The notes beneath the pieces were generated by a model, which worked only from the letters and a program-made list of their open reading frames with translations, did no database searches and was not told the origin of the DNA. Positions 1-64,000 of a stretch of DNA of 64,000 bases are shown here, one piece after another. A program made the translations under genes and the position numbers. The stretch's first letter is position 1. Each line of letters opens with the position of its first letter. The DNA comes from Cellulophaga sp. F20128 (GTDB taxonomy: Bacteria; Bacteroidota; Bacteroidia; Flavobacteriales; Flavobacteriaceae): contig NZ_JALKBA010000001.1 of the NCBI RefSeq assembly GCF_023015805.1, positions 310,001 to 374,000 on the forward strand, written 5' to 3'.

Positions 1-153
1 AGGGATTAGAGTAAGTTTCGCCCGGTTAAAACCTTGGATTTAACTGTCATTTTCATACAACACTAAACCAAGGCTTTTTTTCTGGCATCCTTGAAAACAA
101 CGGCATAATAAAATACTCACTAGAGGATAGGAGTTATTGTTATGCTGAAAAAT

Positions 154-522
154 TTAACTAGAATATTCGTTTTTGTACCATACTTTTTGCCATTCCCGTT
201 TGAGCACCAAAAAAGCAACTTGCTCTGCCACCTCAACAGCATCCGTGACCTGTATTTCTTTGAGTGCACTTTCTGGAAGGTCCACAATATAAAGCAGATT
301 TAAATATTCGGTAAAGCGCTCCATCAATAGGAAGTACATTTTTTCACGTAGGGCGGCAATCAATTCTTGGGGAGCAAGGGTGTCGTTGTCTTCTAAAAAA
401 CCAAATTCTATATTGGCCAGATTAAAATCCTTCCGCAGTTGGGCCACCAAATTATGATACAATTGTTGGTCGTTAATGGAGGCTAATAAAGCGTTGCTAT
501 TTGAGTAGTTAAATGTCATCAC
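154..522 (-). CDS. Conserved hypothetical protein, 122 aa
   Basis: I do not recognise a named family. The protein looks cytosolic: there is no signal peptide or membrane segment, and it seems mostly helical, rich in Leu and Glu, with no cysteine. It begins with two consecutive Met codons, either of which could be the start. A strong terminator of the neighbouring galE operon lies immediately upstream, so this gene should have its own promoter. The reading frame is clean and codon use matches its neighbours, so it is probably real. About 150 bases between its stop and the window edge show no gene. Confidence 0.6.
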   Translation of the reverse strand: MMTFNYSNSNALLASINDQQLYHNLVAQLRKDFNLANIEFGFLEDNDTLAPQELIAALREKMYFLLMERFTEYLNLLYIVDLPESALKEIQVTDAVEVAEQVAFLVLKREWQKVWYKNEYSS

Positions 523-542
523 TCTTATATACGAGAAAAATA

Positions 543-584
543 AAAAAATGGTTTATTGTTAGTACAAACAATAAACCATTTTTT
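543..584 (-). terminator. Rho-independent terminator of galE operon
   Basis: An 18-bp nearly perfect stem (543-560 with 567-584) encloses a short loop and carries A/T runs on both flanks. It lies just past the galE stop codon and upstream of the next minus-strand gene. Confidence 0.85.
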
Positions 585-599
585 CTGATTTTATCAATT

Positions 600-1616
600 T
601 TACTTCCTTATTTTCTGCTCCCAATCCCAAGCAGATTGCATGGCTTCATCTAAGGTAGATTTTGCTTTCCATCCTAAAACGGTATTGGCTTTTGTAGTAT
701 CTGCATAGGCAGAGGTAATATCACCAGGCCTGCGATCTACAATCTTGTAATTTAATTTTTTACCCGATACCCGTTCAAAACTTTTTATGGCTTCCAAAAC
801 AGAACTACCCGTTCCTGTACCTACATTAAATACGTCGTAGTTATCTTCATTGGTATTGTTCAACAATCGTTGCAAGGCCACCACATGGGCTTTGGCCAAA
901 TCTACCACGTGAATATAATCGCGGATACAAGTACCATCTTCCGTAGGGTAATCACCACCAAAAACAGATAATTCTTCACGAATGCCCATTCCGGTTTGTG
1001 TAATGTACGGCATTAAATTTTGAGGCACTCCAATAGGTAATTCCCCAATTTCTGCACTTGGGTGGGCGCCCATAGGGTTAAAATAACGCAGGGCAATGGC
1101 TTTTAAGCTCGGTACTACTTTACAGGTATCTCGAATAATTTCTTCGCCCATTTGTTTGGTGTTACCATAAGGCGATTCCGCTTCTTTTACGGGAGCACTT
1201 TCTGTAATTGGCATTTTATCTGCCTGCCCATAGACCGTACAAGATGAACTAAAGATAAAACTAGATTTTTCTAAATTCGATAATTCTTGCAACAAGTACA
1301 CCAAGGTTCCTATATTGTTTTCATAATACAATAAAGGCTTTTCTACACTCTCGCCTACGGCTTTAGAGGCTGCAAAATGAATTACTCCAGCAATATCTTG
1401 ATGACGCTTAAAGAAATCTTGAACCTTAGTTTTCTCCTTTAGATCAAATTTTTCAAAGACTGGTTTTTTGCCTGTGATGGCAACAATGCCATCCATTACT
1501 TTTTCAGAAGAATTAGAAAGATCGTCTATGATGACCACATCAAATCCTTCATGCTGTAATTCTACTACGGTATGCGAACCTATAAAACCCAATCCGCCTG
1601 TTACTAATATTTTCAT
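600..1616 (-). CDS. galE: UDP-glucose 4-epimerase
   Basis: Cytosolic short-chain dehydrogenase-type epimerase that interconverts UDP-glucose and UDP-galactose with tightly bound NAD; it supplies galactosyl donors for surface polysaccharide and serves the Leloir pathway. The sequence shows the Rossmann glycine motif GGLGFIG at residues 7-13, a Ser-rich strand at 122-125, and the catalytic YxxxK at Tyr150/Lys154. The RYFNPMGAHPS segment is typical of GalE. Length (338 aa) matches the family. It lies 17 nt downstream of the aminotransferase gene on the same strand, so the two are probably co-transcribed and end at the terminator at 543-584. Confidence 0.95.
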   Translation of the reverse strand: MKILVTGGLGFIGSHTVVELQHEGFDVVIIDDLSNSSEKVMDGIVAITGKKPVFEKFDLKEKTKVQDFFKRHQDIAGVIHFAASKAVGESVEKPLLYYENNIGTLVYLLQELSNLEKSSFIFSSSCTVYGQADKMPITESAPVKEAESPYGNTKQMGEEIIRDTCKVVPSLKAIALRYFNPMGAHPSAEIGELPIGVPQNLMPYITQTGMGIREELSVFGGDYPTEDGTCIRDYIHVVDLAKAHVVALQRLLNNTNEDNYDVFNVGTGTGSSVLEAIKSFERVSGKKLNYKIVDRRPGDITSAYADTTKANTVLGWKAKSTLDEAMQSAWDWEQKIRK

Positions 1617-1633
1617 TGCTCTTTGCTTTATTT

Positions 1634-2788
1634 TTATCGATTTAAAAACTCTAAAATGGTAGTGGTAATAAAGGTGATTTGTTCATCACCTAACTCCGTA
1701 TGCATGGGTAGTGAAATTACCTCTTGTACCAACTGATTGGTTACCGGAAAATCTTCTTCCTTGTATCTAGTATCCGTATACGCTTTTTGTAAGTGTAGGG
1801 GAATTGGATAATACACACCGCAGGGAATATCCTTTTCATTTAAATGCTGTACCAAGGCATCTCTCTTGCCACTCTTAATTTGTAAGGTGTATTGGTGAAA
1901 AACATGGCTATCACAAACACAGGTTTCTGAAGCGCAACATATGGGCATTTTTGGCGTCACAATATCGTTGTGATTTCCCAATGCCATAGAATACTTTAAG
2001 GCAGCTGTTCTTCTTTTCTGATTATAGGCATCTAAATGTGGTAATTTTGCACGCAGAACCGCAGCCTGAATGGAATCTAATCTAGAATTTACACCAACTA
2101 CGTCATGATGGTAGCGCTCATACATACCGTGATTTACAATACCTCGTAAGGTATGTGCTAAGGCATCATCATTGGTGAAAATTGCACCGCCATCTCCGTA
2201 ACAGCCTAAATTTTTAGACGGGAAAAATGAAGTAGCCGAAACATGTCCAAGTGTACCTGCCTTTTGTTTGGTTCCATCGGCACCTATATAACTTGCGCCT
2301 ATAGCCTGTGCATTGTCTTCAATGACATATAAATTGTGTTTTTTTGCTATCTCTAGAATAACATCCATATTGGCACATTGCCCAAAAAGATGCACCGGAA
2401 CAATAGCTTTTGTTCTAGGGGTAATTGCTTTTTCTATGGCCTTGGGGTCTATGTTAAACGTATCAGGCTCTACATCTACCAATACGGGTGTTAATTGCAA
2501 CAAGGCAATCACTTCTACCGTTGCCGCAAAAGTAAAGTCGGCCGTAATAACTTCATCACCACGTTCTAGCCCTAGGCCCATCATTGCAATTTGCAAGGCA
2601 TCGGTACCATTGGCACAAGGAATCATGTGTTTTACACCCAAATAGTCTTCCATTTCTTTTTGAAGTGCGTGAACCTCAGGGCCATTAATGTATGCTGAGG
2701 AATCTAATATTTGAGCAATTGAAGTGTTTACTTGCTCTTTTATACCTTGGTATTGACCCTTTAGGTCTACCATCTGAATTTTCTTCAT
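1634..2788 (-). CDS. DegT/DnrJ/EryC1/StrS-family sugar aminotransferase
   Basis: PLP-dependent transaminase that makes amino sugars on nucleotide-activated sugars for O-antigen or other surface glycans. From the chosen start (MKKIQMVDLKGQY, 384 aa) the PLP lysine is Lys192 in SFFPSKNLG, followed by GCYGDGGAIFTND; the ED...AQAIGA cofactor segment lies near 157-165. The open frame extends upstream to 2869, but that extension does not resemble the family N-terminus and the alignment begins at the Met ending at 2788 (or the Met two codons earlier, 2794). The downstream galE supports a role in nucleotide-sugar metabolism. A Cys-rich insertion near residues 295-305 (CCASETCVC) is seen. The exact sugar substrate cannot be read from sequence. 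Confidence 0.88.
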   Translation of the reverse strand: MKKIQMVDLKGQYQGIKEQVNTSIAQILDSSAYINGPEVHALQKEMEDYLGVKHMIPCANGTDALQIAMMGLGLERGDEVITADFTFAATVEVIALLQLTPVLVDVEPDTFNIDPKAIEKAITPRTKAIVPVHLFGQCANMDVILEIAKKHNLYVIEDNAQAIGASYIGADGTKQKAGTLGHVSATSFFPSKNLGCYGDGGAIFTNDDALAHTLRGIVNHGMYERYHHDVVGVNSRLDSIQAAVLRAKLPHLDAYNQKRRTAALKYSMALGNHNDIVTPKMPICCASETCVCDSHVFHQYTLQIKSGKRDALVQHLNEKDIPCGVYYPIPLHLQKAYTDTRYKEEDFPVTNQLVQEVISLPMHTELGDEQITFITTTILEFLNR

Positions 2789-2880
2789 TGCCATAATTTG
2801 AACTGTAAAATTACAAAAATACCATTGGTCACCAATGAAATTAGTGAAAGAAACGTATTTTAGCGACAAATGAACATTGG

Positions 2881-4119
2881 GTGTATCTTTTATACAATAT
2901 AGTAGTACATATTGCCGCCTTCTTGGTAAGGCTACTTTCTAATTTTAGTCCAAAGCTGAAACTGTTTGTGCAGGGCAGACTAGACATCTATCCCAGACTT
3001 GCCAAAAGCAGTATAGCTAAGGGATCTGTTATTTGGATACATACTGCCTCCTTGGGGGAATACGAACAAGGTCTACCCCTTATAGAAAAAATAAAGGCTG
3101 CTTACCCCGAGTATAAAATTGTGGTTACTTTTTTTTCGCCTTCTGGCTATGAAGTCAAAAAAAATGACCCCATCGCTGATGCTATTGTGTATTTGCCCGT
3201 AGACACGCTTTCCAATGCCAAAAAATTTATAACCACCCTTAACCCTAAACTGGCCATTTTTGTGAAATACGAGATTTGGCCTAACCATCTAAAGCTGCTA
3301 AAAGAAAAGAAAATCCCCACTTTATTAATATCCGCTTATTTTAAAAAAGAACATTCCTTTTTTAAATGGTATGGTGGTTTTATGCGAAAAAGCCTAAGTG
3401 CCTTTACCCATTTTTTTGTACAAGACAGCACCTCTAAAAATCTACTAAAAAATATTGGGTATACCAATGTAACCGTCAGTGGTGACACTCGGTTTGACCG
3501 GGTTTCTGAAATTTTGGAGGGTGATAATTCGCTACCTTTCATGACTACTTTTAAACAAAACAAGAGCTGTCTAGTTGCCGGAAGTACCTGGGCAGTGGGT
3601 GAAACCTTTTTACAAAGCTATATCAACAATACCAAGGCCAATTTAAAATACGTAATTGCCCCACACAATATCATAGCCGATAAAATTACATCCCTAAAAA
3701 ATAGTTTGAACAAATCGGTGATTATGTTTTCTGAAATTGGAACACAAGACATTTCTAATTTTGATGTTTTAATCGTTGACACCGTGGGACTTCTTACAAA
3801 AATTTACAGCTATGCCGATATAGCCTATGTAGGAGGTGGATTTACAAAGGGTGGCCTACACAATACCTTAGAGCCTGCTGTATTTGGTATTCCCGTGATC
3901 ATTGGCCCTGTATACAAAGGGTTTAAAGAAGCGGAGGATTTGGTGCAATTAAAAGGTGTACTTACAACCCGCACTAAGGAAGAATTTACGGATGTTGTAA
4001 ATGAGCTTTTAGCCAATTCCGATTTTTATAATAAGACAGCACATATTAACAAAGAATATGTTGCTAAAAGTACAGGGGCTAGCGTCCAAATAACAACTTT
4101 CATTCGTACATTATTGTAA
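2881..4119 (+). CDS. kdtA: 3-deoxy-D-manno-octulosonic acid (Kdo) transferase
   Basis: Membrane-anchored GT-B glycosyltransferase that adds Kdo from CMP-Kdo to lipid A precursor, an essential step of lipopolysaccharide assembly at the inner membrane. The N-terminal hydrophobic segment (residues 1-20) is the anchor; the segment IHTASLGEYEQ holds the conserved catalytic-type Glu60; the C-terminal half has the nucleotide-binding GT-B motif around YVGGGFTKGGLHNTLEP. Length (412 aa) is typical. The start is GTG; no in-frame ATG lies upstream and the N-terminal residues fit the family. It diverges from the aminotransferase gene, sharing about 90 bases of intergenic DNA, and is followed 18 nt later by a small lipoprotein gene. 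Confidence 0.92.
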   Translation: MYLLYNIVVHIAAFLVRLLSNFSPKLKLFVQGRLDIYPRLAKSSIAKGSVIWIHTASLGEYEQGLPLIEKIKAAYPEYKIVVTFFSPSGYEVKKNDPIADAIVYLPVDTLSNAKKFITTLNPKLAIFVKYEIWPNHLKLLKEKKIPTLLISAYFKKEHSFFKWYGGFMRKSLSAFTHFFVQDSTSKNLLKNIGYTNVTVSGDTRFDRVSEILEGDNSLPFMTTFKQNKSCLVAGSTWAVGETFLQSYINNTKANLKYVIAPHNIIADKITSLKNSLNKSVIMFSEIGTQDISNFDVLIVDTVGLLTKIYSYADIAYVGGGFTKGGLHNTLEPAVFGIPVIIGPVYKGFKEAEDLVQLKGVLTTRTKEEFTDVVNELLANSDFYNKTAHINKEYVAKSTGASVQITTFIRTLL

Positions 4120-4137
4120 CCTTAGATTTGTTACATA

Positions 4138-4374
4138 ATGAAAGCTTTTCTTACAGCCTTATATGCAGCTGCAATTTTGTTCGTTTTATTTTCTTGCGTA
4201 AAAACTCCTGAAAATAAAACAGTACCTGATGATATTGATTTTCAAAAAAAATTAGATAGCTTAAAAAAGCGCACGCAAAAAAACGACTCCATAAAAAATC
4301 TATACGAACTTAAAATGCCAAAAAGAAAAAGTAAGGCAGAAGAGTTAGATACGATGAAGGCTAAAACCATATAA
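4138..4374 (+). CDS. Small predicted lipoprotein, 78 aa
   Basis: An N-terminal hydrophobic stretch ends in the lipobox LFSC (Cys20), predicting signal peptidase II processing and lipid anchoring. The mature part is short, highly charged and Lys-rich, probably disordered or helical, with repeated KxxLDSLKKR-like stretches. No known domain is recognised. It lies 18 nt after kdtA on the same strand, so it is probably in the same transcript, which hints at an envelope role but does not prove one. Confidence 0.6.
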   Translation: MKAFLTALYAAAILFVLFSCVKTPENKTVPDDIDFQKKLDSLKKRTQKNDSIKNLYELKMPKRKSKAEELDTMKAKTI

Positions 4375-4493
4375 TATAAATTTAGCTAAGCTTTGGTTGC
4401 CAGGAAACCTCAAAACTTAATTTACTGTTTTTCAGCGTTTAATTGCTTGTTGATTTAAAAATTAATTTGTATTTTACATCAAACTATTTGATT

Positions 4494-4622
4494 ATGAGAG
4501 AAGCAACAGTAAGTACCAAAATACTTAATAGTTTCCTGCGTGTAATGGTTTTTGTGCTGGTAGGCATTTTAATTAGCGTTGTAGTATGCCTTATTTTGGC
4601 TGCTTTAGGAATCTTAAAGTAG
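4494..4622 (+). CDS. Small single-span membrane protein, 42 aa
   Basis: A 42-codon frame from ATG to TAG encodes a short polar head (MREATVSTKILNSFLRV) followed by a continuous hydrophobic helix of about 22 residues ending in ILK. This is the layout of bacterial small membrane proteins. A terminator hairpin follows 64 nt later on the same strand, consistent with a short monocistronic transcript. No family is recognised. Confidence 0.45.
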   Translation: MREATVSTKILNSFLRVMVFVLVGILISVVVCLILAALGILK

Positions 4623-4685
4623 ATTTTTTGAATTTTCCCCAAGTCTTGTTGTGTTATTCCTTTTTTCTAAAAAGCTATATACTTT

Positions 4686-4717
4686 AAAGCTCCTCTAGGT
4701 AAGAGGGGCTTTTTTTA
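4686..4717 (+). terminator. Rho-independent terminator
   Basis: Stem AGCTCCTCT/AGAGGGGCT (one G-U pair) with a short loop, followed by a run of seven T. It follows the 42-aa membrane protein ORF. Confidence 0.8.
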
Positions 4718-4936
4718 TACCCTCCTTATAATTCCCCTAACCAATGAATTGTTCCCCCACATTATTAAGGCACTCCTTATCCGTAACAATAATATTACAA
4801 AATGTCTTGAAGCAACAGGCTTTCTTTTGTTTCGTCTGTCTTGGACAAACAAAGAAAATGAAAGGAAATTTAAAACCTAAATACACAAATATGAACTTGA
4901 AGCTTAAAACAGAAACATGTTTCTAAAAAAACCGCA
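4718..4936. other. Intergenic stretch, no gene seen
   Basis: This stretch separates the plus-strand terminator at 4686-4717 from the tRNA-Leu terminator. A 60-codon plus-strand frame (4744-4926) has poor codon use and no recognisable features, and I do not regard it as a gene. Confidence 0.5.
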
Positions 4937-4965
4937 TAAAAAAAGCTCCTCATTGCTGAAGAGCT
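4937..4965 (-). terminator. Terminator of tRNA-Leu
   Basis: Reading on the minus strand, a 9-bp stem (AGCTCTTCA with TGAGGAGCT, GCAA-type loop) is followed by a T run. It begins ten bases past the tRNA 3' end. Confidence 0.75.
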
Positions 4966-4974
4966 CTTTCTTTG

Positions 4975-5056
4975 TACAGGCGGAGAGACTCGAACTCTCA
5001 CACCTTGCGGCACTAGATCCTAAGTCTAGCGTGTCTACCAATTCCACCACGCCTGC
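4975..5056 (-). tRNA. tRNA-Leu (anticodon TAG)
   Basis: An 82-nt gene with a 7-bp acceptor stem (GCAGGCG with CGCCTGT, G-U at the end pair), the Leu-type D-arm (GGAATTGGTAGAC), anticodon stem CTAGA/TCTAG with loop CTTAGGA giving anticodon TAG (reads CUA and related Leu codons), a long variable arm (GTGCCGCAAGGTGT) as expected for a class II tRNA, and the T-arm GTTCGAGTC. The CCA tail is not encoded after discriminator A. Confidence 0.96.
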
Positions 5057-5090
5057 ATTTATCAATTCGCCGTTTTGGCCAATTGGGTTG

Positions 5091-5098
5091 CAAATATA
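5091..5098 (-). promoter_or_regulatory. Probable -7 box of tRNA-Leu promoter
   Basis: Minus-strand TATATTTG matches the Bacteroidota -7 consensus TAnnTTTG and sits 34 nt upstream of the mature tRNA 5' end. The usual -33 TTG is not at the standard spacing. Confidence 0.5.
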
Positions 5099-5175
5099 AG
5101 TCAAAAAATCAATTTAAAAATACTTAAACATAAAAAGTTCTTTTTTTGTACATTTATCCTTTATAAAACGAAGCT

Positions 5176-6564
5176 ATGAAACACCTAAATGACTTTATAA
5201 ACGACAATAAAGAGCGGTTATTAAATGAACTTATCGACTTACTAAAAATGCCATCGGTAAGTGCAGACCCTGCCTTTTCACATGATGTATTAGCTACCGC
5301 TGATGCCGTAAAAATTGCCCTAGAAAAAGCGGGTTGTGACACGGTTGAAATATGTGAAACTCAAGGTTTTCCAATCATTTATGGTGAAAAAATCATAGAT
5401 ACTTCCCTGCCTACCGTTTTGGTGTATGGACATTACGATGTGCAGCCAGCAGATCCTATAAACCTATGGGATTCGCCTCCATACGAACCCGTAATTAAAA
5501 AAACAGAAATTCATCCAGAAGGGGCCATATTTGCCCGTGGCGCTTGTGACGATAAAGGACAGATGTACATGCACGTAAAGGCCTTGGAATTTATGGTAAG
5601 TACCAACCAATTGCCGTGCAATGTTAAATTTATGATAGAAGGGGAAGAAGAAGTAGGTAGCGTTAGCCTTTCAACCTTTGTAAAAGAAAATAAAGAAAAG
5701 CTTAAAAACGATGTTATTTTAATTAGTGACACCGGCATGATTGCCAAAGACGTCCCATCTATCACCACCGGCTTACGTGGTTTAAGTTATGTAGAGGTAG
5801 AAGTTACAGGTCCAAACAGAGATTTACACTCTGGTTTATACGGAGGCGCAGTGGCCAACCCTATTAACATTCTTACCAAAATGATCGCTTCCTTACACGA
5901 TGAGAACAACCATATTACCATACCAGGTTTTTATGACAAGGTAGAAGATCTCTCTACGGAAGAACGTGCAGAAATGGCAAAAGCACCCTTTAATTTAGAA
6001 AAATACAAGGCTTCAATTGCTATAAATTCGGTTTATGGAGAAAAAGGTTATACCACCAACGAACGCAACTCTATTAGACCTACCTTAGATGTCAACGGCA
6101 TTTGGGGAGGATATACAGGAGAAGGAGCCAAAACCGTAATAGCGAGTAAAGCCAATGCAAAAATTTCAATGCGTCTGGTTCCCAACCAAGATTGGGAAGA
6201 AATTACAGCCCTATTTACCAAACACTTTAGCAGCATAGCACCAGAAGGAGTTACCGTAAAGGTAAATCCACATCATGGCGGACAAGGTTATGTAACCCCT
6301 ATAGATAGTGTGGGGTACAGAGCAGCTTCTAAGGCCTATGAAACTACATTTGGCAAAACACCCATCCCACAACGCAGTGGCGGTAGTATCCCAATTGTGG
6401 CGCTGTTCGAAAAAGAACTACAAAGCAAAACGATATTAATGGGTTTTGGGCTAGACAGTGATGCCATACATTCACCAAACGAACATTTTGGTATCTGGAA
6501 CTACCTAAAAGGCATAGAAACCATCCCCTATTTTTATAAGAATTTTACAGAAATGAATTCCTAA
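5176..6564 (+). CDS. M20-family metallo-dipeptidase
   Basis: Probable cytosolic zinc dipeptidase of the M20 family (CNDP/PepV-like group), cleaving dipeptides with unmodified C-termini. Metal-site motifs are all present: GHYDVQP with His86 and Asp88, the bridging aspartate at CDDKG (Asp125/126), EGEEEVGS with catalytic Glu156 and ligand Glu157, SDTG near residue 195, and the final His in IHSPNEHFG. A lid/dimerisation domain occupies about residues 205-375. There is no signal peptide. Length 462 aa matches the family. The gene stands alone, with a strong terminator immediately downstream. Confidence 0.92.
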   Translation: MKHLNDFINDNKERLLNELIDLLKMPSVSADPAFSHDVLATADAVKIALEKAGCDTVEICETQGFPIIYGEKIIDTSLPTVLVYGHYDVQPADPINLWDSPPYEPVIKKTEIHPEGAIFARGACDDKGQMYMHVKALEFMVSTNQLPCNVKFMIEGEEEVGSVSLSTFVKENKEKLKNDVILISDTGMIAKDVPSITTGLRGLSYVEVEVTGPNRDLHSGLYGGAVANPINILTKMIASLHDENNHITIPGFYDKVEDLSTEERAEMAKAPFNLEKYKASIAINSVYGEKGYTTNERNSIRPTLDVNGIWGGYTGEGAKTVIASKANAKISMRLVPNQDWEEITALFTKHFSSIAPEGVTVKVNPHHGGQGYVTPIDSVGYRAASKAYETTFGKTPIPQRSGGSIPIVALFEKELQSKTILMGFGLDSDAIHSPNEHFGIWNYLKGIETIPYFYKNFTEMNS

Positions 6565-6586
6565 TACAAGAAATTACACCACTTTA

Positions 6587-6620
6587 AAAGTCCGTTTTTT
6601 ATCTAGAAACGGACTTTTTT
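6587..6620 (+). terminator. Terminator of dipeptidase gene
   Basis: A 12-bp stem (AAAAGTCCGTTT with AAACGGACTTTT) followed by a T run lies 23 nt past the stop codon. Confidence 0.88.
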
Positions 6621-6643
6621 ATTCCCAAACCTAAAGTATTTAA

Positions 6644-6716
6644 GGCGTTCCTTCGGGCGGGCTATACCCTGCAAGTCCGCGCTCTGCTGTGGGCTTTCCG
6701 CTCCTATCCCTAACGC
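6644..6716. repeat. GC-rich intergenic element, possible dispersed repeat
   Basis: About 73 bases that are clearly richer in G+C than their surroundings and have no coding sense. The ends form a short inverted repeat (GCGTT at 6645-6649, AACGC at 6712-6716). From memory, similar elements occur between genes in flavobacterial genomes, but no second copy is present in this window, so the repeat status is an inference. Confidence 0.4.
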
Positions 6717-6735
6717 AAAACACTATTTATTTAAC

Positions 6736-6796
6736 TCTACATTTGTAGAATACAATTATTTGCTCTACATTTGTAGAGAACATTCTAACAATGTAG
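6736..6796 (+). promoter_or_regulatory. BlaI-type operators overlapping a TTG-N20-TACATTTG promoter
   Basis: Two perfect 12-bp palindromes CTACATTTGTAG lie at 6737-6748 and 6765-6776, and a degraded third site CTAACAATGTAG at 6785-6796. The TTG inside the first (6743-6745) and TACATTTG inside the second (6766-6773) are separated by exactly 20 nt and match the Bacteroidota -33/-7 consensus. The repressor encoded at 6801 would therefore cover both core promoter elements and autoregulate. The third site lies in the leader, next to the start codon. Confidence 0.75.
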
Positions 6797-6800
6797 AAGT

Positions 6801-7166
6801 ATGCAGTTATCTAAAGCCGAAGAAGAACTAATGAATCACCTCTGGAAACTAGAGAAAGCCTTTTTAAAAGATTTGCTAGAACAGTATACAGATCCAAAAC
6901 CGGCAACTACAACCGTTGCAACCATGCTAAAACGCATGGCGGACAAAAACTTTGTGGGCTACACCCTTTATGGGAAATCTAGAGAATATTACCCACTTGT
7001 AAAAAAGAAAGCCTATTTCTCTAAACACGTAAACGGTTTAATCAAGAACTTTTTTAACGATAGCGCATCACAATTTGCATCGTTTTTTACAAAAGAAACC
7101 AATCTTAGTAAAGAAGAATTGGCTCATTTAAGAGAAATCATAGATCAAGAACTAAAAAACAAATAG
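6801..7166 (+). CDS. BlaI/MecI/CopY-family transcriptional repressor
   Basis: Winged-helix repressor (121 aa) of the penicillinase-repressor family. The N-terminal two-thirds carries the typical pattern LSKAEEELMNHLWKLEKAF...TTTVATMLKRMADKNFVGY; the C-terminal helix mediates dimerisation. Such repressors bind TACA/TGTA-type palindromes and are inactivated by cleavage after a signal from the partner membrane protease. The partner gene starts one base after this stop, and matching palindromes lie directly upstream, so it is probably autoregulated. In Bacteroidota these pairs are widespread and are not by themselves evidence of beta-lactam resistance. Confidence 0.92.
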   Translation: MQLSKAEEELMNHLWKLEKAFLKDLLEQYTDPKPATTTVATMLKRMADKNFVGYTLYGKSREYYPLVKKKAYFSKHVNGLIKNFFNDSASQFASFFTKETNLSKEELAHLREIIDQELKNK

Positions 7167-7167
7167 T

Positions 7168-9309
7168 ATGCTATTCTATCTACTAAAATCTACAGCCTGC
7201 TTGGCCGTTTTATTTCTCTTCTACAAATTGTTTTTAGAAGGGCATAAAATGCACATCTTTAAGCGCTTTTACCTGCTCATTGCCTTGGCGCTAGGGTTTG
7301 GTATTCCTTTGGTAACTTTTACGCAGTATGTGTCAATTACTAAGCCCGTTTATGAAACCCATATTGAAACCCTTCCTTTAGCTACTGCCGTTCTAATTGA
7401 AGAACCTACCAACTACCTCCCCTATATCCTTTGGAGTATTTACGGTATTGGGGTGTTAGTTTTTAGTATAAAATTTATAAAAAATAGTGCCAACATTTTT
7501 AAAAAGATACATGCCAACCCCAAAGTAAAATTAGACAAACATACCAACGTACTCCTTTCAGAAAAAACAACACCACATACTTTTTTAGCATTCATTTTTC
7601 TAAATAAAAAGGCCTATGAAAATAATGAAATTCCGCAAGAGGTTCTTTTACATGAAATAACCCATGCCCAACAAAAACACTCCATAGACGTATTGCTTGT
7701 AGAGCTCCTACAAATTCTATTTTGGTTTAATCCGTTGATCTATTTTTTTAAACACAGCATCAAATTAAACCATGAGTTTTTGGCAGACTATGCCGTTTTA
7801 AAAAACGGGGCAAACGCCACCGCCTATGGAAAAATACTCTTAGCATTCTCATCAGCTGCTTCGGAGCCACAATTGGCAAATTCAATCAATTATTCATCAA
7901 TCAAAAAACGATTTACAGTTATGAAAAAAAGAACCTCAAAACAATCGGTTTGGCTGCGTAGCCTTATTGCTTTACCAATAGCAGCTTTGTTATTGTACAG
8001 TTTTAGCAGTACAGAAACTAAAGAAATTTTAGCAGAAGCAGAACGAGTAACGGTTGCTACAACCCCTCAAGAAAATGTCGAAGGTGCATCTGAATCGATT
8101 TCAGACGAAAACTATTTTCTACTAGAGCTTAAAACCAAACTACTTTACAACGAGCTAATATCGAATCTACAAAAAGAAGGAGAAATTGTAAAAACCAATG
8201 ATTTTAAAAACGCAAAACTCGTAGACAATCACTATATAATTACTTTAAAAACAAAAGAACTTCATAATAAAAGAATGGCTAACTTAAGAAAGTTAGTAGA
8301 AATAAAAAACATATATCGTGTTATTGATGGACATAATACAATTTTAGACAAGGCAACCCCAAAAATGGTGGCCGAGTATAACACTCTAGCTAAAAAATAC
8401 AATGCACAACCCAAACAGCGACTTGTTATAAAGCTGAAAGAGATCAACCGCATGGAATACATTTATGGCTTAATGACTCTTACACAAAAGAAGTCTGCCC
8501 AACCTTATCCAGAGTTTCCAAGCCCACCACCTGTCCCTAAGGTAGAAAAAGGGGAGCACAGTACTATTCCACCCCCACCACCGCCATTGCCATCAACGAC
8601 AACGAACTCGAAAGAATTGCTAAATGCAGAATCAGCCTTTCACAAAGAAGCAGATGCCTATGGCAATGCTATCAATGCCTATATCAAGGCAAACCAAGGA
8701 AATGCAACCGATTTAAAAGCGCAGTATGAGACGGTAATGAAGTTCTATGAAAAATATAAAAACCTCAATAAAAAAGAAAATAGTAATTCACTTTTGCCTC
8801 CACCTCCGCCACCACCTTCTGCACGAGTGAAAAAAGGAGAACAAAGCAGTATTCCGCCACCACCACCACCTGAGAGTCCAATAAACCATATCATACGAAT
8901 GGCTAAAAAAGGGGCTAGCTTTTCGTATGAAGGAAACAACATCTCTTCAGACAAGGCGATAGCCTTACTCAAGAAAAACAATAGTTTAAACATTTTAACC
9001 ACAGACGTGAACTCAGCCAATCCCAAGGTTGCAATTTCCACCAAACCTATTTCTTTAAAAGACTCAAAAAACATAGTCCTTTCAGTTATGGATATGCCCT
9101 ATAACGGTCCAACCAAAGACTTAAGCGACCCTGTTGAAATGCTAAAATACATGGTAAAAAGAGGGGCAAAACTATATTATAATGGCGAAGTTATTTCGGA
9201 AAAAAAAGGTTTAGAAATTATTAAAGACCAAAAATCTGTAACCATAAAAAAAATAAAAACACCCCATGCTATCCCAACCGTGTTAATTGGCGGTGAAAAC
9301 GATTGCTAG
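7168..9309 (+). CDS. M56 (BlaR1-type) membrane metalloprotease with proline-rich C-terminal region
   Basis: Integral membrane sensor-protease that would relay an envelope signal and trigger loss of the BlaI-type repressor encoded just upstream. Transmembrane segments lie at about 1-20, 33-52, 85-105 and 265-285. The zinc motif is HEITH (His162, Glu163, His166), followed by the conserved NHEFLADYAV. The BlaR1 penicillin-binding domain is absent. Instead the extracytoplasmic part (about 285-713) contains three poly-proline tracts (about 468-474, 544-550, 562-567), a repeated VxKGExSxIPPPPPP unit, and two related C-terminal units (MAKKGASFSYEGNNIS and MVKRGAKLYYNGEVIS). The signal sensed is unknown. 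Confidence 0.85.
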   Translation: MLFYLLKSTACLAVLFLFYKLFLEGHKMHIFKRFYLLIALALGFGIPLVTFTQYVSITKPVYETHIETLPLATAVLIEEPTNYLPYILWSIYGIGVLVFSIKFIKNSANIFKKIHANPKVKLDKHTNVLLSEKTTPHTFLAFIFLNKKAYENNEIPQEVLLHEITHAQQKHSIDVLLVELLQILFWFNPLIYFFKHSIKLNHEFLADYAVLKNGANATAYGKILLAFSSAASEPQLANSINYSSIKKRFTVMKKRTSKQSVWLRSLIALPIAALLLYSFSSTETKEILAEAERVTVATTPQENVEGASESISDENYFLLELKTKLLYNELISNLQKEGEIVKTNDFKNAKLVDNHYIITLKTKELHNKRMANLRKLVEIKNIYRVIDGHNTILDKATPKMVAEYNTLAKKYNAQPKQRLVIKLKEINRMEYIYGLMTLTQKKSAQPYPEFPSPPPVPKVEKGEHSTIPPPPPPLPSTTTNSKELLNAESAFHKEADAYGNAINAYIKANQGNATDLKAQYETVMKFYEKYKNLNKKENSNSLLPPPPPPPSARVKKGEQSSIPPPPPPESPINHIIRMAKKGASFSYEGNNISSDKAIALLKKNNSLNILTTDVNSANPKVAISTKPISLKDSKNIVLSVMDMPYNGPTKDLSDPVEMLKYMVKRGAKLYYNGEVISEKKGLEIIKDQKSVTIKKIKTPHAIPTVLIGGENDC

Positions 9310-9327
9310 TCACAGAAATGAAAAATT

Positions 9328-9356
9328 AAAAGCTCCATATTTTGGGGCTTTTTTTA
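9328..9356 (+). terminator. Terminator of BlaI/M56 operon
   Basis: AAAGCTCC / GGGGCTTT stem followed by seven T, located 19 nt past the M56 stop. Confidence 0.75.
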
Positions 9357-9420
9357 TACCAAAAACTTAAAAACTGCGTTACAATAGGTACATCATCATC
9401 ATCAAAAACGAGAACTTATC

Positions 9421-10521
9421 ATGATCAAACGCTTTTTCATCCTCTGCTCAGGGGCAGATTCCACCATTCTAGAAACATGTTCCTCAGGCGAACAAAACAA
9501 ATATGCGGGTATTGGCGCTACCGTTTTTTTTACAGCCGTAATGGCTTTTATTGCAAGCTCATATGCCTTATACACAGTATTTGACTCTGTTTATGCCGCT
9601 GTCTTTTTTGGACTAATTTGGGGGCTACTCATTTTTAATTTAGACCGCTTTATTGTTTCTACCATTAAAAAAAGAGACCATTTTAAAAGTGAATTGCTAC
9701 AAGCTACCCCACGGTTAATTCTTGCAATTATCATTGCCATAGTCATTGCAAAGCCCTTGGAAATGAAAATTTTTGAAAAGGAAATCAATCAGGTTTTATT
9801 GGAGCAAAAAAATGAATTAACATTGGCAAACAAGGAACAAATTGCCTTGCAATACAACCCTAAAAAAGAAAACTTACAACAGTCCATTCAAAACTTAAAA
9901 GAAGAAATTACCACCAAAGAAACAGAGACCAATGCGCTATACGACACCTTTATTGCGGAAGCTGAAGGCAGAGAAGGCACCAAACTTTTAGGCAAAGGCC
10001 CCGTTTACAAAGAGAAGCGCGAAAAGCATGATGTCGCCTTACAAGAGTTGCAAGCCTTAAAAGAAAACAATACCAAAAAAATAGCTGGTCTGGAAGCAGA
10101 AATTACAACTGTAGATGCGGAATATACCAATAGTGTTGCGGATTCCCAGCCCATCATTGATGGCTTTGACGGGCTAATGGCACGGATTACAGCTCTAAAC
10201 GAATTGCCGTGGCTCCCTTCATTCTTTATCTTTTTGCTTTTTTTAGCCATAGAAACATCACCCATAATCGCTAAGCTTTTGTCTCCCAAAGGAACATATG
10301 ATTATAAATTGGAAGAGGAAGAAAGTGTGGTTAAAACGTGGGTAGCGCAAAAAGTGGCCCAACGTAAAAACGTTTATGACACCGATGTGATCCTTAACAA
10401 AAAGATCTACAATGATATCGCTGAAGAAGAAGCCATTTACGCTTATAAAAAGCAACAGGCAGAGAAACTACTGAAACAGCAAGCTGACGCTTTTTATGCT
10501 GTGCAGACCAAAAATTTATAA
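9421..10521 (+). CDS. DUF4407 membrane protein
   Basis: A 366-aa protein of the DUF4407 family, function unknown. Two hydrophobic segments lie near residues 35-60 and 62-80, another at about 100-118 and another at 265-285, giving about four membrane spans. Between them, residues 120-250 form a long charged coiled-coil-like helical region (KEENLQQSIQNLKEEITTKE). The N-terminus (FILCSGADSTILETCSSGEQNKYAGIGATVF) matches the family signature of an early Cys-containing segment leading into the first span. The gene stands alone between two terminators. The start at 9421 preserves the conserved N-terminus. Confidence 0.85.
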   Translation: MIKRFFILCSGADSTILETCSSGEQNKYAGIGATVFFTAVMAFIASSYALYTVFDSVYAAVFFGLIWGLLIFNLDRFIVSTIKKRDHFKSELLQATPRLILAIIIAIVIAKPLEMKIFEKEINQVLLEQKNELTLANKEQIALQYNPKKENLQQSIQNLKEEITTKETETNALYDTFIAEAEGREGTKLLGKGPVYKEKREKHDVALQELQALKENNTKKIAGLEAEITTVDAEYTNSVADSQPIIDGFDGLMARITALNELPWLPSFFIFLLFLAIETSPIIAKLLSPKGTYDYKLEEEESVVKTWVAQKVAQRKNVYDTDVILNKKIYNDIAEEEAIYAYKKQQAEKLLKQQADAFYAVQTKNL

Positions 10522-10526
10522 GGACT

Positions 10527-10568
10527 AAAAAAAGGGGTGGCTTTTCTATTGAAAAACCACCCCTTTTT
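10527..10568. terminator. Bidirectional terminator
   Basis: AAAAAGGGGTGG and CCACCCCTTTTT form a 12-bp perfect stem with A and T runs on both sides, placed between two convergent genes; it can serve both strands. Confidence 0.9.
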
Positions 10569-10589
10569 AATTTTAAGTATACACTTTAC

Positions 10590-12245
10590 CTAATTCGCAA
10601 AATACACATAGATCCCTACAACCAATACGCAAATAGCTATTCCAATTTGATTCACATACTTATATGGGGTTATTTCTACCTGCTCTGTATATTTTTGCAC
10701 ATAAGGTGTTTCACGCGGTTTAAGCTTTCCTATCAACAACATGATTCCAAAGTTTAAGACAAACAAAATGGCCATTACATGTAAAAAGTGCGGATAAGCA
10801 TCTACTTCAATAACGCCTAAAGCATCTACATCTGTTATACCCGCTGCCTCTGCTTTCTCTAAAGCTGCATCTATAAAATAGGGTTGTAAAATAAACTGAC
10901 TAATAATATACAACACAGAACCAGAAATAATTCCAATTTTAGCGGCAATTGCCGGTACCCTCTTCGTTACATACCCAATTATAATTACAGAAAAAATAGG
11001 AATACTATAAATACCATTTACCTCCTGTAAATAACCAAATAAACTACCAGCATTTGCAATAAAAGGGGCAATAAACATGGCTGCTAATGCCAAAATAATT
11101 CCAAATATTTTACCATTCTTTACTATTTGTACCTCTCCTGCTTCTTTATTAATATGTTGTTTGTAAATATCCAATCCGTATAAAGTAACAGAGCTATTTA
11201 AAACACTGTTAAAAGAACTTAGAATGGCACCAAAAAGTACGGCAGCAAAAAAGCCAACCAAATAACTTGGTAAAACCTTACCTACCAACATAGGGTAAGC
11301 ACTGTCTGAACTTTCCAAACTACCTTCAAAAATATGAAAGGCTATAATTCCAGGAAGCACCAAAATTAAAGGCCCTAGAATTTTAATAAAGGAGGCCAAC
11401 AACAATCCCTTTTGACCTTCTGCTAAGTTTTTAGCACCCAAAGCACGTTGTATAATTTGTTGGTTGGTACCCCAATAAAACAATTGTACCAACATCATTC
11501 CTGTAAAAATGGTAGAAAAAGGAACGGAATTTGTTTTTGTTCCTATAGAATTGAATTTTTCAGGATTTTCGGTTGTCAATATGGATAAGCCCTCCATTAC
11601 ACTTCCATCACCCATAAACATTAATCCAAAAATAGGAATTAAAATACCTCCAATCAATAGGCCTATTGCATTTATAGAATCTGAAACTACAACTGCTTTT
11701 AAACCCCCAAATATGGCGTAAACACCTCCAATAACACCTATGCCCCAAACGCAAACCCATATGGAAACTGTATGGCTTATGCCTAACATTTCTGGAACAT
11801 TAAACATTCCGCTTATTGCAACAGAACCAGAATATAAAATAACAGGCAACAAGACCACTACATATCCTGTTAAGAACAACCCAGAGGTTATTGTTTTTGT
11901 TGTTACATCAAACCGATCTGCTAAAAATTGAGGAATGGTGGTTAAGCCTCCCTTTAAATACCTTGGCAATAAAAATATGGCAGTTACCACAATAGCTATA
12001 GCGGCTAAGGTTTCCCATGCCATTACAGAGAGTCCATCCGTATAGGCATCTGAATTTAGGCCTACAAGTTGTTCAGTAGATAAATTGGTTAATAAAAGCG
12101 ATCCGGCAATAACTCCTGCGGTAAGGCTTCTGCCTCCTAAAAAATACCCGTCCGACGATTTTTCATTGGTTTTTCTAGTTGCCAGATAAGAGATAATGGC
12201 GACTAAAAGCGTAAAGCCCACAAAAGAGAGTAAGGTTAATAACAT
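10590..12245 (-). CDS. Sodium:solute symporter (SLC5/SSS family)
   Basis: Inner-membrane Na+-coupled transporter, 551 aa with about 14 hydrophobic helices. Signature segments include GGRSLTAGVIAGSLLLTNLSTEQLVG at the first helices (only the pattern is quoted in part), the QRALGAKN loop, and LFGAILSSFNSVLNS, which is typical of the sodium-site helix. The closest layout is the sugar/myo-inositol SSS branch that Bacteroidota often use for sugars or sialic acid. The substrate cannot be assigned because no catabolic gene is adjacent: the flanking genes are divergent or convergent. Confidence 0.88.
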   Translation of the reverse strand: MLLTLLSFVGFTLLVAIISYLATRKTNEKSSDGYFLGGRSLTAGVIAGSLLLTNLSTEQLVGLNSDAYTDGLSVMAWETLAAIAIVVTAIFLLPRYLKGGLTTIPQFLADRFDVTTKTITSGLFLTGYVVVLLPVILYSGSVAISGMFNVPEMLGISHTVSIWVCVWGIGVIGGVYAIFGGLKAVVVSDSINAIGLLIGGILIPIFGLMFMGDGSVMEGLSILTTENPEKFNSIGTKTNSVPFSTIFTGMMLVQLFYWGTNQQIIQRALGAKNLAEGQKGLLLASFIKILGPLILVLPGIIAFHIFEGSLESSDSAYPMLVGKVLPSYLVGFFAAVLFGAILSSFNSVLNSSVTLYGLDIYKQHINKEAGEVQIVKNGKIFGIILALAAMFIAPFIANAGSLFGYLQEVNGIYSIPIFSVIIIGYVTKRVPAIAAKIGIISGSVLYIISQFILQPYFIDAALEKAEAAGITDVDALGVIEVDAYPHFLHVMAILFVLNFGIMLLIGKLKPRETPYVQKYTEQVEITPYKYVNQIGIAICVLVVGIYVYFAN

Positions 12246-12470
12246 AAGTTAAAAAGTTTGGTTTGAGTATAAATATATTGGTTTAATTTCTTACTAAAAA
12301 CATTAGTCTTAAAAAATATAATTTTTTGTTTTAAATCTAACATTTGAAAAAATTATGAATTAATTTCGATTAAATTTTACCTTATTACACCTAATTTTAC
12401 TCCATTTTTGAAATTGATGTAAGATTTTAACATACAATTCGTTATTATAGAGTAATCTCAAGATCATACC

Positions 12471-14012
12471 ATGAAGAACATTACTTTGCTACTCCTTTTT
12501 TTTATTGGTTTCAGTGCATTTGCACAAAAAATGCCCGTAACCTATAAATTCAGTGAAAAATATCACGACAGGTATAAATACTCTAATCTACAAACTATAG
12601 CCAATGACGGTGCTGGTGGGTCTATCCTTGTTAGATCTTACTTTACCGGGTTAATCCTAAAACCCCGAGGATACATCATAGAACACTACGGCCAAGACTT
12701 AGGGCTTTTAAATGAATTTAATTACAAAGTAAAAGACAAAGATTTTGTAAATGCTTTTGTAAATAACGGCATTTTAAACATTTTATTCTTAGAATATAAT
12801 GCTGGTAAGCAAGCGTACGACTATGTGGTTCACCAAAGCCCGATTACAAACTTTGATTTTACAAAGACTACAATTCTTTCCATACCTTCCAAACAAGTAG
12901 AAGAGCCTATCGATAAAAAATACTACAATAGAGAATTTGCTTCTGGCTTTAGCACGTCCATATTATTTAATGAGAAAAAGGATGCCTTTGTCATTAGTGC
13001 TCATTACAAAAAAGCCAAGGACAATCAACATTTTATACATGTATTTGATGCTGATTTAACAAAGTTAGTTTCCCATGATTTCTCTGCTGAAGTGGAAGAA
13101 AAAAACTACGCCTTTGAAAATGTAGAAATCACCCAAAACAAAAAAGAAGTCTTTTTAGTAGCAAAAGCTTATTATAAAAAGAGACGTTTTTCTGCCTTGG
13201 AGCGCAAGTTTCAATACGAGCTAATAAAAGTCACAGACCAAGAACGGGTACTAAAAACTTTTGATGAACCCGGAATGTACTTGGAGGCATTAAAACCTAT
13301 TCTTACAGAAAAAAAACTAATCTGTATCGGTTTTTATTCCAACCGGAAAGACAATCGTTACAATGGTCTAAGTTATTTTAAATTAGATGAAGGTTCCTTA
13401 GACATAAAATCCACGAAATTCTTACCCTTTACACCACAATTTATGGCAGATAAGTTTGGATTAGAGGAAGATAATAAAGAAGTTAAAAACCTTATTTTTA
13501 AAAATGCAAAAATAGCGAGTGATGGTTCTATCCTATTTAATGCAGAGGAGTATTTTATTACTTCTGGTTTTCAGAACAATCCAGGAGGATCTAGGGTAAA
13601 GATTACGAGATATCACTACAACGATATGATAGGTGCCAAATTAACAGACGATGGTGATTTAATTTGGGTACGTAACATTAATAAATCTGAAGTAACCCAA
13701 GGAGATGGGGCGTATGCATCTTACAGCACCCTTACCAAAGGCAATGATACCTATTTCTTTATTAGTACAGCCTCTGAAAATCCGCAATTATTAAATAACG
13801 AACGCTTAGTTTTTAGGCAAGGTTTGGGCAGAAACCGTAATGTTTTCATGATTAAGCTAGATGAAAAAGGATTCATGACCTATGATAAAATTATAGATGA
13901 TAAAGAAGCACGACTGCCATTAATGGTGTCTAAACCATTAATCAATAAAGACCAAATACTGTTTTACGCCAAACGAGGTAGTAAAAAACAATTGGTAGAA
14001 GTTAAGCTTTAA
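12471..14012 (+). CDS. Secreted hypothetical protein, 513 aa
   Basis: It has a classical signal peptide (charged MKN, hydrophobic LLLLFFIGFSAFA, cleavage before Gln19). The mature part of about 495 residues is rich in beta-strand-like segments with repeated aromatic and charged motifs and resembles a beta-propeller-type secreted or periplasmic protein, but no family is recognised with confidence. There are no catalytic motifs and no C-terminal sorting domain. It is monocistronic, with 225 bases of AT-rich DNA upstream that also serves the divergent symporter gene; no clear TAnnTTTG box is seen there. Confidence 0.75.
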   Translation: MKNITLLLLFFIGFSAFAQKMPVTYKFSEKYHDRYKYSNLQTIANDGAGGSILVRSYFTGLILKPRGYIIEHYGQDLGLLNEFNYKVKDKDFVNAFVNNGILNILFLEYNAGKQAYDYVVHQSPITNFDFTKTTILSIPSKQVEEPIDKKYYNREFASGFSTSILFNEKKDAFVISAHYKKAKDNQHFIHVFDADLTKLVSHDFSAEVEEKNYAFENVEITQNKKEVFLVAKAYYKKRRFSALERKFQYELIKVTDQERVLKTFDEPGMYLEALKPILTEKKLICIGFYSNRKDNRYNGLSYFKLDEGSLDIKSTKFLPFTPQFMADKFGLEEDNKEVKNLIFKNAKIASDGSILFNAEEYFITSGFQNNPGGSRVKITRYHYNDMIGAKLTDDGDLIWVRNINKSEVTQGDGAYASYSTLTKGNDTYFFISTASENPQLLNNERLVFRQGLGRNRNVFMIKLDEKGFMTYDKIIDDKEARLPLMVSKPLINKDQILFYAKRGSKKQLVEVKL

Positions 14013-14062
14013 CCACATTTGTTACATAACTAAACCTTAAGGAAGTCCTCCTACAGTATTGT

Positions 14063-15005
14063 ATGGGGATTTATTTAAAATTTAATAGCGTTAAGGATTT
14101 ATTCCATATTTTTAGATTAAATCCTATAAGTAAAAAAAGACTACATCAAAGGCCGAAGGCACAACAGAACACGCATAATAAGTTTCTACAGCACGTTTAT
14201 GAAATTCGTGATGATTTTCTAGAGTTCTGTGGTTTGGAAGGTGAAGAAGCTGACAACGACGGCACAAAGTACAACCCATAATTCCAAAGACTATAGTAAA
14301 AAAAGTTACAAGTCCATACCATTGTATTGTCTGTAAATACGGATTGTTACCAACCTGCAGAAAAACAATATAAAAACACCAAAGCTTGCCTAAAAGTGGT
14401 TTACATGTACAGACACCCTCTTGGCATCATCATTAAAAACGCACTAATACTACGGGATTTGGAAATATTAAAACAACCGGCCTACCACAACTTAGTAGGG
14501 GTAAATGTTTCCGTGACCTCTTTATCAGAAGAAACCAGAAGGATTTTAGAACCCAGTACCGTAAGCATTAAAAAAAGGTTGGAAACCATTAAAATCTTAT
14601 CCGAAAACAACATCCCCATAAACGCCATGTTGGCGCCAATTATTCCCGGCCAAATCAGTCATAAAATATTAGGGTTGGCAAAAGCGGTAAGAAACAACGG
14701 GGCACTTTCCTTTAGATTTACGATAGTACGTTTAAATGGTGCTTGGTCAACTATTTACAGATTGGATGGATAAAACCTTATCAGATAAAGCCGATAAGGT
14801 ATTGCACTTAATAGAAGCTTGCCTCAATGGTTCTTTAAACGATACTAGATTTGGACTGCGCACCCGGGGCGATGGGCAAATAGCAGCACAAATACACAGC
14901 TTGGTTAAACTGGCCAAACAAAAGTATTTTGCCAACAAAACCTTTCCAACACTAAATACTAGTTTGTTTGAAGAATATAAAAATGGACAGTATAAGTTGT
15001 TTTAA
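14063..15005 (+). pseudogene. Decayed PA0069/Rv2578c-type radical SAM gene
   Basis: Three partial frames together match a radical SAM protein of the PA0069 type (spore photolyase-like family, normally about 350 aa). Frame 1 gives AQQNTHNKFLQHVYEIRDDF; after a frameshift near 14280 the text continues as PKTIVKKVTSP; then comes a deletion of an estimated 65-70 codons near 14316-14318; the sequence resumes with TDCYQPAEK...SLSEETRRILEP; a second frameshift near 14741 leads to the C-terminus LFEEYKNGQYKLF. The missing part is exactly the stretch that carries the CxxxCxxC iron-sulfur motif in intact homologues. A further one-base loss near 14157 in the KGRGAQ segment is likely. The product cannot be functional. 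Confidence 0.85.
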
Positions 15006-15060
15006 AATAACCTTAAAAATAAAACTTCAGTTTATTTAAGGTTTACCTAGGTATATAAAA

Positions 15061-15093
15061 AGGCTCTATTTTCAAATGTAAATAGAACCTTTT
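15061..15093 (+). terminator. Terminator after the radical SAM pseudogene
   Basis: An 11-bp stem with one mismatch (AGGCTCTATTT with AAATAGAACCT) followed by TTTT. It may be the surviving terminator of the decayed gene, or act for the convergent DUF2911 gene. Confidence 0.6.
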
Positions 15094-15127
15094 AGCATTA
15101 TTATTACTTAACGTAATTATTATATCT

Positions 15128-15661
15128 TTATTTAGTCCCTACACCTAGTTTAACAGGCACGTAAGTAGTATCCCAAAGTATTCCAAAACTAGCACTAGTA
15201 TCAGTTAAATCACCTATTATTATTGTAAATGTTTCTACAGACATTGGCATTTTTAGTGCTTGAGAGGTAACTTTTGCAGCCACTTTAGATTCATCTAATT
15301 CTTGTGGAGTTCCACCAGCATCATGCTCAGTATATAAATAAACTTCCCATGAAGTGGCACTAGGTTTAGTGAAAATTGCATAAGTACCAGCCTTAACTGC
15401 TGTTCCGCCAAAAGTTACATCTTTATCAAAGGTAATCTTAGTTCTGGCATTTGCACCAGTTCTCCAAATTTTATTAAAAGGCACTAGATCACCAAAAATA
15501 GTTCGGCCTTTAACTGAAGGTCTTGAGTACTCTACTGTAACTTCAGTTAAACCAACTGTCTGAATTAATTCTGAAGCAGGACTAGCTGCTGGTTTTTCAG
15601 CTTGTGCGCTTAAAGCAACAGAAGCCATAATGGCACAAACAAATAATGTAATCTTTTTCAT
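15128..15661 (-). CDS. DUF2911 secreted protein
   Basis: A 177-aa protein with a signal peptide (MKKITLFVCAIMASVALSAQA), probably exported to the periplasm. The mature part matches the DUF2911 family: IQTVGLTEVTVEYSRPSVKG, FGDLVPFNKIWRTGANA, KAGTYAIFTKPSATSWEVYLY. This family is common in Bacteroidota and has no assigned biochemical role. Length is slightly shorter than multi-domain family members. The gene is monocistronic on the minus strand. Confidence 0.88.
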   Translation of the reverse strand: MKKITLFVCAIMASVALSAQAEKPAASPASELIQTVGLTEVTVEYSRPSVKGRTIFGDLVPFNKIWRTGANARTKITFDKDVTFGGTAVKAGTYAIFTKPSATSWEVYLYTEHDAGGTPQELDESKVAAKVTSQALKMPMSVETFTIIIGDLTDTSASFGILWDTTYVPVKLGVGTK

Positions 15662-15790
15662 AGTTTAATGTATATATTAGTTTTTACTAAAATACGTATA
15701 ATGCCACTTGCAGTTTGTTAATAAAACCCTAAATATGAAATAACTAAACAGTATTTTCTTTGTTGTAATTGATTTTTCTTATTTTCTTAA

Positions 15791-16024
15791 AGAGGTAAGA
15801 AGTTAGCTACTTACCTCTTTACAATATTTTATTACCTTGAACCATGTTCATTAGTAGGTGATTGGATAGAACGTTTTAGTGAAGAGTTAAAAAAGAAAAC
15901 AAGTAAAAATTTTGAGAGTGGTTCGTTGTCAAAAGATTTCCGCTTCAATAGGATATTGGGATTGAAAGAAGAAATGAATTGGGCAGGTCTTGTTACCTCG
16001 ATAGGAATTGAGATTATTCAGTAA
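15791..16024 (+). pseudogene. Open fragment without start codon, possible gene remnant
   Basis: In the 511-base gap between the DUF2911 and DsbA genes, one frame stays open for 77 codons and ends at TAA. It contains protein-like text such as YLEPCSLVGDWIERFSEELK and SLSKDFRFNRILGLKEEMNW, with coding-type codon use, but has no credible start codon and a stop immediately upstream. I read it as the 3' remnant of a lost gene; the family is not recognised. The rest of the gap (15662-15790 and 16025-16172) shows no gene. Confidence 0.35.
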
Positions 16025-16172
16025 AAAATTACCTATTGAATTCAAATGTTAGTTCGAGTAAAATTCTATTTTCAGGATTTTGTATCGAAAACCACAAACC
16101 AGTTTTTAATTGAAATTATTGAAAGGTTGGCACCTTAAATCCGTCTAAACAATAGCAACAAATAAAATAACT

Positions 16173-16874
16173 ATGCACATACAAATTTGGTCAGACATTA
16201 GATGTCCGTTCTGTTACATTGGGAAACGAAACTTTACAGCGGCATTGGAAAAATTTCCGCACAAAGACAAGGTCACAGTGGAATGGAAAAGTTTTGAATT
16301 GGACCCCAATATTAAGACACAAACAGACATAAGCGCTATTGCTCATTTTATGCAAAGTAAAGGTGTAGATGAGGCTAGCGCTACTGAAATGTTTAATCGA
16401 GTTACTGAAATGGCAAACAGCGTTGGTCTTAATTTTAAAATTGGAGATATTGTAACCGCCAATTCATTAAACGCTCATCGCCTTTTGCAATACGCCAAAA
16501 CCATACAACGGGCAGATGCAACAAAAGAAGCGCTTTTAAAAGCCCATTTAGAAGATGGTAAAAATATAGACGATATCGCATTTTTGGTTGCTACTGCAGT
16601 CGCTCTGGGAATGGACAAAACAACGGTTGAAGAAATATATACAACAGATGCTTTTACCTATGATGTACGGCAAGATGAAATGGAAGCACGTAACTTAGGT
16701 GTCAACGGTGTCCCTTTCTTTGTGTTAGACAATAAATATGGTGTTTCTGGCGCACAACCTATAGCAGCGTTTACCGAAGCTTTAGAAAGTGCTTGGGAAA
16801 ACCACCAAAAAGAAGCACTTACCATAATACCTACGGAGCAAGGCGATTCTTGTGATGTAGATGGCAATTGCTAA
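16173..16874 (+). CDS. DsbA-family (FrnE-like) oxidoreductase
   Basis: Cytosolic thioredoxin-fold protein of the FrnE/DsbA branch, 233 aa, without a signal peptide. The redox motif CPFC is at Cys11-Cys14 (WSDIRCPFCYIGKRNF), the helical insertion covers about 65-165, and the cis-proline segment is GVNGVPFFVLDNKYGVSGAQP. The C-terminus has an extra Cys pair (SCDVDGNC), seen in some relatives. It probably acts in thiol-disulfide exchange or as an isomerase in stress responses; the substrate is unknown. The gene is monocistronic and ends at a 40-bp palindromic terminator. Confidence 0.9.
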   Translation: MHIQIWSDIRCPFCYIGKRNFTAALEKFPHKDKVTVEWKSFELDPNIKTQTDISAIAHFMQSKGVDEASATEMFNRVTEMANSVGLNFKIGDIVTANSLNAHRLLQYAKTIQRADATKEALLKAHLEDGKNIDDIAFLVATAVALGMDKTTVEEIYTTDAFTYDVRQDEMEARNLGVNGVPFFVLDNKYGVSGAQPIAAFTEALESAWENHQKEALTIIPTEQGDSCDVDGNC

Positions 16875-16890
16875 TGACCCTATACAACTA

Positions 16891-16930
16891 AAAAAAGTCT
16901 TGATTCGCAATTGCGAATCAAGACTTTTTT
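16891..16930. terminator. 40-bp perfect palindrome, bidirectional terminator
   Basis: Positions 16891-16930 are a perfect inverted repeat with no loop: six A, GTCTTGATTCGCAA, its exact complement, six T. It sits between convergent genes (DsbA family on plus, Gfo/Idh/MocA on minus) and should terminate both. Confidence 0.9.
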
Positions 16931-16950
16931 TATAAGATGGCATTAGAGAA

Positions 16951-18378
16951 TTATGTTAACTCCCAACCTTTTCTATAGCTACCTTTTACCCATTCATTGG
17001 CTTTGTCAAAATTGGTGACATTCATTTTGGCACCATCCCATTTAATGGTGCGTCTGCCAGGATATAAAAACGGATCCCAATCTCCTGCTTTCTTACCTTC
17101 TTTAAACGTTTTATATTGATAAGCCTTAATGGCTAGATTCCCCATAAGTACACCTTCTGTTAAGGGCCCTGCTTTGGTTACAAAATCAGATGCAGTTTCT
17201 ACACCGTTTAAACAGCCTTCTACCCAATTGCTTTGATGCCCTGCAAAACCACCTTCTATTCGCGGTAAATACGGCTTTGGTTTGTTAAACATTTCATTCA
17301 CACTTGCCGGTAACAATCGAGGATTAGCAGAATAGATATCACATAATATAATTCCTTTTGTTCCGTGAAAAACTACGCCTCCACCAGTTTCTCCCAAGAG
17401 TTTACCATCTTCCAATTCGGTTGGAATATCTGGCATCAATCCGCCGTCATACCAATTTAAAGCGATATCCCCCTGTTCTGCAGTATTAAATTTTAAACGT
17501 ACTACCGAGGAAGGGGGACAAGAATTTGAATAATCTGCCTCTACAAAATCACCTACCCAAGTTGTAGTACAACTGGCTTCTGCCTCAGTAGGAGAACCCA
17601 ATCCTAAAACACTATAAGGTGTTTCCATAATATGGCATCCCATATCACCCAAGGCTCCAGTTCCAAAGTCCCACCAACCACGCCATTTAAAAGGCAAATA
17701 CGCTGGATTGTACGGTCTGTTAGCCGCTGGTCCTAACCATAAATCCCAATCCAATTCTTTAGGAATTGGGTGTCCGCCTTCTGGAGTTTTTAACCCCTGT
17801 GGCCATACCGGGCGATTGGTCCAACAATCTACCTTCGTTATTTTACCAATAACACCAGCATCTATCCATTCTTTGGTTGTTTTACTACCCGGATTAGAAG
17901 ACCCTTGGTTTCCCATTTGGGTAACAATACCATTCTCTTTGGCAACTTGAGTCATTAATCTAGCTTCATAAATATTATGAGACAATGGCTTTTCTACATA
18001 CGCGTGCTTTTTAGCACGCATAAACGGCAACGCAATAGTTGCGTGGGTATGGTCTGGTGTAGCCACCATAATGGCATCTATATCGCTAAGGTGTTTGTCG
18101 TACACCTTTCTAAAATCTTTGAATCTTTTTGCTTTTGGATGCAACTTATAACTACCCGCAGCACTTCTATCATCTACATCACAAAGCGCAACAAATTTTA
18201 CTTTCCCTGTATTCGTAAGTTCTTTCACTACCGATCCTCCTCTGCCGCCAACACCAAAGGCTCCAACATAAAGGGTATCACTTGGTGCAACGTGATTTTT
18301 ACCCAACACAAAACTTGGGACAATAGAAAATGCAGCAGAACTGGCAGCTACATTTTTTATAAATTTTCTTCTTTCCAT
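16951..18378 (-). CDS. Gfo/Idh/MocA-family oxidoreductase, exported
   Basis: NAD(P)-dependent sugar or inositol dehydrogenase-like protein with an N-terminal export signal beginning MERRKFIKN...AAFSIVPSFVLG, the layout of Tat-exported Bacteroidota members of this family. The Rossmann motif is GVGGRGG, the EKP motif (HAYVEKPLSH) is the conserved cofactor/catalytic segment, and the C-terminal alpha/beta domain contains GDMGCHIMETPY with the catalytic-type His. The open frame extends to 18408, but the Met at 18378 gives the canonical signal. About 475 aa. No sugar operon adjoins it, so the substrate is open. Confidence 0.87.
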   Translation of the reverse strand: MERRKFIKNVAASSAAFSIVPSFVLGKNHVAPSDTLYVGAFGVGGRGGSVVKELTNTGKVKFVALCDVDDRSAAGSYKLHPKAKRFKDFRKVYDKHLSDIDAIMVATPDHTHATIALPFMRAKKHAYVEKPLSHNIYEARLMTQVAKENGIVTQMGNQGSSNPGSKTTKEWIDAGVIGKITKVDCWTNRPVWPQGLKTPEGGHPIPKELDWDLWLGPAANRPYNPAYLPFKWRGWWDFGTGALGDMGCHIMETPYSVLGLGSPTEAEASCTTTWVGDFVEADYSNSCPPSSVVRLKFNTAEQGDIALNWYDGGLMPDIPTELEDGKLLGETGGGVVFHGTKGIILCDIYSANPRLLPASVNEMFNKPKPYLPRIEGGFAGHQSNWVEGCLNGVETASDFVTKAGPLTEGVLMGNLAIKAYQYKTFKEGKKAGDWDPFLYPGRRTIKWDGAKMNVTNFDKANEWVKGSYRKGWELT

Positions 18379-18482
18379 TTTTGAAATTCTATAAATTCGA
18401 ACATGCAAGATACTTAAAATGATAAAAAGATAAGAGTTCGTTTATCCTTAAAAGTCAACTATAACTTTATCGTTAAAAATGG

Positions 18483-19142
18483 TTATATTTTTCCATTCCA
18501 TTCATCATAAAATTGGGCCAAAAAAGCCTCCATATACTGATGCCGCCCTTGCGCCAATTTTTGGCCAGTAGAAGTATTCATCTTATTCTTTAAAAGCAAT
18601 AATTTTTCATAAAAATGATTGATGGTAGGCGCCGTAGATTTTTTGTATTCCTCCTTCGTCATAGAATGGTTTGGAGGAATCGCTGGATTGTACATTCCCC
18701 GGTTTTTAAAACCCCCATAATTAAAGGCACGTGCAATTCCGATAGCACCAATGGCATCTAACCGGTCTGCATCTTGCACTACTTTTAATTCTATGGAGGT
18801 AAATGGGATTGTGGCAGCATCACCCAAACTACTTTTATAAGAAATATGATTAATGATTTGAACCACATGCGCAATCACTTTATCATCAACAGCTAAAGAT
18901 TTTAAAAAGGTAGTTGCCATTTTTGGCCCTATAGTTTCATCTCCATTGTGAAATTTAGGATCGGCAATATCATGCAGTAATGCTCCCAAAGATACAACCA
19001 ACAGATCTACCTGTTCTTCCTTAGCAATAAGCATCGTATTGTTGTATACCCGCTCTATATGAAACCAATCATGACCGCCTTCAGCTCCTTTCAAAGTCTT
19101 TTGTACAAAGGCCTTTGTTTTTATAATTATTTCTGAATTCAT
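18483..19142 (-). CDS. HD-domain phosphohydrolase
   Basis: Cytosolic metal-dependent hydrolase of the HD superfamily (YedJ-like), 219 aa. The metal ligands are visible: His24 or His28 in GGHDWFHIERV, His57-Asp58 in GALLHDIAD, and the downstream Asp in QDADRLDAIGAIG. Family members act on phosphate esters or nucleotides, but the substrate is not defined. The start codon overlaps the stop of the acyltransferase gene by four bases (ATGA-type), indicating translational coupling. Confidence 0.88.
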   Translation of the reverse strand: MNSEIIIKTKAFVQKTLKGAEGGHDWFHIERVYNNTMLIAKEEQVDLLVVSLGALLHDIADPKFHNGDETIGPKMATTFLKSLAVDDKVIAHVVQIINHISYKSSLGDAATIPFTSIELKVVQDADRLDAIGAIGIARAFNYGGFKNRGMYNPAIPPNHSMTKEEYKKSTAPTINHFYEKLLLLKNKMNTSTGQKLAQGRHQYMEAFLAQFYDEWNGKI

Positions 19143-19879
19143 ATTTTAAAAGAGGTTATTCCAGCAGTAATTGTCGCTTCTACCTCATCAATAATAGCCG
19201 CTACATTTCCTTTGTTCTTAACAGGAGCATGAACATCTATCGTAAAATGAATTCCTGCCGTATATGGAAATTTACCGTATTGTAACAATTTCCAAGAATT
19301 GTTAATGCTGATAGGAACTATTACGGCCGAAGGTGCATTTTTTAGCAGTATTTTAAGTCCCATGGGTTGAAACTTTCTAGGATGCCCTGTTTTGCTTCGT
19401 GTACCTTCTGGGAAGATTACGGCACTTCTGTTATGAGCTTCAATATACCTACCCAATTTGGCTATTTCCCCTAAGGCTTGCTTTGGGTTTTTTCTATCTA
19501 TTAATGCCGCACCACTATGTCGTAAATTATAGGAGACACTTGGTATTCCTTTTCCGAGCTCCTTTTTACTTACAAATTTTGGATGGTTCTTTCTAAAAAA
19601 CCAAATTAAGGGAGGAATATCATTCATGCTCTGATGATTGGCTACAAAAATAACAGGAACATCCGTTGGAATTTCTGTTGCCATCCTAAACGTATACCTC
19701 GTTCCTAGAAGATGGGTACTTCGCATTAAACACCAGTTTAAAAGACTTACACTCTTTTTATGCGCCTCGTATCCAAACAGGTTAAAACAAATCCATTGTA
19801 TGGGATGAAAAACAACCAATATTAATCCAAAAAAGAAAAAATAAAGAAAGGTTAACGGATATGAGATAAGTTTTCGCAT
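19139..19879 (-). CDS. plsC: 1-acyl-sn-glycerol-3-phosphate acyltransferase
   Basis: Inner-membrane acyltransferase that makes phosphatidic acid from lysophosphatidic acid. The catalytic NHX4D motif is at His82-Asp87 (ANHQSMND) and the substrate-binding FPEGTRS motif is at 156-162. An N-terminal hydrophobic helix (about 9-28) anchors it. Length (246 aa) is typical of bacterial PlsC. It is the first gene of a two-gene transcript with the HD hydrolase and starts just after the bacilliredoxin terminator. Confidence 0.9.
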   Translation of the reverse strand: MRKLISYPLTFLYFFFFGLILVVFHPIQWICFNLFGYEAHKKSVSLLNWCLMRSTHLLGTRYTFRMATEIPTDVPVIFVANHQSMNDIPPLIWFFRKNHPKFVSKKELGKGIPSVSYNLRHSGAALIDRKNPKQALGEIAKLGRYIEAHNRSAVIFPEGTRSKTGHPRKFQPMGLKILLKNAPSAVIVPISINNSWKLLQYGKFPYTAGIHFTIDVHAPVKNKGNVAAIIDEVEATITAGITSFKI

Positions 19880-19890
19880 AGCACAAAAAT

Positions 19891-19922
19891 AAAAAAACCG
19901 CTCTTTTTATAGAGCGGTTTTT
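19891..19922 (-). terminator. Terminator of bacilliredoxin gene
   Basis: AAAACCGCTCT / AGAGCGGTTTT stem with a T run on the minus strand, located between the bacilliredoxin stop and the acyltransferase start. Confidence 0.85.
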
Positions 19923-19943
19923 ATAGATAATTTTCAGTAGTAC

Positions 19944-20354
19944 TTAACAGAACTCATTATAAGCTGCTTTTAAGTTTTCAGCAATCAATTCTGCTGGCCT
20001 ACCTTCAATATGGTGGCGTTCTATCATGTGTACTAATTCTCCGTTTCTAAACAACGCCATACTTGGCGAAGATGGAGGAAAAGGAACCATCATACCTCTT
20101 GCTGCGTTAACAGCATCTGTATCTACACCTGCGAACACGGTAACTGTATTGTCTGGTTTTTTATCATTAAGCAAACTCATTTTTGCGCCTGGTCTAGCAT
20201 TGGCAGCAGCACAACCACAAACAGAATTCACGACTACCAAAGTAGTTCCTTCTGCATTTATTGCCTTTTCAACTGCTTCTGCTGTAAATAATTCTTCAAA
20301 ACCTGCAGATACCAAGTCTTGTCTCATAGGTTTTACTAATTCTGCTGGGTACAT
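19944..20354 (-). CDS. BrxA/BrxB-family bacilliredoxin
   Basis: Small thioredoxin-fold protein (136 aa from MYPAELVKPMR) of the YphP/YqiW family. The redox motif is CGC (Cys46-Gly-Cys48 in NSVCGCAAANARPG), the family hallmark. In Firmicutes it removes bacillithiol from proteins; in Bacteroidota it presumably acts on the same or a related low-molecular-weight thiol. The open frame continues to 20408, but the family starts at MYPAEL and the -7 box at 20386-20393 lies inside the extension, so the shorter start is preferred. Confidence 0.92.
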   Translation of the reverse strand: MYPAELVKPMRQDLVSAGFEELFTAEAVEKAINAEGTTLVVVNSVCGCAAANARPGAKMSLLNDKKPDNTVTVFAGVDTDAVNAARGMMVPFPPSSPSMALFRNGELVHMIERHHIEGRPAELIAENLKAAYNEFC

Positions 20355-20385
20355 ATTTTTAATTTTTATGTTAATAAGCGTTTTA

Positions 20386-20418
20386 CAAAAGTAACCAATT
20401 TGTCGCATTTTTCTGCAA
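20386..20418 (-). promoter_or_regulatory. Probable promoter of bacilliredoxin gene
   Basis: On the minus strand TTG (20416-20418) and TACTTTTG (20386-20393) are separated by 22 nt and match the Bacteroidota -33/-7 pattern; the start codon is 31 nt downstream. Confidence 0.45.
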
Positions 20419-20447
20419 ACCTTAACTTTTCATTTAGTCTTAAATTC

Positions 20448-20455
20448 TATCTTTG
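20448..20455 (+). promoter_or_regulatory. Possible -7 box of TerB-DnaJ gene
   Basis: TATCTTTG matches TAnnTTTG and lies 19 nt before the ATG at 20475; no TTG at standard spacing. Confidence 0.35.
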
Positions 20456-20474
20456 AACAAATTTTAGAAAAAGT

Positions 20475-21218
20475 ATGTTAAAATGGGGAGCTGCAATCGT
20501 CGGATATTTTATTTTTCGATTGCCAGGAGCAATAATTGGATTTTTTATAGGAACCTTAGTAGATAATTTTGGCGGTAACGCTAATAGTAGAAGCGGCAAT
20601 ACTGTTTTTAGCGATATGACGCGACAAAAAGTGTCGCCTGCAGATTTTGAAATGCATTTAATATCGCTCTGTTCTATCGTCATTAAGGCAGATGGAACTA
20701 TTAGTCAGCGAGAGCTCGATTACGTTCGACAATATTTTGTGCAAACCTATGGCAAAGAAAAAGCCAATGCTATTTTTAGAACCTTTAATGAGGTGAATAA
20801 AAAGCATGAAATTTCTGCAAAAAATATTTGCTACTATTTAAACCAACGGGTACGCTATGAAGTGCGTTTGCAATTGGTTCACTTTTTATTTGGCATTGCT
20901 CAAGCCGATGGTTCGGTTAGTGCTGCTGAAGTTGAGGTTATACGGGATATTGCAGCCTATTTTAAATTGGGCAAAAATGATTATGAAAGCATTAAGGCCA
21001 TGTTTATTAAATCTGCCGATAACTCCTATAAGATTTTAGAGATTGATAAAACTGCCACAGATGATGAGGTTAAAAAAGCCTACAGAACTATGGCTAAAAA
21101 ATACCATCCGGATAAGGTTATTACACAAAACGAAGCCATTAAAAAAGGCGCTGAGGAAAAATTTAAAGAAGTCCAAAAAGCCTATGAAACTATACAGGCA
21201 GAACGTGGCATTGGATAG
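20475..21218 (+). CDS. TerB-like / DnaJ (DjlA-type) co-chaperone
   Basis: A 247-aa protein with a short hydrophobic N-terminal hairpin (residues 5-30, [17 protein letters not shown]) that may tether it to the membrane, a TerB-like helical domain (about 58-175), and a C-terminal J-domain (about 185-247) with the HPD motif at 211-213. This order is that of DjlA, a membrane-associated DnaK co-chaperone. It would stimulate Hsp70 ATPase activity at the membrane. The gene is divergent from the bacilliredoxin gene. Confidence 0.88.
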
Positions 21219-21238
21219 TTAGTGGTTAGTGGTTAGTG
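21219..21238. repeat. Short 7-bp tandem repeat
   Basis: TTAGTGG repeated almost three times directly after the stop codon of the co-chaperone gene. Confidence 0.7.
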
Positions 21239-21313
21239 AAATTACAAACCCACTTTACTAGGAAGCACTAAACAAGGAAACAAAGTAACTTTAGACAAAA
21301 TTATAAGTAGACA

Positions 21314-21898
21314 ATGGAAGAATTTTTATTTTACACAGAACTAGGATTGTATCATGTATTAGACTTTGGTGCGTATGATCATATTTTATTTTTAACTGCA
21401 CTGGCTATTCCTTTTACATTTAGCAGCTGGAAAAATATAATTCTTTTAGCCACCGTTTTTACAATTGCTCATTGTTTTTCTTTGGGATTATCTAGCTATG
21501 AGGTTTTGACCGTAGACGTTGCCCTCATAGAATTTCTTATCCCTGTAACCATCTTACTTACAGCATTATTTAATATATACAGCGCTAAGAATAAAAAAGA
21601 AATTCATTCTATAAAATTGCATTTGGCAGCTACCACATTTTTTGGTTTAATACACGGTTTTGGGTTTTCTAACTATTTTAAAATGCTTATGGCAGAAGAA
21701 GAGGATAAATTAACCCCCTTATTAGGTTTTGCAACGGGTATAGAAATGTCTCAACTATTAATTTTAATCTTTGCATTAGGACTAACCTTTGTAGTATTAA
21801 ACCTCCTTAAAGTAAAACAGCGGCTCTATGTTATTGTGGCATCAATACTAGTCATAGCCATTACAATACCTATGCTGATTGATACGTTTCCTATTTAA
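21314..21898 (+). CDS. HupE/UreJ-family membrane protein
   Basis: A 194-aa protein with six to seven hydrophobic helices. Family marks are the histidine-containing helix segments GAYDHILFLTALAIPFTF, FTIAHCFSLGLSS and FFGLIHGFGFSNYF; in HupE/UreJ these His residues are linked with nickel or cobalt uptake. In Bacteroidota the family is widespread without hydrogenase or urease genes, as here, so the metal role is uncertain. It is 95 nt downstream of the co-chaperone gene on the same strand. Confidence 0.85.
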   Translation: MEEFLFYTELGLYHVLDFGAYDHILFLTALAIPFTFSSWKNIILLATVFTIAHCFSLGLSSYEVLTVDVALIEFLIPVTILLTALFNIYSAKNKKEIHSIKLHLAATTFFGLIHGFGFSNYFKMLMAEEEDKLTPLLGFATGIEMSQLLILIFALGLTFVVLNLLKVKQRLYVIVASILVIAITIPMLIDTFPI

Positions 21899-21971
21899 GT
21901 ATTGTTAAAAATAACATTAATTCATTGGTGGCCTTAGCGAAAGCCAGTATATTGTAGTCATTAGAACAGAA

Positions 21972-22394
21972 ATGAAAGAAAGAAAACAGAAAAAATATGA
22001 TGAGGCATATTTGCGCATGGCTCAAGAATGGGGAAAACTTTCATATTGCAAGCGCAAACAGGTAGGCGCTATTGTCGTAAAAGACCGAATGATCATTTCT
22101 GACGGATACAATGGTACCCCAACAGGTTTTGACAATGTATGCGAAGATGAAGAAGGGTATACAAAATGGTTTGTATTACATGCCGAAGCCAATGCCATTT
22201 CTAAGGTCGCCTCTTCTACACAATCCTGTGCCGGCGCCACCTTGTACATTACACTATCACCCTGTAAAGAATGTAGTAAATTAATACATCAGTCTGGCAT
22301 AATACGTGTAGTATATCAAAACGCATATAAAGATGATGCTGGCCTGAAATTTTTAGAAAAAGCGGGTATTAACCTAACACACTTGCCGTTGTAG
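21972..22394 (+). CDS. dCMP/cytidine deaminase family protein
   Basis: Zinc-dependent deaminase, 140 aa, most like deoxycytidylate deaminase, converting dCMP to dUMP for thymidylate synthesis. Zinc-site motifs: HAEANAI (His70, catalytic Glu72) and SPCKEC (Cys98, Cys101). The early segment KRKQVGAIVVKDRMIISDGYNGTP fits the dCMP deaminase branch, with no tRNA- or riboflavin-type features. It lies seven nt upstream of the S41 protease gene, so the two are probably co-transcribed. Confidence 0.9.
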   Translation: MKERKQKKYDEAYLRMAQEWGKLSYCKRKQVGAIVVKDRMIISDGYNGTPTGFDNVCEDEEGYTKWFVLHAEANAISKVASSTQSCAGATLYITLSPCKECSKLIHQSGIIRVVYQNAYKDDAGLKFLEKAGINLTHLPL

Positions 22395-22401
22395 CAATCG
22401 T

Positions 22402-24027
22402 ATGAAAAACAAAATGTATTACATCTGGCCCATAATAGTTGCTTCAGTTTTAGCAATTGGTGTTTTTATTGGTGGAAAGTTAAACTTTAACGATTCCCCT
22501 GAAAAACTATTCTCTACCAATTCTAAAAAGGACAAACTCAATAGGCTCATAGATTATATAGATTATGAATATGTAGATGATATTAATACAGACAGTATTG
22601 TTGATGTTACTGTCAATAATATTTTAAATAAATTAGACCCTCATTCTGTTTATATTCCCAAGCGCGAAATGGCAGAAGTAAATGAAAATATGAAGGGTGA
22701 TTTTGTCGGTATCGGCATTAATTTCTACATGTACCATGATACTATTTCAGTCATCAGAACAGTAGAAAATGGACCCAGTGCTTTAAAAGGCATCCAGGCT
22801 GGAGACCGTATTTTAAAAGCCGATGGCAAAGAATTATTTGGCAACAACTTTCCAAGTGGTATCGTTGTAGATAAATTAAAAGGAAAAAAAGGTACAACTG
22901 TTAATTTAGAAGTTTACAGAAAAAAAGAAAATAAAATTTTCAATGTAGCAATACAGAGAAACACCATTCCTCTAAAAAGTGTAGATGCCTATTATATGCT
23001 TACAAAAGACATAGGGTATATTAAAATAAATAGATTTGCAGAATCTACGTACAAAGAATTTAAAATTGCCTTAAATGAATTGCAAAAGCAAGGCGCTAAA
23101 AAATTAACCTTAGACTTGCGTGATAATCCTGGTGGCTATTTAGGCATTGCCGAACAAATGGCAGACGAATTTCTGCAAGATGGCAAGCTTATTTTATTCA
23201 CCAAAAATAAAAGTGGTAAAATAGAAAATGCATACGCCACACGCAAAGGTAGTTTTGAAGACAAGCCGGTTTATATTTTAATCAACGAACGTTCTGCTTC
23301 TGCAAGTGAAATTATTGCTGGAGCACTACAAGACAACGATATAGGCACAATTGTAGGGAGACGTTCTTTTGGAAAAGGCTTGGTACAAAGAGAAATGGAT
23401 CTAGGCGACGGATCTGCCGTACGACTCACCATATCTCGTTATTACACCCCAACAGGAAGATCCATTCAACGCGATTATAAAAACGGGAATAAAGACTATT
23501 ACCAAGAATTAATGAAAAGGTATAGCAATGGAGAAATGTCTGAAGTAGACAGTATTAAGGTTGCAGATTCCTTAAAATACACAACGCCTAAAGGTAAAAT
23601 TGTATACGGCGGCGGCGGTATAATTCCAGATGAATTTGTACCTATTGGAGACAATGAAGAAGAAGCTATTCAAGATTTAGACAGCTACGGGTTTATCTCT
23701 TATTTTATTTTTGAACATTTAGACGAGGATCGTACAAAATATAACTTCTATGGTCGCCAAGAATACATAAACGACTTCAAGGTAGATGACACCTTGTTCA
23801 ATAGTTTTATTGCCTATTCTCAAAAAAATAATATCACCTTAGATTTCTACAAATACGAGCTAAGTTTAAAAAGGTATCTCAAAGCTACCCTTGCAGATCA
23901 GTTGTTTGATGCCAACACCTATGCTAAAATAAAAAGTAAATCTGACCCTATGTTGTTAAAAGTATTAGAATTAGATACCCAAATACTCACTAACAATAAC
24001 GGAGATAAGATTACTACCGAGGATTAA
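22402..24027 (+). CDS. S41-family C-terminal processing peptidase
   Basis: Periplasmic serine protease of the CtpA/Prc type, 541 aa, anchored by an N-terminal hydrophobic helix (about 7-24). A PDZ domain covers about 90-170 and the S41 core about 190-375. The Ser/Lys dyad is Ser300 in RSASASEI and Lys325 in SFGKGLVQ, separated by 25 residues as in E. coli Tsp. It degrades or trims proteins by their C-termini in the envelope. A C-terminal helical extension of about 130 residues is usual in Bacteroidota members. A weak terminator follows at 24075-24105. Confidence 0.92.
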   Translation: MKNKMYYIWPIIVASVLAIGVFIGGKLNFNDSPEKLFSTNSKKDKLNRLIDYIDYEYVDDINTDSIVDVTVNNILNKLDPHSVYIPKREMAEVNENMKGDFVGIGINFYMYHDTISVIRTVENGPSALKGIQAGDRILKADGKELFGNNFPSGIVVDKLKGKKGTTVNLEVYRKKENKIFNVAIQRNTIPLKSVDAYYMLTKDIGYIKINRFAESTYKEFKIALNELQKQGAKKLTLDLRDNPGGYLGIAEQMADEFLQDGKLILFTKNKSGKIENAYATRKGSFEDKPVYILINERSASASEIIAGALQDNDIGTIVGRRSFGKGLVQREMDLGDGSAVRLTISRYYTPTGRSIQRDYKNGNKDYYQELMKRYSNGEMSEVDSIKVADSLKYTTPKGKIVYGGGGIIPDEFVPIGDNEEEAIQDLDSYGFISYFIFEHLDEDRTKYNFYGRQEYINDFKVDDTLFNSFIAYSQKNNITLDFYKYELSLKRYLKATLADQLFDANTYAKIKSKSDPMLLKVLELDTQILTNNNGDKITTED

Positions 24028-24074
24028 ATAATCTTGTACAGGTTATTTATGGCCAGGAGATAAACCAATTTCGA

Positions 24075-24105
24075 TCCTTAGGTCACAATATTGATTTCCT
24101 AAGGA
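24075..24105 (+). terminator. Probable terminator of protease gene
   Basis: TCCTTAGG (24075-24082) and CCTAAGGA (24098-24105) form a stem with a 15-nt loop; a T-rich run follows within about 10 nt. Confidence 0.5.
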
Positions 24106-24156
24106 ATAAGTCTCTTTTTTTGGTTAAATTAGACCAACAGAAATCTTATGAATTAA

Positions 24157-25011
24157 TTGGACCAACAAAACAAAATAATAAAGGCTTTATGCCAACCCCT
24201 TCCCTTTTTGGATTCTTCCAAAAACAAGTTACAATTAATCGGTTTTACGTCTATCTATACCATAATTTTTTTATTTGTTTTTGTTCCGTTTAACTTAAAC
24301 GATTGGAAGGAAAACACTTTGGGCTATATTACGATAGGTGCTTTTGTTCTTCTTAGTAGCCAGTTTATCATGCGCCCCATTATGGGCTTTAAAAAATTAA
24401 AAATATACAGTCTACTCTTTATCTTCGCCATAGAATTATTAGTAATTACTTATATTATCTACCTCATCTACGGCCCCTCACTTCTGTCATTTACAGCCCA
24501 ATTAAATGAATATCTAATTACGCTGAAACACACGAGCCTTACCCTTTGTGTACCGTACTTTGTTTTTGTTTGGTATTTAAATTTAAGGCACAAAATGTCA
24601 TTTTACAAAGAAGCTGAAAACAATAAAATACAAGCGCTACCTTCACCTAGCGATGAATTATTGACCATAACAGGGGAAAACAACAAAACAATCTTGGCTA
24701 TTAAATACCAACAACTTTTATATGTAAAATCTGCCGGAAATTACCTGGAACTCTTTTATCTAAAAAACAATACAATTGCGAAAGAATTGGTAAGGGCAAG
24801 CCTAAAAGAACTAGAAGCAAATATTAATTACACTAATGTAATTCGGGTACACAGATCGTATATTATTAATACACAACATATCTCTTCCTATAAAAAAACT
24901 AAAAAAGGCTATGCCGTACTAATGGATAGTATTCCTGATACTGTAATTCCTGTTTCTTATGGATTTAAGTCGACCTTTGAAACCGCCGTTTGTAAAAAAG
25001 TGTCCCATTAG
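24157..25011 (+). CDS. LytTR-domain transcriptional regulator with membrane segments
   Basis: A 284-aa protein with four hydrophobic helices (about 28-45, 55-75, 82-105, 125-145) followed by a C-terminal LytTR DNA-binding domain (about 170-280), seen in YQQLLYVKSAGNYLELFYL and IRVHRSYIINTQHISSYKK. Such membrane-bound LytTR proteins lack a receiver domain and sense an envelope or membrane signal directly. The only plausible start is TTG at 24157; a nearby ATG at 24148 runs into a stop at once. It precedes the peroxidase/SusCD locus on the same strand and is the obvious candidate for its regulation, although no operator is recognised. Confidence 0.85.
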   Translation: MDQQNKIIKALCQPLPFLDSSKNKLQLIGFTSIYTIIFLFVFVPFNLNDWKENTLGYITIGAFVLLSSQFIMRPIMGFKKLKIYSLLFIFAIELLVITYIIYLIYGPSLLSFTAQLNEYLITLKHTSLTLCVPYFVFVWYLNLRHKMSFYKEAENNKIQALPSPSDELLTITGENNKTILAIKYQQLLYVKSAGNYLELFYLKNNTIAKELVRASLKELEANINYTNVIRVHRSYIINTQHISSYKKTKKGYAVLMDSIPDTVIPVSYGFKSTFETAVCKKVSH

Positions 25012-25161
25012 TCCCTATATAGGTATTTTCATCACAAAATCAACAAATTCACCCTATTCTAGACACCATCCTATTAATTTGGATGCAGTTGTGTTTCTAA
25101 AATAAGCTGTCACGCTTTTCTTTAAAGGAAACAAACTTCATGATTTAGACATTTTAAAAGG

Positions 25162-26355
25162 GTGAACAAAAAAAAGTATTTCTTACAGTTTTCTGTATTA
25201 GTCGTTTTGGCTGTAATTCTCTCATTTTTAGTGGCCGGAAAAAAAGTAACCTCGGAATATGAGGAAGTGTTCTTACTAACAAACACCTGCCCGCCTGGCT
25301 TTAAGCTAAATGATAAAAATGAATGTGTTGCACAAAACTTATACAAACTATATACCACAGAAAATGACCCAGGTGTAGGCGGATTAAAATCGGCTTTGCC
25401 AAAGGCACGTGATGGGTTTTCTCCCCAGCAAATAGACCTCGGAAGGTATTTGTTTTTTGACCCTGCGCTATCGGGCAATGGCACCATTTCTTGTGCAACA
25501 TGTCATATTCCTAGCAAAGGGTTTAGTGATGGTCTAGCAACAAGCATTGGAATGAATGGCCAAAAATTAGACCGTAGTGCCCCTTCCTTATGGAATGTTG
25601 CCTATATGAAATTATTTTTCTGGGATGGACGGGCAAGCACCTTAGAAGAACAATTGGAAGGACCTCTTTTTGCTTCCAACGAAATGGACAACACCCCAGA
25701 AAACTTGGTGAAAACAATGAATTCTTTTGAAGAGTATTTGCAAATGTTTGCAGAAGCTTTTCCAAATAGAGACACAAAAGATCAAATTAAATTAGAAGAA
25801 ATTTACACCGCCTTAACTGCCTTTGAAACCTCGTTAATTTCGCTCAATAGCAAATACGATCAATATGCACATGGCTACCAATCTGCCCTAAACAAAAAAG
25901 AGATTGAAGGGCTTAACGTTTTTCGATCTTTTGTTGCTCGTTGTGCAGAATGCCATACCCCACCGCTATTTAGCAATCAACAAATTGCAATCATTGGAAC
26001 ACCAGAGCCTTATGGCTTGCCCTTAGATGCTGGAGCAGAAATTCCTTTTAAAGACAGTACACTACGTGGTGGGTTCAAAGTACCAAGTCTAAGAAATATA
26101 GAAAAAACAGCTCCCTATATGCATTCTGGAAATTTTGCAACACTGAGAGAAACCGTTCAGTTTTACACAGATGGCAGAGGACATGCAGTTCCTAAAGGGG
26201 AGCAGTTAAGAATACACTGGCACATTTGGGAACCCAATTTAAGTGACTATGAGCTAGACAGACTAGTCGATTTTCTAAAAACACTAACAGACGAATCTTT
26301 TATACCTAAAATACCCCCTACCGTCCCATCAGGTTTAACAAACGCAATTAAATAA
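25162..26355 (+). CDS. Di-haem cytochrome c peroxidase family protein
   Basis: Exported c-type cytochrome of the CcpA/MauG superfamily, 397 aa, starting at GTG. A hydrophobic N-terminal helix (about 5-24) gives export. Two haem motifs are present: CATCH at 111-115 (high-potential or peroxidatic domain) and CAECH at 261-265. The segments GRYLFFDPALSGNGTISC and TAPYMHSGNFATLRETVQFY are typical. An unusual Cys-bearing N-terminal segment (TCPPGFKLNDKNEC, about 39-52) precedes the first domain. It would reduce peroxide or oxidise a protein or small substrate in the periplasm. It is followed 16 nt later by the beta-helix/cytochrome gene. Confidence 0.9.
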   Translation: MNKKKYFLQFSVLVVLAVILSFLVAGKKVTSEYEEVFLLTNTCPPGFKLNDKNECVAQNLYKLYTTENDPGVGGLKSALPKARDGFSPQQIDLGRYLFFDPALSGNGTISCATCHIPSKGFSDGLATSIGMNGQKLDRSAPSLWNVAYMKLFFWDGRASTLEEQLEGPLFASNEMDNTPENLVKTMNSFEEYLQMFAEAFPNRDTKDQIKLEEIYTALTAFETSLISLNSKYDQYAHGYQSALNKKEIEGLNVFRSFVARCAECHTPPLFSNQQIAIIGTPEPYGLPLDAGAEIPFKDSTLRGGFKVPSLRNIEKTAPYMHSGNFATLRETVQFYTDGRGHAVPKGEQLRIHWHIWEPNLSDYELDRLVDFLKTLTDESFIPKIPPTVPSGLTNAIK

Positions 26356-26371
26356 CTAAACTCAATATAAA

Positions 26372-27883
26372 ATGAAAAAAACAACTGGTTTATTCAAATT
26401 TCTTGCAGCCATTGTCTTTCTAGGCATAGGTGTATTTGTAGGCAAAACATTCTTTGCCAACAAATACTCAGAAGCCACCATACCCATGCCTTCTACTATG
26501 CAGTACAGAAATGTGGGCTTTACTACAGATACCACCCAAATGGCTCAAAAAGAAGATTTTAATGGAAAAGTAATTGAAGTAAAAAGCGGATCCTCCATAC
26601 AAGCTGCCGTAAAAGAAGCCAATCCCGGAGACCTAATACGGGTATTTCCAGGTACCTATTCTGAGAATGTTTATATAGACAAAGATAACATCAGCCTTCA
26701 AGGTGTTGTCATCAATGGAAAGTGGCCTACACTCGACGGTAAAAAGAAAATAAATGACGCCTTTTTGTATTCAGGCAACGGTATTTTAATTGAAAACTTT
26801 AAAATCATTAATTATAAGGGTAATGGTATCATGGGGCAGGCTGGCAATAATTTTATCATTCGAAATAACTGGATTATTGATACAGGAGTATATGGTATCT
26901 TCCCACAATATGGCAAAAACGGACTTATTGAACACAACGTTTTAAGTGTCATTGCAGATGCCGCAATTTATGTGGGCATGTGCGATAATGTGGATGTAAT
27001 ACACAATGAAGTTTTTGATAACGTGGCAGGGATAGAGATAGAAAATTCTAGGCACTGCTTGGTGGAAAATAATTATGCCCATAACAATACGGGCGGCATA
27101 TTAGCCTTTGTAACCCCAGGGCTTCCCATTAAAACAACTTTTGACGTCATCATTCGAAACAATTTTATAGTTAATAACAACCATGAGAATTTTGGAGCGC
27201 CAGGATCCACAGTGGCAGGTATACCGCCAGGAACTGGTATTTTGATTATGGCTGCAGATGATGTTATTGTAGAAAACAACATCATTACTGGAAATGACAA
27301 TGCAGGTATCACCATAGTAGATTTAACCAATGGCGATCCTAAGGCCAATGATCCAAATTCTGAACCCAACCCAGATAGGGTTGTTATTTTAGATAACATT
27401 ATGTACAACAATGGCAATAATCCTACGGGCGAATTAAAAGCTCTTATGCTTACGCAAATGGACACCAAAGGGCCAGACATTTTTGCCTATGGCGGTGGTA
27501 CAGGAAGTACCATTAGAGACAAAAATAAATATCGCTCTTTTGGCATTGACAATTATGGTCCAGCCCAAATAACAGACACAAAAGACATTACCACATTTAT
27601 GCTTCCAGAACCTGTAGCGCCTAGATCTGTTTCCGACCATGAGCTAGGAGAACTGACCTACTACGGTATTTGCGCAGGTTGCCATGCCTTTAATTCAAGA
27701 TTAATTGGTGTTCCCACCAATATTATACAAGCTATTCACAACAACAACCCTCAAGGCATTGTAGATTATATCAGTAATCCTAAAAACCTAAGGGAAGACT
27801 ATCCGGAAATGCCTCCCCAAAATTATTTATCAGATGAGGCTAAAATGGCGGTTGCTGAATACATCCTAGCCTTAAAAGAATAA
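26372..27883 (+). CDS. Right-handed beta-helix protein fused to a c-type cytochrome domain
   Basis: A 503-aa protein with an N-terminal membrane anchor (residues 7-26), a right-handed parallel beta-helix of about 300 residues (about 75-370; repeated segments such as NGILIENFKIINYKGNGI, NNFIIRNNWIIDTG, NDNAGITIVDLTNG) like NosD or polysaccharide-active folds, and a C-terminal cytochrome c domain with CAGCH at Cys434-His438 and a likely Met ligand in YPEMPPQNYL. Together with the peroxidase upstream it suggests electron transfer coupled to a bound ligand. The catalytic role, if any, is not visible; no lyase-type catalytic residues can be assigned. Confidence 0.85.
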   Translation: MKKTTGLFKFLAAIVFLGIGVFVGKTFFANKYSEATIPMPSTMQYRNVGFTTDTTQMAQKEDFNGKVIEVKSGSSIQAAVKEANPGDLIRVFPGTYSENVYIDKDNISLQGVVINGKWPTLDGKKKINDAFLYSGNGILIENFKIINYKGNGIMGQAGNNFIIRNNWIIDTGVYGIFPQYGKNGLIEHNVLSVIADAAIYVGMCDNVDVIHNEVFDNVAGIEIENSRHCLVENNYAHNNTGGILAFVTPGLPIKTTFDVIIRNNFIVNNNHENFGAPGSTVAGIPPGTGILIMAADDVIVENNIITGNDNAGITIVDLTNGDPKANDPNSEPNPDRVVILDNIMYNNGNNPTGELKALMLTQMDTKGPDIFAYGGGTGSTIRDKNKYRSFGIDNYGPAQITDTKDITTFMLPEPVAPRSVSDHELGELTYYGICAGCHAFNSRLIGVPTNIIQAIHNNNPQGIVDYISNPKNLREDYPEMPPQNYLSDEAKMAVAEYILALKE

Positions 27884-27930
27884 AAAACCATTGCCCAATC
27901 ATGGGAAAACAACTAAATAACCAAAACTAA

Positions 27931-30900
27931 ATGAAGAAAATAATAATCTTACTGGTGGCAATTGGTTTTTCAATGACAACCAACGCTCAAAAAACCATTT
28001 CTGGCAAGGTCCTAGAAAAAGACACCAACACCCCACTTTTGGGAGTTAGCGTTATGGTTAAAGGAACTAACAAAGGTGCTTCAACAGATTTTGATGGCAA
28101 CTTTCAACTTCAAGGAGTTCAAAATGAAGACATTATTGTGTTTTCCTCCTTAGGATATTTGACTCAAGAAGTTACAGTAGATGCAAATACAAATCTAACC
28201 GTATGGTTAGAGGTCAATGCACAAAAAATGGAAGAAGTAGTTGTAACCGCCCTCAACATTCAAAGAGACAAAGAGTCTTTGGGTTACTCTGTATCGCAAG
28301 TATCTTCGGAGGAAGTCAATGTTGCGCGAGAGAATAATGTTATGAACTCACTTTCTGGTAAGGTTTCAGGTTTACAAATAACCCAAAACAACACCGGTGT
28401 AGATGGTTCTAGCAGAATTTTACTAAGAGGCATCACAACCATCAACGGATCTAACAGGCCCCTGGTAGTCGTAGATGGTATTCCCATTAGTAACGGTGGT
28501 GGTGGTGGCTCTGCTTGGGGTGGTGTTGACCGCGGGGATGCACTTTCAGATATTAACCCAGACAATGTTGCCTCTATAAGCGTTCTTAAAGGTGCCGGCG
28601 CAGCAGCAGCTTATGGATCTTTAGGAATGAATGGTGTCATTTTAATAACAACCAAAACAGGAATCAAAAAAGAAGGAGTTGGTATTTCCTTTAATTCCTC
28701 TTTTAACACCACAGAAGTAGCATTAACTCCTGACTTTCAAAACGAATATGGCTCTGGTGCTTTTGGAGCTTTTGCTCCTATTAATGCTGATGGAAGACCT
28801 GTTCTAGATTATCCTTTTTCATGGAGTTGGGGGCCAAAAATGGAAAGACAACCCTATACCAATTGGTTGGGTCAACAAGCTACATTTTCACCCAACTCTA
28901 GTGCAGATCCCTATAAGGACTTTTACCAAAATGGATATACCTTAGCAAATAGTATTGCCTTTGAAGGACAGAGTGAAAAAGGTTCTTTTAGAATTGCTAT
29001 TACAGATGAAAATAGCCAGGGTATTATTGCTAATAATACGCTAGACAAACAAACATTTAGTATTAGAGGTTCCTCACAACTTACAGAAAACTTTAGTGTT
29101 GATGGAAAAATGACCTATATCACATCTAAAGTAAAGAATAGACCCCAATTAGGGGAAGGTAGCGGAAATACAGCATTACAGCTCTCATTGATGCCACGTG
29201 ATATCCGATTAAATGATGTTGCCAACAATACAATTAATACCAATGGTGAAGAAATAAAATGGAACTTAGACAATACCTTTAACAACCCTTATTGGGCATT
29301 AGACAATGCAGGAAACTTTGATGGAAAAGATCGTTTTCAAGGGTTTATTTCAACCAAATGGAAAATAAATAATGCCTTCAATATCACAGCTAAATCAGGT
29401 GTTGATTATATTTCCTATGATTATACCAGTTTTGGAGAAAGAGGAGCCGTTGCTGTAAGTAACGGCCTGGGGTCATACAATCATGATAGTGGAAAAAGCC
29501 GCATTTGGAATTCAGATATTCTAGCCACCTATACAGCAAAAATAGCTGATTTTAATTTCACTGGAAGTTTAGGGTCTACCTACAGAAATGAGTCTAGTAG
29601 TTCTTTAAACATCTCTGGCAATGATAGTAAAACTCCTAATTTCTATAGAATCAGTAATTACAAAAACTCTTTTAGCTCGGAGAGTATTTCCGAAAAAGGA
29701 ATTTACTCTTATTATGCCTTAGGGCAATTTGGTTATGGTGGGTACCTTTATTTTGATGCCACCATTAGAAACGACCACTCCTCTACACTACCCAAAGAAA
29801 ATAATTCCTATTGGTACCATTCGGAAAACATGAGTATTCTATTCTCTAAAATCTTAGGCATAAACCCAAACATTCTAAGTCAAGGTAAACTTAGAGGGTC
29901 CTATGCCAAGGTTGGTAATGATACCAGTCCGTATAGAACACAGGCGGTATACAATATAGATCAGACTGTTACTTTGCCCTATACGATAGGTTCCATTTCT
30001 GGAAGTTTACCTTCTTTTGATTTAAAACCAGAAACTTCAGAGTCTTGGGAAATAGGAGCGGATTTAGGATTCTTAAATAACCGGATTCAATTGGATGTAA
30101 CTTATTACCAAACGAATACTACAGACCAGATCATGGCAGTACCTATTTCAGGATCTACCGGGTATTCTTCTAAAGTAATCAATGCGGGAGAAATAGAGAA
30201 TAAAGGATATGAAGCCCAATTAAATCTTATCCCTTTTGAATCTGATAATTTTCAGTGGGACTTAGGTTTTAACTTTACCAAAAGCAACTCTAAGGTAATC
30301 ACTTTAAACCAAGGGTTAGAGAGTATTTCCTTAGGGTCTTTATGGACGGCTTCAGTTGAAGCTAGACCAGGTCAAGAATTTGGAACAATTTATGGCAATG
30401 ATTTTTTACGAGATAATTTTGGAAGAAAAATAATTGGTAATGACGGACTAGCCAAACGTGGTGATCGGGTTGCATTAGGTAATATTAACCCTGATTGGTA
30501 CGGTGGTTTTACCAGTAAAATTCGCTATAAAAACCTAACATTAAGTACCTTAATCAGTGCCCAAGTAGGTGGCGAATATTATTCTTATGGGAGAGGGTAT
30601 CGCTTATTTTTTGGAACAGATCAACGGAGTTTAGTAGGCAGGGAAACTGGAATTATTGAAGAAGGCATCAATGAACACACTGGCTTTACAAATGAGGTTG
30701 TAGCTAGCGCCTTTCTAAAACAATTTACAGATATATTCGCAAATGAAATTGCTACAGATCTTATTATAGATGCTACCAATGTAAAACTTAGAGAAGTAGC
30801 CCTAACATTTGATTTTCCAAAAACCATGTTGCGGAATACTGGTATTCAATCTGCCAGCATATCTGCCATAGGTAGAAACCTATTCTTTTTATACAACGCT

Positions 30901-31017
30901 TCGGGTGATATTGATCCCGAAGGAAGTTATAGTAGTGGACCAACAAGTACAGCCTTTGAACATTCATCATTACCTTCTACAAGAAACTATGGTGTTAATT
31001 TAAAACTTAACTTTTAA
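27931..31017 (+). CDS. SusC/RagA-family TonB-linked outer membrane protein
   Basis: Outer-membrane TonB-dependent transporter, 1028 aa. Signal peptide (about 1-19), CarboxypepD-like regulatory domain (about 22-105, [20 protein letters not shown]), plug domain (about 115-235, with the family segment [11 protein letters not shown] and [15 protein letters not shown]), then a 22-strand type barrel ending in the aromatic terminus NLKLNF. It would import a ligand captured by the SusD protein encoded 11 nt downstream. The ligand is unknown; adjacent redox proteins rather than glycoside hydrolases argue against an ordinary glycan. Confidence 0.95.
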
Positions 31018-31028
31018 TAAAGCCAACT

Positions 31029-32501
31029 ATGAAAAATATACAAAAAACAATTAGAAAAACAGTAGTTGCCTTAGGAATCCTACTATTGTTCGTTGCATGT
31101 GAAAACCATTTGGAGGACTTGTACGATAACCCAAATGCGGTAACAACAATAGATGATGCAGCCTTATTTACCAATGCTGTTCGAAGTTTATTTATAGGAA
31201 CATCCGATAACGCATCTAGCCATTTTGCAGGACAACATGCTCATTATTACGTAGCCGGAAGTACGTGGCGTGCCCCCGATCAATACGGAGATGGTTTTGA
31301 TGGGGATTACAACAGTATTTTCAATGGCCTTTACGGAGGCACCATTCGGCATATTGAAGAGGTCCTAGAACTAACCACGGCCGAAGGAACATCAAACAAG
31401 GTGCGTAATGCAATGGCACATATTATAGCCGTTTTAGGCTATGCCAAAATAACCGATGCCTTTGGGGATGTTCCCTATACCGAAGGTGGTAAGGGAAAAT
31501 CACAAAACATCGTACAACCAAAATACGACACCCAAGAAAGTATCTACAAAGACCTTATCCTAAGATTGACGAACAGTATTACTATATTAAAAACTGCTGA
31601 CCCTACAATGGGATACCCTAACTCTGACCCAATCTTCAATAACGACCTTTCCAAATGGATACGCTTTGCCAATAGTGTTCGCCTACGGTTGGCCATGCGA
31701 TTACGCTATGTTGACCCTGGTCTTTCTGAAGCCACGGTTAACCAATGTCTATCACAACCCCTTATGGAAACCACGGCGCATGATGCCTTTATGATAGAAA
31801 CCGAAGGAACTGGAAACGCCTGGTTTACAAGAAGAACAGGATTTCCATCGGTAAAAGTGTCCAATACACTTATTGACCAATTGCAAGGAACTGAAGACCC
31901 AAGATTAGCCGTTTTTGTTAGCACAAACGGGAATGGAGATTATTCGGGCATGGTCAACGGCCTTACGGATCAAGCCTTTGGAAGTTCAGATTTTGCAAAC
32001 AGATCAGATATGGGACTTCCGTTAGCTTCGCCAGATAGCAAGCTATATGTAATAACAGCTGCCGAAGTTTGGTTGTTGCGTGCTGAGGCTGCCTTGGCTT
32101 ATGATAATGATCCTGTTTCAGCCAATACTCTATATCGGAAAGGAATTGAAACTTCTATGAATCAATGGGAAGTAGCTGCACCCGAAATAACGACATTTCT
32201 TGCATCGCCAGCGGCAACATTGGCGGGCAACAATGATGAAGAACAAATTGGCGTACAAATGTGGTTAGCCCTTACACCAAATTTCTTTGAAGGGTGGTCA
32301 CACATTCGCCGTACAGGATATCCAATGATACCCATTAGAACAACAGACAATTTATCAAAGGGGGCAACCAACGGTATAATGCCTCATAGATTTAATTATT
32401 CTTCCTTTGAATTGGGTTCCAATACGACAAATGCTACTGAGGCTATCAATAGACAAGGCGCAAATAAAATAGACACCCCAGTTTGGTGGGATAAAAATTA
32501 A
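31029..32501 (+). CDS. SusD/RagB-family lipoprotein (SusD-like type 2)
   Basis: Surface lipoprotein, 490 aa, that forms a lid on the SusC partner and binds the substrate. The lipobox is LLFVAC with Cys near residue 24. The helical TPR-like body (e.g. [25 protein letters not shown], where the [11 protein letters not shown]-type motif is a family mark) and the C-terminal VWWDKN ending match SusD-like_2 proteins, the branch often paired with non-glycan substrates. It lies 11 nt after susC and is co-transcribed. Confidence 0.92.
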
Positions 32502-32527
32502 TCGTTTGAATTCAAAAATATAGAACT

Positions 32528-33418
32528 ATGAAATATTTAAAAATAGCAGCCTTTTTGTTCCTGAGCTTAACCATGGTAAACTGTTCTTCTGACGACGCCC
32601 CATTGTTACCTTTGGCCGATTTTCAGTTTTTGGTTGAAGGCACTCAAGTTACCTTTAACGGTACTGTAGAAAATGCATCCACCATTTCGTGGGATTTTGG
32701 TGATGGCACAAACAGTACAGAAGAAGACCCTGTGTACGCTTTTTCAAGTGCAGGAGTATATCAGGTGGTTTTAACGGTGAATGGCGCAAACGGTACGTTT
32801 TCAGAAACAAAAGAAGTTACCATCCTTCCCTCTCTTGAAATATTACTCACGGGTGGGCAAGCGAGACCCGAAGGAAAATCATGGAAACTGAAAAAGGCAT
32901 ATACCGCAGGGAAAGAAGGCGCTGGATTAATTGAAAATGATCTTGGTTTGTTGATCGCCTCATTTGATAATTTATTGGACGCTGTTGGCTTAGGTGCTTC
33001 TTATGAAGATACCTTTACCTTTGTATATGACGGTTCCTACAAAGTAGATAATATAGATGGGCAAAGCCTGATGGGTATTATTCATGCAAGTGTTTTTCAC
33101 GGGGCAAATATCACGGCTGTCTCAGCAGATTTAAACAATGTTCCTTTGGCAAATGCCTTATACACCCCAATTACCAACGCTACTTGGGAAATAAACGAGG
33201 GAGATTTTACCGTAGACACCGCATCTGGCCCAGTCAATTTTATAGGTAAAAAACAATTGATCCTAGGAGAATATTTAGGATTCAAAGAAACAACAACGGT
33301 CGTGATTTTAAAGGAAATTACCGAAACGACGATGAATGTAGCCTTGGGAATTCACACGGTAGAGGCAGCTTATGATAAGCCAACCTTATTATTTCATTTA
33401 ACCTTAGAGTCTTTCTGA
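32528..33418 (+). CDS. PKD-domain lipoprotein
   Basis: A 296-aa lipoprotein (lipobox MVNC with Cys19) with an N-terminal PKD domain at about 27-105 (ISWDFGDGTNSTEEDPVYAF is the classic motif) and a second beta-rich domain of about 180 residues, beginning LTGGQARPEGKSWKLKK, that is often found in surface lipoproteins encoded after SusCD pairs. It is the third surface component and probably binds ligand outside the cell. It is 26 nt downstream of susD on the same strand. Confidence 0.88.
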   Translation: MKYLKIAAFLFLSLTMVNCSSDDAPLLPLADFQFLVEGTQVTFNGTVENASTISWDFGDGTNSTEEDPVYAFSSAGVYQVVLTVNGANGTFSETKEVTILPSLEILLTGGQARPEGKSWKLKKAYTAGKEGAGLIENDLGLLIASFDNLLDAVGLGASYEDTFTFVYDGSYKVDNIDGQSLMGIIHASVFHGANITAVSADLNNVPLANALYTPITNATWEINEGDFTVDTASGPVNFIGKKQLILGEYLGFKETTTVVILKEITETTMNVALGIHTVEAAYDKPTLLFHLTLESF

Positions 33419-33433
33419 AAATTGAAAAGGCAC

Positions 33434-33459
33434 TTGCTGGTTAATAAGGTGTATTTTTG
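33434..33459 (+). promoter_or_regulatory. Possible promoter of aldehyde dehydrogenase gene
   Basis: TATTTTTG (33452-33459) fits TAnnTTTG with a TTG 15 nt upstream (33434-33436), shorter than usual spacing. It implies that the gene starts at the ATG at 33511 and not at the upstream TTG at 33457. Confidence 0.4.
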
Positions 33460-33510
33460 TACTACATAGTAGTAGTTAATTTTCTAAATTTTAGTGTAAA
33501 CAAAGAACAA

Positions 33511-34875
33511 ATGGACGTATTAAAAAAGCAACAAAATTTCTTTAGATCACAGCAAACTAAAGAGGTATCATTTCGGATAAAGTCCCTGAAAAAATTACGT
33601 CAGGTTATACTAAACAGGGAAAGTGATATCTGCGACGCCATCTATGCCGACTTTAAAAAACCAAGGTTTGAATCCATGGCTGCTGAAACCCAATTTGTAC
33701 TGGCAGAGCTTAGTTACGTCATAAAAAACATAGGGTTTTGGGCACAAGCAGAAAAGGTATCTGCTTCTCTGTTAAACTTCCCTTCCTCTGATTGGATTTA
33801 TAAAGAGCCCTTTGGCACCGTTTTAATTGTTGCACCGTGGAACTATCCTTTTCAGTTGGCTATAGCCCCATTAATTGGAGCAGTAGCCGCAGGCAATACA
33901 GCCGTCATAAAACCTTCAGAAATTACACCGAATACTTCTAAGATTGTTGCTGAAATCATTGCCGCAGTATTTAATCCCGAATATGTTACCGTGATTGAAG
34001 GAGGTGTAGAAGTTTCTAAAGAATTACTACTCCAAAAATGGGATTATATATTCTTTACAGGAAGCACCCGGGTTGGGAAACTATTTTATGAAAGTGCCGC
34101 CAAACATTTAACACCAATCACTTTAGAATTGGGAGGTAAAAACCCTTGTATTGTTGATGAAACAGCTGCCATAGAACTTAGTGCAAAACGCATTGTATGG
34201 GGTAAATTCTTAAACGCCGGACAAACCTGTATAGCAACCGATTATATTTTGGTTCATAAGCGAGTAAAAGAAAAATTAGTAGCGGCCTTAATAAATAGTA
34301 TTGAAGCTTCCTATGGAAGAAACATTGAAGCTTCTCCCGATTATGCCCGCACCGTGGATGCCAACCATTTTAACAACCTTAAAATGCTTCTGGAAGGACA
34401 AGAAATTATTTTTGGTGGCGAAAGTAATGCAGCTGATAATTATTTAGCACCCACCCTAGTAAACGAACCTAAATTGGATAGCAAGCTAATGGAAGGAGAA
34501 ATTTTTGGGCCAATATTACCAATAATCTCTTATGAAAACGAAACAGATATAGACCGTTATATGATGAATTACGGCAAACCTTTGGCCACCTATGTTTTTT
34601 CAAAGAATAAAAAATTTCAGAAAAAAATAATACAAACCTATAGTTTTGGTGGAGGCGCCATTAATGATACGATCATACAAATTACCAATAAAAAACTTCC
34701 GTTTGGTGGTGTAGGTAGTAGTGGAATTGGAACTTATCACGGTAAAATGTCTTTCGATACTTTTTCCCACAAAAAAGCAATCATTAAAAAAGCGAATTGG
34801 TTTGATGCACCCTTGCGATATCCCCCCTATAACTTACCTCAAAAAATCGTAGAAAAAATTAAACTCTTGTTTTAA
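33511..34875 (+). CDS. Aldehyde dehydrogenase (class 3-like)
   Basis: NAD(P)-dependent aldehyde dehydrogenase, 454 aa from the ATG at 33511. Motifs: cofactor segment VAPWNYPFQLAIAPLIGAVAAGN, catalytic Glu in ELGGKNP, nucleophile Cys in NAGQTC, and the GPILPIISY segment. The short N-terminus and the C-terminal tail RYPPYNLPQK are like class-3 or fatty-aldehyde enzymes. The open frame extends to a TTG at 33457, which lies inside the probable -7 box, so it is rejected as start. It may have its own promoter and need not be part of the SusCD system. A strong terminator follows. Confidence 0.9.
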   Translation: MDVLKKQQNFFRSQQTKEVSFRIKSLKKLRQVILNRESDICDAIYADFKKPRFESMAAETQFVLAELSYVIKNIGFWAQAEKVSASLLNFPSSDWIYKEPFGTVLIVAPWNYPFQLAIAPLIGAVAAGNTAVIKPSEITPNTSKIVAEIIAAVFNPEYVTVIEGGVEVSKELLLQKWDYIFFTGSTRVGKLFYESAAKHLTPITLELGGKNPCIVDETAAIELSAKRIVWGKFLNAGQTCIATDYILVHKRVKEKLVAALINSIEASYGRNIEASPDYARTVDANHFNNLKMLLEGQEIIFGGESNAADNYLAPTLVNEPKLDSKLMEGEIFGPILPIISYENETDIDRYMMNYGKPLATYVFSKNKKFQKKIIQTYSFGGGAINDTIIQITNKKLPFGGVGSSGIGTYHGKMSFDTFSHKKAIIKKANWFDAPLRYPPYNLPQKIVEKIKLLF

Positions 34876-34877
34876 AA

Positions 34878-34910
34878 AAAAAGGCTAGCATTTAAAATGC
34901 TAGCCTTTTT
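34878..34910. terminator. Bidirectional terminator
   Basis: A 16-bp perfect stem (34878-34893 with 34895-34910) with A and T runs lies between convergent genes. Confidence 0.9.
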
Positions 34911-34931
34911 TACTTCTATTGATCCTATATA

Positions 34932-35402
34932 TTAAAATTGATATCGAATACCTAAGGCGATATCCAGATCTAAATCGTTGGAATAGCTATCGTTAAAACC
35001 AAGTTCTGGTCTCATATCTAGCGATATCAACAAAGGAATATTAAAATTATATTCAATACCTATATCCCCTGCAACTAGTGCAAATATACCATCATTATCT
35101 CCAGCGTCAAATGAACCAACACCACCACCAACACCAACATACCAATTAAAATTAGTATCTATAGGTTGTACCCATTGGTATAAACCAACTAATTTAAAGG
35201 CGTCTACGTTTTTAGAATTACGCCAGCCAAGGTCTAATTCTAACCTATTGTTGTCAGACAAATAATTTTGGTACGATATTTCTCCACCAAAACCATCATT
35301 ATCACCAATACGCAATCCTAATGCGTTTTTAGCTATTGACTGCCCATGTACGCTAATTGCGGAAAAGGCTAAAATTGAAAATAAAAAAATTATTTTTTTC
35401 AT
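34932..35402 (-). CDS. Small outer-membrane beta-barrel protein
   Basis: A 156-aa protein with a signal peptide (MKKIIFLFSILAFSAISVHG) and a mature part of alternating hydrophobic/polar beta strands: GLRIGDNDGFGGEISYQNYL, RLELDLGWRN, WYVGVGGGVGSF. It ends in the aromatic strand LGIRYQF expected for insertion by the BAM complex. It looks like a small 6-8-strand OmpA/OmpX-type barrel of unknown role. The gene is monocistronic. Confidence 0.8.
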   Translation of the reverse strand: MKKIIFLFSILAFSAISVHGQSIAKNALGLRIGDNDGFGGEISYQNYLSDNNRLELDLGWRNSKNVDAFKLVGLYQWVQPIDTNFNWYVGVGGGVGSFDAGDNDGIFALVAGDIGIEYNFNIPLLISLDMRPELGFNDSYSNDLDLDIALGIRYQF

Positions 35403-35502
35403 AGTGTGTGTTTTAATTAATCAAAAATTGATCCTAATTGTTGTGCTAATATATAGCAAACCTTTCTGAATACTACTTTTATTGGTTGTTAAAATTTGTA
35501 AA

Positions 35503-35537
35503 AAAGAACAAGGAAATATTGTATTTCCTTGTTCTTT
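35503..35537 (-). terminator. Terminator of acidic lipoprotein gene
   Basis: A 16-bp perfect stem (AAAGAACAAGGAAATA with its complement, 3-nt loop) lies 22 nt past the stop codon of the 60-aa protein on the minus strand. Confidence 0.8.
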
Positions 35538-35559
35538 AAATGGCTACAGAAAAAACGCA

Positions 35560-35742
35560 TTAATTATCGTCTGTAGCATCATCAATTTCATCCCCAACTT
35601 CCTCTACTCCTTCTTCAATTCCATCACCTACTTCCTCAATTCCGTCTTCAATTTTTTCTCCTGTACTTTTATTTTCCCTACATCCAGATACAGCTATTGC
35701 CATAACAAATGTAAACAATCCTAAATATGCTATTTTTTTCAT
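35560..35742 (-). CDS. Small acidic lipoprotein, 60 aa
   Basis: Lipoprotein with signal MKKIAYLGLFTFVMAIAVSGC (lipobox AVSGC, Cys21). The mature 39 residues are almost entirely acidic, built from a repeated IEE/VGDGIEE unit, and are probably an amphipathic or disordered tail. It sits beside the small DUF1328 gene and Dps/MscS genes, all of which are common in osmotic or stationary-phase stress sets. The terminator downstream confirms a real transcript. Confidence 0.65.
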   Translation of the reverse strand: MKKIAYLGLFTFVMAIAVSGCRENKSTGEKIEDGIEEVGDGIEEGVEEVGDEIDDATDDN

Positions 35743-35772
35743 ATGTGTTGTTTTAAGTTGTTAATTTTAAAT

Positions 35773-35937
35773 TTATATATTTCTTTTTTTTCCTGTAAAT
35801 AATGATACTACAAAAAGTATCAGAAACAGAAAGAATAATATTTTAGCGATACTGGCAGCTCCTGCCGCAATACCTCCAAATCCTAAAATTCCCGCTATTA
35901 TTGCCAGAACTACAAATGTAATTGTCCATCTTAACAT
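35773..35937 (-). CDS. DUF1328 (YtjA-type) small membrane protein, 54 aa
   Basis: A 54-residue protein starting [20 protein letters not shown], with the conserved [16 protein letters not shown] segment and a second hydrophobic helix [14 protein letters not shown], ending GKKRNI. This is the DUF1328 pattern of two-span small membrane proteins with unknown function, often stress-induced. It lies 30 nt upstream of the 60-aa lipoprotein gene on the same strand and may be co-transcribed with it. Confidence 0.85.
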
Positions 35938-36226
35938 AACTAATTAATTTAAAGGTTAATACTACTTTTTTGAATATTTAAATTCTATAGTACAAAGGTG
36001 CAGCTTTATACCAACAGTCCTTAACGCTATCAATTTAAACCTTAACTCATTTAAAATACCTAGCTAAGCTACTATATAATAGGTATCCCAATAGATACAC
36101 ATATCATCTGAGGCAAGATTCATTTTAAATGAGCAAAGCCATAACAGACCCTAAGATTAACTTTGTTATAAACAAACCAAGGCGTGGAAAAGCCACGCTA
36201 GAATACTATAAAAACGCACGAACAAT

Positions 36227-36736
36227 TTGAATTATTTAAATATTAGTGACACTAAATTAATACCCGTTATTGGCGAATTAAATTTGCTTTTAGCAGATTA
36301 TAGCATCTATTACCAAAAACTGAGAAGCTTTCATTGGAACGTATTAAGTGAAAATTTTTTTGACTTACATGATAAGCTTGAAGAACTGTATACCGATGCT
36401 CGATTAAAAATTGATGAAATTGCGGAAAGGGTTTTAACGCTAAGGTACCATCCTGTTAGCAATTATAGTAAATACTTAGAAACATCATCTATCAAGGAGG
36501 TTTCTCCATTAATTACAGATGTTGAGATGATTTCCGAAATTTTAGGTGATCACCAAAAATTATTAGAACAAATGAAAGCTACAATGGCTAATGCAGAGAA
36601 AGCTGGGGATAAAGAAACAATAGCCATGTTAGGATCTTATACCGCTAATTTGGAAAAATTGAGTTGGATGTTGGATGCTTGGCGTAAAAACACTGAAGAT
36701 CAACTAAATACAAAATCCATTGAAAAAGTTTATTAA
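36227..36736 (+). CDS. Dps-family ferritin-like protein
   Basis: A 169-aa four-helix protein of the Dps family that stores iron and protects DNA from oxidants in a dodecameric cage. Ferroxidase-site residues are visible: FHWNVLSENFFDLHDKLEELY (only the pattern is quoted in part: His in HWN, Asp in DLHD, Glu in EELY). The start is TTG at 36227; a stop codon lies a few codons upstream in the same frame and no ATG is near, so TTG is the only choice. An unlinked 6-bp hairpin (36183-36199) lies in the leader. It is followed 50 nt later by a mechanosensitive channel gene. Confidence 0.9.
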   Translation: MNYLNISDTKLIPVIGELNLLLADYSIYYQKLRSFHWNVLSENFFDLHDKLEELYTDARLKIDEIAERVLTLRYHPVSNYSKYLETSSIKEVSPLITDVEMISEILGDHQKLLEQMKATMANAEKAGDKETIAMLGSYTANLEKLSWMLDAWRKNTEDQLNTKSIEKVY

Positions 36737-36786
36737 CTTGTAGAAAGAGTAAACTTCCAAAACTTTAATCAACAAACCAAACGTAA

Positions 36787-37674
36787 ATGAAAGATAAAAT
36801 ACAAACATCATTTCTTGAAATAATAGAAAAAATAGAAGGTTGGATTACAAGTTTCATTGAAAACCTACCCAATATTATTGTTGCCATAATTGTTATGGTT
36901 GTCTCCTACTATATTGCTCGTGTTGTAAACAAATGGGTTGTTAAATTAGCTTCAAAACGGATACCACAAAACAGTATTTCACAACTAATAGGTCGTATAT
37001 CTGCCATATTTGTAGTTCTCGTTGGTCTCTTTTTAGCATTAGGAGCAATGGACTTAAGCAAGACACTAAACACCTTATTGGCTGGGGCCGGTATTTCTGG
37101 TTTAGTAATTGGTCTAGCCTTACAAGGCACATTATCTAACCTGCTTTCTGGTATTGTACTGTCTTTTCGGAAAAAAATAGAGCTAGGCAACTGGATAGAA
37201 ACTACAGGTTTTGCCGGTGAAGTCATAGACATCAACCTAAATAGCGTGGTACTTAAGGAATTTGATAATAATTTAGTGGTCATACCTAATAAAACAATCA
37301 TCGAAAACCCGTTTAAAAACTACTCCCTAACTACAAAAATGAGAATTGTTGTTGCCTGTGGTGTTGGTTACGAATCTGATTTAGAGCAAGTTGAAAAGCT
37401 GACCAAAGTAGCTATTGGCGGACTCTATAAAACAGATGACGATTCTGAAATAGAATTCTATTATACAGAATTTGGGGATAGTTCCATAAACTTTATTTGT
37501 CGTTTTTGGGTAGATTCTGAAAATGCAAAAAATAAGTTAGATGCCACAAGTGTAGCCATTAAAGCAATTAAAAAGTCATTTGATACCAATAATATTAATA
37601 TTCCTTTTCCTATACGAACATTGGAATTTAACAATCAATTGGATATCAGTAACCCTAAAAAGAAGGAATTATAA
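36787..37674 (+). CDS. mscS: Small-conductance mechanosensitive channel (MscS)
   Basis: Inner-membrane channel, 295 aa, that opens under membrane tension to release solutes on osmotic downshock. Three N-terminal hydrophobic segments (about 25-45, 70-90, 95-125) include the pore helix GLVIGLALQGTLSNLLSGIVL, followed by the beta domain (about 130-180) and the C-terminal alpha/beta vestibule. Length agrees with E. coli MscS. It is in the same orientation as dps and both may share a transcript; a terminator lies about 80 nt downstream. Confidence 0.92.
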   Translation: MKDKIQTSFLEIIEKIEGWITSFIENLPNIIVAIIVMVVSYYIARVVNKWVVKLASKRIPQNSISQLIGRISAIFVVLVGLFLALGAMDLSKTLNTLLAGAGISGLVIGLALQGTLSNLLSGIVLSFRKKIELGNWIETTGFAGEVIDINLNSVVLKEFDNNLVVIPNKTIIENPFKNYSLTTKMRIVVACGVGYESDLEQVEKLTKVAIGGLYKTDDDSEIEFYYTEFGDSSINFICRFWVDSENAKNKLDATSVAIKAIKKSFDTNNINIPFPIRTLEFNNQLDISNPKKKEL

Positions 37675-37755
37675 TCGCAAATAAAACTAATTAACGGCAA
37701 CCATTTATTTTGAATAAAAATTTGGTTTAATTATTATTCGTATGATTTGTGTTGC

Positions 37756-37786
37756 AAAAAAGCCTCTTTTTAAAGGGGCTTTTTTT
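37756..37786 (+). terminator. Terminator of mscS
   Basis: AGCCTCTTT / AAAGGGGCT stem (one G-U pair) followed by seven T, 82 nt past the mscS stop. Confidence 0.7.
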
Positions 37787-37899
37787 AGTATAACATTTCA
37801 GCAAAAACAAAAAACATCCCATTTATGATTAATTATTTACCTTTGATTGTTGACTTTTTCATCAAAAACACCAATTTTATGGGTCAACTGCAAAGAATT

Positions 37900-38934
37900 A
37901 TGATTAAAATCAGTATTGATGCCAAAGGCATTGAAGGTACCGTAAAGCAAATTCAAAACGCTATTGGTGGTACCATCGAAGAACGTTGGGGTGAATACAC
38001 ACTAGCTGTAGATTCGAAAATTGCAAAAGGAAGCATCCGGTTTATTACTTTTGATTGGGGGGTTAATTTATTAGAATATGACATTACCTTTTTTGATGAT
38101 ATAACCATAGAAATGGATGCCTCTAATTTTAATCCAATTCATTTTACCTATTGCCTAGAAGGTGATTGCAGCCATCGTTTTGGATATCAAACTGATGAGC
38201 AGATCAAAAAATTAGAACAATTTCAATCCGTAATAATCACAAGTAAAGACGGAGGTTACAACTACTTTTATTTTCCCAAGGGGAAAAAACTAGCCATTAA
38301 TGTTATTCAAATTACACGAAAACAGTTTTTAAAAAAGCGTCTTAATAATGTAGATCAGTTGAATAAAAAACTCTATGAAGTTTTTTTAGATACAGATCAC
38401 GAGAACACCTTTTCCTATTTTGGAGCCTATAATTTAAAAATGGCGGACAAAATAAGTGCTTTGCGAAAAGTAAAAACAAAAGGAATGATTCGGATTATGC
38501 AAATAGAAGGAATGGTATACCATATTCTATCCATGCACCTCTTACAATACAATAGAGCCACAAATAACAAAAACTTAAAGACTACCTTACTTAGAAGTGA
38601 GCTTAAGATTGTCCGGAACATATCCAAAATGATACTTAATGAAGTGTCTAAAGACTATTCTTTAGATATGCTTTGTAGAGAATCTGGTCTATCGCAATCA
38701 AAACTTCAAGAAGGTTTTAAAGTATTATACGCCCGTACGGTTACAGAATATATTAGGCATGTACGATTAGAAGAAGCTCGAGATTTCATTAGAAATACCG
38801 ATATGAATATCTCTCAAGTAGTGTACAGTATTGGTTTTAGCAGTAGAAGTTACTTCTCTAAGATTTTTAAAAACAAATACAAGATAAGCCCCAGTGACTT
38901 TAGAGAACATATACTTTCAAGGGTTAGTGCGTAA
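37900..38934 (+). CDS. AraC-family transcriptional regulator
   Basis: A regulator with a C-terminal AraC/XylS DNA-binding domain (about the last 100 residues, including the two helix-turn-helix motifs: MLCRESGLSQSKLQEGFK and the second SQVVYSIGFSSRSYFSKIFK pattern) and an N-terminal ligand-binding part of about 230 residues. The open frame starts at 37825, but the first 25 residues look untypical; MIKISIDAKG at 37900 is preferred, with 37825 and 37879 as alternatives. It precedes the PSD1 operon on the same strand. Three direct repeats at 20-21 bp spacing in the gap after it fit an AraC-type operator. Confidence 0.88.
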   Translation: MIKISIDAKGIEGTVKQIQNAIGGTIEERWGEYTLAVDSKIAKGSIRFITFDWGVNLLEYDITFFDDITIEMDASNFNPIHFTYCLEGDCSHRFGYQTDEQIKKLEQFQSVIITSKDGGYNYFYFPKGKKLAINVIQITRKQFLKKRLNNVDQLNKKLYEVFLDTDHENTFSYFGAYNLKMADKISALRKVKTKGMIRIMQIEGMVYHILSMHLLQYNRATNNKNLKTTLLRSELKIVRNISKMILNEVSKDYSLDMLCRESGLSQSKLQEGFKVLYARTVTEYIRHVRLEEARDFIRNTDMNISQVVYSIGFSSRSYFSKIFKNKYKISPSDFREHILSRVSA

Positions 38935-38986
38935 AAGCTTTTTATTCACTAATTTCATCCTTGTAAAACCCTAAAAACACATCCAT

Positions 38987-39055
38987 TTTACGCAAAAAAG
39001 TATCACTTTATGCAAAATAAGTTGTAATTTATGCTTTCTTAATTTTCTATATTTG
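38987..39055 (+). promoter_or_regulatory. Direct-repeat operator and promoter of the PSD1 operon
   Basis: TTTACGCAAAA (38987), TTTATGCAAAA (39007) and TTTATGC (39028) are direct repeats at 20- and 21-bp steps, the spacing used by AraC-family monomers. The -7 box TATATTTG (39048-39055) and a TTG (39022-39024; spacer 23 nt) form a Bacteroidota promoter. The last repeat lies between these boxes, so the regulator could contact RNA polymerase. Confidence 0.6.
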
Positions 39056-39094
39056 GAGTGATTCCATAAAACAATACCGGTGAGTTTTACAAAA

Positions 39095-42040
39095 ATGTCC
39101 GTTTTCATTGTCCTTATCTCCATGCTTGTTTTACAGTCTTCGTGTAGCAGCTCCGGTGAATACACAGAACCCTTACCAGAAATTGTAGACTTTAATTTTC
39201 ATATTAGACCCATTTTAGTACAAAACTGTTATTTGTGTCATGGGCCAGATCCTAGCAGTAGAAAAGCCAACTTAAGACTAGACAATTTAGAAGGAGCTAC
39301 CGCATTATTAGAAGATGGCGGTTATGCAATTGTACCTAAAAAGTCTTCTAAAGGTCTTTTAATAAGGCGAATTAATCACACGGCAGAAGACCAAATCATG
39401 CCTCCGCCAGAATCTAATCTTAAATTAACCCCAAGAGATAAAGCATTACTGGAAAAATGGATAGATCAAGGTGCTCAATGGAAAGATCACTGGGCCTTTA
39501 TACAACCTACGACCACTGCAAATGCTAACGATAATAATGTAATTGATGCTTTTATAGACAAGCGTATTGAAGAAAAAGGAATAGAAAAAATGCCAACTGC
39601 AGATAAAAACACGCTAATCCGAAGAGTTTCCTATCTGTTAACCGGACTTCCTCCTTCTCCTACTGCCGTTGAAAACTTTATAGCAAACAAAAGCGACTTG
39701 GCCTATGAGCAGCTCGTCGATAGTTATCTGAATACTCCCGCTTATGGAGAACGTTGGGCACGCCATTGGATGGATTTAACGCGTTATGCCGAAACAAAAG
39801 GACATGAATTTGATTACACCATAACTGGCGCTTGGAAATATCGAGACTATCTCATACGCGCTTTTAATGATGATATTGCATATGACCAATTACTAAAGGA
39901 GCATTTAGCTGGAGATTTACTAGAAAATCCCCGCTACGGCAAAGAAGATGGTATTTTAGAATCTCCCTTGGGGACCGCCTTTTTTGCTATGGGTGAAGGC
40001 ACTCATAGTCCGGTTGATATTAGACAAGATGAAGCGGACCGTATCGATAATATCATAGACGTTACTACAAAAACTTTTCAAGGACTAACGGTTTCATGTG
40101 CCAAATGCCATGATCATAAATTTGATCCCATTACTGCTGCCGATTATTACGCCTTTTACGGTGTCATAGAAAGCACTCGATTCTCTCCAATTCCGGCTGA
40201 GTTATCTAAAGATAAAAAACAAACGGTTCAAGAAATTGAAGGTTTACAAACCTATATGAGACAAATGCTTGCTGATTCTTGGTCTGATAAAGCAAAATCA
40301 ATACAAGCACAACACAGCATTAAAGACAAGCAAGTACCTTCCAAAGACACTCCAAATTATAAGGTAATAGGCGATTTTAGGAATTCAGATTTTAATGGAT
40401 GGAAAAGTAATGGACTAGGTTTTGGAAATGGGACTACATTAGGTAATCCGATACTTGACAAAAACACTGAAAAATTAATACGCCTTGATGAAGGTCGTGC
40501 TTCTAGTAAAGCAATGGGACTAAGTATTTTTGGAGCTCTACGCTCTCCAAATTTTGTAATAGATACTGATTTTATCGGGATCAGAGCCTTAGGCGTAAAA
40601 AGTACAATTCGGATCGTTGTTGATAATTTTCAATTAATTCAGAATCCTATTTACGGAAATTTGACTCGGGGAATTAATACGCCTGAATGGAACAACCATA
40701 CGTTTAATGTTGCATCCTTAAAAGGCCATAAAGCTTATATCGAAATATTACCAGGTGGGTACAATAGACACGACTACAGTCTGCCTGAAGATGCTTTTAT
40801 AGAGGCCGAATACGCTATTGCCTATGATGAGGAATGGCCCAAAACTATAGGTAATGACCGCGAGCCTAATGCCATAGGTGTCTCTTCGCAATTGGTGAAA
40901 ACAGTAAATAAACAACTTAAAAAAGGACAATTACCTTCCCAATTTCCAGCACTAAAAGTGATGATAGATAGTAGTGAAAGACTTGCTAAAAAACTAAAGT
41001 CCAATTCTTTTTTCTATGGTGTTTACGATGGCTTTGCCATTAATAGTCCTATTTTTAATAGAGGAAGCTATAAAGAATTGTCGGAAGACAGTATCCCTAG
41101 GCGGTTTTTATCAGCTTTACCTTTGGGAGACATTCCGTATTCGGCAGCAGGAAGTGGCCGTTTAGAAATGGCAAATGCTATGTTAAACAAAGACAATCCG
41201 CTTACGTCTAGGGTTATGGTAAACCGTATCTGGCACCACCTTTTTGGAAAAGGTATTGTAGAAACCGTAGACAATTTTGGTCTTCAAGGAAAACTACCTA
41301 CCCACCCCGAACTTTTGGATTTTTTGGCTATAAATTTTCAAGAAGAAGGATGGTCTATTAAAAAAATGATTCGGCAAATCGTCGTATCCGAAGCATTTCA
41401 AAGAAGTACAATTAGATCTGAAGAACTAGCCGAAAAAGATCCTACAAATATCTATTTGGCATCTTTTCCAGTTAGGCGATTAGAGTCTGAAGCCATACGA
41501 GATGCTCTATTGTCCGTTTCCGGAAATTTAGACACAACCCTTTACGGAAAGCCCATTGCAACGCATCTTACCGATTTTATGCAAGGAAGGGGTAGACCAG
41601 CTACCTCTGGTCCTTTAGATGGTGGTGGCAGAAGAAGCATTTATCAAGAGGTGCGCCGTAACTTCCTAGAACCAATGATGACTACTTTTGATAGGCCAAT
41701 GCCCTTTAGCACCTTTGGAAAACGAAATGTAACCAACGTGCCGTCGCAATCGCTGATTATTATGAACGATCCCTTTGTGGCCAAACAAGCAGAATTAATG
41801 GCGCAACAATTACTAGCCGCAGCCAATTTATCATTTGAAAACAAGGTGAATTGGGTCTATATGAAAACTTTTTCTCGTTCCGCAACTGCTGATGAAATCA
41901 CGAAAGCAAAAACCTTTATTACAATGCTTCAAAATAGGAAGGAGCAAGAGTTACCAAAGGGTTTAGACAAAGAAACTAGCATTTGGACCACCTATTGCCA
42001 TAGTATTTTTAACCTAAAGGAATTTATATACCTAATCTAA
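39095..42040 (+). CDS. PSCyt1/PSCyt2/PSD1 planctomycete-type protein, lipoprotein
   Basis: Large exported protein (about 981 aa; a GTG at 39080 would add five residues) with lipobox LQSSC, then a PSCyt1 cytochrome domain with the CYLCH motif (Cys50-His54 in the longer count), PSCyt2 (DUF1549; TKGHEFDYTITGAWKYRDYL-like segment and a second CxxCH motif CAKCH in a DHKFDPI context), an inserted beta-rich region of about 250 residues, and the C-terminal PSD1 (DUF1553) domain with NRIWHHLFGKGIVETVDNFG. These families are typical of Planctomycetes and are thought to act in the periplasm or on the surface; their chemistry is not established. The gene overlaps the DUF1501 gene by one base (TAATG), showing tight coupling. 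Confidence 0.9.
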   Translation: MSVFIVLISMLVLQSSCSSSGEYTEPLPEIVDFNFHIRPILVQNCYLCHGPDPSSRKANLRLDNLEGATALLEDGGYAIVPKKSSKGLLIRRINHTAEDQIMPPPESNLKLTPRDKALLEKWIDQGAQWKDHWAFIQPTTTANANDNNVIDAFIDKRIEEKGIEKMPTADKNTLIRRVSYLLTGLPPSPTAVENFIANKSDLAYEQLVDSYLNTPAYGERWARHWMDLTRYAETKGHEFDYTITGAWKYRDYLIRAFNDDIAYDQLLKEHLAGDLLENPRYGKEDGILESPLGTAFFAMGEGTHSPVDIRQDEADRIDNIIDVTTKTFQGLTVSCAKCHDHKFDPITAADYYAFYGVIESTRFSPIPAELSKDKKQTVQEIEGLQTYMRQMLADSWSDKAKSIQAQHSIKDKQVPSKDTPNYKVIGDFRNSDFNGWKSNGLGFGNGTTLGNPILDKNTEKLIRLDEGRASSKAMGLSIFGALRSPNFVIDTDFIGIRALGVKSTIRIVVDNFQLIQNPIYGNLTRGINTPEWNNHTFNVASLKGHKAYIEILPGGYNRHDYSLPEDAFIEAEYAIAYDEEWPKTIGNDREPNAIGVSSQLVKTVNKQLKKGQLPSQFPALKVMIDSSERLAKKLKSNSFFYGVYDGFAINSPIFNRGSYKELSEDSIPRRFLSALPLGDIPYSAAGSGRLEMANAMLNKDNPLTSRVMVNRIWHHLFGKGIVETVDNFGLQGKLPTHPELLDFLAINFQEEGWSIKKMIRQIVVSEAFQRSTIRSEELAEKDPTNIYLASFPVRRLESEAIRDALLSVSGNLDTTLYGKPIATHLTDFMQGRGRPATSGPLDGGGRRSIYQEVRRNFLEPMMTTFDRPMPFSTFGKRNVTNVPSQSLIIMNDPFVAKQAELMAQQLLAAANLSFENKVNWVYMKTFSRSATADEITKAKTFITMLQNRKEQELPKGLDKETSIWTTYCHSIFNLKEFIYLI

Positions 42041-43488
42041 TGAGCAAGTACCACAATTTTATGCAGCGTTCACTTTCGCGCCGAGAAATGCTAGACATCT
42101 GTAAAGGTGGCTTTGGTTCCCTTGCCTTTATGAGCTTGTTTGGAGGCCTGCCCTTATTGGGCTGTGAGCGTCCAAAAAATAATGCAGCTTCTAATTTATA
42201 TTTGGGACCGCATTACCTTCCAAAAGCTAAAAATGTAATCTTTTTATATATGGATGGCGGTGTTTCTCAAGTAGATTCTTTTGACCCAAAACCAAGATTA
42301 GCAAAAGAAAATGGCGAAGACCCTAGAAAAAAATTCAAAGTAGATGCTACGCAATTTGATAACGTAGGTAAAATTTTAAAAAGTCCATGGGAGTTTACTC
42401 AATATGGAAATTCTGGGATACCAATCAGCGAACTTTTTCCACATATTGCAACCTGTGCAGATGATCTTGCAGTCATCCGTTCTATGACTTCAAATTTCCC
42501 AGAACACACCAATGCCAATTACTTTTTACACACGGGTAGCGGTATACAAGGAAGGCCAAGTATGGGCTCTTGGATGACCTATGGCTTGGGTAGTGAAAAT
42601 AAAAACATTCCTGGATATGTGGTACTAGATGGTGGCTTAGTGCCTCCTGGCGGCTTGGATAATTTTAAAAATGGATTTTTACCTGCTTCCTATCAAGCCT
42701 CTATCTTTAAATCTGGTCCAGAACCTGTTGCAAACATAGTACCGAAAGAGGATGGAGCTAATTTGCAAGAACAAAAACTAGATTTCATCAAACAAATGGA
42801 CCAAAGCCTTATCTCTAAAATGGGCGAAGAAGACGCCGTGGAATCAGCTATTTCTAATTATGAATTGGCTTATAAAATGCAAACTTCAATCCCAGAACTA
42901 ACAGAATTTAAATCTGAGTCAGAAGCCACCAAGAAATTATATGGCTTAGATTCAGACGACCCTCATAAAAAAGGATATGCTTCGCAATGCCTATTAGCTC
43001 GTAGGTTGGTAGAGCGCGGTGTTCGATTTGTGGAGTTAACCTGTCCCAACATAAGTGGTTTTGATCGGTGGGACCAACACAGTAACCTTAAAAATGGACA
43101 CGAACGTAACGCTCATGCCGTAGACCAACCTATTGCCGGTCTATTAAAAGATTTAAAATCCCGTGGCTTGCTTGAAGAGACCTTGGTCGTCTGGACTGGG
43201 GAATTTGGAAGAACACCCTTTGCACAAGGTGCTAATGGTCGCGACCACAACCCCTCGGCTTTTAGCATGTGGATGGCTGGCGCAGGCATAAAAGGAGGCA
43301 CCATTTTTGGAAAAACAGATGAATATGGATACAGAGTCGTAGAAAACCCTGTTACCATCCACGATTTACACGCTACCATTATGCATTTGCTCGGTATAAA
43401 TCACGAACAACTAACCTTCCGTTTTGGAGGTCGCGACATGCGACTTACAGACGTTCACGGCCATATCATAAAAGACGTATTGGCTTAA
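42040..43488 (+). CDS. DUF1501 family protein
   Basis: A 482-aa exported protein with a Tat-like N-terminus (SLSRREMLDICKGG, then hydrophobic to GC near residue 44). The body is an alkaline-phosphatase/sulfatase-type fold: the segment NVIFLYMDGGVSQVDSFDPK at about 67-86 and the conserved GEFGRTPFAQGANGRDHNP near residue 387, with His-bearing metal-site segments. DUF1501 genes are regularly paired with PSD1 genes, as here with a one-base overlap. The substrate is unknown. Confidence 0.92.
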   Translation: MSKYHNFMQRSLSRREMLDICKGGFGSLAFMSLFGGLPLLGCERPKNNAASNLYLGPHYLPKAKNVIFLYMDGGVSQVDSFDPKPRLAKENGEDPRKKFKVDATQFDNVGKILKSPWEFTQYGNSGIPISELFPHIATCADDLAVIRSMTSNFPEHTNANYFLHTGSGIQGRPSMGSWMTYGLGSENKNIPGYVVLDGGLVPPGGLDNFKNGFLPASYQASIFKSGPEPVANIVPKEDGANLQEQKLDFIKQMDQSLISKMGEEDAVESAISNYELAYKMQTSIPELTEFKSESEATKKLYGLDSDDPHKKGYASQCLLARRLVERGVRFVELTCPNISGFDRWDQHSNLKNGHERNAHAVDQPIAGLLKDLKSRGLLEETLVVWTGEFGRTPFAQGANGRDHNPSAFSMWMAGAGIKGGTIFGKTDEYGYRVVENPVTIHDLHATIMHLLGINHEQLTFRFGGRDMRLTDVHGHIIKDVLA

Positions 43489-43502
43489 TAAATGAAAAAA
43501 AA

Positions 43503-44429
43503 ATGAAAAAAACAATACAACAAACTGTATTTATAATGTGGTTGTTAGCACCACTTTTTATTATGGGCCAACAAGCGTGGACCCAAGCAGAAATAAAACA
43601 CTCCCTCTTTATTGCAGGCCCACAATTTACCGGAATTTTAGGCGAAAATAATGAAGTAGTTTGGGATTCTAAAAAAGCAAGTGCTAGAGACGGCTACGTA
43701 CTTAAAAATGGAAATATACTAATTTGTTGGGGCGATGAGGTACGGGAATACAACAAGAAAAAAGAAGTAATATTTACCTATACAAGAGCTGAAAAGTCTA
43801 TGGAATTAGGTACCGCCGTTCGCTTAAAAAATGGTAATACTATGATTACGGAATCTGGTAAAAGTCCCCGTATTATTGAAGTAAACAAAAAAGGTGTAGT
43901 TGTAAAATCCATACCTTTACAGCCAGATACCGACAATGTACACATGCAAACTCGTATGGCCAGAAAACTTAAAAATGGCAATTATTTAGCACCCCATTTA
44001 TTGGCGTTTGCGGTTAAAGAATATACGCCAAATGGAGACGTCATTAAAACTTTTAAAACAGACGCAGATGCCCTTGGCGGCAGAGCTGCAGAAAACTGGC
44101 CTTTTACAGCAATACGACTAAAAAATGGAAACACCGTAGTTACACTTACACACGGCAATAAAGTGGTAGAATTAGATACTGAAGGAAAGGTGGTATGGAA
44201 ACTTACCAATGCAGACTTAGAGGGAAATCCATTGGCAGATCCCTGTGGTGCACAAAGATTACCAAACGGTAATACCGTAATTACAAGTTATGGCGCCAAA
44301 GGCGGTTTAAAAATTATTGAAGTCAACCCAAATAAAGAAATGCTATGGAGTTATTCTGGCCACAATGCACATCATTTTCAAGTATTGACTACAAACGGTA
44401 AAAAAATTAAAGGGTCGCCCTTAAAATAA
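43503..44429 (+). CDS. Secreted beta-propeller protein with NGN repeats
   Basis: A 308-aa protein with a signal peptide (about 1-22, MKKTIQQTVFIMWLLAPLF) and five repeats of the type LKNGNxxI (VLKNGNIL, RLKNGNTMI, KLKNGNYLA, RLKNGNTVV, RLPNGNTVI), each followed by a VxELDxxGKVVW-like strand. This is the PQQ-like/arylsulfotransferase-like propeller pattern. No cofactor ligands can be assigned. It lies 14 nt after the DUF1501 gene and eight nt before the next gene, so it is part of the operon. Confidence 0.85.
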   Translation: MKKTIQQTVFIMWLLAPLFIMGQQAWTQAEIKHSLFIAGPQFTGILGENNEVVWDSKKASARDGYVLKNGNILICWGDEVREYNKKKEVIFTYTRAEKSMELGTAVRLKNGNTMITESGKSPRIIEVNKKGVVVKSIPLQPDTDNVHMQTRMARKLKNGNYLAPHLLAFAVKEYTPNGDVIKTFKTDADALGGRAAENWPFTAIRLKNGNTVVTLTHGNKVVELDTEGKVVWKLTNADLEGNPLADPCGAQRLPNGNTVITSYGAKGGLKIIEVNPNKEMLWSYSGHNAHHFQVLTTNGKKIKGSPLK

Positions 44430-44436
44430 CAGCTCA

Positions 44437-45837
44437 TTGATTGTATTTACTATTGGGTTTTTAGAGAACCCATCGGACTTTATTCTCTTTTTAGGTAGAC
44501 TACACCCACTTGTGGTACATTTACCTATTGGGTTTATTTTTATGGCTGTCATCGCCCAATTTGCATCCCAAAAACCAAAGTTTAAACCTCTTGAACCTTT
44601 TGTTTCATACATCTGGCTCCTCGGGATAGCAAGCACCTTTTTTGCAGTGCTATTCGGTTATTTTTTATCCCTTTCTGGCGATTACGACCCAGACACCCTT
44701 TTTTGGCACAAATGGATGGGTGTAGGGGTATTACTATTTATTATTGGCTGCTATTATAGTACCAAACAAGGCAAAACCACCTTTACCTACTCCAAATGGG
44801 CATTTACAATTATCGTAGCCATTTCTATCGGCATTACCGGACATTTAGGAGGAAATCTAACACATGGCTCAACCTACTTGCTAGAATACGCCCCAAATAC
44901 AGTTAGAAATTTAGCTGGATTGCCAGACAAGGTTGAAGCACGTAAAAAAGTTGTTGTTTTAGATTCTGCTGATGTTTTTCTAGATATCGTTATGCCCATG
45001 ATGAACAGTACCTGCATAAGTTGCCATAATGATGGCAAAAGGAAAGGTGGATTAAAGCTAAACTCCTATGTCAATATGTTAAAAGGTGGTGAAAATGGCG
45101 CAGCCATTGTTCCTGGAAAACCCCTAAAAAGTGAATTATTGCACAGAATAACACTGCCAGAAAACCACGAAGACTTTATGCCGTCAGAGGGCAAAAGACC
45201 TCTTACAACTCAAGAAGTTAACCTTATTGAATGGTGGATTAGCAATGGTGCACCCGATACTGGATACTTTACTGCCTTAAACCCCGACAAAAAAACACGT
45301 ACGCTGGCTGAAAATTATTTAGGCCTAAACAAAAAAAATCAGTTGTACTCGCAACAGGTAGCCCCTCCAAAAGGCAAAGTTATAGATACCCTAGCCAAAC
45401 GCGGTTTTGTGATTAACCGTCTCATGAACGACAACAACTTTTTAGATCTTAATTTAAGTTTAAGTGAACAAAGCCTACTGCCTAACGATCTAATCTTATT
45501 GCTTCAACTTAAAGAACAATTGCTTTGGTTAAACCTAAGCAACAGCAATATAACGGATACTCAGCTTGAAAAAATTGGTGCATTAAACAACCTTATCCGC
45601 TTAGACCTCAGCAATACTAACATTACAGACAAAGGTTTAGAACATTTGACGGCTCTAGAACATCTAGAGGTTCTTAATTTATACAACACTGGGGTAACAG
45701 ACCAAGTATTCCCACTACTCTCAAAACTTAAAACACTTAAAAAAGTATATTTGTGGCAAACCAATATCACAGAAGCTACTGTCCTTCAATTTAAAAAAGA
45801 ACATCCAAACCTTGTTGTGGATTTCAGGAGAGAATAA
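44437..45837 (+). CDS. DUF2231-like membrane / cytochrome c / LRR protein
   Basis: A 466-aa protein starting at TTG (no ATG in suitable position). It has about four N-terminal membrane helices (about 15-160) that open with GRLHPLVVHLPIGFIFMAV, the DUF2231-type segment with His residues, then a PSCyt1 domain with the CISCH motif (Cys193-His197) and PEGxRPL features, and a C-terminal leucine-rich repeat region (about 330-460: LLWLNLSNSNITDTQLEKI, LIRLDLSNTNITDKGLEHL). The combination would link membrane electron transfer to a protein-binding surface. It ends the PSD1 part of the operon. Confidence 0.88.
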   Translation: MIVFTIGFLENPSDFILFLGRLHPLVVHLPIGFIFMAVIAQFASQKPKFKPLEPFVSYIWLLGIASTFFAVLFGYFLSLSGDYDPDTLFWHKWMGVGVLLFIIGCYYSTKQGKTTFTYSKWAFTIIVAISIGITGHLGGNLTHGSTYLLEYAPNTVRNLAGLPDKVEARKKVVVLDSADVFLDIVMPMMNSTCISCHNDGKRKGGLKLNSYVNMLKGGENGAAIVPGKPLKSELLHRITLPENHEDFMPSEGKRPLTTQEVNLIEWWISNGAPDTGYFTALNPDKKTRTLAENYLGLNKKNQLYSQQVAPPKGKVIDTLAKRGFVINRLMNDNNFLDLNLSLSEQSLLPNDLILLLQLKEQLLWLNLSNSNITDTQLEKIGALNNLIRLDLSNTNITDKGLEHLTALEHLEVLNLYNTGVTDQVFPLLSKLKTLKKVYLWQTNITEATVLQFKKEHPNLVVDFRRE

Positions 45838-45900
45838 ATACTAGTTCCACTTACAAATCATAATTTATTCTTAAATCAGAAAACGATACACTTCTATTGG

Positions 45901-45908
45901 TATATTTG
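45901..45908 (+). promoter_or_regulatory. Possible -7 box upstream of ABC transporter genes
   Basis: TATATTTG matches TAnnTTTG and lies 12 nt before the ATG at 45921. No TTG at standard spacing. It suggests a short-leader internal promoter and argues against the TTG at 45897 as the start codon. Confidence 0.4.
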
Positions 45909-45920
45909 TTTATTAAGATT

Positions 45921-46547
45921 ATGATTAAGACTACCAAACTTCAGTTTTCATACACGCCCGATTCCGAATTTCATTTTCCGGACATTTCCTTGGCAGAAGG
46001 GGAGCATCTTTTAATTTTAGGAGCCTCCGGGGTTGGCAAGACTACATTATTGCATTTGTTATCTGGTCTACTGCCAGTGAGCTCGGGAAACATTACCATA
46101 GACGCTACAGAATTGCCCAGCTTATCTAGAAAACAACTAGACGCTTTTAGAGGAAGGAAAATGGGAATTATTTTCCAGAATGATTATTTTATTAGTTCAC
46201 TTTCTGTCAGCGAAAATTTAGCATTGCGACTCTATTTTCCCGACAAGAAAAAAGACATTAAAAGAATTCGAGAGCTAGCAGCTAGATTAGGAATTCTAGA
46301 TCAATTAGACAAAAAGGTTACCGCCCTAAGTGAAGGACAACGTCAGCGTTTGTCTATTGCCATAGCGCTCATAAACAAACCTAAGGTAATTTTTGCCGAT
46401 GAACCAACCGCTAGCCTGGATGATGAGAATTGTGAAAAAGTAATTGAACTTTTGAAAGAAGAAGCTAGTCTCAGCAAAGCGAACTTACTTATAATTACAC
46501 ATGATCAACGAGTAAAAACAATGTTCAAAAACCATTTACAGTTATGA
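45921..46547 (+). CDS. ABC transporter ATP-binding protein (MacB/LolD type)
   Basis: A 208-aa cytosolic ATPase. Walker A GASGVGKT at 34-41, signature LSEGQRQRL, Walker B VIFADEPTASLD and a following H-loop HD are all intact. The small size and the partner permease with an FtsX-type fold place it in the LolD/MacB/YbbA group, which moves lipoproteins or acts as a mechanotransducer. The frame is open from a TTG at 45897, but ATG at 45921 matches the family start. It overlaps the permease gene by four bases. Confidence 0.93.
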   Translation: MIKTTKLQFSYTPDSEFHFPDISLAEGEHLLILGASGVGKTTLLHLLSGLLPVSSGNITIDATELPSLSRKQLDAFRGRKMGIIFQNDYFISSLSVSENLALRLYFPDKKKDIKRIRELAARLGILDQLDKKVTALSEGQRQRLSIAIALINKPKVIFADEPTASLDDENCEKVIELLKEEASLSKANLLIITHDQRVKTMFKNHLQL

Positions 46548-47734
46548 ATCTTGTAAAACTCAGTTTTAAAAATTTAGTGTCAAAGCCTTTAAATGCTTTG
46601 CTAAGTTTGCTATTGTTAGTTTTAAGTGTAGCACTTGTAACCTTTATGCTGCAACTAAGCGAGCAAGTAAAAGGCAACTTAGATAAAAATATAAAACCTG
46701 TAGATTTGGTAGTTGGTGCAAAGGGAAGTCCATTACAATTGGTGCTTTCTTCCGTTTTACATATCGATGCCCCTACCGGAAATATTAAATTAATAGAAGC
46801 TGAAAAACTCAAAAAAAGTCGACTTATAAAAACGGCAATTCCTGTATCTTATGGTGACAACTACAAAGGGGTTCGTATTTTAGGCACGGACAGTACGTAT
46901 TTTGCGATGTATCACGCCAATTTAAAAATGGGTCGGTTTTTTTCTAAATCTCATGAAGTAGTTCTAGGGAGTACTTCAGCCAAAAAACTAAAATTAAAGC
47001 TAGGCGACACCTTTTTAAGTTCACACGGATTAGCAGATCAAAGTTTACAAGAACACCACGGACATCCGTTTGTTGTGGTGGGTGTTTTGGAATCTACGGG
47101 GAGTGTAGTAGACAATTTAATAGTCACCAATTTAGAAAGCATTTGGGATGTTCATGGACATGCGGAAGAAGAACACAAGCACGAAGATTTAGAAATAACC
47201 TCACTACTAATTCAATTTAGAAATCCAATGGCAATGGTACAGTTGCCACGGTATATTAATGACAAAACCAACATGCAAGCTGCCTTGCCTTCCTTAGAGA
47301 TTAACCGTTTGGTTCGCTTATTGGGTGTTGGAGTACAAACCATTCAACTTATTGCAATTGCCATTCTTCTGGTCTCAGGTTTAAGTATTTTTATTAGTCT
47401 TTTAAAGGCTATCCGCGAACGTAGGCAAGAGTTGGCCCTATTGCGCACCTATGGTGCAACTTCTGGTCAGCTACTATGGCTCGTTCTATTAGAAGGCTTG
47501 TTTTTAGGGCTTATAGGCTTTATTTTTGGATGGCTTATAGGTAGAATAGGATTATGGGTAATTGCCGCTTATGCTCAAGATAGCTATGGGTATTCCCTAA
47601 GTTTAGGTCTACCCACTACATGGGAAGCAATATTGTTAGTTGCAACTTTGGCTATTACCGCTTTGGCTTCTATTTTAGCTTCGCTATCTGTTTTTAAATT
47701 AAACGTTTCTAAAATATTATCCACAGAAAAATAA
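46544..47734 (+). CDS. FtsX/MacB-type ABC permease with His-rich loop
   Basis: A 396-aa permease with an N-terminal transmembrane helix (about 18-38), a large periplasmic domain (about 40-265), and three C-terminal helices (about 268-290, 316-340, 360-385) in the FtsX layout. The periplasmic domain carries two His-rich patches: EHHGHP (170-175) and DVHGHAEEEHKHEDLE (from residue 202). These could bind a divalent metal. From memory, similar permeases occur in zinc-responsive operons of gamma-proteobacteria; this was not checked. It is translationally coupled to the ATPase gene. Confidence 0.9.
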   Translation: MNLVKLSFKNLVSKPLNALLSLLLLVLSVALVTFMLQLSEQVKGNLDKNIKPVDLVVGAKGSPLQLVLSSVLHIDAPTGNIKLIEAEKLKKSRLIKTAIPVSYGDNYKGVRILGTDSTYFAMYHANLKMGRFFSKSHEVVLGSTSAKKLKLKLGDTFLSSHGLADQSLQEHHGHPFVVVGVLESTGSVVDNLIVTNLESIWDVHGHAEEEHKHEDLEITSLLIQFRNPMAMVQLPRYINDKTNMQAALPSLEINRLVRLLGVGVQTIQLIAIAILLVSGLSIFISLLKAIRERRQELALLRTYGATSGQLLWLVLLEGLFLGLIGFIFGWLIGRIGLWVIAAYAQDSYGYSLSLGLPTTWEAILLVATLAITALASILASLSVFKLNVSKILSTEK

Positions 47735-47742
47735 AGAGCATT

Positions 47743-49362
47743 ATGAAAAGAAGAATCCTATTGTTTAAGTACCTACTTCCCCTATTTTGTATAGGTATGG
47801 CATCCTGTTCTGAGCAACCTGCAACGCCTACATACGACCTTGTAATTTATGGCGGAACATCTTCCGGTATCGTTGCAGCCATCCAAGCCACTAAAATGGG
47901 CAAAACTGCCATAGTAATAGAGCCAAGCGCTACAATTGGCGGACTTTCTACCGGAGGTTTGGGGGCTACTGATATTGGAAACAAACAAGCTATTGGAGGT
48001 ATTTCTCGAGAATTTTACGAACGTATTGCACAAAAATATGCGAATCCTAAGGCCTGGAAATTTGAAAAAAGGGAAGCCTATATTAAGAATGATACCGCAA
48101 CTTCTATGTGGACTTTTGAACCCAAAGTAGCAAAAGAAGTATTTGCAGATATGGTTAAAGAATACAACATAGACGTTGTTTATAATGAACGTTTAGATCT
48201 ATCAAAAAATGCAAACAAAGAAAACGGAAAAATCATTTCCATTGAAATGGAATCTGGCAATAAGTACTATGGCAAAATTTTTATTGATGCTACCTATGAA
48301 GGTGATTTATTGGCAAAAAGTAATATCAGTTATACCATAGGCCGGGAACCCAATTCTAAGTACAACGAAACATTAAGCGGGGTACAAACAGCCTTGGGTT
48401 ATTACCATCAATTTCCTGACGGTGTGGATCCTTATATTGTTAAAGGAGATGCTAATAGCGGCTTACTACCCAACGTAAATGCCGCCATTGCAAAAGATGG
48501 TACTGGAGATGATAAAGTACAAGCCTTCTGCTTTAGAATGTGCATTACGGATGTACCAGAAAACCAGATTTTAGTTGATAAACCAAAAGATTATAAAGAA
48601 TTAGAGTACGAGTTATTATTTAGAGCAATAGAAGCCGGCTACAAAGGCCCGTTTTTTATTATGTCAATGATGCCGAATCGGAAAACAGATTCCAACAACA
48701 AAGGTCCTTTCTCCACAGACTATATTGGAAAAAACTATGACTATCCCGACGGCGATTATAAAACTAGGGAAGCCATTGTTAAGGCCCATGAAGTCTATCA
48801 AAAAGGATTATTATGGACACTTGGAAACCACCCTAGAGTTCCAGCCGAAATTAGAGAAGAATATATAAAATGGGGGCTTCCAAAAGATGAATATACCACC
48901 AATGGACATTGGACACCCCAATTATATATTAGAGAGGCGAGAAGGATGGTTAGTGATTTTGTAATGACAGAACACCATTGTACCCAAGATTCAATTTCTG
49001 CCGACCAATCTATTGGAATGGGTGCCTACACTATGGATTCTCATCATACGCAACGTTATATAGACCAAAACGGTTTTGTAAAAAACGAAGGGGATGTAGA
49101 AGTTGGTGGCTTTCCACCCTACCCAATAAGCTACAAAGCTATTGTACCCAATGAAAAAGAATGTACCAATTTGTTGGTTCCGGTTTGCTTGTCTGCTTCC
49201 CATATGGCATTTGGATCGATACGAATGGAACCTGTTTTTATGATTTTAGGCCAGTCTGCTGCCACCGCAGCTTGCATAGCCATTGATCAAGATATTGCAG
49301 TACAAAAAGTACCGTATCCGGAATTAAAAAAACAATTAAAAAAGGACAAACAAGTACTGTAG
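47743..49362 (+). CDS. FAD-dependent oxidoreductase, exported lipoprotein
   Basis: A 539-aa FAD_oxidored-family protein with a lipoprotein signal (MASCSEQP; Cys near residue 22), so it acts outside the cytoplasm. The dinucleotide motif is YGGTSSGIVAAIQATKMGK followed by the FAD-binding segment IGGLSTGGLGATD, and the C-terminal FAD segment SIRMEPVFMILGQSAATAA. Families of this type, frequent in Planctomycetes and Bacteroidota, have been annotated for various carbohydrate-related roles without biochemical proof. It follows the permease gene by eight bases and is probably in the same transcript. Confidence 0.88.
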   Translation: MKRRILLFKYLLPLFCIGMASCSEQPATPTYDLVIYGGTSSGIVAAIQATKMGKTAIVIEPSATIGGLSTGGLGATDIGNKQAIGGISREFYERIAQKYANPKAWKFEKREAYIKNDTATSMWTFEPKVAKEVFADMVKEYNIDVVYNERLDLSKNANKENGKIISIEMESGNKYYGKIFIDATYEGDLLAKSNISYTIGREPNSKYNETLSGVQTALGYYHQFPDGVDPYIVKGDANSGLLPNVNAAIAKDGTGDDKVQAFCFRMCITDVPENQILVDKPKDYKELEYELLFRAIEAGYKGPFFIMSMMPNRKTDSNNKGPFSTDYIGKNYDYPDGDYKTREAIVKAHEVYQKGLLWTLGNHPRVPAEIREEYIKWGLPKDEYTTNGHWTPQLYIREARRMVSDFVMTEHHCTQDSISADQSIGMGAYTMDSHHTQRYIDQNGFVKNEGDVEVGGFPPYPISYKAIVPNEKECTNLLVPVCLSASHMAFGSIRMEPVFMILGQSAATAACIAIDQDIAVQKVPYPELKKQLKKDKQVL

Positions 49363-49400
49363 TCATGCCTTCAAATGTTCTGGAACAATTATTGAAATAG

Positions 49401-49408
49401 TATCTTTG
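49401..49408 (+). promoter_or_regulatory. Possible -7 box of the small secreted protein gene
   Basis: TATCTTTG matches TAnnTTTG and lies 14 nt upstream of the ATG at 49423; no TTG at standard spacing. Confidence 0.35.
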
Positions 49409-49422
49409 AAAAAAATAGTGTT

Positions 49423-49869
49423 ATGCTTAAAAAATTAGGATTATTATCAGTTTTTATACTCTTTACTCAAGTTGCCATATCGCAAGCCTTGTTAGATTGG
49501 GATGATATGATTTTGGGGGTTGCCTACGATGTACCTGAAGGAGGTGCAGAATTGGGTGAGTTTTTAACACCTACCTATACCAAACAAATGATTGCCTTAG
49601 AAGGTAAAGAAATTTCCATAATTGGTTACTTCCTAATTCTAGAAGGTGAAAAAGACACCTATATGCTTTCCAACAACCCAATGGCATCTTGTTTCTTTTG
49701 TGGAAATGGAGGGCCAGAAACTATTATAGAATTGTATTTTGATGCCAAACCTACCTTTCTTATGGACGACCTAATCTCCGTAAAAGGAAAACTAAAATTA
49801 AATAGAGATAATCCAGATCATACCTATTACACCATTGAACAGGCCAATGGCTTTGCTATAAAACTTTAA
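49423..49869 (+). CDS. Small secreted protein, DUF3299-like
   Basis: A 148-aa protein with a signal peptide (about 1-19, MLKKLGLLSVFILFTQVAIS). The mature part has a central strand GKEISIIGYFLILEGEKDTY, a CFFC motif (about residues 91-94) followed by GNGGPETIIELYF, and ends in strands. The layout (GYxxP/LE, a Cys-bearing turn, then beta strands) resembles the DUF3299 family, often found beside FtsX-type transporters with His-rich loops. The CxxC pair could bind metal or form a disulfide. Confidence 0.65.
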   Translation: MLKKLGLLSVFILFTQVAISQALLDWDDMILGVAYDVPEGGAELGEFLTPTYTKQMIALEGKEISIIGYFLILEGEKDTYMLSNNPMASCFFCGNGGPETIIELYFDAKPTFLMDDLISVKGKLKLNRDNPDHTYYTIEQANGFAIKL

Positions 49870-49972
49870 TTTAGCATATCAGTTAAACATTTATTGGCTT
49901 GTGTCATTATAACATAACTTTTTATTGGAAATTTAGGGGTGTATTTTACGCTCCAATGACCTTTAAAATGAA

Positions 49973-51541
49973 ATGGCAAGAAAAAACAAAACACTAAAAC
50001 TAATAGCGCTTGCGGTAAGTGTATTTTTTATTCTTTTTATAACCCTACAATGGGTGGTCAAAAAACGAATAGAAAACTTTATTGACAAAAAAACACCTTC
50101 TCATCTCCAAATTAGCTACACCAACTTAAGGCTTAACCTTGCCTCTGGCAACCTAGTTGTAGACAGTATTAAAGTTGCATTCTTCAACAGAGATTCTTTA
50201 GCCAAACAAGCAGAATTAAAACTGGATCAACTCACCGTAAAAGACATTGGGTATTTTAACCTACTGCTAGATAACACCATCTCTTTACAGCAATTAATAG
50301 TGAACAAACCAAGATTAAAATTTGAAGTCTCTAAAGAAACCTCCCGCTCAAATTCCGAAGAACAACAAACAAAACCGTTCCCAAAAAACATCAACATTTC
50401 AGAATTGAAAATTGTAGACGGTACAATCGAAATTAAAAATTCAACTACCCAAAATTTAGCTAGTGTAAAAAAATTGAACCTTAGTTTAAAGAAGATTGTT
50501 ATCACTACCGAAACAATAAAAAATAAAATCCCATTCACCTATGCCAATTATGAGTTATCTACCAAAAATCTCTTGTTGGACCTAGGGCGTTTTGAACAGT
50601 TAAAAATTGGAAGTATAACAGCAACCAAGGAAGAATTAGCTATATATGATTTTAATCTAAAGTCTAAATATACAAGAGAAGAACTCACCAAAAATCTCTT
50701 TACAGAAAGAGACCAAGTAAACCTTACCATTCCTAAAACTACAGTAAAAAAGTTACGTATTGGTTTTGTTGAGGATCAACTCTTTATTAAGTCACCTAAA
50801 ATTAAAATCAATACACCCAGAATAGAAATATATAGAGACAAACGCGTAAAAGATGATTTAAGTTATAAACCCTTATACAGCCAATTACTGAGAACAGCTA
50901 CCGCAAACATTAACATTACGGAAGTTAAATTAACAGATGGCTATGTCTCCTATGAAGAGCGATTAGAAACAAACATTGACCCAGAAAAACTATTTTTTTC
51001 TAAACTGAATGCCACCATAGATCAAATAAACAACACCCCTCTTGCCAAGGAGAAAACTAGTATTAAGGCAGAAACTATGGTTATGAACAAAACCCCATTA
51101 CACTTAAATTGGAGTTTTTATGCCTCTGATGTGTCCGACTCATTTACGGCATCGGGTAACTTTAAAAATTTAAACATAGTAAGTTTAAATCCCTTTTTAA
51201 AATCCAACCTAAGGGCCCAGGCCGAAGGAGATATGCATACCATGTATTTTACCATCAGCGGTAACAGAATAAAATCTACGGGTAATATGAAGATGAAGTA
51301 TGATAACTTTAAGTTTCGTATTTTAAAAAAAGATAGATTAGGAGTAAACAAATTACTCACCAAAATTGGTAACATTTTCATTAATGATGGATCAGCCACT
51401 GATGATGAAGGCTACCGCCATGGAGCCATTGAAGTGGATAGAGACCCTACGAAATCATTTTTCAATTACCTTTGGCTTAATGTAAAGGAAGGGATGTTAA
51501 ACACGCTTACCGGTAAAGGAGTTAAAAAGAAAGATGAATAA
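49973..51541 (+). CDS. AsmA/DUF748-like envelope protein
   Basis: A 522-aa protein with one N-terminal membrane helix (about 8-28) and a long periplasmic beta-rich region. The opening KKRIENFIDKKTPSHLQISY and LNLASGNLVVDSIKVAF follow the AsmA pattern, where an amphipathic groove transports or tethers lipids between membranes. A final segment (NVKEGMLNTLTGKG) is typical of Bacteroidota AsmA-like members. There is a gap to the neighbours on both sides, so it is probably monocistronic. Confidence 0.7.
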   Translation: MARKNKTLKLIALAVSVFFILFITLQWVVKKRIENFIDKKTPSHLQISYTNLRLNLASGNLVVDSIKVAFFNRDSLAKQAELKLDQLTVKDIGYFNLLLDNTISLQQLIVNKPRLKFEVSKETSRSNSEEQQTKPFPKNINISELKIVDGTIEIKNSTTQNLASVKKLNLSLKKIVITTETIKNKIPFTYANYELSTKNLLLDLGRFEQLKIGSITATKEELAIYDFNLKSKYTREELTKNLFTERDQVNLTIPKTTVKKLRIGFVEDQLFIKSPKIKINTPRIEIYRDKRVKDDLSYKPLYSQLLRTATANINITEVKLTDGYVSYEERLETNIDPEKLFFSKLNATIDQINNTPLAKEKTSIKAETMVMNKTPLHLNWSFYASDVSDSFTASGNFKNLNIVSLNPFLKSNLRAQAEGDMHTMYFTISGNRIKSTGNMKMKYDNFKFRILKKDRLGVNKLLTKIGNIFINDGSATDDEGYRHGAIEVDRDPTKSFFNYLWLNVKEGMLNTLTGKGVKKKDE

Positions 51542-51642
51542 CTTTAATACAGCTAATCATTTAATGGTATGCATTAAACAAACCTACTACGCTAAGCTAT
51601 TTTTGATCAAGAAAAATAGAGTGCTTTTTAAATATCACAACG

Positions 51643-53004
51643 ATGAACAACACAATAACAACTAGAAATCCTTACACAGAAAAATCGATACAAACCTACA
51701 AACTGCAGAACAAGGAGCAAATTGAGGATGTATTAAAAACAGCTGAAAAAGCATTTTCAAACTGGAAAAAGACAAGCATAAAAGAGCGTACCACGCTACT
51801 AAAAAAACTGGCGGAACAATTGGTAGACAAAAGAGAAGACCTATCCACTTTAATGACTGCCGAAATGGGTAAACCCATAACCCAAAGTAGAGCCGAAATT
51901 GATAAATGTGTTTGGTTGTGCGACTTTTATGCGAAAAACGCAGATAACTTTTTAAGCGATGCCATTATAGACACCGAAGCTCAAGAAAGTTTTATTAGTT
52001 ATGATCCCATTGGAGGTGTTCTAGCTGTAATGCCCTGGAACTATCCTTTTTGGCAGGTATTTAGATTTGCTATACCAACACTTACCGCAGGAAATATAGG
52101 TATTCTAAAACACGCTACTAACGTTACAGGTTGTGCCTTAGCCATCCAAAATCTCTTTGAAAGTGCCGGGTATCCTAAAGGATGTTTCCAAACAATAATT
52201 GCAGATCATAGCCTCACAGAAACAGTGTTAGAACATCCTTTTATACAGGCAGTTAGTGTTACCGGTAGTGAAAAAGCAGGTAAATCTATTGCGGCGATAG
52301 CGGGCAAAAATCTTAAAAAAGCTGTATTGGAATTAGGAGGCAACAATGCTTGTATTGTTTGGAACGATGCGGATTTAGCAACCCATATCCCTACCATGGT
52401 ACAAGCACGGTTTCAAAATACCGGTCAAAGTTGCATTGCTGCTAAAAGGTTTATTGTAGAAGAAGGAATTTATGATGACTTTTTAGACCGATTTAAAAAA
52501 GAAGTTGAAGCCTTAAAAATTGGCAATCCACAAGAGGAAGAAACTTTTATGGCTTCTATGGCTCGTACAGACCTAGCCAAAGAGTTAAAAAAACAAGTAG
52601 ACGACTCTGTAAAAAAAGGAGCAACAGTAGTGTTAGGTAATACACTATCTAAGACGAACTATGCGCCTACAATTCTTACCGATGTTACAGAAGAAATGCC
52701 CGTTTTTAAAGAAGAAACCTTTGGGCCGGTAGCAGCCATAGTAAAAGCCAAAAACAAAAAGCATAGTTTGGAGTTAGCCAATAATTCTAGGTTTGGTTTA
52801 GGAGCAATGCTATTTACAGAAGACTTAGATGCTGCTCGGGAGGCTATAGACCAGATAGAAGACGGTGCTTTTTTTGTAAACGAAATGGTGAAATCTGACC
52901 CAAGATTACCATTTGGAGGCACAAAATCTTCTGGCTATGGTAGGGAATTATCTCAGGAAGGTATCTTAGCCTTTGTAAACAAGAAAACGGTGTATATAAA
53001 ATGA
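51643..53004 (+). CDS. NAD(P)-dependent succinate-semialdehyde-type dehydrogenase
   Basis: Aldehyde dehydrogenase, 453 aa, of the GabD-like branch. Motifs: VMPWNYPFWQVFRFAIPTLTAGN for cofactor binding, catalytic Glu in LELGGNNACIVW, nucleophile Cys in NTGQSCIAA, and GPVAAIVKAKN near the C-terminus. It would oxidise succinate semialdehyde or a related short aldehyde. No GABA transaminase is nearby. The stop codon lies inside a long hairpin (53001-53049) that probably terminates transcription. Confidence 0.9.
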   Translation: MNNTITTRNPYTEKSIQTYKLQNKEQIEDVLKTAEKAFSNWKKTSIKERTTLLKKLAEQLVDKREDLSTLMTAEMGKPITQSRAEIDKCVWLCDFYAKNADNFLSDAIIDTEAQESFISYDPIGGVLAVMPWNYPFWQVFRFAIPTLTAGNIGILKHATNVTGCALAIQNLFESAGYPKGCFQTIIADHSLTETVLEHPFIQAVSVTGSEKAGKSIAAIAGKNLKKAVLELGGNNACIVWNDADLATHIPTMVQARFQNTGQSCIAAKRFIVEEGIYDDFLDRFKKEVEALKIGNPQEEETFMASMARTDLAKELKKQVDDSVKKGATVVLGNTLSKTNYAPTILTDVTEEMPVFKEETFGPVAAIVKAKNKKHSLELANNSRFGLGAMLFTEDLDAAREAIDQIEDGAFFVNEMVKSDPRLPFGGTKSSGYGRELSQEGILAFVNKKTVYIK

Positions 53005-53049
53005 AGTAATCTGTTAACTACTCCTAAGTTTAGCTACAGACTACTTCAT
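53001..53049. terminator. Long hairpin between convergent genes
   Basis: ATGAAGTAATCTGT (53001-53014) pairs with ACAGACTACTTCAT (53036-53049), 13 of 14 positions. The inner region adds weaker pairing. There is no long T run, so termination is plausible rather than certain. Confidence 0.45.
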
Positions 53050-53098
53050 TAAGTTGGTGAGGTTCGTTTACCTTTTTTATGGGTTGGTACCGTAAAAA

Positions 53099-54982
53099 TT
53101 ATTTTTTAGTGGTTATTTCTACAACACCATCTTTGCCCTTTTTACCATATTTTTCAGTGGCCTTTTCTCCTTTTAATACGTTTACACTTTTTATGTTATC
53201 CGGGTCTATAGATTCCATATCAAATGAACTTTCCATTTCTTTACCGTCTAGGACAATTAGTGGTTTTTTATCGGTAACAATCCTATGTGTGATCGTTTTG
53301 GTTTTAGATTGGTCGGTACGTACATCACTATTATTAGATGTGATAACTACAACACCGTACTTCCCCTTAGCTCCATAAGCATCTTTAGCCTTTTTTCCCT
53401 TTAAAACGGAAACACTTTCAATATTAACCGGATTTATAGATTCTAGATCATAAGAACTTTCCATTTCTATACCATCTAGGACAATTAATGGTTTTTTATC
53501 ACCATAAATACTTTGGCCTACTACTGTTAGTTTATTCGTAGCTTGATATGCATTTATATCTTGTTGATTTCCTTTAGTTGCAATCATTACAACACCATTT
53601 TTTGCTTTAGCTCCATATACATCTTCAGCCTTTTCTCCTTTTAATATAGATATACTGTCTATATTTTCAGGATTTAATTGATTTTCATCAAAAGATTCAT
53701 CCATTTCCTTACCATCTATAAAAAACAATGGTTTTTTCTTGCCTTTAATAGGATGACCTTCAACAGTTATTCTGTTAAGGGGCTGAGATGCATTTACCCC
53801 AGTCTTAAACGCGACTTCTTCAACCTCCTTGCCATCTGCAGTCATTTTTATGGCAAATTGAAAAGGTTTTATTGGTTTAATACCAGAAAGGTCAAAGTTT
53901 CCTGAATTTGTTTCACCATACTTAAAAGAAGATGAAATAGCTGTTATTTCGCCACTTGCATTCCTCCTTATTTTCTCAAACTTTAAATCAATTTTTATGA
54001 TTTTAGCTTCGTTACTTACCCTTTTCAACTCTTCATCCGTAAATTTTGAAGTTATTTTAACTCCAGTTGACACTCCCCAGGTTTTAACTATTGGTGCTGT
54101 GGTATTCACACTCATTGGTACTTGCGCAATAGTTTTAGTATTTATAGTAAATAATGCAATTGCTAAAAATGGTACCACAACCCCCATTTTAAGTAAACTT
54201 TGTTTTTTTGATTTGTTTTTGTTTAACATGACGATTCGTTTTTTGATGATTGAATTAAAAAATGTATTTGTAAATGATATAGATGCTTGGTTTGGGTTGG
54301 ATTGATGTAATAACAAATACTGATATTCCTTTTTGTTATTGAGGTTAGTAGTAGTTGCTGCATCTGCCAAAAATTCTAGGTTTTGTGAAAGCGTCTTCTT
54401 ATACAACCACGCCAAAGGATTTGCCCATTGCAGCATACATACCAAATGCGCCAAGAGCATATCTATAGAATGCTTTTGAATGGAATGTAATTTTTCATGT
54501 TCTATAATAGTTGCTAGCTGTTTGGGTGTATGTAGTTCTGGATTGTACACAACATAATTAAAAAATGAAAATGCGCTGGTATCTTTCGATACCCTTACCA
54601 TTTTAAAACCATCTTTTTTTTCTATTTCTCCTTCACTAATAAGCTTGCGTAATGAGAGTAATTGAATGCCAAAACGGATTAAAAAGAAAGCAACACCAGC
54701 GGCATAAATGGTAACCCCCACAAACCACCAATCTGTACTTTCTATAATTATTTCTGCATTTGTTGTCGCATTTACAAAAGCATTGATATCAAAACTAGGG
54801 GTTGAAATGGCTACTATTCTTTTTAAAATTACAAACGGAAAGATCATTGCAATTGCAATGCCTGCTATTAAAAACCAACGTTTGGCTGTAAAGAAGGTCT
54901 CGTTTCTTAAAAAAAGTTGAAAACAACAGTAAAATAACGCAAGAACCAAACTGCTTTTACCTAAGTATATGAAAGCTTCCAT
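53099..54982 (-). CDS. M56 (BlaR1-type) membrane protease with three TonB-plug-like repeats
   Basis: A 627-aa sensor protease encoded with the BlaI-type repressor. Membrane helices lie at about 8-22, 36-55, 86-106 and 275-295; the zinc motif is HEKLH (His162, Glu163, His166) with the downstream NLEFLADAATTT segment. The extracytoplasmic region ends in three homologous units (about 410-475, 485-550, 570-627), each with KPLxxxDGxEMxxSxD, a segment like ESVSVLKGKKAKDAYG and a GVVxIT strand. This is the plug-domain motif of SusC-type receptors. The signal sensed is unknown. Confidence 0.85.
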   Translation of the reverse strand: MEAFIYLGKSSLVLALFYCCFQLFLRNETFFTAKRWFLIAGIAIAMIFPFVILKRIVAISTPSFDINAFVNATTNAEIIIESTDWWFVGVTIYAAGVAFFLIRFGIQLLSLRKLISEGEIEKKDGFKMVRVSKDTSAFSFFNYVVYNPELHTPKQLATIIEHEKLHSIQKHSIDMLLAHLVCMLQWANPLAWLYKKTLSQNLEFLADAATTTNLNNKKEYQYLLLHQSNPNQASISFTNTFFNSIIKKRIVMLNKNKSKKQSLLKMGVVVPFLAIALFTINTKTIAQVPMSVNTTAPIVKTWGVSTGVKITSKFTDEELKRVSNEAKIIKIDLKFEKIRRNASGEITAISSSFKYGETNSGNFDLSGIKPIKPFQFAIKMTADGKEVEEVAFKTGVNASQPLNRITVEGHPIKGKKKPLFFIDGKEMDESFDENQLNPENIDSISILKGEKAEDVYGAKAKNGVVMIATKGNQQDINAYQATNKLTVVGQSIYGDKKPLIVLDGIEMESSYDLESINPVNIESVSVLKGKKAKDAYGAKGKYGVVVITSNNSDVRTDQSKTKTITHRIVTDKKPLIVLDGKEMESSFDMESIDPDNIKSVNVLKGEKATEKYGKKGKDGVVEITTKK

Positions 54983-55341
54983 TAGTTGTTTTTTTCTATA
55001 TGGTTGATAATCTCTTTTAACTCTGCGACACTAATTTTTTCCTCATTGGCAAAGTGAGATACCAGATTTTTGTACGAGTTGCTGTAAAAGTCTGCAATAG
55101 CTCTATTCATAAATCCATTTCTATAGGCTTCCTTTTCTATGATGGGATAGTATTGATGCGTATTGCCATAAGCCGTATAACTAACATAGCCTTTCTCTTC
55201 CAAATGCCTTATAATGGTAGACAAGGTGTTGTAATGTGGTTTATCATCCCCAAACTCTGCCAAAACATCTTTTACAAAAGCTTTTTTAAGCTTCCATAAA
55301 ATTTTTAACACCTCTTCTTCTTTGTTGGTTAATTTTTTCAT
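54982..55341 (-). CDS. BlaI/MecI-family transcriptional repressor
   Basis: Winged-helix repressor, 119 aa. The family pattern is clear: LTNKEEEVLKILWKLKKAF at the N-terminus, HYNTLSTIIRHLEEKGYVSY for the recognition helix and wing, and the C-terminal dimer helix. It shares one base with the M56 gene (stop/start overlap), so the two are translationally coupled. Three palindromic operator sites at exact 20-bp steps lie upstream, so autoregulation is likely. Confidence 0.93.
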   Translation of the reverse strand: MKKLTNKEEEVLKILWKLKKAFVKDVLAEFGDDKPHYNTLSTIIRHLEEKGYVSYTAYGNTHQYYPIIEKEAYRNGFMNRAIADFYSNSYKNLVSHFANEEKISVAELKEIINHIEKNN

Positions 55342-55376
55342 ATTCTATTTTTTGCGCAACTAAAAACTTACGAAAA

Positions 55377-55441
55377 CAAACGTACTACTAATTTTATAGT
55401 TACACAACTATTTTTATAGTTTACTAACTAAAATTACAGTT
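55377..55441 (-). promoter_or_regulatory. BlaI operators and core promoter of the second pair
   Basis: Palindromes ACTAATTTTATAGT (55387-55400), AACTATTTTTATAGTT (55406-55421) and AACTAAAATTACAGTT (55426-55441) are centred exactly 20 bp apart. On the minus strand TTG (55405-55407) and TACGTTTG (55377-55384) are separated by 20 nt and match the -33/-7 consensus. The first site fills the spacer and the second covers TTG. Confidence 0.75.
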
Positions 55442-55507
55442 TAAATGTTTTTGTAGCTATTAATTAGTTTGTCATGTGACACCACTTTCAAAAAATTGAG
55501 CAAAAAA

Positions 55508-55543
55508 AAATCGTCTGAAAATTGATTTTCAGACGATTTCTAT
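55508..55543 (-). terminator. Terminator of M13 peptidase gene
   Basis: ATCGTCTGAAAAT and ATTTTCAGACGAT form a perfect 13-bp stem with a short loop and a T run on the minus strand. Confidence 0.85.
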
Positions 55544-55576
55544 ACTCTATTAATTCGTAAAAAAGTTGTGTATTAA

Positions 55577-57646
55577 CTACCAAATACGAACCCTATTTTC
55601 TGGAGCTACATACATTTTATCGCCCTCTGTAATATCAAAAGCTTCGTAAAATGAATCTACATTTAACAAAGGTTGTACTGCCCTAATCATTCCTGGAGAA
55701 TGTGGATCTGTTTTAATTTGTGTCCGTAAAGCCTCATCCCTAGACTTGGTTCTCCAAATAGTAGCCCAAGACATAAAAAAACGTTGTTCTGCCGTTAAGC
55801 CATCGATATCCTCAGGTCTGCCATTTTCTTTAAAGTACAACTGCAATCCATCATAAGCGCCTAATACACCTCCTAAATCGCCAATATTCTCGCCCAAGGT
55901 AAACTTGCCATTTACATAAACGCTATCCAATACTTCTAAAGTACTGTACTGGGCAGCCAAGGCATCTCCTCTTTCCGTAAAAGCAGTCAAATCTTCTGGT
56001 GTCCACCAGTTTTTTAAGTTACCATCAGCATCAAAACGAGCACCACTATCATCAAAAGCGTGCGATATTTCATGTCCAATAACAGCACCAATACCCCCAT
56101 AATTTACCGCTTCATCTGCCGTATAATTATAAAAAGGAGGTTGTAAGATTGCGGCAGGAAAAACAATTTCATTGTTTAATGGATTAAAATAAGCATTTAC
56201 CGTTTGTGGAGACATTCCCCACTTAGACCTATCTACAGCCTCTCCTATTTCAGAAAAATTTTTGTCTTGCCCCCACCTGCTTACAGCCGTCATATTATCA
56301 AAATAAGATTTATCCGCTGAAACTTCCATGTTAGAATAATCTTCCCACTTGTCAGGATATGCTATTTTAACGGTAAACTTATCTAGTTTCTCTATGGCTT
56401 TAACTTTAGTGTCTTCACTCATCCAGTCTAGATTTTTAATACGGTTTTTGTACGCAACAATTACATTGGCTATCATTTTTTCTGCTTTTACCTTAGCTTC
56501 TGGTGGAAACTTAGCATCAACATATAATTGTCCTAACGCTTCACCAACGGTACCGTTTACTGTAGCCAAAGCGCGCTCATCTGCTGGGCGTTGTTTTTTA
56601 TCTCCTCGTAAGTATTTGCTGTAAAATTCCCAGTTTGCAGTTTCTGTAGCTGTTGTAAGTCTACCCGCCGCACTATTAAATGTATCCCACTTAACCAGTG
56701 TTTTTAAATCTTCAATTGGAGTTTCTTTTAAAAATTTATCCAAGGCATGAGTATATCGAAGTTGTGTTACCAAAATTGTATCAAACTTTTTTGTAATGCC
56801 TAAATCAGCAATCATCTTGGTAAGGTCCACAGCACTTAACATTGCATCAGTTTCTGCAATAGTTCTTGGATTGTTATAGTTTCTTGCATCACGGCTTTCT
56901 ACTTTATCTAGGCGTGGTTCTGCTAATTTAGTTTCCATCGCTAAGATTTTAACTGCAGCTTCATTTGCGCTAGCCTCACTATCACCTATCATTTGCAACA
57001 TACGAGAAATGTGTTTCTTGTATTCTTCTCTGATCTCTTTAGATTTGGTATCTTGATCTAGGTAATAATCACGATCTGGAAGACCCAAACCAGATGCACT
57101 TAAATAAACGGCATTCATAGCAGAGTTGTTTAAATCCGCATCCGCACCAATACCAATAAAAGGCGATGATACTGCTGGATTCTTAGCCAATACAGTTTGT
57201 AAATCTGTTAAACTCTTAATACCTGAAATGGCATCAAGTGAAGGCTGTAATGGAGCAAGTCCCGCTTTATTCCGAGCAACGCTATCTAGTTTTGTATCAA
57301 AGATTGCCAACGCCTTGGCTTGGTCCGTATCCGCACTATAATTTCCGCTAGTTTGTGCTTTGGCAATGATATCTAAAACATCATTATCAGTCGCTTTACG
57401 TAAAACTAAAAAACCACCCCAGCTAGACCTATCATCTGGGATTTCAGTGTTCTTCATCCAACTACCATTCACATAATTATAAAAATCATCTTTTGGATTT
57501 ACATTGGTATCCATATTTTCCAATACAATACCCGGTATTTTTTCAATTTCAGGATCTGCTTCTACTTTTTTACCATCTTTACAAGAAGTAATTACAAGTG
57601 TACTAGCCAATCCTAATATTAGAAAAGATTTGTTTGTTAGTTTCAT
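55577..57646 (-). CDS. M13-family metallopeptidase (neprilysin-like), lipoprotein
   Basis: Zinc endopeptidase, 689 aa, with lipobox ITSC (Cys22), so it is anchored in the envelope. The catalytic motif is HEISHAFDDSG (HExxH) and the third ligand segment is GENIGDLGGVLGAYDG. N-terminal mark: NVNPKDDFYNYVNGSWM. The C-terminal motif ENRVRIW ends in the family Trp. It degrades oligopeptides or peptide signals outside the cytoplasm. A possible -7 box (TATTTTTG, minus strand, 57696-57703) lies upstream. Confidence 0.93.
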   Translation of the reverse strand: MKLTNKSFLILGLASTLVITSCKDGKKVEADPEIEKIPGIVLENMDTNVNPKDDFYNYVNGSWMKNTEIPDDRSSWGGFLVLRKATDNDVLDIIAKAQTSGNYSADTDQAKALAIFDTKLDSVARNKAGLAPLQPSLDAISGIKSLTDLQTVLAKNPAVSSPFIGIGADADLNNSAMNAVYLSASGLGLPDRDYYLDQDTKSKEIREEYKKHISRMLQMIGDSEASANEAAVKILAMETKLAEPRLDKVESRDARNYNNPRTIAETDAMLSAVDLTKMIADLGITKKFDTILVTQLRYTHALDKFLKETPIEDLKTLVKWDTFNSAAGRLTTATETANWEFYSKYLRGDKKQRPADERALATVNGTVGEALGQLYVDAKFPPEAKVKAEKMIANVIVAYKNRIKNLDWMSEDTKVKAIEKLDKFTVKIAYPDKWEDYSNMEVSADKSYFDNMTAVSRWGQDKNFSEIGEAVDRSKWGMSPQTVNAYFNPLNNEIVFPAAILQPPFYNYTADEAVNYGGIGAVIGHEISHAFDDSGARFDADGNLKNWWTPEDLTAFTERGDALAAQYSTLEVLDSVYVNGKFTLGENIGDLGGVLGAYDGLQLYFKENGRPEDIDGLTAEQRFFMSWATIWRTKSRDEALRTQIKTDPHSPGMIRAVQPLLNVDSFYEAFDITEGDKMYVAPENRVRIW

Positions 57647-57695
57647 TGTTTTAATAATTAATTAGTCCCTGATGCTAAACCATTTAGCACCCATA

Positions 57696-57703
57696 CAAAA
57701 ATA
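57696..57703 (-). promoter_or_regulatory. Possible -7 box of M13 peptidase gene
   Basis: Minus-strand TATTTTTG matches TAnnTTTG and lies about 50 nt upstream of the start codon; no TTG at standard spacing. Confidence 0.4.
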
Positions 57704-57850
57704 AGAAAAAGATCACTAGTTGTTACATTTAACAATTAAAAGGTCCTTTTTGTTTTAAAAAACTAACCCAAATCAAGGGAAACAATTTTATTTCACGCCT
57801 AAGTCTTGTCAAAAAAAGAATTAACAGCTACCAATATTGATAAAAAAAAT

Positions 57851-57858
57851 TAATTTTG
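57851..57858 (+). promoter_or_regulatory. Probable -7 box of tRNA-Arg
   Basis: TAATTTTG matches TAnnTTTG and lies 31 nt upstream of the mature tRNA 5' end, the same distance class as the tRNA-Leu promoter in this window. Confidence 0.5.
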
Positions 57859-57889
57859 GCTTTTTACTATCTTAAACGGATAAATAAAA

Positions 57890-57960
57890 GCCTCATAGTT
57901 CAACGGATAGAATAGAAGTTTCCTAAACTTTAGATCCAAGTTCGATTCTTGGTGAGGCTA
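57890..57960 (+). tRNA. tRNA-Arg (anticodon CCT)
   Basis: A 71-nt gene: acceptor stem GCCTCAT/GTGAGGC, D-arm AGTTCAACGGATAGAAT, anticodon stem GAAGT/ACTTT with loop TTCCTAA giving anticodon CCT (reads AGG), T-arm CCAAGTTCGATTCTTGG, discriminator A-type end. CCA is not encoded. The last bases of the 3' end are repeated at 57992-58004. Confidence 0.94.
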
Positions 57961-58004
57961 CAACCAGCCAAGTTCCCCCGAATCATCGGGGTTGGTGAGG
58001 CTAC
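57949..58004 (+). repeat. Duplicated tRNA-Arg 3' end (possible attachment-site scar)
   Basis: The 13-base tRNA end TTGGTGAGGCTAC (57949-57961) recurs at 57992-58004. A CCCCGA/TCGGGG hairpin lies between the copies (57976-57991). Such partial 3' copies are typical of element integration at tRNA genes, but no integrase is seen nearby. Confidence 0.55.
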
Positions 58005-58016
58005 CAAATAAAGTAT

Positions 58017-58460
58017 ATGAAAAAAGAAAATATTAAAAATGTTTTTAAAGAGGGTGCTATATCGTCTCAATTTATTGCAGATGCTATACAAAAACACCAA
58101 TCTAAAACTCAAATTGGAGCACACAATATTTTCTTAGGTCAAGTACGGAAAGACACTCTTGAAGATAAAATAGTTAAAGCTATTGAATATACAGCCTACG
58201 AGGAGATGGCTAACTTTAAATTTCATGAGATAAAAGAAGCTACCTTTACTAAGTTTGATCTTACATGCATGCACATTTACCATAGTATAGGAACTGTGCC
58301 CATTGGTGAAATTTGCTTGTTTGTATTTGTATCTGCGCCACATAGACAAGTTGTTTTTGATGCCTTAACCTTTGCAGTGGAAGAAATTAAGACGCAGGTT
58401 CCTGTTTTTGGAAAAGAAATATTTGAAGACAGTTCGTATCAATGGAAAATAAATAAATAA
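58017..58460 (+). CDS. moaE: Molybdopterin synthase catalytic subunit
   Basis: MoaE (147 aa) joins sulfur from MoaD thiocarboxylate to cyclic pyranopterin monophosphate, making molybdopterin. Family marks: GAHNIFLGQVRKD, YTAYEEMANFKF, and HIYHSIGTVPIGEICLFVFV followed by HRQVVFDALTFAVEEIKTQ, which hold the lysine/arginine active-site segments. It is just downstream of the tRNA-Arg and starts two bases before moaC. The remaining Moco genes (moaA, moaD, moeA) are not in this window. Confidence 0.92.
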   Translation: MKKENIKNVFKEGAISSQFIADAIQKHQSKTQIGAHNIFLGQVRKDTLEDKIVKAIEYTAYEEMANFKFHEIKEATFTKFDLTCMHIYHSIGTVPIGEICLFVFVSAPHRQVVFDALTFAVEEIKTQVPVFGKEIFEDSSYQWKINK

Positions 58461-58462
58461 CA

Positions 58463-58888
58463 ATGGTAGATATTACACAAAAAGCAATCACATTACGAAC
58501 TGCTGTTGCGCAAGCTGTTGTAAAAGTAAGCTCGCAAGCAACTATAGATGCCATAATTAATAAAACTGTACCTAAAGGCGATGTTTTTGAAATGAGCAAG
58601 GCTGCAGGCCTCCTTGGCGTTAAAAAAACGCCAGACCTTTTGCCAGATTGCCATCCATTACCTATAGAATATACGGCTATTGCTTACGAAATAAAGGGCT
58701 TGGAAATAACAATACTGATTACGGTAAAAACAAACTACAAGACCGGGGTAGAGGTAGAAGCCATGCATGGCGCTAGTATTGTTGCATTAAATATGTACGA
58801 TATGCTAAAACCCATAGACAAAGGTATAGAAATACACCACATAAAACTTTTAACAAAAACGGGGGGTAAGTCAGATATCAACAACTAA
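58463..58888 (+). CDS. moaC: Cyclic pyranopterin monophosphate synthase
   Basis: MoaC (141 aa) converts the MoaA product to cyclic pyranopterin monophosphate. The N-terminus VDITQKAITLRTAVAQAVV, the DLLPDCHPLPIE segment and the C-terminal MHGASIVALNMYDMLKPID match the family; the normal length is about 150-160, so it is near full length. It begins two bases after the moaE stop codon, so both are one transcript. Confidence 0.92.
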   Translation: MVDITQKAITLRTAVAQAVVKVSSQATIDAIINKTVPKGDVFEMSKAAGLLGVKKTPDLLPDCHPLPIEYTAIAYEIKGLEITILITVKTNYKTGVEVEAMHGASIVALNMYDMLKPIDKGIEIHHIKLLTKTGGKSDINN

Positions 58889-58906
58889 GTATTTCGTTCT
58901 GGAACA

Positions 58907-59611
58907 CTATTCACGAATAGACCACACCTCATAAATATCCGCTCCTTTGCTACTTTTACCACTATGGTGCCAATCACCATTCTTTATCTCATATTTAAAA
59001 TCTAGAGCAGCACCTACTCTACTATCATCCCTAGAGAAATAGGCTATTTTCTCTATATATGTTCCATTTTTAGCCTCGTAAGTTCCTCCTCCAGTTCCAG
59101 AAAACTGAAAGGTATCTGAATTAAAAGCGATCCATTGAAAATGGCCATTGTATAAAAATTTCATTGTTTTTCTCGGCTTTTTGAATACTTCAGCCTTATC
59201 AAAACTTTGATCTCCCCTGCCAGTAATTAGCCACTTTCCATTTAAGTCTATTGGACTCTCATTACTCTTGGTATAGCTTTTTACAGTATCTGCCTCTAGT
59301 TTTAGTTCCTTTTTATTTTGTATAAAACTATAAACCAACTCTTTTACACCATCTTCTTGAAAATTGGAATTAAACTCTAATTTTACCCTGAGTTGATTGC
59401 CTTCTACTGTGTAAAATCCTCCTTGGGTTTTGATAAACTTAGCTGGATTTTTTTGGTATACCGTTGCTACAAAATAGGTGTCATCAATTTTCAATTCATG
59501 CACCAAGCTAACATTCCCCTGTTTTTCTTCAGATAGAAAAACACCTGAATTTAATTGTGCATTTGCGAAGGAAGCCATGATAAAAAAAACGGCAATACAT
59601 ATATTTCTCAT
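58907..59611 (-). CDS. Secreted hypothetical protein, 234 aa
   Basis: It carries a signal peptide (about 1-19, MRNICIAVFFIMASFANAQ). The mature part has repeated beta strands: KIDDTYFVATVYQ, FYTVEGNQLRVKLEF, MKFLYNGHFQWIAFN, TGGGTYEAKNGTYIEK. Two similar halves suggest a lipocalin- or META-like sandwich of unknown role. No catalytic residues are seen. The gene is monocistronic. Confidence 0.7.
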   Translation of the reverse strand: MRNICIAVFFIMASFANAQLNSGVFLSEEKQGNVSLVHELKIDDTYFVATVYQKNPAKFIKTQGGFYTVEGNQLRVKLEFNSNFQEDGVKELVYSFIQNKKELKLEADTVKSYTKSNESPIDLNGKWLITGRGDQSFDKAEVFKKPRKTMKFLYNGHFQWIAFNSDTFQFSGTGGGTYEAKNGTYIEKIAYFSRDDSRVGAALDFKYEIKNGDWHHSGKSSKGADIYEVWSIRE

Positions 59612-59678
59612 AACTTATATTTTTACTAAATATAAAAAATGTTTTAATGCGTTGTGGTTTCTATTTGTTAAAATTCTA

Positions 59679-60917
59679 TCACATTTGGAAAATCCATTCT
59701 TCAGGATTTAACTTGGTAATGTCCTTATACAAATAAAACTTAAGGATGGTTTGCCCATTAAACCTATTGGTAAAAATTTCACCAATAGCTTCTTTGGTAT
59801 TTACTTTGTCTCCCTTTTCTACATAGGTCTTAGAAAGATTGTAATAGGTACTAATATAGTTACCGTGTTTTATTTGCACTCCTTTATTACCACCAGGAAC
59901 TGTGATCACAGCTATTACTTCCCCATTAAAAATAGAACGGGCTTGTGCGCCTTTGTCCGTCGCAATAACAACACCATTGTTTTGATGTTTAATACCCGGA
60001 TAAACGGCATCTTTATAAACACCAAAACCTTTGCTCTTAAACCCCTTTTCTACCGGCCAAATAAGTTTTCCTTTGTTGGCCGTAAAATTATTGGCTACTA
60101 TTTTAGCTTCTGGCGTAAGTACAAATTTGGTACTACTAGATGCTACGGTACTATTTCCTGTTGTCTTTTTATTAGACGCAGCAATGGCCGAACGAATTAA
60201 TTTTTCTATTTGCTGGTCAATTTTTCTGGCTTCACTTTTTTTCTTATTTATAGTAGCGGTATATTGAGTTTCATTCTTTTTGATAGTCCGCAACAAGGCA
60301 TCTTTAGCCTTTTTTTCTGATTCTAATTCTTTTCTGGAAGCTACATTTTCTTTTAACAATTGCTCCTTTAGCTTGCGCTGAGCAATTAAAGATTGATTGG
60401 TTTTATTTAGGGTATCTGCCTTTGCAACGATAACAATTCCTTGTTCTTTACGGTACTGTGTATATTGTTTCATATACTGCATACGCTTAAAGGCTTGCAG
60501 AAAACTCTCTGAGGAGAGCAAGAACATCAATCTACTTTCTTGTGATTTGTTTTGATACGATTTCTGTATCATTTGCGCATAATCTTCCTTCAAGGTCAAC
60601 AAGTCCTTTTTTAAGGCACTAATGTTCCGGACATTGGCATTAATTTGTCGGTTTAACAAGTTAGACTGTTCGTTGGTAACCCGTATTAATTGTTGTTGGG
60701 CATTTATTTTTTGTTCCAAGCCATCCATTTGATCTAATACGTTGCCTTTTTCCTTGGTTTCAGCAAAAAGCAACCTATTCATTTCACGAATATCCTTTTG
60801 GATTTGCGCCCGTTTTCTTTCCAATGCCTTTTGTTCATTAGTTTGTGCAGACAACACCCCCACAGTTAACAAAAACAGAACTGGAATTAGAATGCTAAAA
60901 TGTTGTAATCTATTCAT
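59679..60917 (-). CDS. EnvC-like murein hydrolase activator, degenerate LytM domain
   Basis: A 412-aa exported protein: signal peptide (about 1-25), a long coiled coil (about 25-260, ALERKRAQIQKDIREMNRLL) and a C-terminal M23/LytM-like domain (about 285-412). The zinc ligands are missing: the usual HxGxD reads NNGVVIAT, the YAHL His is Asn (STYYNLSK), and the HLHFE motif near the end reads ILKFY (391-395). It should therefore bind and activate an amidase, as EnvC does in E. coli, rather than cut peptidoglycan. The stop overlaps closely with the DUF4292 gene start. Confidence 0.85.
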   Translation of the reverse strand: MNRLQHFSILIPVLFLLTVGVLSAQTNEQKALERKRAQIQKDIREMNRLLFAETKEKGNVLDQMDGLEQKINAQQQLIRVTNEQSNLLNRQINANVRNISALKKDLLTLKEDYAQMIQKSYQNKSQESRLMFLLSSESFLQAFKRMQYMKQYTQYRKEQGIVIVAKADTLNKTNQSLIAQRKLKEQLLKENVASRKELESEKKAKDALLRTIKKNETQYTATINKKKSEARKIDQQIEKLIRSAIAASNKKTTGNSTVASSSTKFVLTPEAKIVANNFTANKGKLIWPVEKGFKSKGFGVYKDAVYPGIKHQNNGVVIATDKGAQARSIFNGEVIAVITVPGGNKGVQIKHGNYISTYYNLSKTYVEKGDKVNTKEAIGEIFTNRFNGQTILKFYLYKDITKLNPEEWIFQM

Positions 60918-60921
60918 CGAT

Positions 60922-61710
60922 TTATTCTAAAGTAATTTTCGAAAATCCATTGGGTATTTTATACGGAAAATTAAAATTCTTATTTATCTCAATATTCTTA
61001 AATGTCAGTGCTATATTGTTTTCCTTATTTTTATCTTTTACATAGATATCTATAATATTTGGCACTAATTTTTTATCGACCTCTTGATAATTTTTATAAT
61101 GTACATCCAGTATTCTATCTTTTAGCGGCTGTGTCAATTGCAGTCCCGCTACCTTATAGTTTAAGGGTTCTATTTGTAATAATGTTTTAAACAGTTCATT
61201 TGCTTTTTTAGGTTCTAGTTGGTATTGCCCATTAAATTCCTGGGTAGTATATTTATCTTTTCGCAAATCAAACAAAGCCTGTCCCAATAATAAATTTTGT
61301 AATTTTTCAAAATCCAACTCGGTTCCCAAAAGGTTACTTATGTAGGAGAAATCCCCATCAAAATACTCACTTTGTAAGCTGTTATAAAAACTCACTCGCG
61401 TTGGTGTTATATACGCCTTTACAATGCCTAAGGTAGCACTAATCCATATCGCTTTATCCTTTTCCATTCTAAAACTAACGGTATAGGCCTGAGAATCGCT
61501 TCCATCAGAAAAATCAATTTTTAAACGCCCACGAAGGGTTTTAAAATCTAAAGCATTGGCATAGTGATTTTTTACTAAGGTCTTTGTATTTAATTTTATA
61601 TCTCCTAGATTTCCACCTGCAATTATTTTCTTTGATTTACAAGAAACCAGAAAAATGGCAACAACTAGTGTCATTCCTAATTTATTAATTATTTGGGGTG
61701 TTTTTATCAT
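60922..61710 (-). CDS. DUF4292 lipoprotein
   Basis: A 262-aa lipoprotein with lipobox LVSC (Cys24). The body matches DUF4292, with the segments FKTLRGRLKIDFSDGSDSQ and YTVSFRMEKDKAIWISATLG and strand-rich C-terminus. The fold is reminiscent of LolA/LolB-like lipoprotein carriers, an inference from family descriptions rather than sequence. It lies between the TPR gene and the EnvC-like gene with spacing of one to four bases, so the three form an envelope transcript. Confidence 0.85.
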   Translation of the reverse strand: MIKTPQIINKLGMTLVVAIFLVSCKSKKIIAGGNLGDIKLNTKTLVKNHYANALDFKTLRGRLKIDFSDGSDSQAYTVSFRMEKDKAIWISATLGIVKAYITPTRVSFYNSLQSEYFDGDFSYISNLLGTELDFEKLQNLLLGQALFDLRKDKYTTQEFNGQYQLEPKKANELFKTLLQIEPLNYKVAGLQLTQPLKDRILDVHYKNYQEVDKKLVPNIIDIYVKDKNKENNIALTFKNIEINKNFNFPYKIPNGFSKITLE

Positions 61711-61711
61711 T

Positions 61712-62647
61712 TTAATTTTTAGCTTTAATTTTTAATTGATACATATTGGCCTTTGTCGCATTACCTAATACCGTATAGGCGGTAACCAAGGCTATATAAA
61801 TCTGATCTTGTAACAACATATCGTCAATGAGATACTCCAAGGCTGTATCTAAAGATTTCACGGCAGCGGAAGCTTCCTTTTCCCCGTTATATGCAACTCC
61901 TAAAGCATAGTGAAAATAGGGTTGTGATGGATAACTTTCTAGTGCTTCGTTGGCTGTTTTTTTTAATAGGTCATAGTTTTTTTGTAACAGTATGTCCTTT
62001 AGAACAGATTTGTAGTTTTCTACAGGGCTGCTTATAGCCAATGAGGTATTAGTGACCGCGCTAGGAGCAACAACCGAAGTTTTGTTTCTCCGTTGGGCTA
62101 TGGCATCTTCTACCCTTGCCTTTATACTATTTTTAAAAACACTGGGCTCTAATTCTTTTACCACCGCTTCTGCAGTATCATAATCTCTTTCCAAATACAA
62201 TAGGTGCGCAAGGTTTTCTTTCAGTTTTGGATTTGAATAAGGTACTATTTCTTTTAGGTCCTCAATTTTTTTTTGCTGACTTTTTAATGTATGCATCAGC
62301 GTTTGTAAAAACCACATGTTTGTAGGTGCTGCATTAACAGATGCTTCTGCCTGCTCTTGTGCTAACACAAACTTTTTATCGGCCAAATAAGCTTTTGCAA
62401 GCTCGTTGGTTACGGCACTATTTGTAGGCTGTAATTTTTTACAGATCAGTAGGCTATGAATTGCTCGGTCGTAATTTTCAATGCCTTTTTGTTTTAATGC
62501 TTCAAAAAAATGCTCCTGAAACTCATCTGAATATTCTTCTAAAAATACCTCAGCAGTATCTTCTATTTCTTGCCCATACCCAATGCCCTGGAAAACAAAA
62601 AATCCCAGAAAGTAGGCAAGAAAAAAAGGGTTGCGCCAAATACTCAT
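61712..62647 (-). CDS. Tetratricopeptide repeat protein
   Basis: A 311-aa exported protein (signal peptide to about residue 24, FFVFQGIGYGQ) with about six TPR-like helical hairpins; clear examples are NYDRAIHSLLICKKLQPTNSAV and LPYFHYALGVAYNGEKEA-type segments. TPR proteins of this kind are scaffolds in the periplasm. It is the first gene of the TPR-DUF4292-EnvC-like run, whose orientation suggests cell-envelope assembly or division. Confidence 0.85.
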   Translation of the reverse strand: MSIWRNPFFLAYFLGFFVFQGIGYGQEIEDTAEVFLEEYSDEFQEHFFEALKQKGIENYDRAIHSLLICKKLQPTNSAVTNELAKAYLADKKFVLAQEQAEASVNAAPTNMWFLQTLMHTLKSQQKKIEDLKEIVPYSNPKLKENLAHLLYLERDYDTAEAVVKELEPSVFKNSIKARVEDAIAQRRNKTSVVAPSAVTNTSLAISSPVENYKSVLKDILLQKNYDLLKKTANEALESYPSQPYFHYALGVAYNGEKEASAAVKSLDTALEYLIDDMLLQDQIYIALVTAYTVLGNATKANMYQLKIKAKN

Positions 62648-62668
62648 ATCTTTTGTAAAATTATTAAA

Positions 62669-62704
62669 AAAACAAATGGTATTACCATCAATGCCATTTG
62701 TTTT
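62669..62704 (-). terminator. Terminator of brnQ
   Basis: AAAACAAATGG (62669-62679) and CCATTTGTTTT (62694-62704) form an 11-bp perfect stem just past the brnQ stop codon on the minus strand. Confidence 0.8.
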
Positions 62705-62718
62705 ATAAACTTCAAATA

Positions 62719-63999
62719 TTATACCGCATTAGAATCTGGCTTTCGTAAATTTCCAATTACAAATCCAATAATTGCCGGTATGACCCACCCAAGGCTAAAG
62801 CTGCTAAGTGGTATCCATTTTGTAAAAAAATTAGAAAAATCCTCTATTCCTATACTACTTAGAAAATCTGGCACACTAAAAAACATGGTGGTATAAACAA
62901 CAATCTTAAAAACTTTAGGGGAAGCATATCTATTTGGAACTATATTCAAAAGAATTAAAACAATGGTAATTGGATATATAAATAATAATGCAGGCACAGC
63001 TACTGCAATTATGTGAGCAACATTAAACTGCCCCATTAACACACCTAATACACATCCTACTACAGCGGTAAGTGTATACGCATTTCTAGAATCTGAAAAC
63101 TTATATTTGATAAAATCTGATGTTCCTGTCACAATACCAACTGCTGTAGTAAAACAAGCCAAACCAACCAAGATACTCAAAAAAACATTGGCAGCATTGC
63201 CAAGTGTTTTCACACTAATACCATTTAAAAGAGCTGTCCTATTTATGGTTGCTTCAAAACTCCCATGCATTAAAGCTCCTGTAATGATAAGTCCGCCATA
63301 AATTAGAAACAAGCCTAAACCCGCCAGTGATCCAGCCCTGCGAATTAGAGTTCTTTTATCAGCATAGGACGCTTCTTTATTTTTTAGATTGATAGAAATG
63401 ATGATTACACCACCCACAACTACAGCACCAATGGCATCAAACGTTTGATATCCTTCTAAAATACCAGCTGTAAACGGATTCGCCATAACCAAGGAGCCAA
63501 ATGAAAAGTCAAACGAAAACAAGGTAACACCAATGATGGCTACTAAAATTATAAGAATTGCAGGAGTTAAAAATTTACCTATAATATTTAAGAGTTTAGA
63601 CCTGTTTAAGACAAAAACCAAGACCAAACCAAAATACACAATACTGGTATAAATAGACGGTATATTAAAAAATGGCGCTACGGCTATTTCATGCGTTACA
63701 GATGCCGTTCTAGGCGATGGTAAACTAACTGATATAGCATAAATTAGTAGCGAATAGATAATACTAAAAGTAGGGGAAACCTTTTTTCCAAAGTCAAATA
63801 TGGTTCCCTGTAGTTTTGCATGTGCAAATATTCCTAAGATAGGAATAAGAACGGCAGAAATACAAAAGCCTAATGCCACTAACCACCAAAGGTTTCCAGA
63901 ATTAAATCCAAGTAAAGGTGGTAATATTAAATTACCTGCTCCAAAAAAGAGAGAAAACAAGGCAAAAGCAGTTACGACAGTTTCTTTCGTTTTATTCAT
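62719..63999 (-). CDS. brnQ: Branched-chain amino acid:cation symporter
   Basis: Inner-membrane sodium- or proton-coupled transporter of Leu, Ile and Val, 426 aa with about 12 hydrophobic helices. The N-terminus MNKTKETVVTAFALFSLFFG and the following GAGNLILPPLLGFNSG are the LIVCS family signature; further marks are VGGVIIISINLKNKEA and the loop RTLIRRAGSLAGLGLF. The gene is complete: its ATG lies at the right edge of the window. A terminator follows. Confidence 0.93.
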   Translation of the reverse strand: MNKTKETVVTAFALFSLFFGAGNLILPPLLGFNSGNLWWLVALGFCISAVLIPILGIFAHAKLQGTIFDFGKKVSPTFSIIYSLLIYAISVSLPSPRTASVTHEIAVAPFFNIPSIYTSIVYFGLVLVFVLNRSKLLNIIGKFLTPAILIILVAIIGVTLFSFDFSFGSLVMANPFTAGILEGYQTFDAIGAVVVGGVIIISINLKNKEASYADKRTLIRRAGSLAGLGLFLIYGGLIITGALMHGSFEATINRTALLNGISVKTLGNAANVFLSILVGLACFTTAVGIVTGTSDFIKYKFSDSRNAYTLTAVVGCVLGVLMGQFNVAHIIAVAVPALLFIYPITIVLILLNIVPNRYASPKVFKIVVYTTMFFSVPDFLSSIGIEDFSNFFTKWIPLSSFSLGWVIPAIIGFVIGNLRKPDSNAV

Positions 64000-64000
64000 T

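Follow-up and report, generated by a model that had tools for sequence, protein, structure and literature searches.

A four-gene PSD1/DUF1501 cassette in a composite locus of Cellulophaga sp. F20128: a possible exported redox chain for a cyclitol or sugar-type substrate

The window analyzed here, a stretch of 64,000 nucleotides from Cellulophaga sp. F20128, contains a block of genes that runs from an AraC-family regulator to a FAD oxidoreductase. Comparison with related genomes indicated that this block is most likely a composite of three separate units rather than one gene set, and that four of its genes, encoding a PSD1 protein, a DUF1501 protein, a beta-propeller, and a DUF2231-cytochrome protein, form a self-contained unit. 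We tentatively read this cassette, set in its composite locus, as an exported redox chain whose most likely task is the periplasmic oxidation of a cyclitol or sugar-type substrate, and assign this reading a probability of about 0.4. The features of the locus, in positions of the window, are as follows.

37825-38934, + strand: AraC-family regulator (Pfam), apparently native to the site and probably outside the cassette
38936-45851, + strand: apparently inserted stretch with the four-gene cassette (blastn breakpoints against the empty site L138)
39080-42040, + strand: PSD1 protein with PSCyt1, PSCyt2, and PSD1 domains (Pfam), exported
42040-43488, + strand: DUF1501 protein (Pfam, E 2.7e-146); base 42040 is common to this gene and the PSD1 gene
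43503-44429, + strand: NGN-repeat beta-propeller, exported; Mala_s_1-like by Pfam, with 3no2 as a solved relative
44437-45837, + strand: DUF2231 and PSCyt1 domains (Pfam) with an LRR tail (from the predicted fold)
45897-46547, + strand: ABC ATPase, LolD/DevA/MacB-like (Pfam), apparently native, not a cassette member
46544-47734, + strand: FtsX/MacB-type permease (Pfam), apparently native, not a cassette member
47736-49380, + strand: second apparently inserted stretch, with the FAD gene (blastn breakpoints against six empty sites)
47743-49362, + strand: FAD_oxidored lipoprotein gene (Pfam), between FtsX and h148
49423-49869, + strand: h148, a small protein with a signal-like N terminus, third gene of the apparently native ABC-FtsX-h148 trio

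The genes named in an earlier, sequence-only reading of this DNA are present, all on the + strand with the AraC gene in front; their families were confirmed by Pfam, and the one-base overlap of the PSD1 and DUF1501 genes (base 42040) was confirmed too. The ABC and FtsX genes overlap as well (46544-46547), and the gaps between the genes of the block are short. Both the ATPase and the FtsX/MacB permease of the transporter are recognized by Pfam; it stayed below the cut-off of every NCBIfam model shown and hence carries no named substrate. The window copy of h148 gave no Pfam or NCBIfam match and the copies from three relatives gave no Pfam match, so a guess made by eye, that it is a DUF3299 protein, was dropped. 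Scans for promoter-like sites (39 versus 38.4 in shuffles) and terminator-like sites (14 versus 10.4 in shuffles, sd 2.9) were not used.

A search with FtsX in 60 relatives yielded six same-genus genomes with 84-85% identical copies (loci L138-L143). Their neighborhoods show the gene order dps, MscS, AraC (in 3 of 6), ABC, FtsX, and h148, at 76-85% identity, and five of them also have a DUF748 gene at 39-43% identity. At all six sites, the PSD1, DUF1501, propeller, DUF2231, and FAD genes are absent, and the three AraC copies found there are 78-80% identical to that of the window. In a blastn comparison with L138, homology stops at window base 38935, just past the AraC gene, and restarts at 45852, while against all six empty sites it stops at 47735 (47742 in L143), just past FtsX, and restarts at 49381. 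Furthermore, the ABC-FtsX-h148 trio is unbroken, with neither the FAD gene nor the cassette, in all nine further loci examined (FtsX at 42-46% identity; four of the loci from the same genus as the window), which were drawn from 16 further genomes with an FtsX match of E 1e-60 or better. Copies of the FAD gene, at 48-49% identity, occurred in three of 39 relatives searched (G005, G010, and G016, all of the same genus), and the window PSD1 had no match above 42% identity in 17 other genomes of the genus.

The six empty sites, together with the intact trio in nine further loci, make insertion in the lineage of the window the simpler and more likely explanation compared with repeated loss. The AraC, ABC, and FtsX genes look native to the site, and the cassette and the FAD gene look like two separate insertions: the former would have entered between the AraC gene and the trio, the latter inside the trio. 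Foreign base composition was considered as a sign of insertion and set aside, as the GC3 of the cassette (0.28-0.35) lies near the mean of the window ORFs (0.30, sd 0.04) and therefore neither supports nor dates the event. A stress or osmotic role read from the neighboring dps and MscS genes was also discarded, since these genes are native to the site, being present at the empty sites. Co-transcription of the genes of the block after insertion is possible.

The cassette itself was followed through 41 window-type loci of Bacteroidota (33 of 80 collected, L144, and L214-L220), 12 of which have less than 3 kb ahead of the PSD1 gene or less than 6 kb behind it. Thirteen of the 41 are Flavobacteriaceae loci with flanking sequence; in each, the PSD1, DUF1501, propeller, and DUF2231 genes stand together in this order, and AraC, ABC, FtsX, and FAD genes were found in none. 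Homologues of FtsX, FAD, h148, MscS, and dps at E 1e-10 were likewise found in 0 of the 41 loci, including the 12 with short flanks; distant ABC ATPases (26-32% identity) appeared in three. In none of the 41 does an AraC-like gene come within 3 kb of PSD1, and L045 and L082 have one farther off. Other PSD1 subtypes do have AraC-like genes nearby, in 3 of 19 loci with flanks (L006, plus long proteins in L146 and L154) and in 8 of 29 short loci (L009-L037; 26-34% identity), two of the latter being the same places as L146 and L154, so AraC-type control of PSD1 cassettes in general is possible. Of the 29 loci whose flanks reach 3 kb or more ahead of PSD1 and 6 kb or more behind it, 14 have the propeller and 18 have DUF2231; as its membrane domain was also not found in 47 loci outside Bacteroidota, DUF2231 is not essential everywhere. 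DUF1501 is the best conserved member (66-90% identity in Bacteroidota loci of the window type), and its window-type form occurs in 9 of 299 genomes of the family, that of the window included. The sequence-only reading had united the AraC, ABC, and FAD genes with PSD1/DUF1501 in one set under AraC control. The six empty sites and the nine intact trios speak against this set, as do the absence of FtsX and FAD from the 41 loci, where their co-occurrence with PSD1/DUF1501 was checked, and, for AraC control, the AraC copies at three of six cassette-free sites and the lack of a nearby AraC-like gene in 41 of 41 loci. For the ABC and FAD genes, this is the outcome that the sequence-only reading had itself named as its refutation. 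Its remark that the set is larger than the usual PSD1/DUF1501 pair is borne out for the propeller and the DUF2231-cytochrome, though not for AraC, ABC, and FAD.

The genome of the window contains 16 PSCyt1 matches and 10 DUF1501 matches, 8 of them nearly full length. With the seven other places examined, it holds eight PSD1/DUF1501 cassettes: seven canonical ones that end in a DUF2231-cytochrome and one fusion. The six canonical cassettes other than that of the window follow the scheme PSD1-DUF1501-[middle]-DUF2231cyt. Three (L001, L005, and L004, the last with two PSD1 genes) lack a middle gene, two have an NHL propeller in its place (L006 and L003, the latter with a further FN3-type lipoprotein), and L007 has a xylose-isomerase-like TIM barrel; in the fusion, L002, a DUF2231-PSCyt1-PSCyt2-PSD1 protein is followed by DUF1501. 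The stretch between PSCyt2 and PSD1 spans 326 residues in the window protein and 88-91 in L003 and L004, and holds a LamG domain in L006. With middle genes and inserts varying in this way, the redox core stays constant while its partners and inserts change.

In the PSD1 protein, Pfam recognizes PSCyt1 (E 4.8e-14), PSCyt2 (1.5e-74), and the PSD1 domain (3e-84), all in one chain. Its GTG start was set mechanically, and a later ATG is possible. Motifs of the CxxCH type, which bind heme, occur at residues 50 and 340, the second being CAKCH inside PSCyt2; 48 of 51 aligned rows have two such motifs and three have one. By sequence, the PSCyt1 part resembles heme domains of hydrazine synthase alpha and FoxE (E ~1e-5). 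The AF2 model (pLDDT 89.9, pTM 0.90) has a central beta-sandwich and the PSD1 domain at the C terminus; placed from the strands of the model, the sandwich would lie near residues 425-585. Among the 50 best PDB matches in Foldseek, beta-sandwiches recur, including carbohydrate-binding modules (CBM61, 29, 4, and 22) at weak E-values of 5e-3 to 6e-2, next to other sandwich folds (gingipain adhesin, MAM). None of these 50 is a full-length match, the helical parts have no convincing match there, and the top-ranked one, BIRC6 (E 6e-4, TM-scores below 0.1), is unrelated.

The DUF2231 protein consists of a membrane domain, a PSCyt1 heme c domain (CISCH at 193, Met248), and the LRR tail; its CISCH brings the four-gene cassette to three CxxCH motifs. 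The two PSCyt1 heme domains counted in the sequence-only reading were thus found again, and the CAKCH of PSD1 is the motif it had missed. The LRR assignment is carried by the predicted fold, which matches LRR proteins, and not by sequence matches, which fall below Pfam cut-offs. Residues C193, C196, H197, and M248 are kept in 20 of 20 DUF2231-type rows, and histidines 23, 28, 91, 136, and 143 in all 19 rows that have the membrane domain. In the predicted model (mean pLDDT 82.5, pTM 0.48), these five histidines lie near the ends of four long helices (28-43, 47-78, 85-110, and 114-139); Foldseek returned LRR matches only among its 50 best and did not place the membrane domain. As the heme c domain that follows helix 4 should be periplasmic, the histidines would sit at the periplasmic helix ends, where they may bind heme b.

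As to the substrate, iolG-like or iolBCD genes are present in 10 of the 41 window-type loci, spread over several families. Five loci, L042, L043, L046, L049, and L144, have an inositol 2-dehydrogenase gene (TIGR04380 above the curated cut-off) near the cassette, and close iolG homologues, 54-76% identical to the L042 copy, occur in L114, L219, and L220; in the genomes of the last two, TIGR04380 also scores over the cut-off at those positions. In L045, the cassette is directly followed by a class-II aldolase gene (Pfam; here named iolJ) and by iolB, iolC, and iolD, all above their NCBIfam cut-offs; in L082, these genes recur at 93-98% identity. Within the family of the window, where the iolG and DUF1501 searches appear to draw on the same 299 genomes, iolG was found in 20 of them, namely in 5 of 9 with window-type DUF1501 versus 15 of 290 without (Fisher p 8.5e-5). 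In three of those five genomes, it lies within 10 kb of the cassette, a closeness rarely expected by chance (p ~3e-6 if positions are taken as uniform). In a broader set of uneven phylogenetic coverage, we found iolG over cut-off in 11 of 20 cassette genomes versus 1 of 35 without a cassette, and iolD in 8 of 20 versus 1 of 35. Conversely, 31 of the 41 loci show no iol gene, and window-type DUF1501 is missing from 15 of the 20 iolG-bearing genomes of the family. The window genome has neither an iolG match at E 1e-60 nor an iolD over cut-off, which excludes inositol as its substrate through the classical pathway. Moreover, iolG itself already oxidizes inositol in the cytoplasm, and the step of the cassette may be another one.

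Other neighbors are an SGL lactonase (L042), 2-keto-3-deoxy-galactonokinase (DGOK) with KDPG aldolase (L057, L097), a 3-keto-disaccharide hydrolase with Gfo/Idh (L084), and CBM9 and GSDH-cytochrome proteins (L038, L214). Pathways for 3-keto-glycosides exist in Bacteroidota. An enrichment of Gfo/Idh among unselected neighbors (5 of 102 proteins from 18 loci versus at most 1 of 91 control genes) was weak and was not relied on. The iol neighbors and iolG co-occurrence, the adjoining sugar genes, the PSD1 sandwich, and the LamG domain of the L006 paralogue led us to favor a cyclitol or sugar-type substrate. On this reading, PSD1 would bring two heme c motifs and a CBM-like beta-sandwich, DUF1501 and the propeller would be its exported partners, the substrate would be oxidized in the periplasm, and electrons would pass from PSD1 to the heme c of the DUF2231 protein, then to a membrane heme b and on to quinone. 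The surface redox system proposed earlier is thereby retained as an exported system of cytochromes with DUF1501, without the AraC, ABC, and FAD genes and with a sulfated substrate left as a weak idea.

The strongest rival to periplasmic oxidation is a hydrolytic cassette, in which DUF1501 would be a metal-dependent hydrolase of the alkaline phosphatase fold (sulfatase or phosphatase type) that takes sulfate or phosphate off glycans or inositol phosphates, and the heme proteins would have another, perhaps binding or sensing, role. Pfam assigns DUF1501 to its alkaline phosphatase clan. The protein has a twin-arginine-type N terminus (in 47 of 48 rows, an RR pair falls among residues 1-60) and, in line with hydrolysis, combines its high conservation with nine invariant acidic or histidine residues (D82, D141, H156, D345, H347, E388, D402, H403, and H455). 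With hhalign, it aligned to sulfatases only over about 100 residues near the C terminus (~357-454; probability 69, E 4e-5); the N-terminal catalytic half of the sulfatases does not align, and PDB matches to sulfatases are weak. The sulfatase motif C/S-x-P-x-R, present in all eight sulfatases taken from the 62 matches in the same genome, stands in the catalytic place in 0 of 48 DUF1501 rows, its three chance matches there beginning no later than residue 45, and D72, aligned by eye with the first sulfatase Asp, is kept in 29 of 48. The window protein has no Sulfatase (PF00884) match at E 0.001, and three paralogues match below cut-off. An ordinary sulfatase was therefore rejected. At least three of the seven loci L214-L220 (L214, L216, and L219) have a true sulfatase gene in the neighborhood of the cassette, and purple acid phosphatase and HAD genes adjoin L038. 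In the 102 neighbors of 18 loci, the 25 commonest families do not include Sulfatase. Since three heme c motifs per cassette would also go unexplained, we regard hydrolysis as rather unlikely; the sulfated substrate suggested by the sequence-only reading is weakened by the same short alignment and missing motif, those sulfatase neighbors notwithstanding.

Another reading takes the cassette for a heme-based sensor, or for a general module of respiration or electron export that lacks a specific substrate; this would fit the several copies per genome with different middle genes and the LRR and propeller as binding modules. It seems unlikely to us in view of the recurring catabolic neighbors (inositol, sugar acid, 3-keto-sugar, sulfatases) and the lectin-type domain inside a PSD1 paralogue. 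A single operon of all eight genes from AraC to FAD, with surface redox chemistry under AraC control, would account for the common strand, the short gaps, and the overlaps at 42040 and 46544-46547, and could draw on the AraC-like genes near some other PSD1 subtypes. We consider it very improbable given the cassette- and FAD-free sites in six relatives, the intact trio in nine of nine further loci, and the 41 window-type loci with neither FtsX nor FAD nor an AraC-like gene within 3 kb of PSD1.

Cytochrome-linked membrane dehydrogenases of sugars, polyols, and glycosides, such as gluconate, sorbitol, and glucoside 3-dehydrogenase, are the known systems that the cassette, as an exported cytochrome c chain beside sugar-catabolism genes, would most resemble in its working; unlike these enzymes, the four proteins of the cassette show neither a flavin nor a PQQ domain in Pfam. 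From the formylglycine sulfatases (PF00884), DUF1501 differs by the missing catalytic motif and a likeness confined to those C-terminal residues, and from inositol catabolic (iol) systems, the window genome differs by lacking iolG and iolD, both of which occur in several relatives. The planctomycete-type PSCyt1/PSCyt2/PSD1 proteins of PVC bacteria, with an adjacent DUF1501, have the same Pfam architecture and gene pair as the cassette. In 47 loci outside Bacteroidota, the best DUF1501 copies are mostly 49-63% identical and further copies 25-44%, and the propeller is shared by four (L064, L065, L066, and L068). The DUF2231 membrane domain was not found in these 47 loci, as matches cover the heme c part onward only. 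Unlike the PVC-type pair, then, the cassette adds a DUF2231-cytochrome-LRR protein, recurs as a four-gene unit in all 13 flanked Flavobacteriaceae loci of its type, is one of eight in the window genome, and has an inositol link in Bacteroidota.

In the titles and abstracts of the open-licence literature searched, no function is given for PSD1, DUF1501, or DUF2231. According to the passages of He et al. 2017 (PMC5615132) on Verrucomicrobia, PSCyt/PSD genes adjoin uncharacterized gene families and are frequently close to sulfatases; the paper states that their functions are not known and suggests a carbohydrate role. In the relevant passage of PMC11495043, PSCyt1 is merely listed among cytochrome domains. 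It is conceivable, if doubtful, that PSD1-DUF1501-(propeller or other exported partner)-DUF2231cyt constitutes a new family of modular, quinone-coupled periplasmic systems for cyclitol or sugar oxidation, with a novel kind of catalytic heme or metal site, exchangeable substrate subunits, lectin inserts, and DUF2231 as its cytochrome b, which would have spread among Bacteroidota by cassette insertion.

The locus illustrates that what looks like a plausible operon of eight genes in a single genome can turn out to be two insertions in a locus of unrelated origin. PVC bacteria carry PSCyt/PSD genes in abundance; the minimal, repeated flavobacterial cassette, with its membrane cytochrome partner and its inositol link, offers a testable substrate class and a testable electron route.

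The gene order PSD1-DUF1501-about 300-aa protein-DUF2231 is a second stable cassette subtype, represented by five loci, namely L007 in the window genome and the PSD1-bearing loci L145, L151, L152, and L153. In the L007 and L151 cassettes, the middle position is taken by a TIM-barrel protein. The gene following the cassette in L007, L151, L152, and L153 encodes a 476-aa protein, assigned in L007 to the Na:sulfate symporter family (Pfam).

Further features were noted in or around the following cassettes:

L003 (window genome), 5906-9829 and 18081-19901: cassette and surroundings
L214, 12739-19119: set 3' of the cassette
L038, 18046-20844: set 3' of the cassette
L218: homologue of one member of this set

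The L003 cassette contains an NHL propeller, its DUF2231 protein carries FN3/discoidin modules, and a GH20 hexosaminidase is encoded about 4 kb past PSD1, an arrangement that may point to an amino-sugar glycan. In the relatives' loci L214 and L038, a CBM9 protein and a GSDH-cytochrome c are both encoded downstream, L218 also has a homologue of the CBM9 protein, and the L214 set additionally holds an amidohydrolase and a SelA-like PLP enzyme. This set is possibly a second catabolic pathway tied to the cassette.

One window gene was also considered:

58907-59611 (-): 234-aa protein, no clear Pfam family

Since its homologues (44-51% identity) in L040, L041, L215, L216, L217, and L219 are encoded 5' of PSD1, either adjoining it or one gene further, this protein may be a detached cassette partner.

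Besides the cassette, the window holds a second redox/uptake cluster:

25162-33418 (+), containing:
dihaem CCP_MauG peroxidase
NosD-like beta-helix protein with a cytochrome domain
TonB receptor-like protein, recognized by eye only
SusD-like lipoprotein

Finally, the 4.17-Mb window genome yielded 62 PF00884 sulfatase matches (57 above the cut-off), a few of which are split pieces, and this abundance suggests that the organism is a degrader of sulfated polysaccharides.
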